The notes beneath the pieces are model-generated. The model saw only the letters and a list, made by a program, of their open reading frames with translations, did not search any database and was not told where the DNA came from. The translations under genes were made by a program, and so were the position numbers. From positions 448,501 to 512,500 of the forward strand of contig JACVVK020000218.1 in NCBI GenBank assembly GCA_018292915.2: 64,000 nucleotides of DNA, written 5' to 3'. Each line of letters begins with the position of its first letter. Position 1 is the first letter of the stretch. Of this stretch, positions 1 through 64,000 are shown one piece after another. This DNA is from Batillaria attramentaria (Eukaryota > Mollusca > Gastropoda > Batillariidae).

Positions 1-857
1 TCGTTCTGGTGTCCGTGTTGATGTGATTATACGAAAGATTAAAGAGAGTACTCGTAGTTGATATTTTAGTCGTCATGTCAGTCATTAGTACACCACAAGA
101 ACGTCAACTTTCTCTAGTGTGGCGTCTTACCACGATGAAAGACCTCGGGATATCTGGGAAGCAAACAGTCAAACGCAAAACGCAAATGAAGCCAGCTGCG
201 ATGAGTTGAACATAGCGTCATCATCAATAACAATTAATGTCTTAACATAGCGTCATCATCAGTAACAAGTAATGTCTCTCGGCACAGAAAACAGTGACGG
301 CCAGCGACAACATTTGTCTGTTTATTGTTTCATGGTTCCTCGTGGTTCATGATTTTTCTTGAATTTGTGTCAGATTTCCTTTGTAGACACTAAAATACTA
401 CTGTCTACTATGTCTGCATACCACGTGATGGCCAGCTGTGGTGTGTGGGACGATAAGCCAAAGGTAATTCAGTTAATACATTTTAATCAGTAAAGTCTTA
501 AAAAATCTCTCGCTAGTCCTAATCACGCCAGACATTACCCTGTGGTTTCCGGATCAACTTGCCTGTGAGAAAGTTGCCTCCTATAACTGTATTTTCATAC
601 TTCATGACGGCGCTGGACCTGCGGATAAGCGTTCATGTGCACATCTTCACGGGCAGCAGTTTACTGAAATGAGAATCGACGGAATTCATCTACAGGCTTT
701 GATATTCTGCCCTCCAAATTGCTCGGTGCCCAAGTCTGGCTTTCCGCCAAAATCGTGACCTTTGGCAAACAGAGAGAGGAATTTTTTTCATCACCACGTC
801 GGTGTGACGCTGGCCAGCCTGCTATACATCATCTTCTTCGATTATTCCATTTGTTTG

Positions 858-913
<56 letters not shown>

Positions 914-1288
914 AGAAAGTGTCAAGTTGTTGTTAGAGATGGTTTAGTTTCGTATACATCTAGCAAGCTAGGCGGCGTCGTTGAGTGAGTTTTGCATTAG
1001 TGAAATGATTCGTGCAAATTTTATGACTGGCCATTAGTGGGGAACTGGGCTATGCTTGTGTAGTGCGGCCTCCGCACCGCTTTTGATGACGGAACTATTG
1101 CTGCCACTCGCTTGGACGTTGCCAGGGTTTTAGTGCTTCGTCGTATCTGTGTCGTACCCTGTCTTGAAATCTCGCGGGATTTCAGGCTCTGGTTAACGTG
1201 AGATGAGACAATTGCCGGTGACGTCATATGATTGCTATATCGCGCGTTTGTGTGAAATGTCGTCTGGTGTTTGCCTTGTCAGACAGTA
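1..1288. other. Intergenic, no gene recognised
   Basis: No coding segment I can support. It contains AT-rich single-copy sequence and a (CT)n microsatellite at 861-910. Confidence 0.5.
861..910. repeat. (CT)n microsatellite
   Basis: Uninterrupted CT dinucleotides, about 25 units. Confidence 0.97.
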
Positions 1289-1665
1289 ATAATAATAACT
1301 CATAACTGAGTATTGCGTTTCTTGAATTGGCTCGAAGCGCCGCGAACTGAACCCAACATGCATGCTCACGTGAATCACACGCATTCTCTCACACACAGGA
1401 CTTGAACACATTATAATCGAGTGGTGCGAAGGGTCAGCTCAGCAATTTAAGTTTCGGAATTTAGAATTGGATTTATTTTCAAATTTTGTGGGCTGAACTT
1501 AAGCAGAGGGTGAGTACCCGGAGAGAACCCCCGACGATCGGCCCGAATGAACGGTGTCACGTACGAGAAGGAAACATTCTTTGCCTCGAGAGGAACTCGA
1601 ACCTGTTCTCTCGCATTGGTGACGAAGTCTCTTTAACCACAAGACCCCCGACCTCCCGAACAGTA
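1289..1665 (-). mobile_element. tRNA-derived SINE, family 1, copy a
   Basis: Read on the minus strand it has a tRNA-like head (B box near 1580-1600, GGTTCGAGT-type), a body with the conserved GAATCACACGCATTCT motif read on plus at about 1373-1388, and an ATT-rich tail at 1289-1301. Two close relatives lie at 25544-25893 and 45590-45990. Confidence 0.8.
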
Positions 1666-2631
1666 CAGTTCTTGTCATGTTGACTTTACACCCTTTCAAC
1701 ATAAACTCTGCATTTATACTGATTTGATTTTCGCTTCTTGCGTGTTATTTTGTTGTTGTAGTTGTTGTTGCTGTTGCAACATTGTTGTTGTTGTTGTTGT
1801 CGTCGTTTTGTTTTTGTTTCGTTTTGGTTTTGTTTGTCTTGGGTTTTTGTTGTTGTTGTTATAGGTTCACTAATAGTAGTTATTAGTGTGATGACTTTTC
1901 TTAGCAATTACAGTAATTATGACCTTCGGAAGTTTGTTGTTTGTCACACGTAATAAACCATCATTTCTGAATGCCTGATCGACAGCACAGCTGTTCTCAA
2001 CGGATTTAAAAGGAGAAACGTCAGATTTTGGTCCCGAAATGTTTCAAAGTTGGATATGAGACAACACCATGAAACCACCAATAAAACCCTACATGACAAC
2101 CTTTGACACAAAGAAGTCGTCATATTTTGCAATCGTGACATGTCTCGAGACTGAATACGACAGTGAGGCTATGTTTGGCGTTGCTAGGATTTTATAGGTA
2201 ACTTTATGGTATGGGCGGTAGGCGGCCTGATTGCCATAGTGCGTGTGAGGAAAATATCCCTGAGTGAGGGATAGCCGTCACTTGCGTTCTGGCAAGTATT
2301 TCTCACACTTGTGGGCATCAAGAGGAAACAATACCCCCCCCCCACACACACACACACACACACAGGCGCGCGCGCATCCCCCCCCCCCCACACACACACA
2401 GGCGCGCGCGCATCCCCCCCCCCACACACACACAGGCGCGCGCGCATCCCCCCCCCCACACACACACACACACTCCTCCACCACCCACCATCCTGTTTTC
2501 TGCTTTGAAGATTTGGAGTACACGACGCAAGGTGACAAGCCTAACGTTTCTATTTATGACGAGGGTTGTACAATGGGGGCTATTTTCTTCTTCCTCTATG
2601 ATCAGCCGGATTGAATAGTGTTTCACTGGAA

Positions 2632-2662
<31 letters not shown>

Positions 2663-4139
2663 TGATCCTACTTTTGGACACATCCTATCTCTTTGTCTCC
2701 TTGACTTATTACAATACTAGGAAACCAGGAAAAGTATTTTTGCAGCTGTGGCCCGAGCATAAAAGAGCGAAATGTGGTAATTGAAAATAACAGCTGCTGA
2801 CGAAATATAAAACAGATTACTGTCCGGAAGCCATCCTACAGTTTCACGCGATAGTTTTTATGGAAACCTTGGCAGGAGACGGAACATGTCATTTGCAAGT
2901 TACGAGGAAACAGTTCAGCCCCGCGGGTCACTTCGTTTTAATCTGACGTTGTGACCGGGCAGACAAATGTCGCGCTTTAGCCTCGGGAGACACAATACGA
3001 AAATCCGGGCTTATTTTTTCAAACCCCTCACAAAATCTTCATCGATTTTGCCTGGCTGATTGATGGAGCGAAGTGCTGGCTGCTGTAGTGTGGTTGGGAG
3101 GTGGCACAATTCCAACTTTTGCAACACAGACTACCAGACTCAGTTCTTGAGGAATCTTGTGGAGATGACCATGTTTCATAAAGCTGTTGACCCGCCCAGC
3201 CGACTGAGAATAATTCCATGGAACTTCCACTACGCTTCACTGAACAGCATGCCAACAGTTCTGGCATAAAAGTCCTCCCTAGGATGAGAAGTAGCTTTTT
3301 GACTTTTATGGGAGGTGTTTTTGTGGAGTAGTGCTGCCCGTTTCCATGGCACATTTTCAGTTTTGTTTCACGCGGTCACGAGCCGAGCTGACGTCTAGAT
3401 GTCGGTCGGTGTTGTGAGTAATTGCTGAGTTCCCCAGTGGTTACTCGTGCCGTGCTGAGGTCAGATTTTACTGTGTGTTGCTGTTGCCTGTCCTACCACG
3501 ACAACCATAACATTTACACCCATCAAGCTCCGCAGCTCCCACCCCCACCCCCGCCCCCAGTCTCCCACCTCTTCTTTTAGTACCCACTCAGTAGTACCAC
3601 ATCCCTCGTACAGCCTCTTACAGCCGTAAGTAGCCAGCGTGCGAAATGAGGTACTGACCTACTATAGTACTATAGTTCAACCTAAATCTGGAGGTTCACC
3701 AACTTACACAGTTCCTACAGACAAAACAAATGGACGTAAGTCTTTCACAGACTTCATCGTATGGTTTCCTTCAGCCGAGGCAATAGATTCAATCCTCTCT
3801 CTCTCTCTGGTCTCAGACGACACCAAATTGCGATAATGTCCCCGCTTAATAGTCCCTTCTATTCAAGTCCATCTCCGTAGGAAAGTGGTGGTCGGATCTT
3901 TATACAAGACGCAGCAGTTCAACCCAGGAAAGACGTTTTGCGTGAGAGCAAAAATCTCCACCAGTCCATTAGCTGCAGACATGTAGCTGTTAGAAAATCT
4001 TTGTTTCCGGTGCCAGCTTGAGTTCTCCCCCCTTGCCCTGGGGCCAGTGACGTTGTATCGACGTGAACAGAAATCGTGCAGCGCCATCTGCCTGGGACAT
4101 TGGCGAAGTATGGTGATCCGATCATGTATTTAAAATCCT
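1666..4139. other. Intergenic, no gene recognised
   Basis: Holds a TTG-rich tract (1750-1860), compound C/CA/GCGCGC microsatellites (2332-2474), a CT tract (2634-2661) and otherwise unassigned sequence. Open frames at 3028-3354 lack recognisable domains. Confidence 0.5.
2332..2474. repeat. Compound microsatellite with alternating GC blocks
   Basis: Three to four units of poly-C, (CA)n and GGCGCGCGCGCAT. The alternating purine-pyrimidine GCGCGCGC blocks are Z-DNA-prone. Confidence 0.9.
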
Positions 4140-4345
4140 CATGGGCACTTGTTGTTCCACCATTAGGGACATTAGTTCCCTTTCCACCAGAATGACGTCC
4201 TGGTACTGTTGTTATTATGGTTATATATCTGGACTCATGGTCCAGGGACCTCATTTGGCCCCAGCCGGGATTCGAACTCACTACCCGAGCATTGAAAGTC
4301 CAACGCTCTACCATTCGGCTATCCCGGCTCCCAGTCCGACTATGA
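4138..4345 (-). mobile_element. tRNA-derived SINE, family 2-like
   Basis: The minus strand gives a tRNA-like head at about 4342-4262 with A box (TAGCCGAATGG) and B box (GAGTTCGAATCCC), followed by a non-tRNA body. It has no clean acceptor-stem pairing and a body continues downstream, so it is treated as a SINE and not as a functional tRNA. Confidence 0.65.
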
Positions 4346-6160
4346 ACAGGACATTGTGTAAAGTCAGACTTGTATAACGGCTGGAGACCAAAATGTATAA
4401 AAACAAAATTTAAAGACCATCCGAGACAAACGAGATCTAAGTTTAATAGATCTAATTCCAAATGCAAGTTCCTCTGTTGGACGTCATGACGTAACTGGAC
4501 TACCATACTGTGAGAGGTCGGGATCAGCACTACCAGCGCCACCTGGTGACCAGGGACAGATCGAAGTTCTTTCGGGGACCTTGCACCTGCCCCGGGCAAT
4601 CCGCGCTTCTCTCCCCTTCCTCGCTCGGTTCGCTCTTTTGGCGCGGAGGGGCGATCACTCTCCGTTGACAAAAGAGGGGCGGGTAACCTCTTAGAACATC
4701 CGCTTTCTCGCTGTGTCGGTCTTAACCAGACTTCTTTCCCTTTGATGGATCGTTCACGAGTAGTTCCAGGGGAGAGAATCAGGCGTAGACTTAGGTAAAC
4801 GAGGAGATATATAATCTTGAACAAGTTACTCTCACTACAGAAGTGAATGTGGTTACGCAACCCACCCACTTACAGTGTTCTACACTATCATGTTGATGGA
4901 ATGGAAGACTCGTTTGGCTGTAGTTTGAAGTCCCAAGTAAGCCTCTGTATCTTTCAGATTATGACACTGTTTACACTGTTTACACCTTTCCTTTCACACG
5001 TGTACATAACATTGTCAATTGTCGCTAAGCAGTAAGAGAAGAAAAACAACAACAACAACAAACAAACAAAGCTTACTTACAACCGCCAGGACTGCACCGA
5101 CAATCAATGAATTAAGAAAGATGTATGTGGCTTCACGAATTGGACAAGCTTTATGTCTAGTGAATTTCTGTCAATAATTTCTGTCTGCCCATTACACCAT
5201 TTTTCAGAACACGTGACCTAAAACTACGCGCGACACATAAATGAGAGAATCTGGGAACAGTCGAAACAATGTCACCCACGTTGATTCTGACGAAACAGGA
5301 AAAGAAAACGGCGAAAAGCAAACAGCGTGCTATAGTGGTAGTGTGACAGACTAGGCCGTGTCTGTGTGGACTGTGTACCGCCCTCCCATTCCCCCAACCT
5401 CCTGAACGTGGTGAGACCAGCAAGCGGAAGCCATCAGAATGACGATCAGTTCTACTGTCTCGGACTCCATCATGACCTGTCGTATCATTCCACATGTTCC
5501 TCGCCCACTACGCGACCTACAGTACAGAACGGTTAACAGAACACCTAGACTCTCTCTCTTCTCCTGGTCGCACGTCTGGGGACGTTTGTGACGTCAGGCG
5601 TTTGGCAATGGCCGTTTTACGAGGAAGGTCTTCGACGAAACTTTGACGGCAGCCAATAAAGCGTCTTAAAATATAAACTTGGTGTCTTCATATGGCTTAA
5701 CCTGACTTCCAGCTACTGTTGAATCGTGCCACCTTATTTGCAAGCGTTCAACGTTAACCCCATAATTATATGATGATGCACCGTGACGTTGTGAATAGTA
5801 ATGTGAATGTTTGTGGATACATTGTGTACCCGAGTGTAGGCGTAAGTACGGGACTTCGTCCACAGTTTAATTTCAGGGTTTGAACGGAATGTAACAAACT
5901 TGAACCATGAACCATGAACAATAATTATTGCTCTATAGGTCCTCATGCGCGTGTCAAGTGTTACAACTTTCAATCGCAAGCCTGGCAACAGACTGGTATT
6001 AGCATTTCAAGAAATGTCTGTAAGGTTCACTGACCCGATGGCAAACTGGCAAACTTTCCTCGTTTCATTGCCACACGATACTTGCCGGGACAAAGTTTGC
6101 AAACAATATACACGTCCACAGTGTCTGCTTCAACATTAACACACGAGTCTTTTATTCTGG
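4346..6160. other. Intergenic, no gene recognised
   Basis: Unassigned single-copy-looking sequence. I see no exon with a convincing homology. Confidence 0.4.
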
Positions 6161-6167
6161 ACCTCTG

Positions 6168-6523
6168 GTGACAGACATTTGCTTGCACGTGAAAGTTTCT
6201 TGTGATGTTCTGGTGACAGACATTTGCTTGCACGTGAAAGTTTCTTGTGATGTTCTGGTGACAGACATTTGCTTGCACGTGAAAGTTTCTTGTGATGTTC
6301 TGGTGACAGACATTTGCTTGCACGTGAAAGTTTCTTGTGATGTTCTGGTGACAGACATTTGCTTGCACGTGAAAGTTTCTTGTGATGTTCTGGTGACAGA
6401 CATTTGATTGCACGTGAAAGTTTCTTGTGATGTTCTGATGACAGACGACATTTGCTTGCACGTGAAAGTTTCTTGTGATGTTCTGATGACAGACGACATT
6501 TACGTGAATGTGAAAGTTTCTCA
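6168..6523. repeat. 45-bp minisatellite, about 8 copies
   Basis: The unit begins GTGACAGACATTTGCTTGCA. Spacing is 45 bp, with 48-bp units near the right end. Because 45 is a multiple of three, it creates artefactual repetitive open frames on both strands. Confidence 0.95.
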
Positions 6524-7261
6524 TGATGCTAACGTGTTGACATGGATACTTGGTGATGATTTAACTCTCAACTTCTCTTGATTATGAACTCTCTACTTCC
6601 TTGCAAATTAACGTGGCAAGGGGGGTGGGTGGGGGGGGAGGGGAATACAGACTCGATTTTTCGCTAGGTGGGGGTGAGAGGTGGTATGTGTGTGTTGGGG
6701 GCGGGGGGGGGGGGTTGCATCATTCTTGTTCAGTCCAAACCCTCTTTTTCAAAAACAAAAAGTGGTGGAGCGGGCGTTGTAGCCCTGAAACCGGCAGCGC
6801 CGGCCCTATCTACATGTACACAAGGGAGAACAGGTTACAGAACAGGAGAAATGTCACCCAGCTCGTACAGATCAATACAACTGACGGCAAACCATAAAAA
6901 AGCTAACGTCAAATGGATGAAACTGCGAAATAACATCCTTCCTATCTTTGAAGGGTCATATCTCTGTCGTGCTTGGCATTGTATTCCCTCAATTAGATTT
7001 TCGTTTTCCATTAATTTTGCTTTCGTTCGAAAACAAATGTTTGGAAATGGCATGGCCTCCACTGGAGATAAAGATATTACATTGTTTCTCTCCGTGCAAT
7101 CAGTGATATTGGAAACGCTGGGAAGTGACGCTAATGTAAAATATCGTGTTTTAAGCAAAGAAAGATAGCAAACCTGGTCATTACTCAGAAAGCAATGTAT
7201 TTTGAGAGAGAGAGAGAGTGAGTGAGGGGGGGGGGTAACAATGAACATTCAATTTTCACGC
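6524..7261. other. Intergenic, no gene recognised
   Basis: Contains G-rich runs (6619-6640, 6698-6714) and a short GA tract followed by poly-G at 7206-7234. No coding evidence. Confidence 0.4.
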
Positions 7262-7580
7262 ACCAAGTCGACCAGTCACAAGACCCCATTCCTACTACGT
7301 GACAAACAGTACGAGAACTTTTTCGAAATAGTACGCGTATTAATTAAGTCGGCAAGCCAAAGCAGCAGTAACTTCCGACATTACGTGTACTGTTTAGAAA
7401 TAGTACGCTTACCAAATCGACCAATCAGATGTCCCGACCTGGAAATTGTACGCGTACTAAGTCGGGACTTCTGACTGGTCGACTTGGTAAGCGTACTATT
7501 TCCAAACAGTACACGTATTTGCAGGTAGTACGCATACTAATTGTCACGTGGTAGGAATGAAGCCTTGGGATTGGTCGACA
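7262..7580. mobile_element. Foldback (palindromic) element
   Basis: The left part (GTCGACCAGTCACAAGAC...CTACTACGTGAC) is matched in inverse order by the right part (GTCACGTGGTAGGAATGAA...GGTCGAC). Inner arms carrying AAATAGTACGCTTACCAA are also mirrored around about 7450. Arms are about 150 nt with diverged pairing, consistent with a MITE-like foldback element. No transposase is present. Confidence 0.75.
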
Positions 7581-9080
7581 GTACGCGTACTGCAGTCGAA
7601 CTCGCTTAAGCCGAATGCGCAGGGGAAATTGCTTGTTGTTCGAGTTCACCAAAGTTTGCTTTATCCGAGGACGAGGAATAAATTGAATTTTGAAGAGGAC
7701 TCCGAGTTAAGCGGGTTCCAAATCCCCCCCCCCTTCCCCAAGCTTTAGAAAGTCTTCCTGGTGTGTGTTCAATCTATTTTATATTTCGTCAGCAGCTGGA
7801 AATAACAACGTTTATCATATTTCGTTTTTTAGGCTCACGTCACAGCTGCGAAGACTATTTCCTGGTTTCGTATTAATGAAGTACGTAGAGGGAGACAGGA
7901 AATGGAGCTTGTCCTTGAGAATGTTTAATGTGAGAGGCTGTCTGGAAAGAGTGTGATACATTAATGAAATAATACGAAACTACGCAGTCGTCACGGTTTT
8001 ATTTTTGATAACACGAACAAAGGGAACGTACTGTTTCAGAAGTGGCTTCATATTTTGACATGATACAGTTCCGATAAAACGATGCTAGGAATACTGCACC
8101 CTCTACTGTCAACGCCATATACATTAATGAAATAACAAAACAGTTCAGTTGTCATGGTTTTATAGTTGATCACATGAACAAAGTCAAACAAAGGAATGCA
8201 ATCTTTCAGATAGGGTTTTATAGTTGATCACATGAACAAAGTCAAACAAAGGAATGCAATCTTTCAGATAGGGTTTCATATTTTGACATGATACACTGAG
8301 AAGACAATGTTGCGTCTGATGACAATGAGGTTCTCGTGTCTGAACGGATCGTGACAATGTAAAACAAGACGTGACCAGAAGCACCCAGTTCAAATGTACC
8401 CTCTGACGGTGAATCGTTTAGACATCAGCAACAGAAAAACATGTATACATGTATTTCGAAACAATGCGGGTATAACGTTGGGAGTTATGGCTGCTTTCGC
8501 TTGCTCCACTACAGGGAGAGAGAGATTTCAACTTTCACTTTGACATTTTTATCGATTAGCCTTATATATATATAGTGAGTTTTTGTTTTTGTTTTTTTGT
8601 TTTTGTTTGGGTTTTTTTTTTTTTTTTGGTTTGTTTGTTTTTTGTGGGGTTTTTTTGGTTTTTTTTTTTTGGGGGGGGGGGGGGTTGGTTCTTGTTGTTG
8701 TTGTTGCTGTTGTTTGGGGGGTTGAGTTATTTTTTATTCGCCTAATTATATTGCAACTCTAGTCCGTTCTAACAGCCAAGATGGCGAGACACGGGTAACA
8801 TGATTCATAGCTACAAACACACAGGCATGATTGAATTATTCACGTTAAACAATAACAACGATATAAATCAGATCAAGTTTCGACATTAGTTGAGAACTTT
8901 AGTACTAAAGTAATACTAAGGTAATGGTTTAATCTCAAATACTCTGTACAATTATCTAACGACAGTTTAATCGTCTCATCACTGAGTCTGCATGAAGGAC
9001 AACGGAAACTGCATTAATTTTTCATTTAACGGACATACTCCCTGTAGAAGTCGGGCACCGCCGCTCCACTCAGCATAATT
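7581..9080. other. Intergenic, no gene recognised
   Basis: Includes a 58-bp direct duplication (8158-8275) and a T/G-rich stretch (8575-8725). A minus-strand AATAAA at 8733-8738 could serve the SLC43-like gene, but this is weak. Confidence 0.35.
8158..8275. repeat. 58-bp direct tandem duplication
   Basis: Two near-identical adjacent copies starting TATAGTTGATCACATGAACA at 8161 and 8219. Confidence 0.9.
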
Positions 9081-9219
9081 ATGCTGTACAAGAGAGAGAG
9101 AGAGAGAGAGAGGGGAAGGCAGAAGGGGAAAGAACCGCTGTGCCTGATTCATCATAGTGAGGATCCTATGATAACATGGTCTCCCCTGAATATGAACGCT
9201 GGTGAAATTGAAGGAAAGG

Positions 9220-9221
<2 letters not shown>

Positions 9222-9280
<59 letters not shown>

Positions 9281-9290
9281 GGTGGGTGTG

Positions 9291-9325
<35 letters not shown>

Positions 9326-9474
9326 GGTGGGTGTGTGTGTGGTGTGGGTGTGTGTGTGTGGTGTGGGTGGGGGTGTGTGTGTGTGTGTGTGGGTGGGTGG
9401 TGTTGGTGGGTGGGGGGTGTGTGTGTGTGTGGGTGGGTGGGTGGTGTGTGTGGGTGTGGTGTGTGTGGGTGGGT

Positions 9475-9527
<53 letters not shown>

Positions 9528-9548
9528 TGTGTGTGTGTGTGTGTGTGG

Positions 9549-9581
<33 letters not shown>

Positions 9582-9661
9582 GGTGTGTGTGTGGTGGGGT
9601 GTGTGTGTGTGGGTGTGTGTGTGTGGGTGTGTGTGTGTGGGTGTGTGTGTGTGTGTGTGGT
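9222..9661. repeat. (GT)n / (GGGT)n complex microsatellite
   Basis: About 440 bp of GT dinucleotides interspersed with GGGT blocks. It ends 4 bp from the stop codon of the SLC43-like gene, so it would be the start of that transcript's 3'UTR, read as CA/ACCC. Confidence 0.95.
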
Positions 9662-9665
9662 GTTT

Positions 9666-11781
9666 CTAGCACAGTCCCTTGACAGCCAGGTAGGCCGGAT
9701 GTAGGAAGCTGGCGGTCACCAAAGTCAGCATGAAGATATTCGCCTGAAACAGAGAGACAACACAAATAACAACATGAACAACTTGAAATGGAAAGACGCG
9801 GGAAACGGGTCCATCTGTGGTCGTGAGTTTGAGTCCTGTTTGTCGGTACAGGATTTTCACTGTTCACGCAGGCCCGTGACCTGGGGCAATCGCACCCCCC
9901 ACCCCCTTCTTTGGACTTTAGCACGAAAACCATAAAACGTGTTTTTGAACTATTCACTTTGAGAACAACAAGTGAATACGTTTCGCCCATGATTTGAATA
10001 CACATGGAAACACGCATGTCGGATTTTAACCTGTCACTAGTGAAAATAAAACAAACTCCAACTGTAGTATGACTCGATACGGTCTGATGAACTCAGGAAG
10101 TTTGTTGATCACTCACGTGTAGAGGACCGTGTGTGTAGGCGTCGTGCCAGCGAAAGATCCCGTATTGAAGGAAGCAGAAAGTGCCCTGGATAATGGACAA
10201 CACGCCGTTCAGGATTCCGAAGTAACGCTCGGGAAACCTGCACAACCAGTATCAACCATGAACATGCGCTATGAACATAAATGATGAACATACACCATGA
10301 ACAGATACCATGAACATACATACATCAGGAACGGACATGAGTCCGTGCTGATGTAGCCAAGCTGAAAGCTGCCACGTCACCGACTCGGGGTGGAGAATCT
10401 GGTGAGCCAGGCTGGGATTTGTCAAAGTGTGATAGTCTGGTGAGCCAGGCTGGGATTTGTCAAAGTGTGATAGTCTGGTGAGCCAGGCTGGGATTTGTCA
10501 AAGTGTGATAGTCTGGTGAGCCAGGCTGGGATTTGTCAAAGTGTGATAGTCTGGTGAGCCAGGCTGGGATTTGTCAAAGTGTCATACAGGAAGTTAGAGG
10601 CAGGACTGTTTGTCACTTTTCTCTCTCGCCTTCGTGTACACGCCACCAAGCATAACAAGCACATGTATTTAATGAAATGAATACGAGTCCCATCAGTATC
10701 TGTCAAGAGGTTGCAGACTTCTACAGTACATGGCAACCCCAGTTACTGTAAGAACAACATGACAACCCCAGTGACTGTAAGAACAACATGACAACCCCAG
10801 TTACTGTAAGAACAACATGACAACCCCAGTTACTGTAAGAACAACATGACAACCCCAGTGGCTGTAAGAACAACATGACAACCCCAGTGGCTGTAAGAAC
10901 AACATGACAACCCCAGTTACTGTAAGAACAACATGACAACCCCAGTGACTGTAAGAACAACATGACAAACCCCAGTGACTGTAAGAACAACATGACAACC
11001 CCAGTGACTGTCAGAACAACATGACAACCCCAGTGGCTGTCAGAACAACATGACAACCCCAGTTACTGTAAGAACAACATGACAACCCCAGTGACTGTCA
11101 GAACAACATGACAACCCCAGTGACTGTAAGAACATGAAAACCCCAGTTACTGTAAGAACAACATGACAACCCCAGTGGCTGTAAGAACAACATGACAACC
11201 CCAGTGACTGTCAGAACAACATGACAACCCCAGTGGCTGTAAGAACAACATGACAACCCCAGTGGCTGTAAGAACAACATGACACCGGCCCCCGTAGTGT
11301 AGTGGTTAGCACTTCGGATCATGGACCGGGAGACCCGGGTTCGAATCCCAGCCGAGGCAAGCGGGATTTTTCCTACCTAGGTCGGCTCCTACCCAGAGCG
11401 GGTGTGCTATGGGCCCATTGGGGAGGCTGTTGCCACACTGCCGAGTTTCACCCACTTCACGGGTGCGACTTTGGGGGTGCTTCCCTTGGTATGACACGTC
11501 TTATGATGTGGATGATTACACGGCCGGCACCGCAGGTGCCGTAGTTCCCGGGCCTGGTTAATTCCGGGATATTTATGACAGGAAGCGTGGAATGCGGCCC
11601 TGTTCCGCAGTCCCAAACCACATGGACCTCCATAGCATCATCTTACTATCATCCTCATCTCCATCATCATGCATAATAAAAATTGTCCCAGCTTCCGAGT
11701 CCTCCGTGGGTTCCACCCATGACCTGGGAGGAACACCACTGGAGTTGGCAAAAGAGTTGGGGCAAAAAAAAAAAAAAAAAA

Positions 11782-11821
<40 letters not shown>

Positions 11822-14800
11822 AACATGACAACCCCAGTTACTGTAAGAACAACATGACAACCCCAGTGGCTGTAAGAACAACATGACAACCCCAGTTACT
11901 GTAAGAACAACATGACAACCCCAGTTACTGTAAGAACAACATGACAACCCCAGTGGCTGTAAGAACAACATGACAACTCCAGTGGCTGTAAGAACAACAT
12001 GACAACCCCAGTGACTGTCAGAACAACATGACAACCCCAGTGACTGTAAGAACAACATGACAACCCCAGTGGCTGTAAGAACAACATGACAACCCCAGTG
12101 GCTGTAAGAACAACATGACAACCACCGTGACTGTAAGAACAACATGACAACCCCAGTTACCGTAAGAACAACATGACAACCCCAGTGACTGTAAGAACAA
12201 CAAGACAACCACCGTGACTGTAAGAACAACATGACAACCCCAGTTACTGTAAGAACAACATGACAACCCCAGTGACTGTCAGAACAACATGACAACCCCA
12301 GTGACTGTCAGAACAACATGACAACCCCAGTTACTGTAAGAACAACATGACAACCCCAGTGACTGTCAGAACAACATGACAACCCCAGTGACTGTAAGAA
12401 CAACATGACAACCCCAGTGACTGTAACAACAACATGACAACCCCAGTGGCTGTAAGAACAACATGACAACCCCAGTGGCTGTAAGAACAACATGACAACC
12501 CCAGTTACTGTAAGAACAACACGACAACCCCAGTTACTGTAAGAACAACATGACAACCCCAGTGACTGTAAGAACAACATGACAACCCCAGTGGCTGTAA
12601 GAACAACATGACAACCCCAGTTACTGTAAGAACAACATGACAACCCCTAAGAACAACATGACAACCCCAGTTACTGTAAGAACAACATGACAACCCCAGT
12701 GGCTGTAAGAACAACATGACAACCCCAGTGGCTGTAAGAACAACATGACAACCACCGTGACTGTCAGAACAACATGACGTGTGTCATTCTGTATAAGGAG
12801 ATTAATACTAACACTCTCAAGAGGAAGCTGAGACAAACACCAAAGATGAAGGCGTTGTAGAAAACAAAGACGACAAACATGATGTAGAGCGCCACTATTT
12901 TCTATCATGTTCAGTATCGAGATGACCACGCCCAGTGCTGACGTCAGGGCCAATGGTAGCGCCCCTGGCAACACACGCCGCTGGAATTCATTGGTCCGTT
13001 CTGAAAAAACAAAAATGACGTGACTTGTTTATCATTATCATAAGAAGAGACAAGGGTCAAGAGTGGGATTTGGTACCTAGGACTACATCGTGTGAAGGAA
13101 ACTTACGCAAACTCAGACTGCGTCAACTGTAAGAGATGTGATACTGATTTTCTTCCTTTTTATGTTCGTCTGGGGTTTGTCTCCGGCAACCACGTGACTT
13201 CTCCCCCGCCATTAAAGTTCCTGTAATGATAACAATGATCCCTGGATCCCTGTATCAAGCAAAATGTCACCTTCAATCACGTTTGCCAGACCGGAATAGG
13301 ATCAGTGGTGGATCAGTGGTGTATTTTAATGTGCAAACGAGAAGCGGAAGATGACACGCAGAGGGAACTGATAGATAAGGGAGAGAACTGTGCCTGAATG
13401 GTAAGAGTGATCACTGGATCTAGCACTTCCCAGCACAGCAAAAACAAGCTAGGGTTAGGGTTTGGTAACAATTTTGAATGGAAGATAACAATTTTGCGGC
13501 CCGAATTGCCTTCATACTTTTGAAGATGGCGGTTTGCCAGTCGTAGACGGCGCCCGAGATCCAGCAGATCAGCATGATGGTCAGCATACAGTAGGCCTGT
13601 ATGTTGGTGAAGAAACTCACTGTAAGAAACGACGTGAAAATATCAACATGATGGTCAGCATACATACGACTGTATGTCGATCAAGAAACTTACTGCAACC
13701 AATATCGTGAAAATATGAACATGCCAAAAGCGAAACACTGAAAGGCAGAAAGTTTAACAATGAAAGGCGTTACTACTTGGGGATAAAAACAACAAATTCT
13801 GTGTCACCGGGTGTATTCAGTGAACTAACAGAATTCTCAAAATGTAATCTGCTGTGAAAGAAATCGTCTTAGCGCCGAGACTACTCCTTACATATGTAAA
13901 GATCATCCAAATTTTGAGGGACAAATACAGTGTACTATTGCTACGTGTCGTATTTTTCAGTATTTTCAAACAAACGTACGACTTGAAATACTCTACACTT
14001 TGTTTACACTTGACTGATACACGGAGAGAAATGTATGGAGAACAAGACATAAGACTCATCGACACAAGGGAAGGTTTGAGACTGTTAACTACTGTGTATG
14101 ACTTAGACTTCACCCACGAAACAGAATGAATGTTTGGCTGACACGATACGACTATGAGCTCCATCGAGAGAAGCGAGAGTGTGGTACAATGTACAATCTA
14201 CCTTCTTCCCTGTCGCCCTGAAACATGGTGGTCAGTTTGGAGTTGAGAAGACCGAAGAAGGCGACCATACGGAGGACATTGAGTGACATCCACAACACGT
14301 GCAGCATGAACACTGTGGAGGTCAGACAACTCCTCAAGGTCGGGAACATAACGTCCACACTCTCTTTGCCATCTGGTACCATAGAGAGATGCTTCATTAA
14401 GCCTATGCGTATATTTGAATATTTGATTTTGTAACGTGTCACTATTCACGGCAGACAGACATACCTTCTCATCTAATATTTCAGGCATGTAGAAAAGCAC
14501 TGGTACATGTAGTAATTTATAATTGAAGGAAAAAGTACTGGTCATATAGTAACATTATAATTGTAGGAAAAAGTACTGGTCATATAGTAACATTATAATT
14601 GAAAGACAAAATTCAGCAGACGTAAAGCAGGTGAAAGTCCGTCGTCATAGTAGATCTTTCACCTCGTTATCCTGTCTTTTGTTTATATAATACTCTCTGT
14701 ATAATACTGCCTGACTACGTTGGCAGGAACTTACCCGACTCTGTGCCACTGTCCACTGTCTCTTGTTTCTCGTCAACATCAACATGGCCGTTCATCTTTA

Positions 14801-17800
14801 AATCGTTGCTGCGTGAGACTGGTTCAGTTTCAAAACGTCTCATCCGGCCACAGTCAGGGTTATCTTCCTCTGTCGCCGTGGTGGCCCCTGTTTCACGTCG
14901 ATGATGCTGATGTATCTTCTCCGGCCGTCACGTATCGTGTCACGTTTGAAGATGGCGTGAGGTTCCGCGTGAGTTGTTTGTTCAGCCTGATATCTGCGGT
15001 CCTTTTTGACGTAAAGATGCGTTTTGGGAGCAGAGTCGTCCGCTGCACTCCCCCTGCCGGTCTGGGGAAGATTACTGGGAAGACAATAAGAGTGGTTACA
15101 ACCGAGGCGTCCAGTGCATTTGTCGCATTTGTTGCGGTGTTTGTTGTCGTTGATTCTGGCCCTGGAATCCGTCCCGTCGCCTGTGTCGTGGATATTTGTA
15201 CTATGGTTCAGCCATGTCATAGTGAAGTCCGGAATATGCTGTCCACGCACATCTCTCCTTTCGTCATCGGCTTTGGTACGCGATTCACTGGCTGCATGGC
15301 CGCCTTCGTCGTGTGATGGATGTCTATGGCCGCTGACTGTACTGCTGCGTTTCTCTCGCCAGTTATACAGAGAGTGACGCCTCCGGTTGTTGTGTTCTGC
15401 ATCCGGCACGTCATCGTCTTGAGAGGATTCATCATTACTGGCGGGGACGACTTTGGGCAGGAAGAGGAGCGTGCTGACCAACACGAGGACGCCGTGTAGA
15501 ACAGCGATACCGATGTAGGAGTACAGGCGAGACACACCGGACTCGCTGAGAATCTACAGCAGCACATGCAAAATACACACACAGTTCAACAAAATACTTT
15601 GATTGGAATCAGGCGTTGTCCGATCTTTGGGACAACTTTGCGTTGAAGCGATTTGTATGAATCTCACGAAGATATTATATTTCAAGTTGATTGGAAATTG
15701 TCCCTTCATGCCAAAACCAACTGTAATAATTATACACAAACCAATGATCGTTTTACTTTTTTTTTTACTCAACCCAGCAACAGTAATGAGGGACTGACAG
15801 AAGTCGGGACTTTAAAACTGCCATCTTTTCTCTATGTTTAGATATTATTTTAGTTTTTACATGTTCTGCTGGATTCAAGGGGTGCGAGTGGGGTTCGGTG
15901 GTTACTGAGGGACAGGTGGTTGATAACAGAACACGACTTCAGGTTAACATAAGGTTAGCAGCACATCTTCCTACGATTACTTTCTGAAACTAGACCATCG
16001 TCCGGCCTAACCCTAACCCTAACCCTAAACCTAACCCAAACCCTAATCTTACCTTCACCATGAGCTGTGTGGTGGCCGAGAAGTCAAAAGCTCCGGATAC
16101 GAGAGTGACGACAACACCAGCAGCCGTGGGGAACAGGCCAGACACCTGGACATTGGTCAGCAGCAAGGTCACACCGCCATACGACAACGTCAACAGGGCC
16201 GGTAAGATAAGCCAGGGTAGGGCTGGCGGCAACACACATACTTGATTACTCGCCCACATACATGTACATGTAACATCAGTATGACACAGCGGACACGAAG
16301 GGCGGTTTACAGAAAGGAATACGACAAAGGGACCAGTTTGTGAAAGATTTTTTTTTGTGTGTGACAATCTTATCACCCAGAATCTAATCTGATTACATTC
16401 TGTACATGTTATTTATCCATTCTCCATAAGATCCACACAGGCTTTTACGACAGACAAACTTTTAATTACGATAATTTTAAACTCCTATCTCACTCATAAG
16501 ATTTGTTTGCTCATGCATTTTTATAAATATACAGCGAATGTTTCATAGGTTCCGGCAAAAAGAAGGCCACACAAAGGTTTGCATGTGGTAAAGAGAAAGC
16601 AGGAAAAATCATTACTCACTGTCATCAGCAAAGGCCATCATCAGAGCTCCAATGCCAAAGACAACCCTGTAGAACAAAACAGAATGTATAATCATGCATT
16701 ATCATATGATTAGTAATTGTCAGACAGTATGATAATTTGAAACAATTGGAAAATTATTATTATTATTGAAAATTATGATCCACATTATCCAAGCATCCTC
16801 CACATCATAGTACAGCCTGTGATTTTTCTTCCCCCAACCAGAACAATTCATTCTCCGGAACTTGCTGCTGGTCATACTTACATATGGAATCGTGCATTTC
16901 TGGCAACAGCAACAACAAAAATCCTCGACCATGAACACATGAACATCAAACTCCACTGCGTGATGTTGGACGAGACTCGCATAGTTTACGGCATTGGACA
17001 GCTCTGCTGTTACTTGATACACAGACCTAACCACCATGGATTTCATACGCACTTAGACCCTTTCATCATTTGACGATACAGCTCACATAAATAACTTGAA
17101 TCAGGTAATTAATGTAATGTCATTGTCGTCTTTACCATCCAGTAAGTCTGGCGGATCGGGTTCCAAACTTGTACACGTGCAGCCCGATCACAATGCCGAA
17201 TATGTTACGCAAGGCTGCAGCAATAGTGAACCACAAGTTGAGCATGGCGTCTTGCTCGCTACAGATAACGTCCTCCTCCTCCTCCACGTCATGGTCACTG
17301 TGGTCACCACAAGATCACCAGACGATCAAGTTATAATCATTTGTTTTAAAATATAAGTTACAATTGAGACTGTGTCACGTTTCAAAGACGTTGATTCATT
17401 TTTCATTGGGCATCAGTATCACAAAATGTTGCAAAAGTGTTTACTCTTCGAAAGACAGAAAAACTAAACGTTACAATTTACTGAAAATCATGAACAATGT
17501 TCAACGGGACATAGGAATAAATAATAGGCTCGTGTTTTGGGGTTGTTGTTGTTGTAGTTATTGTTTGTGTGTTTGTTTGTTTTGTGTTGGCTTGGTTGGT
17601 TGGTTGCTATTGTTGTCGTTATTTTTTCGATGGCTACTGATTTGACAATTCGTGTAGTACCTCTCACCTTATGCCAATGACGAATGTTTATAGAGATGTA
17701 AAAATTCTGCAATTTGCATGGCATTTGTCATTCTGTACCAGGATAATAAAATAAAATATAAAAAAAAACCACCACGTTACCTGAGCGTGTTCCGTTGCTT

Positions 17801-17964
17801 GTGGCAGGTAGCCCGGGGCAAAGGTTGCCATAGATACCGTCCTCCTTCAACACAAATACCAGCGCCCCCCAACCGTTGGCCAGACCCCCAAACAACATCG
17901 TCTCCAGTACTGCCCACCCGGCGTACAGGAACCGCAACTTGTCGTACCCAGTATCGCCAGCCAT
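9666..17964 (-). CDS. SLC43: SLC43-family (MFS) transporter, 10 exons, with frame breaks
   Basis: Exons in transcript order: 17964-17781 (ATG at 17964), 17297-17136, 16666-16620, 16222-16053, 15553-14735, 14372-14202, 13619-13518, 13000-12813, 10237-10117, 9743-9666 (TAG). All have GT-AG borders. The family is a major-facilitator group of plasma-membrane carriers for neutral amino acids or nucleobases. Family resemblance is seen in the N-terminus (MAGDTGYDK, then a TM and GWGALVFVLKEDGIY), in LLLTNVQVSGLFP...GAFDFSATTQL, in FFTNIQAY, and in FPERYFGILNGVLS near the C-terminus. The product is about 680 residues, longer than vertebrate members, because the 819-nt exon encodes a long hydrophilic loop between TM6 and TM7. 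Three joins do not hold frame: exon 1 to 2 (phase 1 to 2), inside the 819-nt exon, and inside 12813-13000. It could be a pseudogene or carry assembly indels. The substrate cannot be assigned. Family call firm, intactness not. Confidence 0.87.
10398..10582. repeat. 38-bp minisatellite, 5 copies
   Basis: Unit contains GGTGAGCCAGGCTGGGATTT. It lies in the intron between exons 12813-13000 and 10117-10237 of the SLC43-like gene. Confidence 0.93.
10733..12775. repeat. 29-bp minisatellite, about 50 copies, split by a SINE
   Basis: Unit AACATGACAACCCCAGTGAC plus TGTAAGAAC, with G/T and A/C variants. It occupies most of one SLC43-like intron. Read on the transcribed minus strand, each unit has GTTCTTACAG, a 3'-splice-site-like string. 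The array is interrupted at 11284-11818 by a SINE. Confidence 0.97.
11284..11818 (+). mobile_element. tRNA-derived SINE, family 3, inserted in minisatellite
   Basis: tRNA-like head at about 11287-11359 with A box (TAGTGTAGTGG) and B box (GGTTCGAATCC), a body of about 400 bp, and a long poly-A tail (11764-11818). The minisatellite string AGAACAACATGACA occurs on both sides and looks like a target-site duplication, though in a tandem array this cannot be told from neighbouring units. Confidence 0.85.
16006..16047. repeat. Interstitial telomere-like (CCCTAA) repeats
   Basis: About six CCCTAA-type units with point variants, directly next to the 5' splice site of exon 16053-16222. In the transcript the intron starts GTAAGATTAGGG. 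A shorter TTAGGG pair occurs at about 13452-13464. Confidence 0.85.
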
Positions 17965-20944
17965 TGTACATAGTCCGAGTGTGCAGGAAACGAGTCAAGG
18001 GATATATACTGCTTATGATACTTTCTGTGGGAAATGGGAAAGATCGGAGAATAGATTTGCTTGTAAACAGAAGTGGCATGTCAATAATGATATATGGATC
18101 AGTACTAAATGATTTAAAATCACTGTGATCACCATTCGGCTGAACTAACTGACATCGTCTAAACTGAGCTGGAAACACTCGGGGACAAGGAGCACCCTGA
18201 CATCCTGACACAAAGTTACCACGGTTTGTGGTTTATTTGTTGCTGTTTTGTTTTGATTTTTGTTGGGGTTTTTTTTTTCCTTCCCAGCCAACCAGCCTGA
18301 CGAATTTGCTGGTTGGTCTCAAAGATCCGACGAGAAACTACCATGGTATTAATTGTATAAGTACAATTCCCGCCGTTTTGAATTTTTGTGTTTGCCTCAA
18401 AGCGAAAAGTTTGTGACACATTGATAAGTATGGTAAACAACTGATTTAAACATTCGTCCCTGTTCTCTTTCTTTTTGACGACAGATTTTTTTTTATTTAG
18501 TATTTATCTGCACGCTCATTATATCATTGTATAGAATCATTAACAACAAATACTGTAGTCTTAACAACGGTGAACATTATTCCCAGCGTCCTTCAATTGC
18601 AAAAACAAATAGTGAAATAGGTTGGAAAAAAGGAAAGTGCAGTTTTGTTGTAAACACAATTCAAGTTGAAAAGTCTCTTCACGTCTTTTTCGTCGGTTTT
18701 ATTCTTCAGTTTGTAAAGGAGAATTAATATATCCAAATGCAGAAATGCCCATATTCCATCCCAAAAGATTTTTTTTTCCAAATTCAGATCTTTAAACACA
18801 TAATTTCTCAAATTTCCGAGAAAACCAAACCTGTGAACAATTTTTGTACACGTCCCTTTCTGAATGTTTCGTGGTCCTAATTATTTTTGAATCAATTTTT
18901 AACACAAATATTGTTTTCTTCTGACATCTGTGATTTTAACGTACCTTTTCCCCCACGGCTGGTGAAAATTCACTCCAGTTCAGCTGACAAGTGAACTATA
19001 TGTCCTCGCGTTGTCTACAGTACGCCTGCCAGGGATGATGTGTTAAAATTAATAACGTCTGTCAGCAGCCAATCCTCAACACCCTCGTAACATACTGCAC
19101 CACCAACGTCATCAAATGACCAGAACTGGATTCGCTCGATGTGTCACGTGATGTATGCTCGAATACGGTAAAGCGGTTCGCGTACTGTGTGTGATATGGT
19201 GAAGATGGCAGGCTTTCTCCCACCACATGAGATGGGCAAACCCGACTGTCTATTAATGATCCACTACGTCACTGTTGGCTCACGAGCATGGATCGTGGCT
19301 TGTCCACTCAATTCCATTTATAATTATATTTCTTGGTTATATTACTATACTGAGTCGCTAAACGTGATATTATAACACTAAAGTAACTGTTCGTTACAAT
19401 ATATTGCCTGCCTGCCACCTGCTTGTAAAACACAACATACGATTACAAACAATACATAAAAGAAAGACAGGAGAAAGATGCTTCATTCGAACAAAGCTAC
19501 CACAAAACACCATGGTCTAGGAAACTCACTACAGGTAGTAAAGCAAGACTCAGCACACACTCACACGCACATAGACACGTGACACCCATCTCCCTGTCTT
19601 TGTAAAGTTGCCAGTTAATCACTAAATCAGTATCAACAATACCTTTGTAAAGTTGCCGGTTAATCAGTATCAACAATACCTTTGTAAAGTTGCCGGTTAA
19701 TCAGTATCAACAATACCTTTGTAAAGTTGCCGGTTAATCAGTATAAATACCTTTATACCTAAATACCAATACCTTTATAAAGTTGCCAGTTAATCATTAT
19801 AAACAACACCATGGTAGAATTGGTAAAGTTGTCAGTTAATCATTATAAACAATTCCATAGTAGAATTGTGGTCTTGACTTTGGTACTGTACCAGAGTCCA
19901 CAAAACTTTATGTTGACTAATCCCGTCATCCTGTGATAATCCCGTCATCCTGTGACTAATCCCGTCATCCTGTGAATAAACAGAGTCGATCATAGCAGAC
20001 TGTAGCCCCTATCCCGGGTGGTGGAAAGTGCGTTTGAAAATAACCACGAAGCTGGGCTGAAAAAGACAGCGCTGTGGGTCGCCCTCAAAAAAGTTAATTG
20101 TCCCAAATTACATGTCAGCTTAAAATGTTGTCGTTAAATCCTTTCAGCGTATACAAGCGACACACGGCTGTACCCAAAACAAACTTTTTTGTGCCGGTAC
20201 TTCACTTTGCCGCCTGTTAGTTCAGATTGAAAGAGAACCCAAACAAATTTGCAGTCGTCTTCTGTGATTCATTTCGATGTGAGAAAGAAAGGTCATGTGG
20301 CGTGCGTCTTCAGAAGGAAAATTATTGTTGACGGGTGTCGCAAGCCCGTCCATTCTGTTTTCAATAGGTATTAAACTGGATAAAAACGGGAGTACGCAAC
20401 AGGCTGTATTTTACATGCCACCAGGACTGATTGAGGGACGAGTTCAAAATGAATAACTGGAAATGACTCATTCGTGGAGCAAGAAGTATGGGCGTTTTGG
20501 TGAAGGAAAAACACTGTTGTAGCGAATTAGTTTCATCTTTGCTTCTCGTGTAAACAGTGTCTTTTCTAGTTCGCAAATCAGTCAGACTATCTCTCTACAC
20601 ATGCTAAAAAATCAAAGTAAGACTATCTCTCTGCACATGCTAAAAAATCAAAGTAAGTTTATCTCTCTACACATGCTAAAAATCAAAGTAAGACTATCTC
20701 TCTACACATGCTTAAAACAAAAAAGTAAGATTATCTCTCTACACATTCTTAAAACAACAAAGTAAGATTATCTCTCTACACATGCTTAAAACAACAAAGT
20801 AAGATATTCTCTCTACACATGCTAATTTTGTCAACATTTCTCTAGCCGTACAGTTATTAGTTTTCAACGAAGGGGACAGGATGTGTGTCAGGTTTTCCAG
20901 ATCTTTCTTTTGCCTCGAGAAATGTTTAGAAAGATTTAGCTGCG
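17965..20944. other. Intergenic, possible 5' flank of the SLC43-like gene
   Basis: No exon recognised. Short tandem repeats occur at 19600-19870 (about 37 bp, containing TAAAGTTGCCGGTTAATC), 19918-19978 (TAATCCCGTCATCCTGTGA, three copies) and 20583-20830 (about 36 bp, ATCTCTCTACACATGCT). No TATA or initiator could be assigned. Confidence 0.45.
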
Positions 20945-21790
20945 GTGCTGCATAGCATATATCCCAAATAGTGCTGCATAGCATATATCCCAAATAGTGC
21001 TGCATAGCATATATCCCAAATAGTGCTGCATAGCATATATCCCAAATAGTGCTGCATAGCATATATCCCAAATAGTGCTGCATAGCATATATCCCAAATA
21101 GTGCTGCATAGCATATATCCCAAATAGTGCTGCATAGCATATACCCCAAATAGTGCTGCATAGCATATATCCCAAATAGTGCTGCATAGCATATACCCCA
21201 AATAGTGCTGCATAGCATATACCCCAAATAGTGCTGCATAGCATATATCCCAAATAGTGCTGCATAGCATATACCCCAAATAGTGCTGCATAGCATATAC
21301 CCCAAATAGTGCTGCATAGCATATACCCCAAATAGTGCTGCATAGCATATATCCCAAATGGTGCTGCATAGCATATATCCCAAATAGTGCTGCATAGCAT
21401 ATATCCCAAATGGTGCTGCATAGCATATATCCCAAATAGTGCTTAGCATAGCATATATCCCAAATAGTGCTGCATAGCATATATCCCAAATGGTGCTGCA
21501 TAGCATATATCCCAAATAGTGCTGCATAGCATATATCCCAAATGGTGCTGCATAGCATATATCCCAAATAGTGCTGCATAGCATATACCCCAAATAGTGC
21601 TGCATAGCATATATCCCAAATAGTGCTGCATAGCATATACCCCAAATAGTGCTGCATAGCATATATCCCAAATAGTGCTGCATAGCATATATCCCAAATA
21701 GTGCTGCATAGCATATATCCCAAATAGTGCTGCATAGCATATATCCCAAATATATCCCAAATAGTGCTGCATAGCATATATCCCAAATAG
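20945..21790. repeat. 26-bp minisatellite, about 32 copies
   Basis: Unit TAGTGCTGCATAGCATATAT plus CCCAAA, with T/C and A/G variants. Since 26 is not a multiple of three and no frame meets a stop, long repetitive minus-strand open frames arise in all three frames; they are not genes. Confidence 0.97.
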
Positions 21791-23315
21791 CGTACAAATA
21801 CCCCATGTGTGGACGAATAAGTTGATTGATTGATGATTGATTGATTGATTGATTGATCGATTGGTGGGTGGATGGATGGATCACAATACCGCCCGTGACA
21901 TGAGAGTTGCTCGGGTAACACATACAACTGACTTGAACGGTTCACCAATTACCGCTGCGCGTCCCGTGTCTGGTAGATAACAATCTGAAGGAGAGGCAGA
22001 CGTCACACTCGCGGCGTGTGTTCGTGTGACGGGAAAATTGGCGCGCGCCGACCATGAACTAGCGTCACGCCACTTACGACAGAAGATTACTGCCCACCCC
22101 TCCTACAGCGGGTGACTGTAGCATTTCATCTTGTCTTTATGTGTCAAATCCCTCCCATCTATTCCCGTCAATACAAAATGGGGAACTCGCACGTTTACCG
22201 TAAACAGTGATCAGGAGCGCTTTCTGTATGTAACAGGGGACTCATTTTGTGAAGCGGTGTAACGACCCGTTTGAAATGAGAACTTCAATGTGCCAGGAAA
22301 ATAACAGGGTGGAGTAAACGTCCGCTTGGCTCTTCTGTAACTTGCACTCCAGCACGGTCACACTCACAATGACACTTTCATTTCAAATGTAGTTCAACAC
22401 AATGTTTTAGTACGATGTCAGGTTTACTGTGAGTTGTACTCTATAGTCATACGCTGCGGGCCTTCATTCGCTTTTAACCAATTCTAACCAGCTTTTTCCT
22501 CACAGAATACCGGTCATGAGGAACGGCCTGTTGTCCACGGTCTCATTCGTGATCGATTCGTAAAAATTACCGTGTGACTTTTTCAAATATGGACGAACTA
22601 TGACGGCTGGTAGCTGTTGTTAGTGCAGATGATCTGTTGCTGAAATCAACAGAAATGACCATGTTGCCGTTGTCAGAAGCAGTCTTACTGTATCGCTAAT
22701 GTTAAAAGTTCCGGTGCAGAGTTGGACAGACCTTCCACACCCCACTTCTGGTTGCTTACCAGAGGGATAAAAACTTACGGGACCTTCTGGTTCGCGCCAG
22801 TGTCAGGCACCACCAACCCCTACCCCCTGGTACAACTCCATGCAAAAAACAAAATTGCAAGACTTGCTCCCATGTCTCAACAGTGACTTCTGTCAAGGGC
22901 TCTAAAGGAAACATCGCGCTAAATCGCTCCCACTAGCCTCGGAGTAGCTAGTCTGGGTTAGGTCGGTAGCCGAGGGTTAAATTAACCTCGAGTTTTACAT
23001 GCGGGCCCTGGTATTTCCAGCAGAAACTATACTGGGCCTAAGTCGGAAAGAACTCACTGTATAAGTTTTTTTATATAGATCTTTTTCCGTCAATTTAATA
23101 TTCTCCTTTGTTCCAACGACGTCAAAGACTGCTGACGTCACTTTTGTTTCAACAGAGGAAAAAAATGTCGCGAATGAAGCATGAGTTAGACGTTGTGTGT
23201 ACATTCTTCACAAGACAAACGTAGCGTTTCACTGAGAACTAAGACTGTAGCAGCGGTGTGTGTGTGTGTGGTTTTTTTTTCCCCCCGAACAACTCGTCTG
23301 AAACTGACATTCAAA
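21791..23315. other. Intergenic, 5' flank of MYCBPAP-like copy 1
   Basis: Contains a TTGA microsatellite (about 21826-21858), a GCGCGCGCC patch near 22042 and the Penelope-like remnant at 22729-22915. No promoter element can be placed with confidence. Confidence 0.4.
22729..22915 (+). mobile_element. Penelope-like element remnant (linker with Cys cluster)
   Basis: The plus frame reads LVAYQRDKNLRDLLVRAS, then GTTPCKKQNCKTCSHV. The R-x-K/P-N-L-x-D-L-L-V-R motif followed by PC..x.C..C.H is typical of the region between reverse transcriptase and GIY-YIG endonuclease in Penelope-like elements. No intact RT or endonuclease is nearby, so it is a short dead fragment. Confidence 0.6.
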
Positions 23316-25998
23316 ATGTCCATGTCATCGTCAGCGTCAACAATGAAACAGCGGCCCAGGTCCATCACATCGCACGATTCTTCCTCAACCCAGCTGGGAA
23401 CGAAGAGGCCTGTCAAAGACCCCTCTTTGGCCTGCATACCACAAGCAGAAGCCAGCCCTGGATGCCCGGAAGAGGTGGAGCCGGAGGACCCATACTCTGG
23501 CCTCAGGTTTCAAGAGGAACCCGAGGAAGAGGACGAGGCAAAAGAAGTTCAGCTACCTTGTCGGTCGGTTCTGGTGAAACGGCCCGTCAAAGTGAAGTTT
23601 TCATTGGCGCCTCTGAAACAATTGCCAGTTATTCCTCATGGCTTGAAACTGCCCGAACACTCCCTGACGGTAGAGACGATGGGGGTCTACCCGGAAATTA
23701 ATCACATACCCAGCAAGACGAACGAGTTCCTAACACGTCTCAAGGACAAGTGCGTCTCTGAAACATTGTATAGGGACAGAGTTGTCAACGCACAAGGCAA
23801 GTCGATTCAAAACTGGGAACACTGGAAAAACGCTTTACATGAGCAGGGAACGAGACTGTGTAACAGAGTGGGGAGGTCCCGAAACAGCCTCATATTGAAC
23901 AAGTCCACGAGACTGCCCCCTATCCAGCATGAGATAGGCCAGTATAAGCATGGTCCAGAACGGTTCTACCAAAGTGACGCCTTCTTCAAAATTGCCGAGC
24001 GGCCTTGTCACGACCAACGCCTTGTCACTAGCTTGACGTGGACGGAGAGAAAACTCCACAGTCCCTCGTACGCCATCATCCCTACAGGTGCTGGATTAAG
24101 TCAACAAGCGCCGTCGTCAGGCTGGGCCGGAGCGGTAAGAGGAAAAACTATGTGCACCTTTGCGGCAAACGTCCTAGTGACCGAGGGAGCCGGAATAGTC
24201 CAGCTGGTAGACAGTTGGACTTCCAATTCTCGGGTTGCGAGTTCGAACCCCGATTAGAGCCGAATATTTGTGCTGGCTTTTTCCTCGTTGCCCTGTCTTT
24301 AATATTACCCGTATTTGGTTGTGAAACACGTAAAACCCTTAACCAACCAACCAACCAATTCACGTTAAGCCTCCGCTAAATTCCATTGCCTACAAGACCT
24401 TGTCGTAGAGAGACCGTTCTACCATAGTTCAGCCGCTGTGCCTTGGGCATAGCAGCTGCTCGTCGTATGACACACCTGTCTCGACCTCTATACGCATAAT
24501 GGCGTGTTCATTAAAAGGACACCTGTCACTGTCAAAAGTTTTGCAAGTTAGTGTATGTTACACGACGGGTAAACTTGAGCCGCTTCTTTAAAAAAACAAA
24601 ACCAAAAAAAACACACACACACACACACACACAAAAATGAAAGAAGGAGTTAAGCCCTAGCTGTTACTGAAAGTTGTTGGAAAGGCAGACACATCTACCA
24701 TATAGTCACTATACACACTGATCATGTACGGTCATGGTCCCCAGAAAACGCCGGTGGGAAGTTTGCCTGGTCTCTTTCTGCACGGACACGGTTTGGACAC
24801 AGACACGACCCGGAACACAAGCGATGCAGGGGACTGCTGTAAGGTGCAGGAGGAAGACGTGACACTCCCAGAGCCACTACCGCTCCCCAACCCCCCAACT
24901 CCCTCTCTACCAGTGTACAAGAAGCCGTGTCTACAGGTGGGAGACCAGGTCTACAGCTGGATGGAGCCTTGTCTGCAGGTTTGTCATCAAGCTGCTTGTT
25001 GTAGTGATCGGTAACCCGAGTGTACAGGTCATAGCCCGTGCCTAACAGGGACCCGTACTTGACTTAATACGGCCAGGTGTGACAAGTTGGCTCTAGACGG
25101 AGGTCGGTTTCATTCCTCACATGTAAACTACTTTGTACATTCTGTCTCTTGAACTACTTTATTCTGAACAAGTTCGAGAATGCGCTAGAGGGGGTGAAGT
25201 GAGGGTAAGAGACTGGGGGGGGGGGGGGGGGTAGGGGGAGTTTTACGATTTATGAAGTGTTTGACAGTGGTGATGTACTAAATGAAGCAAGACAACTAAA
25301 ACTGGCGTGTTGTTCTTCTCGCAACTTCAGACGATGAATGAAATTGGAATCACAAGCTACGCAGGTGTGGCAGCCAAAACTACGTTGACGCTGACCAACC
25401 TGGGATGTACCGTGCTGCGCTACCGCTGGTCACGTGATAACCATGTTGATCACTTTGGCACCGGGCGCTACAGAGTCTCACCATTCTTCTTCGACAGCGC
25501 GGAACATATACTTCTGCCGAAGGACTCGGTAAGTGTGGCCACAGCTAATAATAATAATATAAATCATGTTAATAACCTCATTGATATAGACTACTTGGCT
25601 CAAAGCGCCGCGAGTTAAACCGAGCACGCCCGCTCACGTGAATCACACGCATTCTGTCGGACATGAACACGTAACAATCACGTGTTACGAAGGGCCAGTT
25701 CGGAATTTTATATTTGCATTCTGAACATCTCCGAAGCAGAAAGGGGGGGGGGGGGAACCGGAGTACCCGAAGAGAACCCCCGACGGACGGCCCGAAAGAA
25801 CGGTGCCACATTCGAAAAAAAAAATCCTTTGCCCCGAGTGGGATTCGAACCTGACCTCTTGCAGAGTCTTAACCACTAGACCACCGACGTAGGCACTTCA
25901 TGATGTATGGTTGCTAGATGCGTTACTTAATCAAACAAGATTTTTCTTGTGATAATATACCGTCCATCTGGTTGTGACACGTGGACATAACGTCCTTC

Positions 25999-26053
<55 letters not shown>

Positions 26054-27830
26054 GAAGGTAGTCTTGCTGGCCTCGCACATCCACATAAAAGTTGATGAAA
26101 TGGAGAAGTCCACATATAAAGATAAAAAATAAACTCTTCAGGACCGATGAATCAACTTATTTTTACTAAATTTTGTACAGTAAGAATTGTGCCCACCTTT
26201 CCGGGCCCTCAGCGGGTCCTTCATCGAGTGAATGGATATCAAAGAAACTAAGTAATAAAAATGAGATACATCCCTATCCCTACTGCCGTGTTTCAACTGT
26301 CTGACTTTTATCACTTCGTTTTTCCATATATCCACTCCCCTGATGACGGACCCGCTGAGGGCCTAATCATTTGCGCACAGTCCTTTCTGTACAAATCTGA
26401 GTGTCTAAATAAAGAATCTCAAATCTCCAGCCTCACTCTTTACGTAAAAAATCATATCTTCATGGAGTAGCTCAAAAAGTTTGTTTAAAAAAATCAACAA
26501 TTTAGGCATTTTCAAGGATTGTATTTTTTTCTTTTTAGTTTTACTCAGAACACAACTTTTACCCATCGATGACGCATAGTACATAGTGTTGCCAGATGCC
26601 TACTCTACTTTCAAACCCACTCTTGTCAAAACCTTAATAAAGCAACATGCTGCCGACATCTAAAGCCCTTACTATATAATATTCTGTCGCACAAGATGCT
26701 TGATTCTGAACAAATTCGAGAATGTGTTTGGTGTTTGTCACCAGGTCTCTCTGGCCTTACAGTTTTTCGCCGATATGCCGGGGAGATGGTGTGAACACTG
26801 GCGTCTTTGTACGACTCCTCAACTCGGCCCTGAAGACGGTCAAGGGATCTGTATAAACCTGTGGGGTATGTCGCTGGCAAGAGACCGCAACAGGGACGCC
26901 CGGAAACAACTGGACAAACACCTGGAAGACCTGGCCACGAGGACAATGATCGCTCGCTTCGTCAACGACCTCGTCAACTTTCTGCCCATATGCTGCACGA
27001 AGGAAACGAGGGAAGACGCGACCAAGACGCTGGAACGCGCTCTGTCTGCTGATGACGTGCGGCAATTTGAAGAGCGAAACCCTGGCCTGATCTACAACAG
27101 CGCGGCCATATGCACCCTGCTTCGACTCGTGAAACATGCGGTGATACTTAATAATTACGCTCGTCGGCGAAGAAGAGAAAGCAAAATGACGTGGAATGTT
27201 GTGAGAGCGGTACTGTTGATGAAAATTCACATGGACTACTTATCGGCACAGCCGCCTGGCGTTGACTATTTCCATGTGCCGAGAGCCAAACTGGACGTGA
27301 GACAGATACGACAGCGCATGCTGACCGTGGATGAGCGATACGGGGACGTCATGTGCAAACAGCTGAACGAGTCAGTCTCCGCCATGACGTTCCGTGTTAG
27401 AGAGGCGCAGCAGGCACCCCTTTATCTCGTCTGCAGGACAGCTGTTGCCCGCGCTTTCGATCACATCTCACTGGCGGAGCTCAGACTGCGCAGGAACCTG
27501 CAGCTGGCCCACAATGAGTTGCTGAAGCAGCGGTCCACATTTTGCTCGGTCAACAGCTGTTCGCCTTCTCCCTCGGACTCCTCGGACTCCAGCTTGGAAC
27601 ACTATGTTCTGGATGTCATCAGCGAGTGCTCCGTAGAGGAGACATTAGATGAGACGCTGTCCAGCGTGGAGGCGCCTGTACAGTTCCGACTGATGGAGCA
27701 ATACCGCGACAAGCTCTATGGCAAAGTATACGAGATCTTGTGCGACCTAGTGGAATCCCTTCAACCTGTCATGACCCACGAAGGTGTCGACCTTAACCCC
27801 TTCCATCGCCCTGTAGCGGACAGAGAGTGA
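23316..27830 (+). CDS. MYCBPAP: MYCBP-associated protein-like, tandem copy 1 (about 778 aa)
   Basis: Four exons: 23316-24134, 24745-24978, 25331-25528, 26745-27830 (TGA). All junctions are phase 0 with GT-AG borders. The ATG at 23316 is chosen because the encoded MSMSSSAS start resembles the sister copy; an in-frame ATG at 23193 also exists. Exon 1 has a basic helical segment (IQNWEHWKNALHEQGTRL) then LPPI and LTWTERKLHSPSYAIIP, matching the NW...TERG layout of MYCBPAP. Exon 2 ends in PCLQVGDQVYSWMEPCLQ. Exon 3 and the start of exon 4 form an ASH/MSP-type Ig-like domain (EIGITSYAGVAAKTTL...LGCTVLRYRW). MYCBPAP binds MYCBP and is linked to the ciliary/sperm-tail central apparatus; that role is from the family, not seen here. 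The last codons form the first unit of the minisatellite that follows. Confidence 0.84.
24185..24362 (+). mobile_element. tRNA-derived SINE, family 2, in intron 1 of MYCBPAP-like copy 1
   Basis: Begins GGGAGCCGGAATAGTCCAGC, has a B box GAGTTCGAACCCC, then a body containing AATATTTGTGCTGGCTTTTT, and ends in a (CCAA)n-like tail. The body recurs at 34660-34840. Confidence 0.75.
25544..25893 (-). mobile_element. tRNA-derived SINE, family 1, copy b
   Basis: Same head, body and ATT tail as the copy at 1289-1665. It sits just downstream of the 5' splice site of exon 3 in MYCBPAP-like copy 1. A poly-G run interrupts the body near 25743. Confidence 0.8.
26015..26052. repeat. (TA)n(GA)n microsatellite
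   Basis: TA repeats (about 26000-26016) run into about 18 GA units. Confidence 0.95.
26148..26420. repeat. Head-to-head inverted repeat pair
   Basis: Sequence with GGACCCGCTGAGGGCC at about 26203-26222 on the minus strand is mirrored on the plus strand at about 26349-26364, with flanking similarity of about 110 nt per arm. Probably remnants of two inverted copies of one dispersed element in the last intron of MYCBPAP-like copy 1. Confidence 0.55.
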
Positions 27831-29602
27831 CTGAGTGGCCTGTAGCGGACAGAGTAACTGAGTAGCCTGTAGAGGACAGAGTGACTGAGTGGCCTGTAGC
27901 GGACAGAGAGTGAGTGAGTGGCCTGTAGCGGACAGAGTGACTGAGTGGCCTGTAGCGGACAGAGTAACTGAGTAGCCTGTAGAGGACAGAGTGAGTGAGT
28001 GGCCTGTAGCGGACAGAGAGTGAGTGAGTGGCCTGTAGCGGACAGAGAGTGAGTGAGTAGCCTGTAGCGGACAGAGTAACTGAGTAGCCTGTAGCGGACA
28101 GAGTGACTGAGTAGCCTGTAGCGGACAGAGTGAGTGAGTGGCCTGTAGCGGACAGAGAGTGAGTGAGTAGCCTGTAGCGGACAGAGAGTGAGTGAGTAGC
28201 CTGTAGCGGACAGAGTGAGTGAGTAGCCTGTAGCGGACAGAGTGACTGAGTGGCCTGTAGAGGACAGAGTGACTGAGTGGCCTGTAGCGGACAGAGTGAC
28301 TGAGTAGCCTGTAGCGGACAGAGAATGAGTGAGTAGCTTGTAGCGGACAGAGTGAGTGAGTAGCCTGTAGAGGACAGAGTGAATGAGTAGCCTGTAGCGG
28401 ACAGAGTGAGTGAGTAGCCTGTAGCGGACAGAGTGACTGCGTAGCCTGTAGCGGACAGAGAATGAGTGAGTAGCCTGTAGCGGACAGTAACTGAGTAGCC
28501 TGTAGAGGACAGAGAGTGAGTAGCCTGTAGCGGACAGAGAGTGAGTGAGTAGCCTGTAGCGGACAGAGAGTGAGTGAGTAGCCTGTAGCGGACAGAGTGA
28601 CTGAGTGGCCTGTAGCGGACAGAGTGACTGAGTGGCCTGTAGCGGACAGAGTGACTGAGTAGCGTGTAGCGGACAGAGAGTGACTGAGTAGCGTGTAGCG
28701 GACAGAGAATGAGTGAGTGGCCTGTAGCGGACAGAGTGACTGAGTAGCCTGTAGCGGACAGAGTGACTGAGTAGCCTGTAGCGGACAGAGAATGAGTGAG
28801 TAGCCTGTAGCGGACAGTAACTGAGTAGCCTGTAGAGGACAGAGAGTGAGTGAGTGGCCTGTAGCGGGCAGAGAGTGAGTGAGTGGCCTGTAGCGGACAG
28901 AGAGTGAGTGAGTGGCCTGTAGCGGGCAGAGAGTGAGTGAGTGGCCTGTAGCGGGCAGAGAGTGAGTGAGTAGCCTGTAGCGGACAGAGAGTGAGTGAGT
29001 GGCCTGTAGCGGACAGAGAGTGAGTGAGTAGCCTGTAGCGGACAGAGAGTGAGTGAGTAGCCTGTAGCGGACAGAGTGAGTGAGTGGCCTGTAGCGGGCA
29101 GAGAGTGAGTGAGTAGCCTGTAGCGGACAGAGAGTGAGTGAGTAGCCTGTAGCGGACAAAGAGTGAGTGAGTAGCCTGTAGCGGACAGTAACTGAGTAGC
29201 CTGTAGAGTACAGAGAGTGAGTGAGTGGCTTGTAGCGGGCAGAGAGTGAGTGAGTGGCCTGTAGCGGACAGAGAGTGAGTGAGTGGCCTGTAGCGGACAG
29301 AGAGTGAGTGAGTGGCCTGTAGCGGACAGAGAGTGAGTGAGTGGCCTGTAACGGGCAGAGAGTGAGTGAGTGGCCTGTAGCGGACAGAGAGTGAGTGAGT
29401 GGCCTGTAGAGGACAGAGAGTGAGTGAGTGGCCTGTAGCGGGCAGAGAGTGAGTGAGTGGCCTGTAGCGGGCAGAGAGTGAGTGGCCTGTAGCGGACAGA
29501 GAGTGAGTGAGTGGCCTGTAGCGGACAGAGAGTGAGTGAGTGGCCTGTAGCGGACAGAGAGTGAGTGAGTGGCCTGTAGCGGACAGAGAGTGAGTGAGTG
29601 GC
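27807..29602. repeat. 27-29-bp minisatellite grown from the MYCBPAP-like copy 1 stop region
   Basis: Unit CCTGTAGCGGACAGAGAGTG plus AGTGAGTGG, about 60 copies with A/G, C/A and 2-bp length variants. The first unit is the coding sequence for PVADRE-stop of the upstream gene. Long minus-strand frames are by-products of the array. Confidence 0.96.
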
Positions 29603-29734
29603 CCGTGACAGTGACGTGACATTTGATATAATGTGATTAGGACAGTGGAGAAGTGCCATTAGATAAAGCGAGTTTGCAATATGATTAGGACGGTGAAGTA
29701 ACATTAGATGCAGTGGCGTGACATTGAATACAAT

Positions 29735-30366
29735 GTGACTAGGACAGTGATGTAAAATACAATGTGACTAGGACAGTGATGTAAAATACAATGTGACTAG
29801 GACAGTGATGTAAAATACAATGTGATTAGGACAGTGATGTAAAATACAATGTGACTAGGACAGTGATGTAAAATACAATGTGACTAGGACAGTGATGTAA
29901 AATACAATGTGACTAGGACAGTGATGTAAAATACAATGTGACTAGGACAGTGATGTAAAATGCAATGTGATTAGGACAGTGATGTAAAATACAATGTGAT
30001 TAGGACAGTGATGTAAAATACAATGTGACTAGGACAGTGATGTAAAATACAATGTGAGTAGGACAGTGATGTAAAATACAATGTGACTAGGACAGTGATG
30101 TAAAATACAATGTGACTAGGACAGTGATGTAAAATACAATGTGACTAGGACAGTGATGTAAAATACAATGTGACTAGGTCAGTGATGTAAAATACAATGT
30201 GACTAGGACAGTGATGTAAAATACAATGTGACTAGGACAGTGATGTAAAATACAATGTGAGTAGGACAGTGATGTAAAATACAATGTGACTAGGACAGTG
30301 GTGTAAAATACAATGTGATTAGGACAGTGATTCAAATTCAAATTCAAATTCAAATTTAAATTCAAA
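29735..30366. repeat. 29-bp minisatellite, about 20 copies, ending in (ATTCAA)n
   Basis: Unit ACAATGTGACTAGGACAGTG plus ATGTAAAAT, highly uniform. It is followed by six ATTCAA-like hexamers (30331-30366). Confidence 0.96.
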
Positions 30367-31032
30367 ATACTTTATTGTCTGTTTAAGAGAGACTCTAAAA
30401 ACAGAAAATCTTCTTTGGACTCACATCATGCTCTGTCACAGATAAGATAAAATACAGTCATTAAAGATGTAAAATACAATGTCATTAGGACAGTGACTTG
30501 ACATGAGATGCAATGTGATTAGGACAATGACGTTAGATACAGAAGCACCAGCTTAACTGTGAGGGACATCATATTATCTGCTTGTTTGCTCGGTTGTTTG
30601 GTTGGTTCCTCGCTTGCTATATTGTTCATTGACTGGCTAAGTCATAGTAGGTTAGTGAAAGCATGAACGGCTATCACCCGTGTGCGCTACAATATCTGGT
30701 TTTGTCTATCACGAAAATCCACCAGAAGAGCAGTACTTTATACGGCACGACTCTTGGCTCTAAATGATAGTTTATCAAACGGTAGAGCAAAATGACGCCA
30801 TGTGTGATCCAGGCCACACATCGTCGCTCGGCCATAATTAGGTGCATTCTTTTGACAGAACAGATGTAGATTATGACGTGGGGTATAGACTTGATTTTTT
30901 TGAAACTTTTTTTTATTATCGGCCTTTCATATTTACCTATCATTTTAACTTATTCATTTTAAAAGCATGTTGTCCAGTGGTTATTGTTTTCCTTGGTTCT
31001 GGTTCCATGTAGACGTAAAGCCAGTACTTTAT

Positions 31033-31247
31033 ACACCTTTTGTCTTTTACCTTGCGTTTTGTAGGATGTAATGGCTGTTGGTAAGTTTGAAGCGTTCACA
31101 GCACACCTTTTGTCTTTTACCTTGCGTTTTGTAGGATGTAATGGCTGTTGGTAAGTTTGAAGCGTTCACAGCACACCTTTTGTCTTTTACCTTGCGTTTT
31201 GTAGGATGTAATGGCTGTTGGTAAGTTTGAAGCGTTCACAGCACACC
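31033..31247. repeat. 70-bp triplication carrying a possible 16-nt micro-exon
   Basis: Copies start at 31033, 31103 and 31173. Each has TTGCGTTTTGTAG, a 16-nt block (31065-31080 in copy 1) and GTAAGTTTG, a good 3' and 5' splice-site pair on the plus strand. The block contains ATG then TAA, so it could only be untranslated leader. Confidence 0.9.
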
Positions 31248-31487
31248 TTGGAACTACTCCCTCCTTTATATAAAAAGTTCTAGTTTATTTCTGACACCTT
31301 TTTAGTTTTCGTTTGTTTGTTTATTTGTTTGTTGCTGGGCTGGTTGGTTGATTGGCTGGGTCTTGGTCGGCTGGTTAAATTACTGTTTCCCTTTGTTAAA
31401 AACACGTTTGCACTCTGTCCATGATCTAGCAAAGACAATACAACGTGGACTTGAACCTGACATACTCAATACAACACGGACTGGCTT

Positions 31488-32265
31488 GCACTCTCTGGGG
31501 CACAGAGTCTTTCAGTGGAAAGTACCTCTGTGCACGGTGGGGAAATGGCGCTCACTGCGCTACCGTGACGGACCTATTAATTGTCTCGGTGCTCTCAAAC
31601 ACAAGGTCGCGCACTATGTCATCCTTGACCAGCTTTGAACCCAGCGAGATCCTCAATGGCGCAAGTGATGGCAGGCTGTCTTCAGAGTGAAAGTAGGCGT
31701 GTTTCTGGATCAGAGACATACATAACATGTCTCTGTCTGAATGGACAGATCTATTATTACATTCAGTCCAAGAGCACGGGTGTGTGTGCTTTTGTAATCG
31801 TCTCTTATTCCACCACAAGGCAGGTACGTGATCGTCTGCACCGTGCAATAATACTTGCCTGTAGAGTGCAACACCTTTGCCACTCTCTGGGGCACAGAGT
31901 CTTTCAGTGGAAAGTACCTCTGTGCACGGTGGGGAAATGGCGCTCACTGCGCTACCGTGACGGACCTAAATTGTCTCGGTGCTCTCAAACACAAGGTCGC
32001 GCACTATGTCATCCTTGACCAGCTTTGAACCCAGCGAGATCCTCAATGGCGCAAGTGATGGCAGGCTGTCTTCAGAGTGAAAGTAGGCGTGTTTCTGAAT
32101 CAGAGACATACATAACATGTCTCTGTCTGAATGGACAGATCTATTATTACATTCAGTCCTAGAGCACGGGTGTGTATGCTTTTGTAATCGTCTCTTATTC
32201 CACCACAAAGCAGGTACGTGATCGTCTGCACCGTGCAATAATACTTGCCTGTAGAGTGCAGCACC
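31488..32265. repeat. Direct duplication, unit about 390 bp
   Basis: The segment beginning CACTCTCTGGGGCACAGAGT occurs at about 31489 and about 31882, nearly identical, with a 4-base difference (ATTA) after GACGGACCT. Confidence 0.93.
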
Positions 32266-32833
32266 TTTGCCTGTCAGAGTGCAACCCCCTTGCCGTTTAC
32301 TCACATCCTGTTGGATCAGTGTACCACGTAAACAGTGCCATCAAAGCGCAACAATAATTGTCCGCTGGCAAAGATTTTGCCCAAACGAAAAGTGGTCGGA
32401 TATTCAAGACTTCGTTTCAAATCGAATCATGTGACACACAAGTCTTCGCTTTTCTAAAAAAAAAAAAACATTCGCCATTTTTGAAAATGGCGCTGGCTGT
32501 AAGCAGTCACATTTTCACGCCCCGCCGAAAAGGGACTGCACTCTGGAATCTACACCTTTGCCTGTCAGAGTGCAACCCCTTTGCCGTTTACTCACATCCT
32601 GTTGTACCACGTAAACAGTGCCATCAAAGCGCAACAATAATTGTCCGCTGGCAAAGATTTTGCCCAAACCAAAATGTGTCGGATATTCAAGACTTCGTTT
32701 CAAATCGATTCATATGACACAGAAGTCTTCGCTTTTCTAAAAAAAAATTCGCCATTTTTGAAAATGGCGCTGGCTGTAAGCAGTCACATTTTCACGCCCC
32801 GCCGAAAAGGGACTGCACTCTGGAGTCTACTAA
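32262..32833. repeat. Direct duplication, unit about 287 bp, with palindromic CGCCATTTTT/AAAATGGCG
   Basis: Two adjacent copies upstream of MYCBPAP-like copy 2. Each holds CGCCATTTTTGAAAATGGCG (about 32470-32489 and 32751-32770), whose AAAATGGCG half resembles a YY1-type site. A promoter role is inference only. Confidence 0.85.
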
Positions 32834-32992
32834 TTGGCTTGGTGCACGAGTTACATATCCTGATGAAGTCTATGATACACGATGACGAAAAACAAAAAAC
32901 GTGTCATGAATGACGTGAATTAGTAAGTCATGGTGAGAGAAGGAACGGCTGAACATAATTAGTCGTTGCAAAAGATCTTTCAAAACACAGGT

Positions 32993-34071
32993 ATGTCACA
33001 TTCCACAAAGTCAGCGAAGTCAGTGGATAAAACAGTTAGATCCAACACATCGCTCTCATCTTTGTCGTCTGTCAACAAACTAAAGAAACCTGCAAGCCAA
33101 AAGTTTTCCGGCAGACAAAATGAAGTACGTATGCCCGCATACGTCACACACGGCGCGCTGCTGGAAGAGTCGGGCGAGTACTCCGTGGATAAGTGTGCCG
33201 ACCTTAGGTACAGCAACTTACAAATAGAATCTAAACAGACCACCGAGGAGAACTACCGCGGCGTTGACACGTCCAAATGGAGAAGAAAGTCAGTGCTTGT
33301 AAAGAAGCGCTGTATGGCAGTGCCTGCTCTACCAAGACCTCCCGGAAAACCTGGACAACTAGAACTGCCAGTCAGAGCTGTTAATACGCGTCCTCAGGTG
33401 TACTCAGAAACTACCAGTATGTGCAAACAGACCGCGGAAGCCTTACAACGACAACACACCCGTCGAAATCTTTCGCTTGAAAAAGGTGTTGCATTGCAGG
33501 AAAAAGCCTTGCAGAACTGGTCTAAACATAAAACCATACACCGCAAACAAGAAACGCATCTGAGCCAAATACTTCTCAGGTCGCCACGAAACCTCGCACT
33601 GAACAGATCCTTCATGCTGCCACCAATCGAGAGCCGGGAGGTTCCATATTGTGATCCAGATTTCCCGCAAACTACTGAGGCGGAGCGCTCCGTAACATTT
33701 GACCGCTACTACTCCAATCCGGAGGAACCATCTAGAGCCATGGATCTGCACTTGTCGTACACGTGGACGGAGAGAGAGTTGTACAAGACACCAGTGACCA
33801 TCATACGTCACGATCTAGATCAAGATGAAGATCAAGACACTCCTGGACAAGTCCTTGGCAGCAAACAGGTAATTTGGAACAGGCGAAGAAGACGGGAAAA
33901 AGAAGGAGAAACATCCTTCAGATACTGATGTATGTAATTGTTAAACGTTCGGAAGAGCTCCAAAGCTTACGTCACAGGCACGGGCGAATTACATTACTTG
34001 ACAATAAATTAATCACTGAAAACATCACAGTGAACGGGCCATAAACCAGCCACCCACTACTACCAAATGGC

Positions 34072-34129
<58 letters not shown>

Positions 34130-34565
34130 CCATGATCCTCAATCGTTTTTCCTGTACATATTTTAACTGGCCAGATGAGGAGGTCACAAGCACTGAGGGG
34201 AAAGTATGTGCGAGGAAAAGGTTTGGGCAGACCGAGACAGCCGTGCACAGGTGATGCAGGGGATGCGTGTCAAACTCACCATCTTTACCAAGGGGATGTC
34301 CAGCTCGAGCCTCCCAAACGGCCCGTCACGCCACAGTCCGTCACGTTCAAGCCCGTCACGCCACAGTCCGTCACGCCACAGTCCGACACGCCCCAGCCCG
34401 TGACAACACTTGCCCCCAAACGTTACAACAAGCCGTGTCTGCAGGTGGCCGACCGTGTGTTTCCGTGGAATGAACCGTGCACGTTGGTATGTTGCATCAT
34501 GTTGCATTACTAAATTATTTTCTTTGTCTAAGAGTCATCCTCAACCTTTCCATTTTGGTGGCTTG

Positions 34566-34632
<67 letters not shown>

Positions 34633-37527
34633 AACGCGTCACTCAACTCTCTCCTCACTCCACGGTGCGTCTGAATAGCTAGAGCAGTAAGCTGTCGCCT
34701 CGCGTCACCACGCGTTCGAATCCCGGCTGGGACCACATATTTGAATATACAATATTTGTGCTGGCCTTTTTTCTCGTTGTCCCGTCTTTGATATCACCCA
34801 TAAGTGGTGGAAAAGGACGTTAAACTCCCAAACACCCCCCCCCCCCCCTCACCACGACGAGTCTGAATAAAATACATGTAGCACTCAACAGTTGCTTCGG
34901 GTCACGGCGCGTCTGAATAACAACAGCACCCAGTTGTCGCCTCGCATCGCATACAAAGTGTTCAGACCCCAGCACCTGTGGAGATTGCCATACATGTTAC
35001 CTATGCTGAAAATGTCGCATCCTCTTGTCATTGTCATTTTTTTTCTTTTTTTTTTTTGACTGGCACGGTTGTTGTTGTTTTCTTTTGTTTGGGGTTTGTT
35101 TGTGTGTTGTTTGGTTTTTGTTTTTTGTGGGTTTTTTGTGTTTGTTGTTTTGTTTGTTTGTTTGTTGTTGTCTGGTTGTTTTCTTTCTTCCTTTTTTTTT
35201 GGGGGGGGGGAGGGGGGGGGGGACATACAAAAAACGTGAGAAACACGAACAGCATTTGAGACGAGGTCAATTCAACTAGTTTGCGACCTAGCACCAAACA
35301 CTCGCGGGCACTTCTAGCTTTGAGAGAAATCACGCTGAGTTGAGCCAGGGCACTTTGTGCGTACGTGTAAAGTGCCCCTGGTCAATGCCGCATAATGCTG
35401 GAAGTGCTGGAAGACTGTGGCAGTAGTTCATCTGGCATCTTACACCCATGACATGAATTTCAGGAAGTGACGGAAGTTGGTGTTAAAGCTGAATTCGGTG
35501 TGCTGGGCAAGACGAGTCTGAAGCTGGTTAACCTGGGTTGTACTGTGATCCGCTATAGCTGGCAACATCAAGCCCACCGTGATGTCTTCCAAACGGGACG
35601 TTACAGGACCTCGCCCTTCCAGTTTGACTGCCATGATGGCGTGATCCTACCTCATGACTCCGTGAGTAACTGACTGTAGTACAGAGTGAAGTAGGACGAT
35701 GGTGTGATCCTACCTCATGACACCGTGAGTAACGGTCTGTAGTATAGAGTGAAGTAGGACGATGGCGTGATCCTACCTCATGACACCGTGAGTAACTGAC
35801 TGTAATATAGAGTGAAGTAGGACGATGGCGTGATCCTACCTCATGACTCCGTGAGCAACTGTAGTATAGAGTGAAGTAGGACGATGGCGTGATCCTACCT
35901 CATGACTCCGTGAGTAACTGTAGTACAGTGTGGAGCTGGGCGCTGGTAGATAGTAACCACAAAGAAAAGCAAAGAAAAGGTGATCACCCCACGAAGCACT
36001 TGCATTAATTGTCATTGTGGTTGTTTTTTTCCTGGAACAAACCTCTAGCACTTTTGCATTCGTGTTTGTCCCTATTCAACATTTTTCTTTTCAACAACAT
36101 ACGGACCCAAAACTCCACAAACACAAGGAAATGGTTGTCATTTACTTGGGTGATTAGCCTGAGACACACTGACCTTACCTACAGCATCGGTGCGCTCGAT
36201 ATTGGACGATAGTGATAGACAGGATTCTACAGATCACGGGAAAGTCTTCTTTCTTTTTTTTCAGGCCATCCTGGCCTTGCACTTCAGATCTGAGGTTCCC
36301 GGTGTGTGGTGTGAGTACTGGCACTTGTACACCATCCCACGCCTGGGCCCCGCCTGTCGGGGTAACATCCTCGTCGCTTTCTGGGGAATAGCGCTTGACA
36401 TCGACCGCAACCGCTTGGCCCGGCAAGGCATAGATGAGGAGCTGGAGCAGTTGGCTGCTGAGAGAGACATAGCTCGCTGTGTACAAGACCTCGTCGCGTG
36501 TCTGCCTCTCGAGAAGCAGAGTGATGATCAGAAGGAAGCGGAGAGAGAAGTCATACAAAACACCGTTCCCGACGACGTTCGGATATTCGAGTCGCAGAAT
36601 CCTGGCCTGATCTACCGCAGCCACGCCATGCAAACTCTGTTTGAAATCTGCCGATATCAGCGCCGCTTCAGTGGGTTTGACTCCGTGAAGAAGAAGGTGG
36701 GCAAACACTGGACAAATGTGAAGGGCATCAACAAGTTGCAGCGTCTGGCTGTCCTCATGTCTGCCATAACGTCCCCCATCACAAAGAACAAAAAACGCAG
36801 GTCCTCAACTGTAGACCATCATGGACATTCACGTTCTAAACCTGACCGTCGGCAGACGAAACGGCTGCCAGATGATCCTGAGAACATCCATATGACACGA
36901 GCCGGCGTGAAAGTGAAGGAGCTCCGCCAGAACCTACGCTGGGTCCCAGAGTCGTACGACGAACTGATGCTGAAGAAGCTAGACAATGCCGTATCCGAGA
37001 TGTCACATCCCCAAACAGTCGCGCTCCACATTGACTGGAGAAGCTTCGTCTGCAAGCTGGGCCTCTCACAGGCACTAGATGCCATAGCGCAGGCTGAATG
37101 CAAACTGCTTCTGAGCCTGTGTCTGCTGGAAGAGTCAAAGGCAAAGAGTCAGAGAACTACTACAAGCCGTGACACTACAGGTGCCAAAGACTCCAGGTAT
37201 GGCTCTTCCTCGTCTCTACTCTACCTAGCCGTACCCGGCACCATTCCTTGTCGGACTATGTCACTGGGAGAAAGGCCATCTGGACTTCAAGACATCAGGG
37301 AGGTGTCACAAGAATGCTTACTGACACTGTCACAAGAATGTTGGGTCAAGAGAGACGCGTTTGGACTGCCCCGGTTTGTGGACCTGAGTGATGAGCTTCA
37401 GGCGCAGTACGACACAAAGCTGAACGACGTCGTGTACAGTCTTCTGGCTCGCATGGTAGAAACTGTCTTTCCCTCAGGCGGCGCTATGGTCGACATGATG
37501 GGTAGAATTATACATCCACCAGAATAG
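32993..37527 (+). CDS. MYCBPAP: MYCBP-associated protein-like, tandem copy 2 (about 882 aa)
   Basis: Four exons: 32993-33868, 34175-34486, 35464-35661, 36265-37527 (TAG), all phase 0. Gene structure equals copy 1, and exon 3 is 198 nt in both. Shared landmarks are KSVLVKKRC (RSVLVKRPV in copy 1), LQNWSKHKTIHRKQETHL, LNRSFMLPPI, LSYTWTERELYKTPVTII, PCLQVADRVFPWNEPC, and the Ig-like segment EVGVKAEFGVLGKTSLKLVN...GCTVIRYSWQHQ. Exon 4 keeps GVWCEYWHLYTIPRLGP and FESQNPGLIY. Exon 2 carries a short degenerate VTPQS/VRH-type repeat (about 34320-34400) absent from copy 1. The start is the first ATG after an in-frame run; a CACAG/GTATG context lies just upstream, so an untranslated 5' exon is possible. 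Five copies of the exon-3 5' splice site follow exon 3. Probable function is in motile cilia, by family. Confidence 0.86.
34073..34127. repeat. (CT)n(CA)n microsatellite
   Basis: CT units pass directly into CA units within intron 1 of MYCBPAP-like copy 2. Confidence 0.95.
34567..34632. repeat. (CA)n microsatellite
   Basis: About 32 CA units in intron 2 of MYCBPAP-like copy 2. Confidence 0.97.
34660..34840 (+). mobile_element. tRNA-derived SINE, family 2, truncated
   Basis: Shares the B-box region (GTTCGAATCCCGGCTGG) and the AATATTTGTGCTGGCC body with the copy at 24185-24362. Confidence 0.65.
35636..35935 (+). repeat. 57-63-bp minisatellite multiplying the exon-3 5' splice site, 5 copies
   Basis: The unit runs from the last about 26 nt of exon 3 (GATGGCGTGATCCTACCTCA...) through CC/GTGAGTAAC into intron sequence. 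Copies start at about 35636, 35698, 35761, 35824 and 35881; the fourth has GTGAGCAAC. The first is the true exon border (35661/35662). Confidence 0.92.
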
Positions 37528-38545
37528 TGTGAGTCAGTGTGACGTGTCTACTCCCCGCAAACCAGCTGCACGTAGTAACTGTGTCGTGCAGTCATCTGCA
37601 CGTGTAATGAATTGGTTTGTGTTGCTGGTATTCTTTTGGTCTGCAGTTCACTTCTTGGCCCGCCGGTTGCTTGCTTTTGTTTGATATTTATAATGAGGGT
37701 TTCTGCTTTGAAGGGGGGGGGGGGGGGGGAGTGTTCTGGGTTTTGTTGTAGTTGGTTTGGTGTTTGTTGGCTTACTTTTCCCCCCCCCCCCCCCCCCCCC
37801 TGCTGTTGGGGTGGGGGTGGAGGGTGCTGGCTTTTCCAATGTTACATGTCAAAGTTTCGGTTATCGCGGTTCCCAAGAAGTCGGGTACATACATTGTTGG
37901 CACGGCGTGTATTGCAGTACACCACTACACTCCCTTCTGTGTTGACTGTAACACTGTTAGTACTCACTACTGTTACCGAATGACCAACCCATTACCTAGT
38001 CCTACCCTCACGCAGGGAGCAGTTTCTGGTTACTGTGTTGTGTGTTGACATTTTTCAGTCGGATTTTCCCCCCTAATCACTATGAAACATGCAGATGGCA
38101 TAACTGTATGCTACAAAGTTCAGGCTGGTTTTAGAACCTGACATCATTACTGTGCTTATACTTGATAATGATGACACAACACATTCTGATACATTACAAC
38201 ATGCTCAGCTAATGACCCTTTCAAATAGCAGTATTATATTAACGCTGCTGTTAGTACTAGCTGAAAAAGATCGAAGGAACTCAACGATCCCAGCCGCATC
38301 TTCTTCAGTACCAATTATATTGTCTTCATTCTTTCATAATGTTGTCACTGGTGGCCATCCGTTTCATAAAAATGGTCGACCTGTTTACCTTTGATGTGGT
38401 TAGTAACAGTGTTTTGGGGATGTTGATTTTAAGTTTTTCCACATGCATTCCTGTACACGCTGTGAATTTTACTGTCAAACAATTTCTGGATGTTCTGAAA
38501 TAAAGATTTAGTACACCATCATTTACTGTAGAAACTGAACACCAA
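37528..38545 (+). other. Probable 3'UTR of MYCBPAP-like copy 2
   Basis: About 1 kb after the stop, with a poly-G tract (about 37712-37729) and a poly-C tract (about 37780-37800), ending near an AATAAA. No other gene seen. Confidence 0.5.
38499..38504 (+). promoter_or_regulatory. Candidate poly(A) signal for MYCBPAP-like copy 2
   Basis: AATAAA on the plus strand about 970 nt after the TAG at 37527. It is followed by a T-containing stretch. Cleavage site not determinable. Confidence 0.5.
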
Positions 38546-38550
38546 ACCTG

Positions 38551-38778
38551 AAATACACACACACACACACACGGTGACACCCTCAAATAGCAACAGTTAC
38601 TGACAGAAATACACACACACACACACACGGTGACACCCTCAAATAGCAACAGTTACTGACAGAAATACACACACACACACACACGGTGACACCCTCAAAT
38701 AGCAACAGTTACTGACAGAAATACACACACACACACACACGGTGACACCCTCAAATAGCAACAGTTACTGACAGAAAT
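38551..38778. repeat. 54-bp minisatellite, 4 copies, with embedded (CA)n
   Basis: Unit is (AC)n then GGTGACACCCTCAAATAGCA then ACAGTTACTGACAGAAAT. It lies between the two convergent candidate poly(A) signals. Confidence 0.95.
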
Positions 38779-38780
38779 GT

Positions 38781-38786
38781 TTTATT
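38781..38786 (-). promoter_or_regulatory. Candidate poly(A) signal for RACGAP1
   Basis: TTTATT on plus, hence AATAAA on minus, about 2.3 kb beyond the RACGAP1 stop (41132-41134). It would end a long 3'UTR just before the 54-bp minisatellite. Confidence 0.45.
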
Positions 38787-41131
38787 GGGTATGGCTGATG
38801 GACAAAGACAACTATTTGAATCAGAATGTGATACGTGTAAAAACCTACAGTTAAATTCACATGGTAAAATGTACAAGGACAAAACCACTTGATGTCTGTG
38901 TGTGAAGAAAACGATGGCAACAAGACCCTCACTTGTAGCACTGATTCTCCAAATGAAAAGGACACACTAGTGACAGTGTGGTGGAAAACCATCAGACTAC
39001 AACAGCAAACAGCTCAAAACATGCACAGACAAGAGAAGCAGTGAAGCTTTGTCACAAATTGTAAATGTAGACTTAGAACTTACAAAGTTTCATCAACTAT
39101 CAAGACAGCCATACCCACCGACTTCTCTCGGTTCAAGAAAAGCAGCAGCAATGAATTGGGGAAGAGAGGGAATACATGAAGTTTGCCTTGTCTCTTGGCA
39201 TCTAATCGTGTCTTGAACTTTTTGATATTCTTATCCATATGGCCGACGTCAATCATTACTAATACTAAACAGCGTGCATCGTGGAGGGACAGAGAGAGAG
39301 AGAGAGATGTGATGAAGGTTTCTACAGTGATACACGACACTATGTACTACATCACCTCATTATGCCTGTCACATTTAGCTTGTATTGCATCTGTTGTTAG
39401 TTTCTTTGGTTTGACTCTGTACCTGTTATTTATAAGACAGCAATTGTTCCTTCCCGGCTCATACCATTTCTCCCTCTGCTCTTCATAATGGTTTCAATTA
39501 CTTTAACCCGTTTTGACAGCTGTGCCAACAGTAGATTTCTCTCTGGAAGGGGGGGGGGGGGGGGGGCTGTAGGCTGTAGTAATGGGCTTTGTCAGTTTTT
39601 GTCAGATGAAAGGATTGGTGCGTGCAGTCAATGAAAAATCCTCACAGAGACTCAACTACTACAACCCAACTAAAACGCATAAGAATATGTAATATCAGTG
39701 GGTCATGCACAGAGAACATTTACAACAGTAGAAGTGACAAGGCCATGTAATTATAAATAGACAAAGCACATATAGAATGTGTACATCCATCAGGACTGGG
39801 GCAAGTGTACAAAAACTGCAACTCATCACAATCTTTGGCAACCATCACCAACTGGTAACAACACATACAGTGCAAAAAGTACAATTCAATGTGTTGGTAG
39901 GCACAGTCAGCGAGTCACTGGATCAGAAAGTGACTTTATCGATAGGTAGACACTGTATAGTCATCACAACTACCATACCAGCCAGGCATTCACAATACAT
40001 CGGTCATCATTTGGTGAAAGGGCATAAACACCATGAAGCTGATAAGCACCTACACCCTCTCACCGTTTGACAGCAGATGTATACATTATGCAGCACCAAA
40101 GAAACATGACTCAGATAGAAGAGGCCACAGTCAACGCATGACACAATCACACTGTTAGTTCAGTTGGTATTTGTCTTTCAAACTCACAGCTGTAACATGA
40201 ACTGAAGGGAAATTACTCCTACATTTGAGAATCACAGGCACAGCACAGTTACTCTACTAACTTTGCTGGAACTTCTCTCTTTGTTTTGGGTTGGTGTTTT
40301 TGACACGGAAGGGTGAGACGCAGATATATGTCATGGATTCTGGATTTCACGACTAGATACACACTTGTCCTGTTATGTTCCGAATTCAATCCAGGAAATT
40401 TACGCTCACGGGCAAAAAGAAAAGCCATCTGAAGAGACGCATTAACTGTGAAACATGTGAGTTAGAATTCAAGTAAAAATACACTATGATATTCACTGGC
40501 AATGGAAGTCATTTCTTTGTTATTCTGAATTTACAGTGTGAAAATACCACACTCTAAAAACAATGAAACCCAGCAAATCTGTTTGCATCCTTTTTTCTTT
40601 TCTTTTTTAACGGAAGTTTTTAAGTTGTTTGAAGTTAGTATGTCCCGCACGCTGCAGCGGAAGGTTCTGTGTTGTCATACACTTGTTGTGCAGTAGGATA
40701 TCAGTTGTAACGACCACATTAACACATTTCAAATAACAGATTTTCTAAAATCCTACACAGATAAACTCAATCTTCAGTAGAGGCAGCCAACTCAAGCAAA
40801 CTATTATTTTGGAGCTAGTTTTGTTGTAGGGACAAGTTTAATGATCAGCATGATCAGCCAATAAAACATCATCGTGGTATCTTGGGCACAACCGGACCCA
40901 TCACTGACTACAAAAAGGCCAGTCTACAATCCCACTTGACAAAACGCGAGAAACACCAAACGCTGGAAAAACTGAAAGCGTCCATAGATCTACATTATCA
41001 TGAAATCTGCTAACACACCACAGTGTATTTCATGCTAGTCTGCCACACGCACAACACCAGGTGCTTGCTGAACGGGGTTCGGTCGGCGTCACTGCATCAG
41101 CCTGATGGCCGGTTGGTGCTGGAGAGAATCC
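38787..41131 (-). other. Probable RACGAP1 3'UTR
   Basis: No frame with recognisable domains on either strand. A poly-G run is at 39549-39566. Assignment as UTR rests only on the distance to the candidate poly(A) signal. Confidence 0.4.
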
Positions 41132-44100
41132 TCAATGTGCGTAGGGAGAGGAGAAGAAGTGACTGGGTTTTCTGGGCTCCAGAGTCTTGCTGGCAAACCT
41201 GTTGACAGTCACACAGCTTTATTACCTAGTAGTAGTACGTCAACACCTACAATCACATCTGGATAGGACGGTCTACACAGCTCCATAGCCAGTACATATA
41301 GTTCAACACCTACAATCACATCTGGATAGGACGGTCTACACAGCTCCATACCCAGTACATATAGTTCAACACCTACTATCACATCTGGATAGGACGGTCT
41401 ACACAGCTCCATAGCCAGTACATATAGTTCAACACCTACAATCACATCTGGATAGGACGGTCTACACAGCTCCATACCCAGTACATATAGTTCAACATCT
41501 GTTAAAACCTACAACTCCATACCCAGTACATATAGTTCAACATCTGTTAAAACCTACAACTCCATACCCAGTACATATAGTTCAACATCTGTTAAAACCT
41601 ACAACTCCATACCCAGTACATATAGTTCAACATCTGTTAAAACCTACAACTCCATACCCAGTACATATAGTTCAACATCTGTTAAAACCTACAACTCCAT
41701 ACCCAGTACATATAGTTCAACATCTGTTAAAACCTACAACTCCATACCCAGTACATATAGTTCAACATCTGTTAAAACCTACAACTCCATACCCAGTACA
41801 TATAGTTCAACATCTGTTAAAACCTACAACTCCATACCCAGTACATATAGTTCAACATCTGTTAAAACCTACAACTCCATACCCAGTACATGTACTGTAA
41901 TTCAACACTTGCAGTCATAATTATGTCCAGTATAAGGACAGTCATCCACAGTGGGATGATCAAACTCCTAATCCCCATTACACATTACCCGCTCATCAAG
42001 TCAAAAGTAGGCTGGGTAAGCAAACTATCATGTTGTCCTTACCCAGCGGCCAGTCTCTACTCCTACCCTCCCATACAGGACCCCCCCCCCCCCCTCCCCC
42101 AGTTTAGCTGTACTTCAAGAACACTCTGTACATGACATCACTAATGATCGTCGGGTCATGCATCAAACTGAAAGATAAGAAAGAAGCAAGTATGCAATAG
42201 GACGAGTGGGGATAAGTGACAAAATTGCTATGACTGTTTCAACCCTGCATTTGTACAACTGCTGGTCATAGAGGTAAAGAGGACAATGGCAGGGCCATGT
42301 TGATTACCTGACGACATGGGGTGTCGCAAGTCAGGCCAGCAATATCACACTGCGCTTTCACTAACCGAGGATTGGCGGAACAGCGGAGGCATCAGCCTAG
42401 CCACAGACAAGGACAAGCCAAAAGGTGAAGGTGACATTCTCCAGGGAAAATTGAAAGGTAGAAATGGAGACAAAAGGAAGGACCCAGGAGAGAAGGGCAG
42501 CCAATAGGTCATTTAACTAAAAGTAGTTACTGTTATCAAGAAAACAGTTCAAGATCATCATTAAGGTGGTGGAAAGGATGGATGTGACATGCAAGCTTTA
42601 CGTATAATCAATTATCATATAGTTTCAGAATATTCCCAAGTCCATGTCCCTATTCCACAAATATGTACCCCCTTGCTACATGCAGGAAAACTGTGCAAAA
42701 GCCAACAAATATTTTGTGCAGAACAAATTTCTTGGCAGCTCCGAGAATCAATCAGAAAAAAGAAAAGTATTGTGTTCCTAGTTTGTAGGTTAGAATAATT
42801 ATTAGTATTAGAATGAAAGCTGTCTGTAGCATAGTGTACGTCAAGCAAAATGAGGCTGGTGTAGCTGGGTGTTAGCTTGTGCATGGCTGGTGGGGCCTTA
42901 CTAACTTGGCAACTAGACTAATTATACTGACTACCAGTAACACTACTCACTAACTCAGCGCCACAAATTACCAAGTCTGCTCTACTACTGATAGTCTCAA
43001 ACATCGTCAACACTTGCTAGTCAAAGCATGAACACAACAACAAAAGGAACTAAAACAAAAATAAAATAAACACACACGCACACATGACTGCGAAAAAATG
43101 TCTACGACTGCTGCAAATTTCTGTCCACATACACTTAGGTTAACACACATGATGCCCCACTCTGACAAGAAGTGACTTCTTAGTTGCCATACACTTAGGT
43201 TAACACACATGATGCCCCACTCTGACAAGAAGTGACTTCTTAGTTGCCATACACTTAGGTTAACACACATGATGCCCCACTCTGACAAGAAGTGACTTCT
43301 TAGTTGCCATACTATGATACATCCAAGCAATTTAATCCTAAACCCAAGATACCGACATGTAACTAATGTTCCGAATCAGACCAACAGTGATATTATTTTC
43401 TATCCCTTCAATGAGACAAATCCTTACCAACACACACACACACACACACACCGTCAACAAAAGCAACACAAACTAAAACAGTGAATGACTAGAGAGGCAA
43501 AAGCCTCCATGGCTCCCTTGTGACAAGGGTCAAGGTCATTCACAAGTGTATGTTTGTAAAGCTCTTATCACTATCATCACGGCAAGTAAAGTGTCTCTGG
43601 CGTTCCAAGTTCCTGGCAATATTACAATTTTCCCCCAAACAGTTTGCATGGCCTTGACCTTGGGTCAAGGTCATTAAAATGAGATCACATCAATGTCTAT
43701 TATTATGCCAAGTTTGACGTCTCTAGTATTTGTAGATCCTCCGAAAACGGTAATGTTAAAATTCACAACAGCGTTACTGACCTTGACCTTGGGTCAAGGT
43801 CATTCAAAAATGGTACGTGTGCATAGGTCTTATCACTGTCTATCAGCACGCCGAGTTTGGCGCCTCTGCTGTTTGTTATTTTTGAGAAAATGCCAATGTT
43901 AAGGTTTCACAAAAATAGCTTGTATGGCCTTGACCTTGACACAAGGCCACTGAATACATGTATATCTGTAAAGTTCTGATCAATGTCTATCATCATGCAA
44001 AGTTTCAAACCTCTGGTCTTTGTAGATTCTGTGAAAATGCCAATGTAAAATTTTCAAACAGACAGCGTTAGTGACCTTGACCTTGAGTCAAGGTCATTCA

Positions 44101-44203
44101 AAATGATATGTTTTGAAAGGTCTTATGGTTGTCTATCAGCATGCCAAGTTTGGTGTCTCTGCTGTTTGTAGTTTCTGAGAAAACGACAACGTTAAAGTTT
44201 TCT

Positions 44204-44250
<47 letters not shown>

Positions 44251-44883
44251 GACAGACAGACGACGGAGGGCTATTACATAGACTCCCATTGTTACACAAG
44301 GGAGCCAAAAACTGAAACTAATAATTTCATGTGAACAAAGTGAATAATGGTGAAGTTTGCTGATAACTGCCATGAATTTGTCACTGATGGGCATGTGAAC
44401 AAAGTGAATAATGGTGAAGTTTGCTGATAACTGCCATGAATTTGTCACCGATGGGCATGTGAACAAAGTGAATAATGGTGAAGTTTGCTGATAACTGCCA
44501 TGAATTTGTCACCGATGGGCATGTGAACAAAGTGAATAATGGTGAAGTTTGCTGATAACTGCCATGAATTTGTCACTGATGGGCATGTGAACAAAGTGAA
44601 TAATGGTGAAGTTTGCTGATAACTGCCATGAATTTGTCACTGATGGGCATGTGAACAAAGTGAATAATGGTGAAGTTTGCTGATAACTGCCATGAATTTG
44701 TCACTGATGGGCCCTTGAAGACAAGAAAGCAAGACCAGTTTCTATTTCTTCCTGTTTTCTCAGTTTTAACCAAACAACCAGGCATGATAGTTCACCTTTC
44801 CAACATCCTATTTCTCAAGCTAACAGTAAGAATACACAAGCCATGATAACAAATGCTGAGAAAAGAATGCAAATTAGTGCTGA

Positions 44884-44959
<76 letters not shown>

Positions 44960-47900
44960 TACTTTCTAAGCCTACCATCCAGTCAAACTCGAAAATTATT
45001 TACTTAATAAAACAAAATATTATTAGCCTGCAAGTCAAGCCACACTCACACAAAAGCTGGCTATGTTCTGAAAGCGCCGAGCAAGGTCACCAAGCAATGC
45101 TGTTTTTTGTGTGTGTGTGTGTGTTTTTTTAGAAAGACTATTGTAGTAATTATAGAAGTAATAGTTTGTGAAGCAAGAGACCACTGTAGTATGATATGGG
45201 AAGTACAATGTACTATCTGGTGGATACCGCTAGACACAGGGAAGGGTAGCCATGCAACACCACCAGTAGGAACCATACATGGGTCAGAACAACCAATGGA
45301 CAGTGAAAGACGCAGTGTGAGTATTGCGGCCTGTACAGCGGCCTCATATACACTTTGTATTTGTAAACCCTTTATGCGGAATCAGTAACAATGGATATAT
45401 TTCTCTGGGTACACAAGAAACACAGGCTAGATGGAGACTCCTCCAAATAAACACCACTTACATGGCAGGACAGGTATACACTCGTCCACGTGGTATGTAT
45501 ACGTGTATGTACGTGTATACCAAACCAAAACTAGTCAGTAAATATATTCTAATGACATCGTCCTAAATGATGCATTCCATATACGTATACGGGGCGGTCG
45601 GTGGTCTAGTGGTTAAGAGACTTGTCACCAATGCGAGAGGTCAGGGGTTCGAGCCCCACTCGGGGCAAAGAATTTTTCCTTCTCGTATGTGGCACCGTTC
45701 ATTCGGGCCGATCGTCGGGGGTTCTCTCCGGGTACTCCAGCTTCCTCCCCCTCTGCTTTGGAAATGTTCAGCCCACAAAGTTTGAAAAATAAATGCATAT
45801 CTAAATTCCGAAATTTAAATAGCTGAGCTGACCCTTCGCACCACGTGATTGTAATACGTTTATGTCCTGTGTGTGAGAGAATGCGTGTGATTCACGTGAG
45901 CGTGCGTGTTGGGTTTAGCTCGCGGCGCTTTGAGCCAAAATATTTGGGATAAAGCGCCTATATTAATGCGATTATTATTATTATTATTATTATTTTACAT
46001 GCAATTTCCGACAGCTAAGTACTACTTGTATCAGTATGTAATTTTACATACATGCACAGTGTATACTGCTACATGGCCATAATACAAGTAATTGTGAACC
46101 AAAGTCTGACAAAACAATGTCAAACAGTAGTTAGTTGTGCCAGGACATAAACCAATTTCATTATTATTAATGTCAAATGTGCACTTGACAAGAAAACTAC
46201 TAGAAAATGCTTGCATCATAGTATAGATAACAAAGTAACATGAAACGGGCGAAACAAACTAGTACCCATCAATTCCTTTCACTTTTTTCATGGCACATGA
46301 CTGATATTTGTGATAAAAACAGATGCAAAGTTTAAAGCATTGCTAAGTAAAACTAAAAGGAAAAGGAAGTTTGCAAACTGCCTGAATGTGAAGGTGTAAA
46401 CGTACTACAACTCTTCCTATTGTCATGATTACCTGCTGAATGTGAAGGTGTAAACGTACTACAACTCTTCCTATTGTCATGATTACCTTGGTGTGTTTGC
46501 AGTTCTCTCCCCCAACATACTGTTCTTCTGCAGCTTCTCGTAGGTGCCAGGTGTCAGCACTGGGCCCAGTCGACTGCGCAGAACTACACAGAAAGAGAAA
46601 ACCGATAAAGGTTGTTTCAATGTTTCCAAACAAATTGCTACAGAAAAACAAGTTCAAATAAATTATAACACTACAGAGAACAAAACAAACACTCTACTTG
46701 TGCTAAAGTTTTTTGGGTTTTTTTTTTTTTTTTTATTGTAGGACTGTAACTTACAGCAAGTAACAAGTGTAGTGGTAAGTGGTGTGAAAGGTTTGTGAGT
46801 CAGTAAATGTCTCTACATGACAAATCCTGACAAAGCTAACAGGGGGCAACAGTAACTAAAATAACTTTACCATCATCAGGAACGGGTAAAAAACTGTGCA
46901 TTATTTATATTAACTGGAGCAACAACATTTCACCAGTAATTTGTAAAGAACTGTGCACTTCACATGCTCTGTGTGCGTGTAACGTTTAAAATGTTGTCAG
47001 CAAAATGGCTCCAGTCAGAAAGTGAGGATGTGTTACACACACAAAATGTTAGTCCTGTTCGTCTGTAAGTGAATACAACCCAAACTAGTTGTTTACACTC
47101 ACCCCAGTCTTGTCCTGCTAAATACCAAAAGGACAATACAACCCAAACTAGTTGTTTACACTCACCCCAGTCTTGTCCTGCTAAATACCAAAAGGACAAT
47201 ACAACCCAAACTAGTTGTTTACACTCACCCCAGTCTTGTCCTGCTAAATACCAAAAGGACAATACAACCCAAACTAGTTGTTTACACTCACCCCAGTCTT
47301 GTCCTGCTAAATACCAAAAGGACAATATGGCAAAACTTACACTTCACCATCAGTGGTTTGTCACAAGTGATATACTGTACTAATAATTAAGTGGTTCACT
47401 GTATATGTAATATCAGTCATACACAGTAAAGCTCGTGGTTATAAGCTTTTATGAAGAAAAAATACTACTCAACGGGTAAAAGATGTACACCATTAGTGAT
47501 TACCAAACAATCTGACCAGCAAACACATATATATATATATATATCCTATTTGAAATGAACGTGATCATGTCATGTGTGATGTAAGGGCACAGTACCAGTA
47601 CAAAGGAACAAATCAAATAGCAACTACATGGGAGTATGAAGTAAGCTGCCACAGCCAATATAAAGACGCAAACAGTAAGCAGACATCAAGTTCAACATCT
47701 AAGCCCCACACAGTAACCTCACCTGTACGAGCGGGACTGTCGGGGGTGCATGGGGTGTCAGCAGGGTAAAGACTGACTTCATCTACATCCAGAATCTGAC
47801 ACCAGAAGTCGGCCGGCAGTTCCAGCAGCTTCTCCATCACCTGCACACCACGATAAGTCAGTGAGAAGACACGTGTACGATCTACAATAACCCATCTCCT

Positions 47901-50900
47901 GCACACCACGATAAGTCAGTGAGAAGACACGTGTACGATCTACAATAACCCATCTCCTGCACACCACGATAAGTCAGTGAGAAGACACGTGTACGATCTA
48001 CAATAACCCATCTCCTGCACACCACGATAAGTCAGTGAGAAGACACGTGTACGATCTACAATAACCCATCTCCTGCACACCACGATAAGTCAGTGAGAAG
48101 ACACGCGTACGATCTACAATAACCCATCTCCTGCACACCACGATAAGTCAGTGAGAAGACACGCGTACGATCTACAGTAACCCATCTCCTGCACACCACG
48201 ATAAGTCAGTGAGAAGACACGCGTACGATCTACAGTAACCCATCTCCTGCACACCACGATAAGTCAGTGAGAAGACACGTGTACGATCTACAATAACCCA
48301 TCTCCTGCACACCACGATAAGTCAGTGAGAAGACACGTGTACGATCTACAGTAACCCATCACCTGCACACCACGATAAGTCAGTGAGAAGACACGTGTAC
48401 GATCTACAGTAACCCATCTCCTGCACACCACGATAAGTCAGTGAGAAGACACGCGTACGATCTACAGTAACCCATCTCCTGCACACCACGATAAGTCAGT
48501 GAGAAGACACGCGTACGATCTACAATAACCCATCTCCTGCACACCACGATAAGTCAGTGAGAAGACACGCGTACGATCTACAGTAACCCATCTCCTGCAC
48601 ACCACGATAAGTCAGTGAGAAGACACGCGTACGATCTACAGTAACCCATCTCCTGCACACCACGATAAGTCAGTGAGAAGACACGCGTACGATCTACAGT
48701 AACCCATCTCCTGCACACCACGATAAGTCAGTGAGAAGACACGCGTACGATCTACAGTAACCCATCTCCTGCACACCACGATAAGTCAGTGAGAAGACAC
48801 GCGTACGATCTACAGTAACCCATCTCCTGCACACCACGATAAGTCAGTGAGAAGACACGTGTACGATCTACAATAACCCATCTCCTGCACACCACGATAA
48901 GTCAGTGAGAAGACACGTGTACGATCTACAATAACCCATCACCTGCACACCACGATAAGTCAGTGAGAAGACACGTGTACGATCTACAGTAACCCATCAC
49001 CTGCACACCACGATAAGTCAGTGAGAAGACACGCGTACGATCTACAGTAACCCATCTCCTGCACACCACGATAAGTCAGTGAGAAGACACGCGTACGATC
49101 TACAGTAACCCATCTCCTGCACACCACGATAAGTCAGTGAGAAGACACGTGTACGATCTACAGTAACCCATCTCCTGCACACCACGATAAGTCAGTGAGA
49201 AGACACGCGTACGATCTACAGTAACCCATCTCCTGCACACCACGATAAGTCAGTGAGAAGACACGCGTACGATCTACAATAACCCATCTCCTGCACACCA
49301 CGATAAGTCCAGTGAGAAGACACGCGTACGATCTACAATAACCCATCTCCTGCACACCACGATAAGTCAGTGAGAAGACACGCGTACGATCTACAGTAAC
49401 CCATCTCCTGCACACCACGATAAGTCAGTGAGAAGACACGCGTACGATCTACAGTAACCCATCTCCTGCACACCACGATAAGTCAGTGAGAAGACACGCG
49501 TACGATCTACAATAACCCATCTCCTGCACACCACGATAAGTCAGTGAGAAGACACGTGTACGATCTACAATAACCCATCACCTGCACACCACGATAAGTC
49601 AGTGAGAAGACACGTGTACGATCTACAATAACCCATCACCTGCACACCACGATAAGTCAGTGAGAAGACACGTGTACGATCTACAATAACCCATCACCTG
49701 CACACCACGATAAGTCAGTGAGAAGACACGTGTACGATCTACAATAACCCATCTCCTGCACACCACGATAAGTCAGTGAGAAGACACGTGTACGATCTAC
49801 AATAACCCATCTCCTGCACACCACGATAAGTCAGTGAGAAGACACGTGTACGATCTACAATAACCCATCTCCTGCACACCACGATAAGTCAGTGAGAAGA
49901 CACGTGTACGATCTACAATAACCCATCTCCTGCACACCACGATAAGTCAGTGAGAAGACACGTGTACGATCTACAATAACCCATCTCCTGCACACCACGA
50001 TAAGTCAGTGAGAAGACACGTGTACGATCTACAATAACCCATCTCCTGCACACCACGATAAGTCAGTGAGAAGACACGTGTACGATCTACAATAACCCAT
50101 CACCTGCACACCACGATAAGTCAGTGAGAAGACACGTGTACGATCTACAATAACCCATCTCCTGCACACCACGATAAGTCAGTGAGAAGACACGTGTACG
50201 ATCTACAATAACCCATCTCCTGCACACCACGATAAGTCAGTGAGAAGACACGTGTACGATCTACAATAACCCATCTCCTGCACACCACGATAAGTCAGTG
50301 AGAAGACACGTGTACGATCTACAATAACCCATCTCCTGCACACCACGATAAGTCAGTGAGAAGACACGTGTACGATCTACAATAACCCATCTCCTGCACA
50401 CCACGATAAGTCAGTGAGAAGACACGTGTACGATCTACAATAACCCATCTCCTGCACACCACGATAAGTCAGTGAGAAGACACGTGTACGATCTACAATA
50501 ACCCATCTCCTGCACACCACGATAAGTCAGTGAGAAGACACGTGTACGATCTACAATAACCCATCACCTGCACACCACGATAAGTCAGTGAGAAGACACG
50601 TGTACGATCTACAATAACCCATCTCCTGCACACCACGATAAGTCAGTGAGAAGACACGTGTACGATCTACAATAACCCATCTCCTGCACACCACGATAAG
50701 TCAGTGAGAAGACACGTGTACGATCTACAATAACCCATCACCTGCACACCACGATAAGTCAGTGAGAAGACACGTGTACGATCTACAATAACCCATCTCC
50801 TGCACACCACGATAAGTCAGTGAGAAGACACGTGTACGATCTACAATAACCCATCTCCTGCACACCACGATAAGTCAGTGAGAAGACACGTGTACGATCT

Positions 50901-53900
50901 ACAATAACCCATCTCCTGCACACCACGATAAGTCAGTGAGAAGACACGTGTACGATCTACAATAACCCATCTCCTGCACACCACGATAAGTCAGTGAGAA
51001 GACACGTGTACGATCTACAATAACCCATCTCCTGCACACCACGATAAGTCAGTGAGAAGACACGTGTACGATCTACAATAACCCATCTCCTGCACACCAC
51101 GATAAGTCAGTGAGAAGACACGCGTACGATCTACAATAACCCATCTCCTGCACACCACGATAAGTCAGTGAGAAGACACGCGTACGATCTACAATGACCC
51201 ATCTCCTGCACACCACGATAAGTCAGTGAGAAGACACGCGTACGATCTACAATGACCCATCTCCTGCACACCACGATAAGTCAGTGAGAAGACACGTGTA
51301 CGATCTACAATAATCCATCTCTTGCATATAATTACAGGACTACAGCCCATCAAGCGTAGCAGCCAGTGAAGGAATGTTACTACGCAAGATAATTCCCCAT
51401 CTTCACGCATTACTGTCTCACACAGAACAGTCAATTGTCAATGCATTTCCTAAAGACATAACTTAAGACATGTATGCAGTCAAGCCCTTTTCTATGAAAT
51501 TTGTTCTAAGTTTTTGAACTCTACAGTCACTGTGGAGTTATCAGTAATATCACAGTTATAAATTAACCAATGAAGACTGACCATGGCCTGTTTGCGGGTC
51601 TCGTTGATCATCTGCATGGGTTCAGGCTCGGGACAAGAATAGCCGATAACAGTTGGTCCGAACACCTTGGCCAGGTTAGTGATGGGCATCTTACACTGGG
51701 GACTGGCAGCAACCCTGAACACACATACAGTAGGTTTCATTCTCAGTATTTATTACACAATATTCCAAAGCAGAATGTGAAAACGCAAGCAATGTGTGAA
51801 TGTGATATTACTTGACATAAGCTGATGCTGCAGTACTGAGGGCCTAAACGCAGTGGATTAGATAAGCGCTAAGGCCTTTTGTCTGGATGATGGCAGAGGT
51901 TACTATTGGGAGATTTACTGTTTTAGCAGTAACAGTACACACCAATGTACAAATCAGAGATATAACTGAGCCAGGAGGGACCTGAAATCTGAATCAACAT
52001 ACTCATAGTGCACAAAAGTAAGTCCCCATAGGGGACACTGCCCTTCCTGTTTGTGGCAAGGGAGAGAAGTGACAGCGACAACTGTAATTGAGTATAACCA
52101 TAATAATAAGAAACAAGAGTAAACTGACTTTTGCAGATGCTGTGCGAGGAAGGCGAGTGTGTCCCTGTTGGCAGTGGGTAGACTGTTGATGGCTTCACAC
52201 AGAATGTCATAGCTTGTCTGCGGGCAGTTGTGCTCTGTAGCAGGAAAACAAGTTCAAATAACAGAACAGCACAATGTGCCACACACTATCTCTTGTCCCA
52301 CTATCTACACTCACACAGTACGTCGCACACCCGATACCAGTGATAGGTGAGACAAGTATTTTACAACTGTCGGAAGTGAAGTTCATCCTGCCTCCAACAC
52401 TAGTTTAGTAGTGAGCTGAACGTTCCTGCTGCACGGACAAACTCTGGCCACAGTGCGTAAGTGCTAGTTTAGTAGTGAGCTGAACGTACCTGCTGCACGG
52501 ACAAACTCTGGCCACAATGTGAACGTACCTGCTGCACGGACAAACTCTGGCCACAGTGCGTAAGTGACCAGAGGTTCCTTCAGATTCCTCAGAAAATCTT
52601 TCATACACCCACACACTGTGTGGACATCCATGATGTTCGACTGTAAACACACAGGAAGATAAAATACATAGTAAGTGGAAAATGTACTACATCGACACAC
52701 GTATGGGCTGGCAGAAACAAAGCTAATCCTTGAATCAAACTGGACATTTGATTTATAAATAGTGGTATTCTGCAATAATGGGTAACAATACTCCAGGACC
52801 AGCTGAAAACACTATCAGTATCAGCCTCAACATGCACGTATGTAAAATCTGATCTGCAGACACTGCCAACACCATTGCCATATCTCTGGTCTCATCCCGC
52901 CTGGACTACTGCAATGCCTGTCTTTGGGGTCTTCCAGAATCGCTGCTCCAGCGCCTTCAGCATGTATAGAATGTGGCTGCAAGGATTGTCTCCCGTTCCA
53001 AAAAGACTGATCATATCACACCGGTCCTAAAAGATCTCCACTGGCTTCCAGTCAAGCTTCGCATCGACCATAAGCTTCTCTCCTTGACTTTCTCCTGCAT
53101 TCACGGCACTGCTCCACTATATCTGGCTGAGCTCATACCACTCTATAGACCTTCACGCAGCCTAAGATCTTTTTCCCAGTCCAGACTTGCTGTCCCAGGT
53201 TACTATGACAACACAAACAAGAAACGCTCTGGTGCACGGGCTTTCAAGAGTGCAGCTCCTTGCGTCTGGAACAACTTGCCAGCTCACCTCAAGTCAGGTT
53301 CTGCGTCAGTCATGACCTTAAGACGGAAGCTCACCTCAAGTCAGGTTCTGCGTCAGTCATGACCTTCAGGCGGAACCTCAATACGCACCTTTTCTCTCAG
53401 TTCTAATTTTTTTTTTTCTTCTTCTTCTTCGTCTTCCCCAACCCCAAAGGCGCTGTGAGCATGCTTACTGCATGGAAGTTCTTTTCGTAGTGCTATACAA
53501 ATGGCCAATAATCATCATCATCATCAGTCGTCACTTGAAATGCCCATTTACAATACAGCTGAGACTGTAGAACAACTACTACTCACAAGGTTTGGACTCT
53601 TCCCTTTGAGGAACTTTTCCTTCAGATCTTTACATTCTCTGTCTGACCTGAAACAACACATTACCCTCATGGAAAATACAGTGACAAATGTAAAATAACA
53701 TTCTCTGTCTGACCTGAAACAACACATTACCCTCATGGAAAATACAGTGACAAATGTAAAATAACATTCTCTGTCTGACCTGAAACAACACATTACCCTC
53801 ATGGAAAATACAGTGACAAATGTAAAATAACATTCTCTGTCTGACCTGAAACAACACATTACCCTCATGGAAAATATGACAAGTACAATGACAAATGTAA

Positions 53901-56900
53901 AATAACATTCTCTGTCTGACCTGAAACAACACATTACCCTCATGGAAAATATGACAAGTACAATGACAAATGTAAAATAACATTCTCTGTCTGACCTGAA
54001 ACAACACATTACCCTCATGGAAAATACAGTGACAAATGTAAAATAACATTCTCTGTCTGACCTGAAACAACACATTACCCTCATGGAAAATACAGTGACA
54101 AATGTAAAATAACATTCTCTGTCTGACCTGAAACAACACATTACCCTCATGGAAAATACAGTGACAAATGTAAAATAACACTCTCTGTCTGACCTGAAAC
54201 AACACATTACCCTCATGGAAAATACAGTGACAAATGTAAAATAACATTCTCTGTCTGACCTGAAACAACACATTACCCTCATGGAAAATATGACAAGTAC
54301 AATGACAAATGTAAAATAACATTCTCTGTCTGACCTGAAACAACACATTACCCTCATGGAAAATATGACAAGTACAATGACAAATGTAAAATAACATTCT
54401 CTGTCTGACCTGAAACAACACATTACCCTCATGGAAAATACAGTGACAAATGTAAAATAACATTCTCTGTCTGACCTGAAACAACACATTACCCTCATGG
54501 AAAATACAGTGACAAATGTAAAATAACATTCTCTGTCTGACCTGAAACAACACATTACCCTCATGGAAAATACAGTGACAAATGTAAAATAACATTCTCT
54601 GTCTGACCTGAAACAACACATTACCCTCATGGAAAATACAGTGACAAATGTAAAATAACATTCTCTGTCTGACCTGAAACAACACATTACCCTCATGGAA
54701 AATATGACAAGTACAATGACAAATGTAAAATAACAAGGTAAGAATAGAAATTTATACTTACAATGAGTAAGGCATATTGTTTATTCACAAGGCGGACACA
54801 CTGCTTAACTGAAGCTGACTGTGGCTAGGAATCAAACAACAGATCAGTGTGTGCACGAGTAAGGTGTTTGAGATTCTGCAGCTAGCATGGACAAAGTGAA
54901 AAGTGCCACTGTGATATACTTACCCCGGCACTCTGTAAATCCCAACTTCTGACAGACCCCGCCTCTCAATCTCATTTGCACAATTCACCTGCAAAAACAT
55001 AGCAACACTCAGTGGTTGTGCAAGTCAAATATTAAGTTTCATCCATGCCTCTGAACACAGGCAAACCTGAAGAAGGAAACTGATTACAAAACCAAACTAC
55101 ATGTACCTTCCTACAGTGCCATACACGCAAATCAAGAACTAAGCCTGGTCTGCTGCGGCACACTCAGCGCTGAGTACATTTGACGTGTGTGATTCTATAA
55201 TGCAGTGAGAGAAGATGACTGCAGTAAACTCTCAATGTTCACTTGAGTCTACCAGGCTGGGGAATTCCTCAGGAAAAAAAAGACTGGAACCCAGGCCGGG
55301 GTCCAGGGGCCGCTTATCAGTACATATCAGCACATGCTGGTGCTCTCCTGATTTTAGCCTCTCTGAGAAAGTAGATGGACACAAAATACATGTAGATGCC
55401 ATCCCCATTTGTCTTTTTTTTTTTATCACCCCTTCCTAGGCAGTATCGTGTCTTTCATCGTCGTCATTATCATGAATCGCGTCGTAAGCATATGGCTCGC
55501 TCGTTGCTTCGTTCTTCTAACGAAATGGGGAATTACTGCGGTCTTTATTTTGCGGATGTGTTTGCCAACATGTTCCGTTTCGCAGTCTGCATAGGTCACC
55601 CACCTATCCGTCCGCGCACATAGCCAACGATTCTTCTTGCATTCGTCCCCTAAAGCTTGCCGATGCACAAAAATGTTCCCTAGCGACGACATCGCCAAAT
55701 GCAGTGGCATTGTAAAACATGGCTGACGAAAGCGCCGTAGACGCAAACCGATACGAAAGGAACGCGCGAGTGGTGTGAATTGGCGCCGGAGAATAAAAGC
55801 GGAAGTGACGCTAGGCAGGCCATGGCCGCGCAACATGGCTGCGAAATTGACTCCACGGTGGCACAGCGGTCGGCTCCGACTTCACCCTCCTCCGGATTCC
55901 CCCCCCCCCCCCCGGAGTTTTTTGGGGTGGAAACTTCGATTTTTTGGCGGAAAGGGTCGGGAGTTTGGCGGAGGTCTGCCAATTGGCGGACAATTTCCCA
56001 GCCTGGTCTACACAAGAGAAGCGTGGAAATACTTCCTCCCAAACTACAACTAAATGTTTGCTTTTAACTTCAGTGAAATGCAGCATTCGCCACACACTCA
56101 CACTTTGTCTTTTGGGAGGAAATAACACCACTAGAGAATAAAGTAACATGTCTTTCTTACCACAAGTCGGGGAATCATGGGGCGCTGCACGGGGGCAAAA
56201 TCAGACAGGATGCCCTGAAAACACAAGAGTGCAGAATCATAAACTGGTATTCCTGGCCTCCAGTTCCATGTACAAATACAGAAGCTATTTCCATACCGTC
56301 AGTTAGGGGACATACAGCATCACTTGAACTTTGTATTTAACCCAAGGAATACTAAACACAGGAGAGAGAGAGAGAGACAGAGACTAGAGAGAGAGACTCA
56401 GAGAGAGAGAGAGAGAGAAGAAAAAGAAGAAAGAAAGAAAAAAGAAAAGTAGGAACACATGTTCTCCATACCTCCATGGGTCTGGCGGTGCCGGGTGTGC
56501 TGGGAGCAGACGGGATACAAGGCAGTGGTAACTTCTCCTTACACTCCGGATGGCACGATGCTCGACAATCTACACAACACAGACGCTGGAGTTGTACAAA
56601 CATTAACCAGGACAGTTCAACTAAGACAAAGTAATCACTGAGAAACTCAAGTCAGGACGTGAGGGTAAATGTTGACTGTTAATGCACTCACTTGGACGTG
56701 AGGGTAAATGTTGACTGTTAATGCACTCACTTGGACGTGAGGGTAAATGTTGACTGTTAATGCACTCACTTGGACGTGAGGGTAAATGTTGACTGTTAAT
56801 GCACTCACTTGGACGTGAGGGTAAATGTTGACTGTTAATGCACTCACTTGGACGTGAGGGTAAATGTTGACTGTTAATGCACTCAATTTTGTTTGGTAAA

Positions 56901-59093
56901 GATGTACGGTATTAGAGAAGGCAGAAAAATAACACTTTAAATTGCAAAACAGACACACACTGCTAACAAACCTTTGCACTTCATGGCAACCTTGCCAAAT
57001 CGGATGTTCTTGCCACACTAAAAAAGAGAGAAAAGAAAGCTTTACTGCATATGAGTCATTAATATGACGATATCAAGTTACTGTTAGTTGCCACAATCAA
57101 AGGTCAAGGAAAAGCAGCATAAGAAAGGTCAAACACAAAACAACAGTTTGAATTCACGACCTACACCAGCTTCACACGTCACTTTTCTCCATTATTCACT
57201 CAATTTATGGCAAACATTTTCAAATGGTAACACGCCGCTGGCAAAATGAAACTTGATAATGACAGAGCAGTAACTTACAGGAACACAGGTAGTTGGTTTG
57301 ATGACTGTCCGTGAGATGAACACGTGAACCCTGTTGAGACCACGGCCAGCTGAACTGACTTTACGCAGCCCAGGAGTCCTGCAGCAGAGAATCTGAAGTT
57401 ACAGCAAAATCTTTCCCAAGTGCTTGAAATGTAAAAAACTAATGTGATTTTTATGTGGTTATAGTTGTACCTCACCAAAATGTGATTTTTATGTGGTTAT
57501 AGTTGTACCTCACCAAAATGTGATTTTCATGTGGTTATAGTTGTACCTCACCAAAATGTGATTTTCATGTGGTTATAGTTGTACCTCACCAAAATGTGAT
57601 TTTCTCACAGCAACACCTACACTATCCTGCATGATCTGATCCAATAATAGTCATAACAAACAAACTGTTGTTTTCTTCACTTTGCCTCCTGGATACTGCC
57701 TAATTCTGCAGCACACACACTGCCTCACTTTGCCTCCTGGATACTGCCTAATTCTGCAGCACACACACTGCCTCACTTTGCCTCCTGGATACTGCCCAAT
57801 TCTGCAGCACACACACTGCCTCACTTTGCCTCCTGGATACTGCCTAATTCTGCAGCACACACACTGCCTCACTTTGCCTCCTGGATACTGCCTAATTCTG
57901 CAGCACACACACTGCCTCACTTTGCCTCCTGGATACTGCCTAATTCTGCAGCACACACACTGCCTCACTTTGCCTCCTGGATACTGCCCAATTCTGCAGC
58001 ACACACACTGCCTCACTTTGCCTCCTGGATACTGCCCAATTCTGCAGCACACACACTGCCTCACTTTGCCTCCTGGATACTGCCTAATTCTGCAGCACAC
58101 ACACTGCCTCACTTTGCCTCCTGGATACTGCCTAATTCTGCAGCACACACACTGCCTCACTTTGCCTCCTGGATACTGCCTAATTCTGCAGCACACACAC
58201 TGCCTCACTTTGCCTCCTGGATACTGCCTAATTCTGCAGCACACACACTGCCTCACTTTGCCTCCTGGATACTGCCCAATTCTGCAGCACACACACTGCC
58301 TGGCGGGAAAGTCAGTTTGGGTCGCATGCTCAGGCAGTCAGGGATGAAAAAAAACAACAACAAAAAAAGCGATAAAAATGTGACAACAAACACCAGGACT
58401 CACTCAGGTGTCTTTTTGAGGATGCCTTTCTTGCGTCGGCTGCTGTTGTTGTTGGTGTCTCCCTGTACCCACACTTCTTCATCGCTGTCAGGACCATCTG
58501 CTGTACAATAAGACATCCACCCACTCTCACTAAAGGTATACTGATGTTCAATTTCCAGACAGAGCACTTGCAATGCTTTCTTCTTTTTTTTTTCAATACC
58601 AGTGAAGTTTCAAAAATTAAACTGATGAATCATAAGCTAAAAAGTATCTGTGTTCCAAGAATAGACTTTTGAGGCCATCACCAAAGAAAGATCAACCTCA
58701 TGGCAAAAGAGGAGGAATTGACATCGCAGTCTACCACTTACCTCTCCCCCTGTCAACCTTGTCCAGTGCCGGCTCACTGAAACTCTTGTTCAACTTGGGC
58801 ACAGTCACCTCCGTCATGGCCGACACAGGCTTGCCTGCTCCGTCCACAGTGATGGTAGTGGTTGTTACAATGGAGTTGTCCAGGTCCTGTCAACAGATTT
58901 TTCACAGAAACTAAGAAGTGAATTCATACTCATGGCTCCCTAAAAGCTACAGACCTAAAGGGTCCACTGACCCCCAGTTCAAAATTTTAGGGGGTCTTTG
59001 TACCTCCACTTTCAATTTTTAAAGGGTCAGAATCATTTCTCAAGTTTTTAGTGCATGGAATTATAAATTCAGTAAATACTGCTAAACACTGGC

Positions 59094-59178
<85 letters not shown>

Positions 59179-62100
59179 CAAAACTGAATTTTATCAACTT
59201 CAACATATAATTAAATGAAGTGGGTACAATTCAGTTTTGAAAGTTGGAAACTCTGACTTTTTGCTGCTCTGTGCCGACTCTGATGCGACGTCTGAATCAG
59301 TCGTAGCTCTCTATGCGACGCCGAAGTCAGTGTTCCCGCTGCCGGGCGAGGGCTCGAGCCCCTCCACCACTTTTCCGCTGACAAAAAAGTCCATAGTCTT
59401 TTGAACTTTCACTTTTTTCGGTGGCATGATTCGTCACAGAGAAAGCGAATCCGATCGGTAACAAGAGCACTGACTCTAAAATCTTTCGTCCATAGTTTCG
59501 AGCGCAGAAGCAGAAAAAGATGGGGCACGTTCACTACGCGCGAGTGGCTGTAGTAGCCGCCGATCTGCAGCAGTAGACAGTTAACGCCTGCGCGCGTTAA
59601 ACAGAACCAAAAACAGAACCGAACTGAACGCGGCCGTGGCAAGGGAGAACACTCACTCGATCACAAGCCTATAGGCGTACGCATGGTAGTGCAGAGGTAG
59701 TGCGTCAAGCTAAGCACAGATCGCGTTCATAATGCTTCAACGTACCCCCTCGAAATTTTTTTAGGACGTAATTTTTTACTTCAGTGCGTAAATTACGCAC
59801 AGACGCACAGTTTAGGGAGCCCTGATACTGTATTACATCACCACCACAACTAAGCAACAATACTAAACTTTCCTTCACTGCAAATGTTCAAATGAATAAG
59901 CACACATGAAAATGGACAAGAAGTGATAAAAGTGCAGGCAACTGAATCAACACGCACACTACCACTTGTAAAAGTTTGTTTTTCAACAGAACTCGCTTTT
60001 GTTACGACAGGGTGTACACTATTCAATAGGACTTGCCTCTTTGTGACGTTTGGGAGGTGTGTTGCCATTCCGCTCATCCAAGTAGTCCTCCATTGGTGGA
60101 GCTGATGGCCGCTTCCACTTGCGGCCACTACGCAGGCGTGACGCCTCCAAGTCATCCTCTGTTTTGTCGTAACTGATATCATTATCAGACAAAATGGAGG
60201 CTGATGATTCCAAGATTGTGTTCAACCTACAGAACAAAACCCAACACAACGCAAACTGTCAAACAAATCAGAAAACAAAAGCATCAGCAGCACAAGGAAT
60301 ACAGATAGATTTATGCTAGTTATTAAATTAGCGTATAAATTAGTAGTGTTACATGTGATATTATGAATAGTGCAAAAACAAGCACACAATGTACAGGACT
60401 CTGTTGACTTGACAATCAAAAACTGAGAAAGAAAGGAAAAGGTGTAGAAACATCCCAGACTAACACAACTTATCCCCCCCCCCTCCTCCCCAACCACTGA
60501 AATTATGTTACCTTTATTATAAAACGTTACCCATGCGACCAACCTAAACCATTAAACTGTTCAAACTGTTCTCTATAAACAACTCCAGCACTAGTAGCAA
60601 CACCTTCTCGTAAGTAGCAACACCTTATTGTATGTAGCAACATCTTATCAAAAGTCAAATTTTCACTTATTATTCTAGTCAGAACGACCAGCAGCAATGA
60701 CAATCCTGAACGCACCTACAGACTTAGCCCTACTAGTACCATTTTTTACCATCTCAAGCAAAGCAATGCTTACTTTCCAGGCGACTTTTCTCCAGCGTGG
60801 CTGGTACGAGCATAGCTGTTGTAGAGAGTGTGAAGACGCTCCCTGTCTGCTTCGTGAAGGTAGCTCTTGCTATTTTTGTCCGTCAGCAAGTCTCGGATAA
60901 CATCCACTTGACGCTCCTAACACATAAATTTATGCACACACACACACACACACACAAGATTTAAATAAACAATTGTCCCTCGACTTGTGAACTGAAACTA
61001 AACTGAAAGACTACCTGAACTTGGTGAATATTGAAAACTACCTTAGCTGAGTCTGAATAACCACAAATTATAGTAAACACCATATTTCAGATAAGATCAT
61101 CTGTAAACACACATCATCATCATAAACTGTATAAATTCACCAGTATTTCACCTACCAGATTGGCTCTTTCTTGTTCAGCCTCGTTTCGCCTTGACAGCTC
61201 ATACTGAACTTGATTCCTGCATATATTATTTACTTGAGTATTATTACCAATTTTTACCATACTCAAAATGAATTCCACATCCATCAAAAATACCAATATA
61301 TCTTTACGTTTATCAACACCATGCTCCAATCCACATACATACACCGACCACACGTATCCATACGGACGTATCCAGGGCTCCCTAAAAGCTACAGACCTAA
61401 AGGGTCCACTGACTTCCAGTTCAAAATTTTAGGGGGTCTTTGTACCTCCACTTTTAATTTTTAAAGGGTCAGAATCATTTCTCAAGATTTTTAGTGCATG
61501 GAATTATAAATTCAGTAAATACTGCTGAACACATAAGGTGTGTGTGTGTGTGTGTGTGTGCAAAACTGAATTTTATCAACTTCAAATCATATAATTAAAT
61601 GAAGTGGGTACTGTCCGTACAATTCAGTTTTGTACACTAAGTTTTGCTGCTCTGCGCCGACTCTGATGCGATGTCTGAATCGTAGCTATGTGACGCCGAA
61701 GTGCATCCGCTGCCGGGCGAGGGCTCGAGACCCTCCACAACTGACTTTTTCACTGACGAACTAGAGAGGCAGAAGCCTCCATGGCTCCCTTGTGACACAG
61801 GTCAAGGTCATTCACAAAAGTATGTTTGTAAAGCTCTTATCACTATCCATTATCATGCTAAGTAAACTGTAAAGTCTCTGGCGCTCTGAGTTCCTGGCAA
61901 TATTACAATTTTCCCCGAAACAGTTTGTATGGCAATATTACAATTTTCCCTGAAACAGTTTGTATGGCCTTGACCTTTGGTCAAGGTCATTTAAATGCGA
62001 TCTCATCAATGTCTATCATCATGCCAAGTTTGATGCCTCTAGTATTTGTAGTTCCTCCGAAAACAGTAATGTTAAAATTCACAACAGACAGCTTTAATGA

Positions 62101-63644
62101 CCTTGACCTTCAGTCAAGGTCATTCAGAAAGGTAGTTCTCATTGGTGTCTATCATCATGCCTCGTTTGGTGCCTCTACTGTTTGTTATTTTGGAGAAAAT
62201 GCCAAGGTTAAAGTTTCCCCCCAAAAAACACTTGCATGACCTTGACCTTGACTAAAAGTCACTGAAGACAGGTATGTCTGTAAAGGTGCTGCCAATGTCA
62301 ATCATTGCACATAGTTTGATGCTTCTGTTTCTTCCAGATACTGAGAAAATCAAAAATGCAAATGTAAAATTTCTCAACAGACTGTTTTAATGACCTTGAC
62401 CTTCAGTCAAGGTCATTTAAGATGGTATGTGTGCATAGGTCTTATCACTGTGTATCAGCATGCCAGGTTTGGCACCTCTGCTGTTCGTTGTTTCTGAGAA
62501 AATGCCAATGTTAAGGTTTCACAAAAATATCTTGTACGGCCTTGACCTTGACACAAGGCCACTGACTACATGTATATCTGTAAAGTTCTTATCAATGTCT
62601 ATCATCATGCAAAGTTTAAAACCTCTGGCATTTGTAGATTACGAGAAAATGCCAATGTAAAATTTTCAAACAGAGCTTTAGTGACCTTGACCTTGGGTCA
62701 AGGTCATTCAAAATGATATGTTTTGAAAGGTCTTGTGGTTGTCAATCAGCATGCCAAGTTTGGTGCCTCTACTGTTTGTAGATTCTGAGAAAATGACAAT
62801 GTTAAAGTTTTCTGGACACACACACACACAGACAGACAGACGACGGAGGGTTAATACAACTCCCATTGTTACACAAGGGAGCCAAAAAGTCCATAGTCTT
62901 TTAAACTTTCACTTTTTTCGGTGGCATGATTCGCCACAGAGAAAACGAATCCGATCGGTAACAAGAGCACTGACTCTAAAATCTTTCGTCCATGGTTTCG
63001 ACATCGCACGTACGCCGGGTGTTTCAGTGCGCAGAGGGAAAAGATGGGGCACGTTCACTACGAGCGAGTAGCTGTAGAAGCCGCCGACCTGCAGCAGTGG
63101 ACAGTTAACGCCTGCGAGCGTTAAACAGAACCAAAAACAGAACCGAACTGAACGCGGCCAAGGCAAGGGAGAACACTCATTCCATCACAACAAGCCTATA
63201 GGCGTACGCACGGTAGTGCAGAGGTAGTGCGTCAAGCTAAGCACAGATCGCGTCCATAATGCTTCAACGTACCCCCTCAAATTTTTTTCAGTACGTAAAT
63301 TTTGACTTCAGTGCGTAAATTACGCACAGACGCACAGTTTAGGGAGCCCTGGTATCTCAAGAGAACCTAAACGACAGAAAATTGATAGAACACACCATTA
63401 CCATATTATGAAACAGTATTAGTAAGCAACAAGAGTATACAACTATCGGTAAACAACTATACCCCCCCCCCCCCAAAAAAAAAACAAGCTGTGCAGTCGT
63501 ACCGAGCATGCTTGACTTGTGTTTCCAGTTTGGCATTTTCTGACTGCAAACGTTTGATCTGGTCCTCAACACTCTCGTATTTCTGCTCGGCAGCCAGCCA
63601 GCGACGACGATTATCTTCTTGGTTTAACACGAATGACCTAAATT
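41132..63644 (-). CDS. RACGAP1: Rac GTPase-activating protein 1 (MgcRacGAP/CYK-4), 5' end outside window
   Basis: Eighteen exons, 5' to 3': 63644-63503, 61216-61156, 60916-60774, 60226-60037, 58886-58742, 58500-58404, 57378-57279, 57017-56972, 56569-56472, 56214-56161, 54988-54924, 53647-53587, 52640-52529, 52234-52129, 51714-51582, 47840-47723, 46583-46487, 41198-41132 (TGA). Every phase fits, giving about 610 residues against 632 in human. The order is coiled coil (LQSENAKLETQVKHARNQVQ), acidic linker (SASILSDNDISYDKTEDD), C1 zinc domain (TVIKPTTCVPCGKNIRFGK...DCRASCHPEC), RhoGAP with arginine finger in GLSEVGIYRV, KDFLRNLKEPLVTY and NLAKVFGP, then a basic tail (NTPRFASK...FFSSP). As half of centralspindlin with MKLP1 it controls cytokinesis. 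One intron uses a GC donor. The first roughly 30 residues lie past 64000. Confidence 0.96.
41230..41890. repeat. Two adjoining minisatellites (63 bp x4, 45 bp x9)
   Basis: The first unit contains CATCTGGATAGGACGGTCTA, the second CATCTGTTAAAACCTACAAC. Both share CCAGTACATATAGTTCAACA, so the second looks derived from the first. They lie immediately upstream, in transcript sense, of the last RACGAP1 exon. Confidence 0.95.
43127..43310. repeat. 60-bp minisatellite, 3 copies
   Basis: Perfect or near-perfect units starting ACACTTAGGTTAACACACAT in the last RACGAP1 intron. Confidence 0.95.
43489..44310 (+). mobile_element. Non-autonomous element with TCAAGGTCA palindromes, copy 1
   Basis: Starts CTAGAGAGGCAAAAGCCTCC, then TGGCTCCCTTGTGACAA; ends with (CA)n, (CAGA)n, CGACGGAGGG and TTGTTACACAAGGGAGCCA. 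The GGCTCCCTTGTG string near the left end is inverted at the right end. The interior repeats TTGACCTTGGGTCAAGGTCA about every 150-290 bp. A second copy is at 61761-62887. No coding capacity. Confidence 0.8.
44332..44715. repeat. 64-bp minisatellite, 6 copies
   Basis: Unit begins AAAGTGAATAATGGTGAAGT; very uniform (C/T difference in TCACTGATGGG). Confidence 0.96.
44885..44958. repeat. (CA)n microsatellite
   Basis: About 37 CA units. Confidence 0.98.
45590..45990 (+). mobile_element. tRNA-derived SINE, family 1, copy c
   Basis: The best preserved copy. The tRNA-like head has GGTGGTCTAGTGGTTAAGAG and GGTTCGAGCCCC; the body has GTGATTCACGTGAGCGTG and GCGGCGCTTTGAGCC, then an ATT repeat tail (45969-45993). 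Confidence 0.85.
46385..46490. repeat. 53-bp direct duplication containing a 5' splice site
   Basis: Two copies of TGAATGTGAAGGTGTAAACG through GTCATGATTACC. The right copy contains the real RACGAP1 donor (AG/GTAATCATGAC on minus); the left copy repeats GTAATCATGAC. Confidence 0.9.
47072..47325. repeat. 63-bp minisatellite, 4 copies, with a possible 12-nt micro-exon
   Basis: On the minus strand each unit reads GGTATTTAGCAG, then 12 nt (GACAAGACTGGG), then GTGAGTGT. It lies in the intron between RACGAP1 exons 47723-47840 and 46487-46583. Confidence 0.93.
47834..51330 (-). repeat. 58-bp minisatellite, about 60 copies, each with a 3' splice site
   Basis: On minus the unit includes CTGACTTATCGTGGTGTGCAG followed by GAGATGG or GTGATGG. 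The last copy is the genuine acceptor of exon 47723-47840, whose coding sequence starts GTGATGGAG. The array fills about 3.5 kb of a 3.74-kb intron. Variants are mainly A/G in ACACGTGTACG and A/T in CATCACC. Confidence 0.97.
52412..52565 (-). repeat. Tandem copies of a RACGAP1 exon 3' end and its donor
   Basis: The string TGGCCAGAGTTTGTCCGTGC then AGCAG/GTACGTTC (minus) occurs at the true exon end (52529). It recurs about 37 nt and about 99 nt downstream; the most distal copy has GAACG in place of GTACG. Confidence 0.88.
52850..53405 (+). mobile_element. LINE (CR1/L2-like) reverse-transcriptase 3' end, degenerate
   Basis: The plus frame gives SSRLDYCNACLWGLPESLLQ, a stop at about 52967, then VAARIVSRSKKTDHITPVL, LHWLPVKLRIDHKLLSLTF and APCVWNNLPAHLKSGS. 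These are the C-terminal landmarks of non-LTR reverse transcriptases of the CR1/L2 type. A 40-odd-bp stretch near 53285-53370 is duplicated. It ends in a CAT-rich tail near 53512-53527. Lies antisense in a RACGAP1 intron. Confidence 0.85.
53628..54736 (-). repeat. 66/75-bp minisatellite: 16 tandem 3' splice sites
   Basis: On minus each unit includes GGGTAATGTGTTGTTTCAG/GTCAGACAGAGAATG. The copy at 53648-53649 is the true acceptor of exon 53587-53647. Acceptor spacing from it outwards is 66x3, 75x2, 66x4, 75x2, 66x4 nt, all multiples of three. The frame of the exon stays open through all copies. Confidence 0.97.
55440..56040. other. GC-richer insert in a RACGAP1 intron, unassigned
   Basis: A CpG-rich block with ATGGC-containing strings, a poly-C run (55900-55913) and TTTGGCGG repeats. 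It might be a mobile-element fragment or an internal regulatory block. No exon or known family recognised. Confidence 0.3.
56655..56885. repeat. 39-bp minisatellite, 6 copies
   Basis: Unit GACGTGAGGGTAAATGTTGA plus CTGTTAATGCACTCACTTG. Minus-strand units contain AAGTGAGTGC, which resembles a 5' splice site, and TTAACAG. Located between the two C1-domain exons. Confidence 0.95.
57440..57605. repeat. 38-bp minisatellite, 4 copies
   Basis: Unit TGTGATTTTTATGTGGTTAT plus AGTTGTACCTCACCAAAA. In a RACGAP1 intron. Confidence 0.94.
57675..58300. repeat. 48-bp minisatellite, 13 copies
   Basis: Unit CACTTTGCCTCCTGGATACT plus GCCTAATTCTGCAGCACACACACTGCCT, with T/C variants. As 48 is a multiple of three, repetitive frames of over 200 codons appear on both strands. 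They have no gene support. Confidence 0.97.
58931..59824. mobile_element. hAT-like non-autonomous DNA transposon, copy 1
   Basis: Ends CATGGCTCCCTAAAA and TTTAGGGAGCCCTG as terminal inverted repeats. It is flanked by a perfect 5-bp duplication ATACT (58926-58930 and 59825-59829). The interior holds a (GT)n tract (59097-59174) and no transposase. The CAG...CTG ends and 5-bp duplication suggest a hAT-type family; the superfamily is inference. Confidence 0.88.
59097..59174. repeat. (GT)n microsatellite
   Basis: About 39 GT units inside the DNA transposon. The other copy of the element has only about 12 units at the same place (61539-61560). Confidence 0.97.
61373..63351. mobile_element. hAT-like non-autonomous DNA transposon, copy 2, with nested insertion
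   Basis: Ends CAGGGCTCCCTAAAA and TTTAGGGAGCCCTG, flanked by a perfect 5-bp duplication GTATC (61368-61372 and 63352-63356). Colinear with the copy at 58931-59824 except for an insertion at about 61761-62887. The two copies thus give occupied and empty versions of the same site. Confidence 0.9.
61761..62887 (+). mobile_element. Non-autonomous element with TCAAGGTCA palindromes, copy 2 (nested)
   Basis: Same start (CTAGAGAGGCAGAAGCCTCC) and end (ACACAAGGGAGCCAAAA) as 43489-44310, but longer inside. Palindromic or near-palindromic TGACCTTGACCTT/AAGGTCA blocks are near 61970, 62100, 62395, 62540 and 62684. No coding capacity. Confidence 0.85.
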
Positions 63645-64000
63645 CTGCAAGGCAAAAAGTTATTTCATCCAAATATAGAACTTTATAGTTGCAACGACTG
63701 TGTGGAGATTCTAGTGCTGATCCTAATGCAACGGACATGTCCAACATACTTGTGAAACTCAGGCCTTTCAAATGTTTGAATAAAAAATGTGGTCTGAGCA
63801 CAGCAATGCATGACTAGCTCAGTAGCTGAACCATTCGATTGCACAAACAAGGTATAGAAGGTGGGAGCGAAAGGCAAGAACAAAGGCAAGTCTTTTGTTT
63901 TGAGTAAACAGATTGAATGATTGAAGTTGAAGGCTGTCACCAGTGTCAGCCTGCAGACACAAATTTATGAATAGACTTCAAACGTTACAGCTTACTTACT

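Follow-up and report, generated by a model that had tools for sequence, protein, structure and literature searches.

Competition among several 3' splice sites before a single exon is familiar from NAGNAG and other close tandem acceptors, whose sites are a few bases apart, and duplicated segments containing AG|GT form the core of the tandem-duplication model of intron gain. Repeats that themselves cross exon-intron boundaries have been described in amphioxus as 'mirage' minisatellites (Adh3, troponin C, and the globins BflGb6 and BflGb9, with similar repeats in PGBD5), and are reported to leave splicing normal (PMC3087553, PMC3902484). Acceptor and donor motifs also meet in the AGGT-duplication intron gain of potato RdRp (PMC4974935) and in the ratchet points of Drosophila (PMC8605326).

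The RACGAP1 locus of the mud snail Batillaria attramentaria shares features with each of these systems. As with NAGNAG sites, several acceptors precede one exon; however, they lie 66-75 nt apart, and every one of them has intron sequence of its own upstream. The correspondence to the amphioxus mirages is close, in that tandem repeats span a 3' or 5' boundary and multiply the splice signal beside an intact one, and in that both kinds of boundary are affected (PMC3087553, PMC3902484). Unlike those cases, the host is a mollusc, the acceptors number 16 and 60 as against the 6 and 3 units of two BflGb6 haplotypes, four such boundaries occur in a single gene, and the snail arrays are known from the genome sequence of one haplotype. 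In potato RdRp, the duplicated segment likewise contains AG|GT and its units are bounded by GT/AG, but in the snail the duplication runs over the border of an intron already present and is seen as a repeat rather than a new intron (PMC4974935). The juxtaposition of acceptor and donor as AG|GT recalls the ratchet points; in contrast to these, the snail intron is short, the copies are in tandem, the donor is weak to moderate, and any stepwise splicing is hypothetical (PMC8605326). No splice-boundary minisatellite of a mollusc was found in the literature searched, which took in few of the subscription journals. The locus extends such minisatellites from amphioxus to a mollusc and provides extreme natural constructs. 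Within a single gene, one exon is preceded by 16 identical acceptors and another by 60 near-identical ones, which makes a good natural test of how cells choose splice sites.

Results

Gene identity and architecture of the arrays

Exon-by-exon tblastn against proteins listed with both the C1 and RhoGAP Pfam domains identifies the gene as the RACGAP1 orthologue: both domains are present, the exons are co-linear, and the arginine finger (R176) is invariant in an alignment of 27 sequences. Removal of the 17 introns at their proximal splice sites yields a single 612-residue frame matching gastropod RACGAP1, and PDB sequence matches to RACGAP1 identify the domain. These comparisons bear out the original prediction regarding the gene, the GAP domain, and the position of the array, which falls in a loop directly before a helix (G179/S180; helix 181-192). 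RACGAP1 orthologs have a role in cell division.

On the minus strand, the array comprises 16 exact copies of TTGTTTCAGGTCAGACAG (Table 1), successively spaced by 66, 66, 66, 66, 75, 75, 66, 66, 66, 66, 75, 75, 66, 66, and 66 nt. The earlier description of the unit as an acceptor plus about 50 nt of intron holds in principle, each unit more exactly combining 16 exonic with 50 or 59 intronic bases. Three unit types are distinguishable, namely a 66-bp type a, a 75-bp type b, and a single 66-bp type c with a silent change. The block-wise duplication read from the spacing pattern is corroborated by the order of four 66-bp and two 75-bp units together with a higher-order period of 414 bp (2.7 copies at 99%); these blocks and the near-identity of the units are signs of repeat turnover. 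The motif CAG|GTCAGA is present in all 16 copies, and the authentic boundary is intact at the array edge, where the last copy continues into the 61-nt exon. No further copy of TTGTTTCAGGTCAGACAG with 0 to 3 mismatches occurs on either strand of the window (i.e., the whole 64,000-nt stretch of DNA analyzed), and an exact search of the snail's own whole genome recovers these 16 copies and nothing else.

Three further boundaries of the gene are affected. In the 60-acceptor array, none of the 59 upstream copies is both in phase and open, each meeting a stop before the exon end, and 50 of the 60 copies read AG|GA. The 39-bp donor duplication has a third copy near 52428 with GA replacing GT. The 54-bp donor duplication is a multiple of three, yet has TAA directly in frame.

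Table 1. Positions in the window of the RACGAP1 gene model and its boundary-spanning repeats
Feature	Position	Strand	Remarks
RACGAP1 gene model	41135..63648	-	18 exon pieces, 17 introns; N-terminal start not included
Exon 5' of the 66/75-bp array, ends GIYRVPG	54924..54988	-	donor GGG|GTAAGT at 54924/54923
Intron holding the 66/75-bp array	53648..54923	-	1,276 nt: about 188 nt unique, then array
Exon 3' of the 66/75-bp array, SDRECKDLKEKFLKGKSPNL, 61 nt	53587..53647	-	donor CTT|GTGAGT at 53587/53586
Boundary-spanning minisatellite ('mirage' type), 66- and 75-bp units	53632..54735	-	15.7 copies at 96%
16 identical acceptors TTGTTTCAG|GTCAGACAG	53647..54682	-	53647 is the real exon start
First exonic bases, acceptors 1-8	54673, 54607, 54541, 54475, 54409, 54334, 54259, 54193	-	
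First exonic bases, acceptors 9-16	54127, 54061, 53995, 53920, 53845, 53779, 53713, 53647	-	
Second acceptor mirage, 60 copies of TTATCGTGGTGTGCAG|G	47834..51326	-	spacing 58 (58 times), 59 (once)
Exon 3' of the 60-copy array, VMEKLLELPADFWCQ...	47723..47840	-	
39-bp 5' splice site duplication, exon 52640-52529	52481..52555	-	donors after 52529 and 52490; in frame, open
54-bp 5' splice site duplication, exon 46583-46487	46382..46488	-	donors after 46487 and 46433

Reading frame of the arrays

Recomputation agrees with the original prediction that the 16 acceptors share one phase and run without a stop into the exon downstream, with a longest insert of 342 residues. The further suggestion that phase and openness imply use of the upstream acceptors finds no support in the 58-bp array, a kinesin array, shuffled units, or homologs. 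The kinesin, from the same genome, has 11 tandem acceptors (spacings 76, 67, 67, 72, 72, 72, 67, 65, 67, and 67); just one of the upstream ten is in phase, and it meets stops, leaving 0/10 usable. Both this control and the 58-bp array assume that the kinesin and RACGAP1 genes are functional. Shuffling the array units leaves the exon frame open in 58-61% of trials, and two of the three coding-strand frames are open through the 66/75-bp array, in keeping with the caution originally attached to openness. The frame argument fails: similarly built arrays do not preserve a frame, and about 60% of shuffled units are open. The repetition itself is far beyond chance; phase and openness are not. The original duplication, apparently of 75 bp, and a later 9-bp deletion would each have had one chance in three of being divisible by three, and, with unit lengths already multiples of three, exchange between units would keep the phase automatically.

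Frame-keeping was also considered as a sign of selection and set aside. Six boundary-spanning arrays of the genome were compared, a small sample to which RACGAP1 contributes four and kinesins two. Two of the six are in frame and open: the acceptor array of 66/75-bp units and the duplicated donor of 39 bp. The other four are the 58-bp array, the 54-bp donor duplication, the kinesin acceptor array, and a kinesin donor array of 81 and 84 bp, which keeps phase but is stopped by TGA.

Search for the insert in proteins

The annotated Batillaria protein P0126 has no insert at the 66/75-bp array, the 58-bp array, or the 39-bp duplication; this is weak evidence because repeats were masked ahead of gene prediction. 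The insert is equally absent from all 225 homologs complete over the segment, in a sample of 238 made up of the best 120 of each of two match lists; the segment measures 32 or 33 residues in 213 of the 225. A protein search with the insert frame, run over 5999 candidates, returned nothing at E<=0.01 (candidates being word-sharing proteins of 0.55-1.75 times the query length), nor did a Pfam search match the 410-residue insert frame. In Nucella lapillus, the predicted protein P0122 carries 11 duplicated residues at the insert spot, and therefore some insertion there may be tolerated.

Discussion

The 66/75-bp array looks like a harmless repeat of the type already described in amphioxus. We consider it likely to be a boundary-spanning mirage minisatellite in which the exon-proximal acceptor is used and the upstream 15 are decoys. 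The array probably began when 75 bp, made up of 59 nt from the end of the intron and 16 nt from the start of the exon, were duplicated in tandem at a 3-bp TGT match, as the junction sequence suggests; the unit order is consistent with a subsequent 9-bp deletion creating the 66-bp unit and with unequal exchange of 414-bp blocks bringing the acceptors to 16. Exon definition would then select the acceptor adjoining the intact 61-nt exon and its GTGAGT donor, and the other 15 would be removed with the intron, their open frame a by-product of a unit length that is by coincidence divisible by three. That splice sites can be multiplied as decoys is supported by the 59 unusable acceptors at another RACGAP1 exon and the ten in a kinesin. 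Productive use is most likely limited to the proximal acceptor. Use of the next two acceptors upstream would give exons of 127 nt, inside the gene's 46-190-nt range, and 193 nt, just above it; therefore, exon definition alone does not forbid the nearest copies. Rare use of these copies would insert 22 or 44 residues next to the arginine finger, and RACGAP1 carrying them would probably be a poor GAP. Should use be confined to the last acceptor, proximity to the downstream donor would have to outweigh transcription order.

The original prediction instead took the upstream acceptors as in-frame alternative 3' splice sites whose use would insert blocks of 22 or 25 residues after the arginine finger. 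The result would be a ladder of RACGAP1 isoforms with the blocks placed ahead of the next helix, and GAP activity might be tuned in this way. All 16 copies being identical, in phase, and open accords with this, as do the loop position of the insertion point and an acceptor score of 13.1, which ranks in the top five of the 17 acceptors in the gene, the scoring model being derived from these 17 themselves. Yet the insert is missing from P0126 and the 225 complete homologs, it has no counterpart in the protein search, openness is commonplace in the shuffles, the frame is lost in the 58-bp and kinesin arrays, and a hydrophobic insert (mean hydropathy 0.47 and 1.12) would follow the invariant R176, making these isoforms an unlikely outcome; were several acceptors used, the locus would hold an isoform series encoded by copy number. 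Less probable still is that each copy's AG|GTCAGA acts as acceptor and donor in one, with the final mRNA always identical: use of an upstream acceptor would regenerate GGG|GTCAGA, and the unit would be spliced out again. We see only a slight chance of such self-cleaning, through up to 15 re-splicings until the proximal exon is reached, with 22-residue isoforms as occasional escape products; if it occurred, minisatellites could be tolerated at AG|GT boundaries through re-splicing. The regenerated donor scores 6.6 in leave-one-out comparison, above 10 of the 17 real donors, although the model derives from these 17 alone; it is the best among the five of 17 gene junctions that regenerate GT and ranks within the top 2.4% of the strand's 5150 GT sites, and GTCAGT serves twice as a real donor in RACGAP1. 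Drosophila ratchet points are built around the AG|GT juxtaposition, but they lie mainly in long introns (PMC8605326), whereas the snail intron is short and the 58-bp array mostly lacks AG|GT. That assembly error accounts for all or part of the copy number is the least probable reading, and very improbable: the sequence comes from a single assembly, built from long and short reads with haplotypes purged, and the genome holds no second haplotype of the array, but the unit types are ordered and include a private variant, and unrelated arrays of similar style exist elsewhere.

Arrays elsewhere in the genome

An array lies across the edge in two of the 95 protein matches checked (88 kinesin and 7 myosin), match edges only approximating exon edges and arrays being sought within 25 bases. 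The 88 (69 + 19) are drawn from at least 134 kinesin matches, a lower bound given 122 of 217 candidates scored, and the 7 from 81 myosin matches; kinesin match C12:3595925-3596143 falls outside its stretch and was left out. A third array, at C179, stays within its match, stopping 8 bp before the edge, and is outside this count. Enrichment of arrays at splice sites was not found by circular shift (4/34 observed vs 13.0 expected). Under a random-birth null, 1.7 arrays are expected at splice sites (P(>=4)=0.08), which leaves room for a modest excess there. Arrays occupy 26% of the window and 38% of its 41-64 kb segment; the figures for kinesins are 2.9% in 20 regions and 6.3% (1185/18805 bases) in five further stretches. 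Rfam returns a single tRNA match in the window.

Structure and origin of the acceptor array

The annotated Batillaria protein P0126 (BaRGS_004972) matches the window exon by exon, with 100% identity over the exon that follows the acceptor array and over the next one, and towards its end it ceases to follow the window ahead of the 54-bp duplication. Eighteen exon pieces joined at the proximal splice sites, including a likely GC-AG intron at 60037 (GAG/GCAAGT), yield a single open reading frame, 612 residues long, which can be aligned with gastropod RACGAP1, and the RhoGAP segment has matches in structures of human RACGAP1. The assignment of the array to the RhoGAP region of this gene is right. 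Between the exon end at 54924 and the exon at 53647-53587 lie 16 exact minus-strand copies of TTGTTTCAG/GTCAGACAG, the last of which is the exon's own acceptor (see table). The acceptor spacings are, in order, 66 (four times), 75 (twice), 66 (four times), 75 (twice), and 66 bp (three times), and no stop is met from any of the 16 when read in the phase of the exon, as the original prediction of tandem acceptors with a common, stop-free frame held. The exact 18-mer occurs 16 times in the whole assembly, always within this array, and no near copies with up to three mismatches were found elsewhere in the window.

The first 16 bases of the exon (GTCAGACAGAGAATGT) belong to the repeat unit; beyond them unit and real exon diverge, and the other end of the unit meets the intron at TGT. 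From these two boundaries, the array appears to have begun as a tandem duplication of 75 bp at matching TGT sequences. The 66-bp unit differs from the 75-bp one by a 9-bp deletion and a single T-to-C change. The repeated unit order 75-66-66-66-66-75 suggests expansion in 414-bp blocks, and agrees with the 414-bp period and with the block-wise duplication proposed earlier. Because all three lengths (66, 75, and 414 bp) are divisible by three, phase survives any later exchange between units, so its constancy does not count as independent evidence for selection. The array is best classed as a mirage minisatellite, a type known from amphioxus genes, where splicing is reported to proceed normally (PMC3902484), and new to molluscs as far as our literature search, with most subscription journals outside its scope, shows.

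Repeat arrays at exon boundaries in the Batillaria assembly
Feature	Location	Strand	Properties
16-copy array, period 66	53632-54704	minus	Tandem Repeats Finder, 15.7 copies, 96%
16-copy array, period 414	53632-54735	minus	Tandem Repeats Finder, 2.7 copies, 99%
60-copy acceptor array, TTATCGTGGTGTGCAG/G	47834-51326, before exon 47840-47723	minus	spacing 58 bp, once 59
Donor duplication, 39 bp	52481-52555, exon 52640-52529	minus	in frame, open; third copy GT to GA
Donor duplication, 54 bp	46382-46488, exon 46583-46487	minus	read-through hits TAA at once
Kinesin acceptor array, 11 acceptors	G000:C76, L044 1457-2208		7/10 spacings not multiples of three
Kinesin donor array, 3 donors	G000:C190, L057 2793-3036		81 and 84 bp; in phase, in-frame TGA

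Open frames, control arrays, and splice-site choice

The caution voiced earlier, that openness alone is no proof, is justified: when the unit's intronic part is shuffled with dinucleotides preserved, the exon frame stays open in 58-61% of cases and at least two frames do so in 60-64%, the real unit having two open frames. Among the non-redundant window arrays with a period of at least 20, 13 of 42 have a unit length divisible by three, and in each of these 13 one or more of the six frames is open. RACGAP1 contains three further boundary-spanning duplications, and among the exon matches examined beyond the window (88 of the 134 listed for kinesin, seven of the 81 listed for myosin) an array crosses the exon edge in two, both in kinesin genes. 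Two of these six arrays (four RACGAP1, two kinesin) are in frame and open, with about 1.2 expected by chance if one third are in phase and openness is about 0.6; the in-frame state of the 16-copy array is not exceptional. These controls presuppose expressed, functional genes, for which intact frames are suggestive rather than conclusive. While the array, its phase, and its openness stand, the in-frame isoform series that the original prediction drew from the upstream acceptors is not supported, though it keeps a low probability.

The 60-copy array, whose copies are near-identical, stands before the exon VMEKLLELPADFWCQ: 20 of the 59 upstream acceptors are in phase, and all 59 reach a stop ahead of the exon end, so that none is usable, making this array a stronger natural test of splice-site choice than the 16-copy one. 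In the C76 kinesin gene, one of the 10 upstream acceptors is in phase (with stops) and nine are out of phase; nine of the 10 meet a stop.

Site strength cannot pick among the 16 acceptors, whose 18-mers are identical and whose units are almost so; what sets them apart is how far each lies from the downstream donor and from real exon sequence. The choice most probably rests on exon definition, in which the GTGAGT donor of the 61-nt exon would pair with the nearest acceptor. Splicing to the next two acceptors would lengthen the exon to 127 nt, which falls within the 46-190-nt range of this gene, and to 193 nt, which slightly exceeds it, and low-level use of the nearest upstream copies is thus possible. 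Mistaken upstream choices might also be re-spliced in a ratchet through a regenerated donor, since every copy reads AG/GTCAGA and upstream use gives the junction GGG/GTCAGA, whose donor score of 6.6 in a small model exceeds that of 10 of the 17 gene donors and tops the five GT-regenerating junctions, GTCAGT being a real donor twice in RACGAP1; however, the intron holding the array is short, and the 60-copy array mostly reads AG/GA.

Protein evidence and the insertion point

P0126 carries no insert at either RACGAP1 acceptor array or at the 39-bp duplication, which is weak evidence because repeats had been masked ahead of gene prediction in Batillaria (PMC10382545). None of the 225 homologs complete over the segment carries the snail insert (from 238, the best 120 from a search with 130 matches and from another with 1080; 13 incomplete ones left out), and in 213 of these 225 the segment has 32 or 33 residues, the longest having 43. 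The predicted RACGAP1 protein of another caenogastropod, Nucella lapillus (P0122), contains SDREAKDLKEK twice, an 11-residue tandem duplication whose position corresponds to the exon start at the snail array and which may reflect either a related event or an effect of the gene model. The 410-residue insert frame has no match at E≤0.01 among 5999 word-sharing candidates drawn from a database of ~5.8 billion proteins and limited to 0.55-1.75 times the query length.

An AlphaFold2 model of P0126 has a pTM of 0.56 and block mean pLDDT values of 87-97 across residues 141-330. In this model R176 of GIYR, which is invariant in 27 aligned sequences and which we take to be the catalytic arginine finger, is followed by a loop and then by helix 181-192, at whose start, between G179 and S180, the exon junction falls. 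The insert blocks of 22 or 25 residues are hydrophobic (mean hydropathy 0.47 and 1.12), and such a block, placed three residues past the finger, would presumably impair catalysis.

Array density around RACGAP1

Arrays make up 38% of positions 41000-64000 versus 2.9% of 20 kinesin regions and 6.3% of five more in the same genome, which marks the RACGAP1 region as unusually array-rich. Only four of 34 RACGAP1 splice sites lie inside arrays versus 13.0 expected upon circular shift of the arrays within 41-64 kb (P(≤4)=0.011), a depletion expected if exons resist invasion; a birth-based null with one random unit for each of 19 arrays gives 1.7 expected (P(≥4) 0.08). An intronic array of four 63-bp units at 47072-47327, whose unit contains TTTAGCAG/GACAAGACTGGG/GTGAGT, is a possible repeated pseudo-exon. 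Elsewhere in the window, 11288-11359 on the plus strand matches the tRNA family (Rfam, 35.6 bits).
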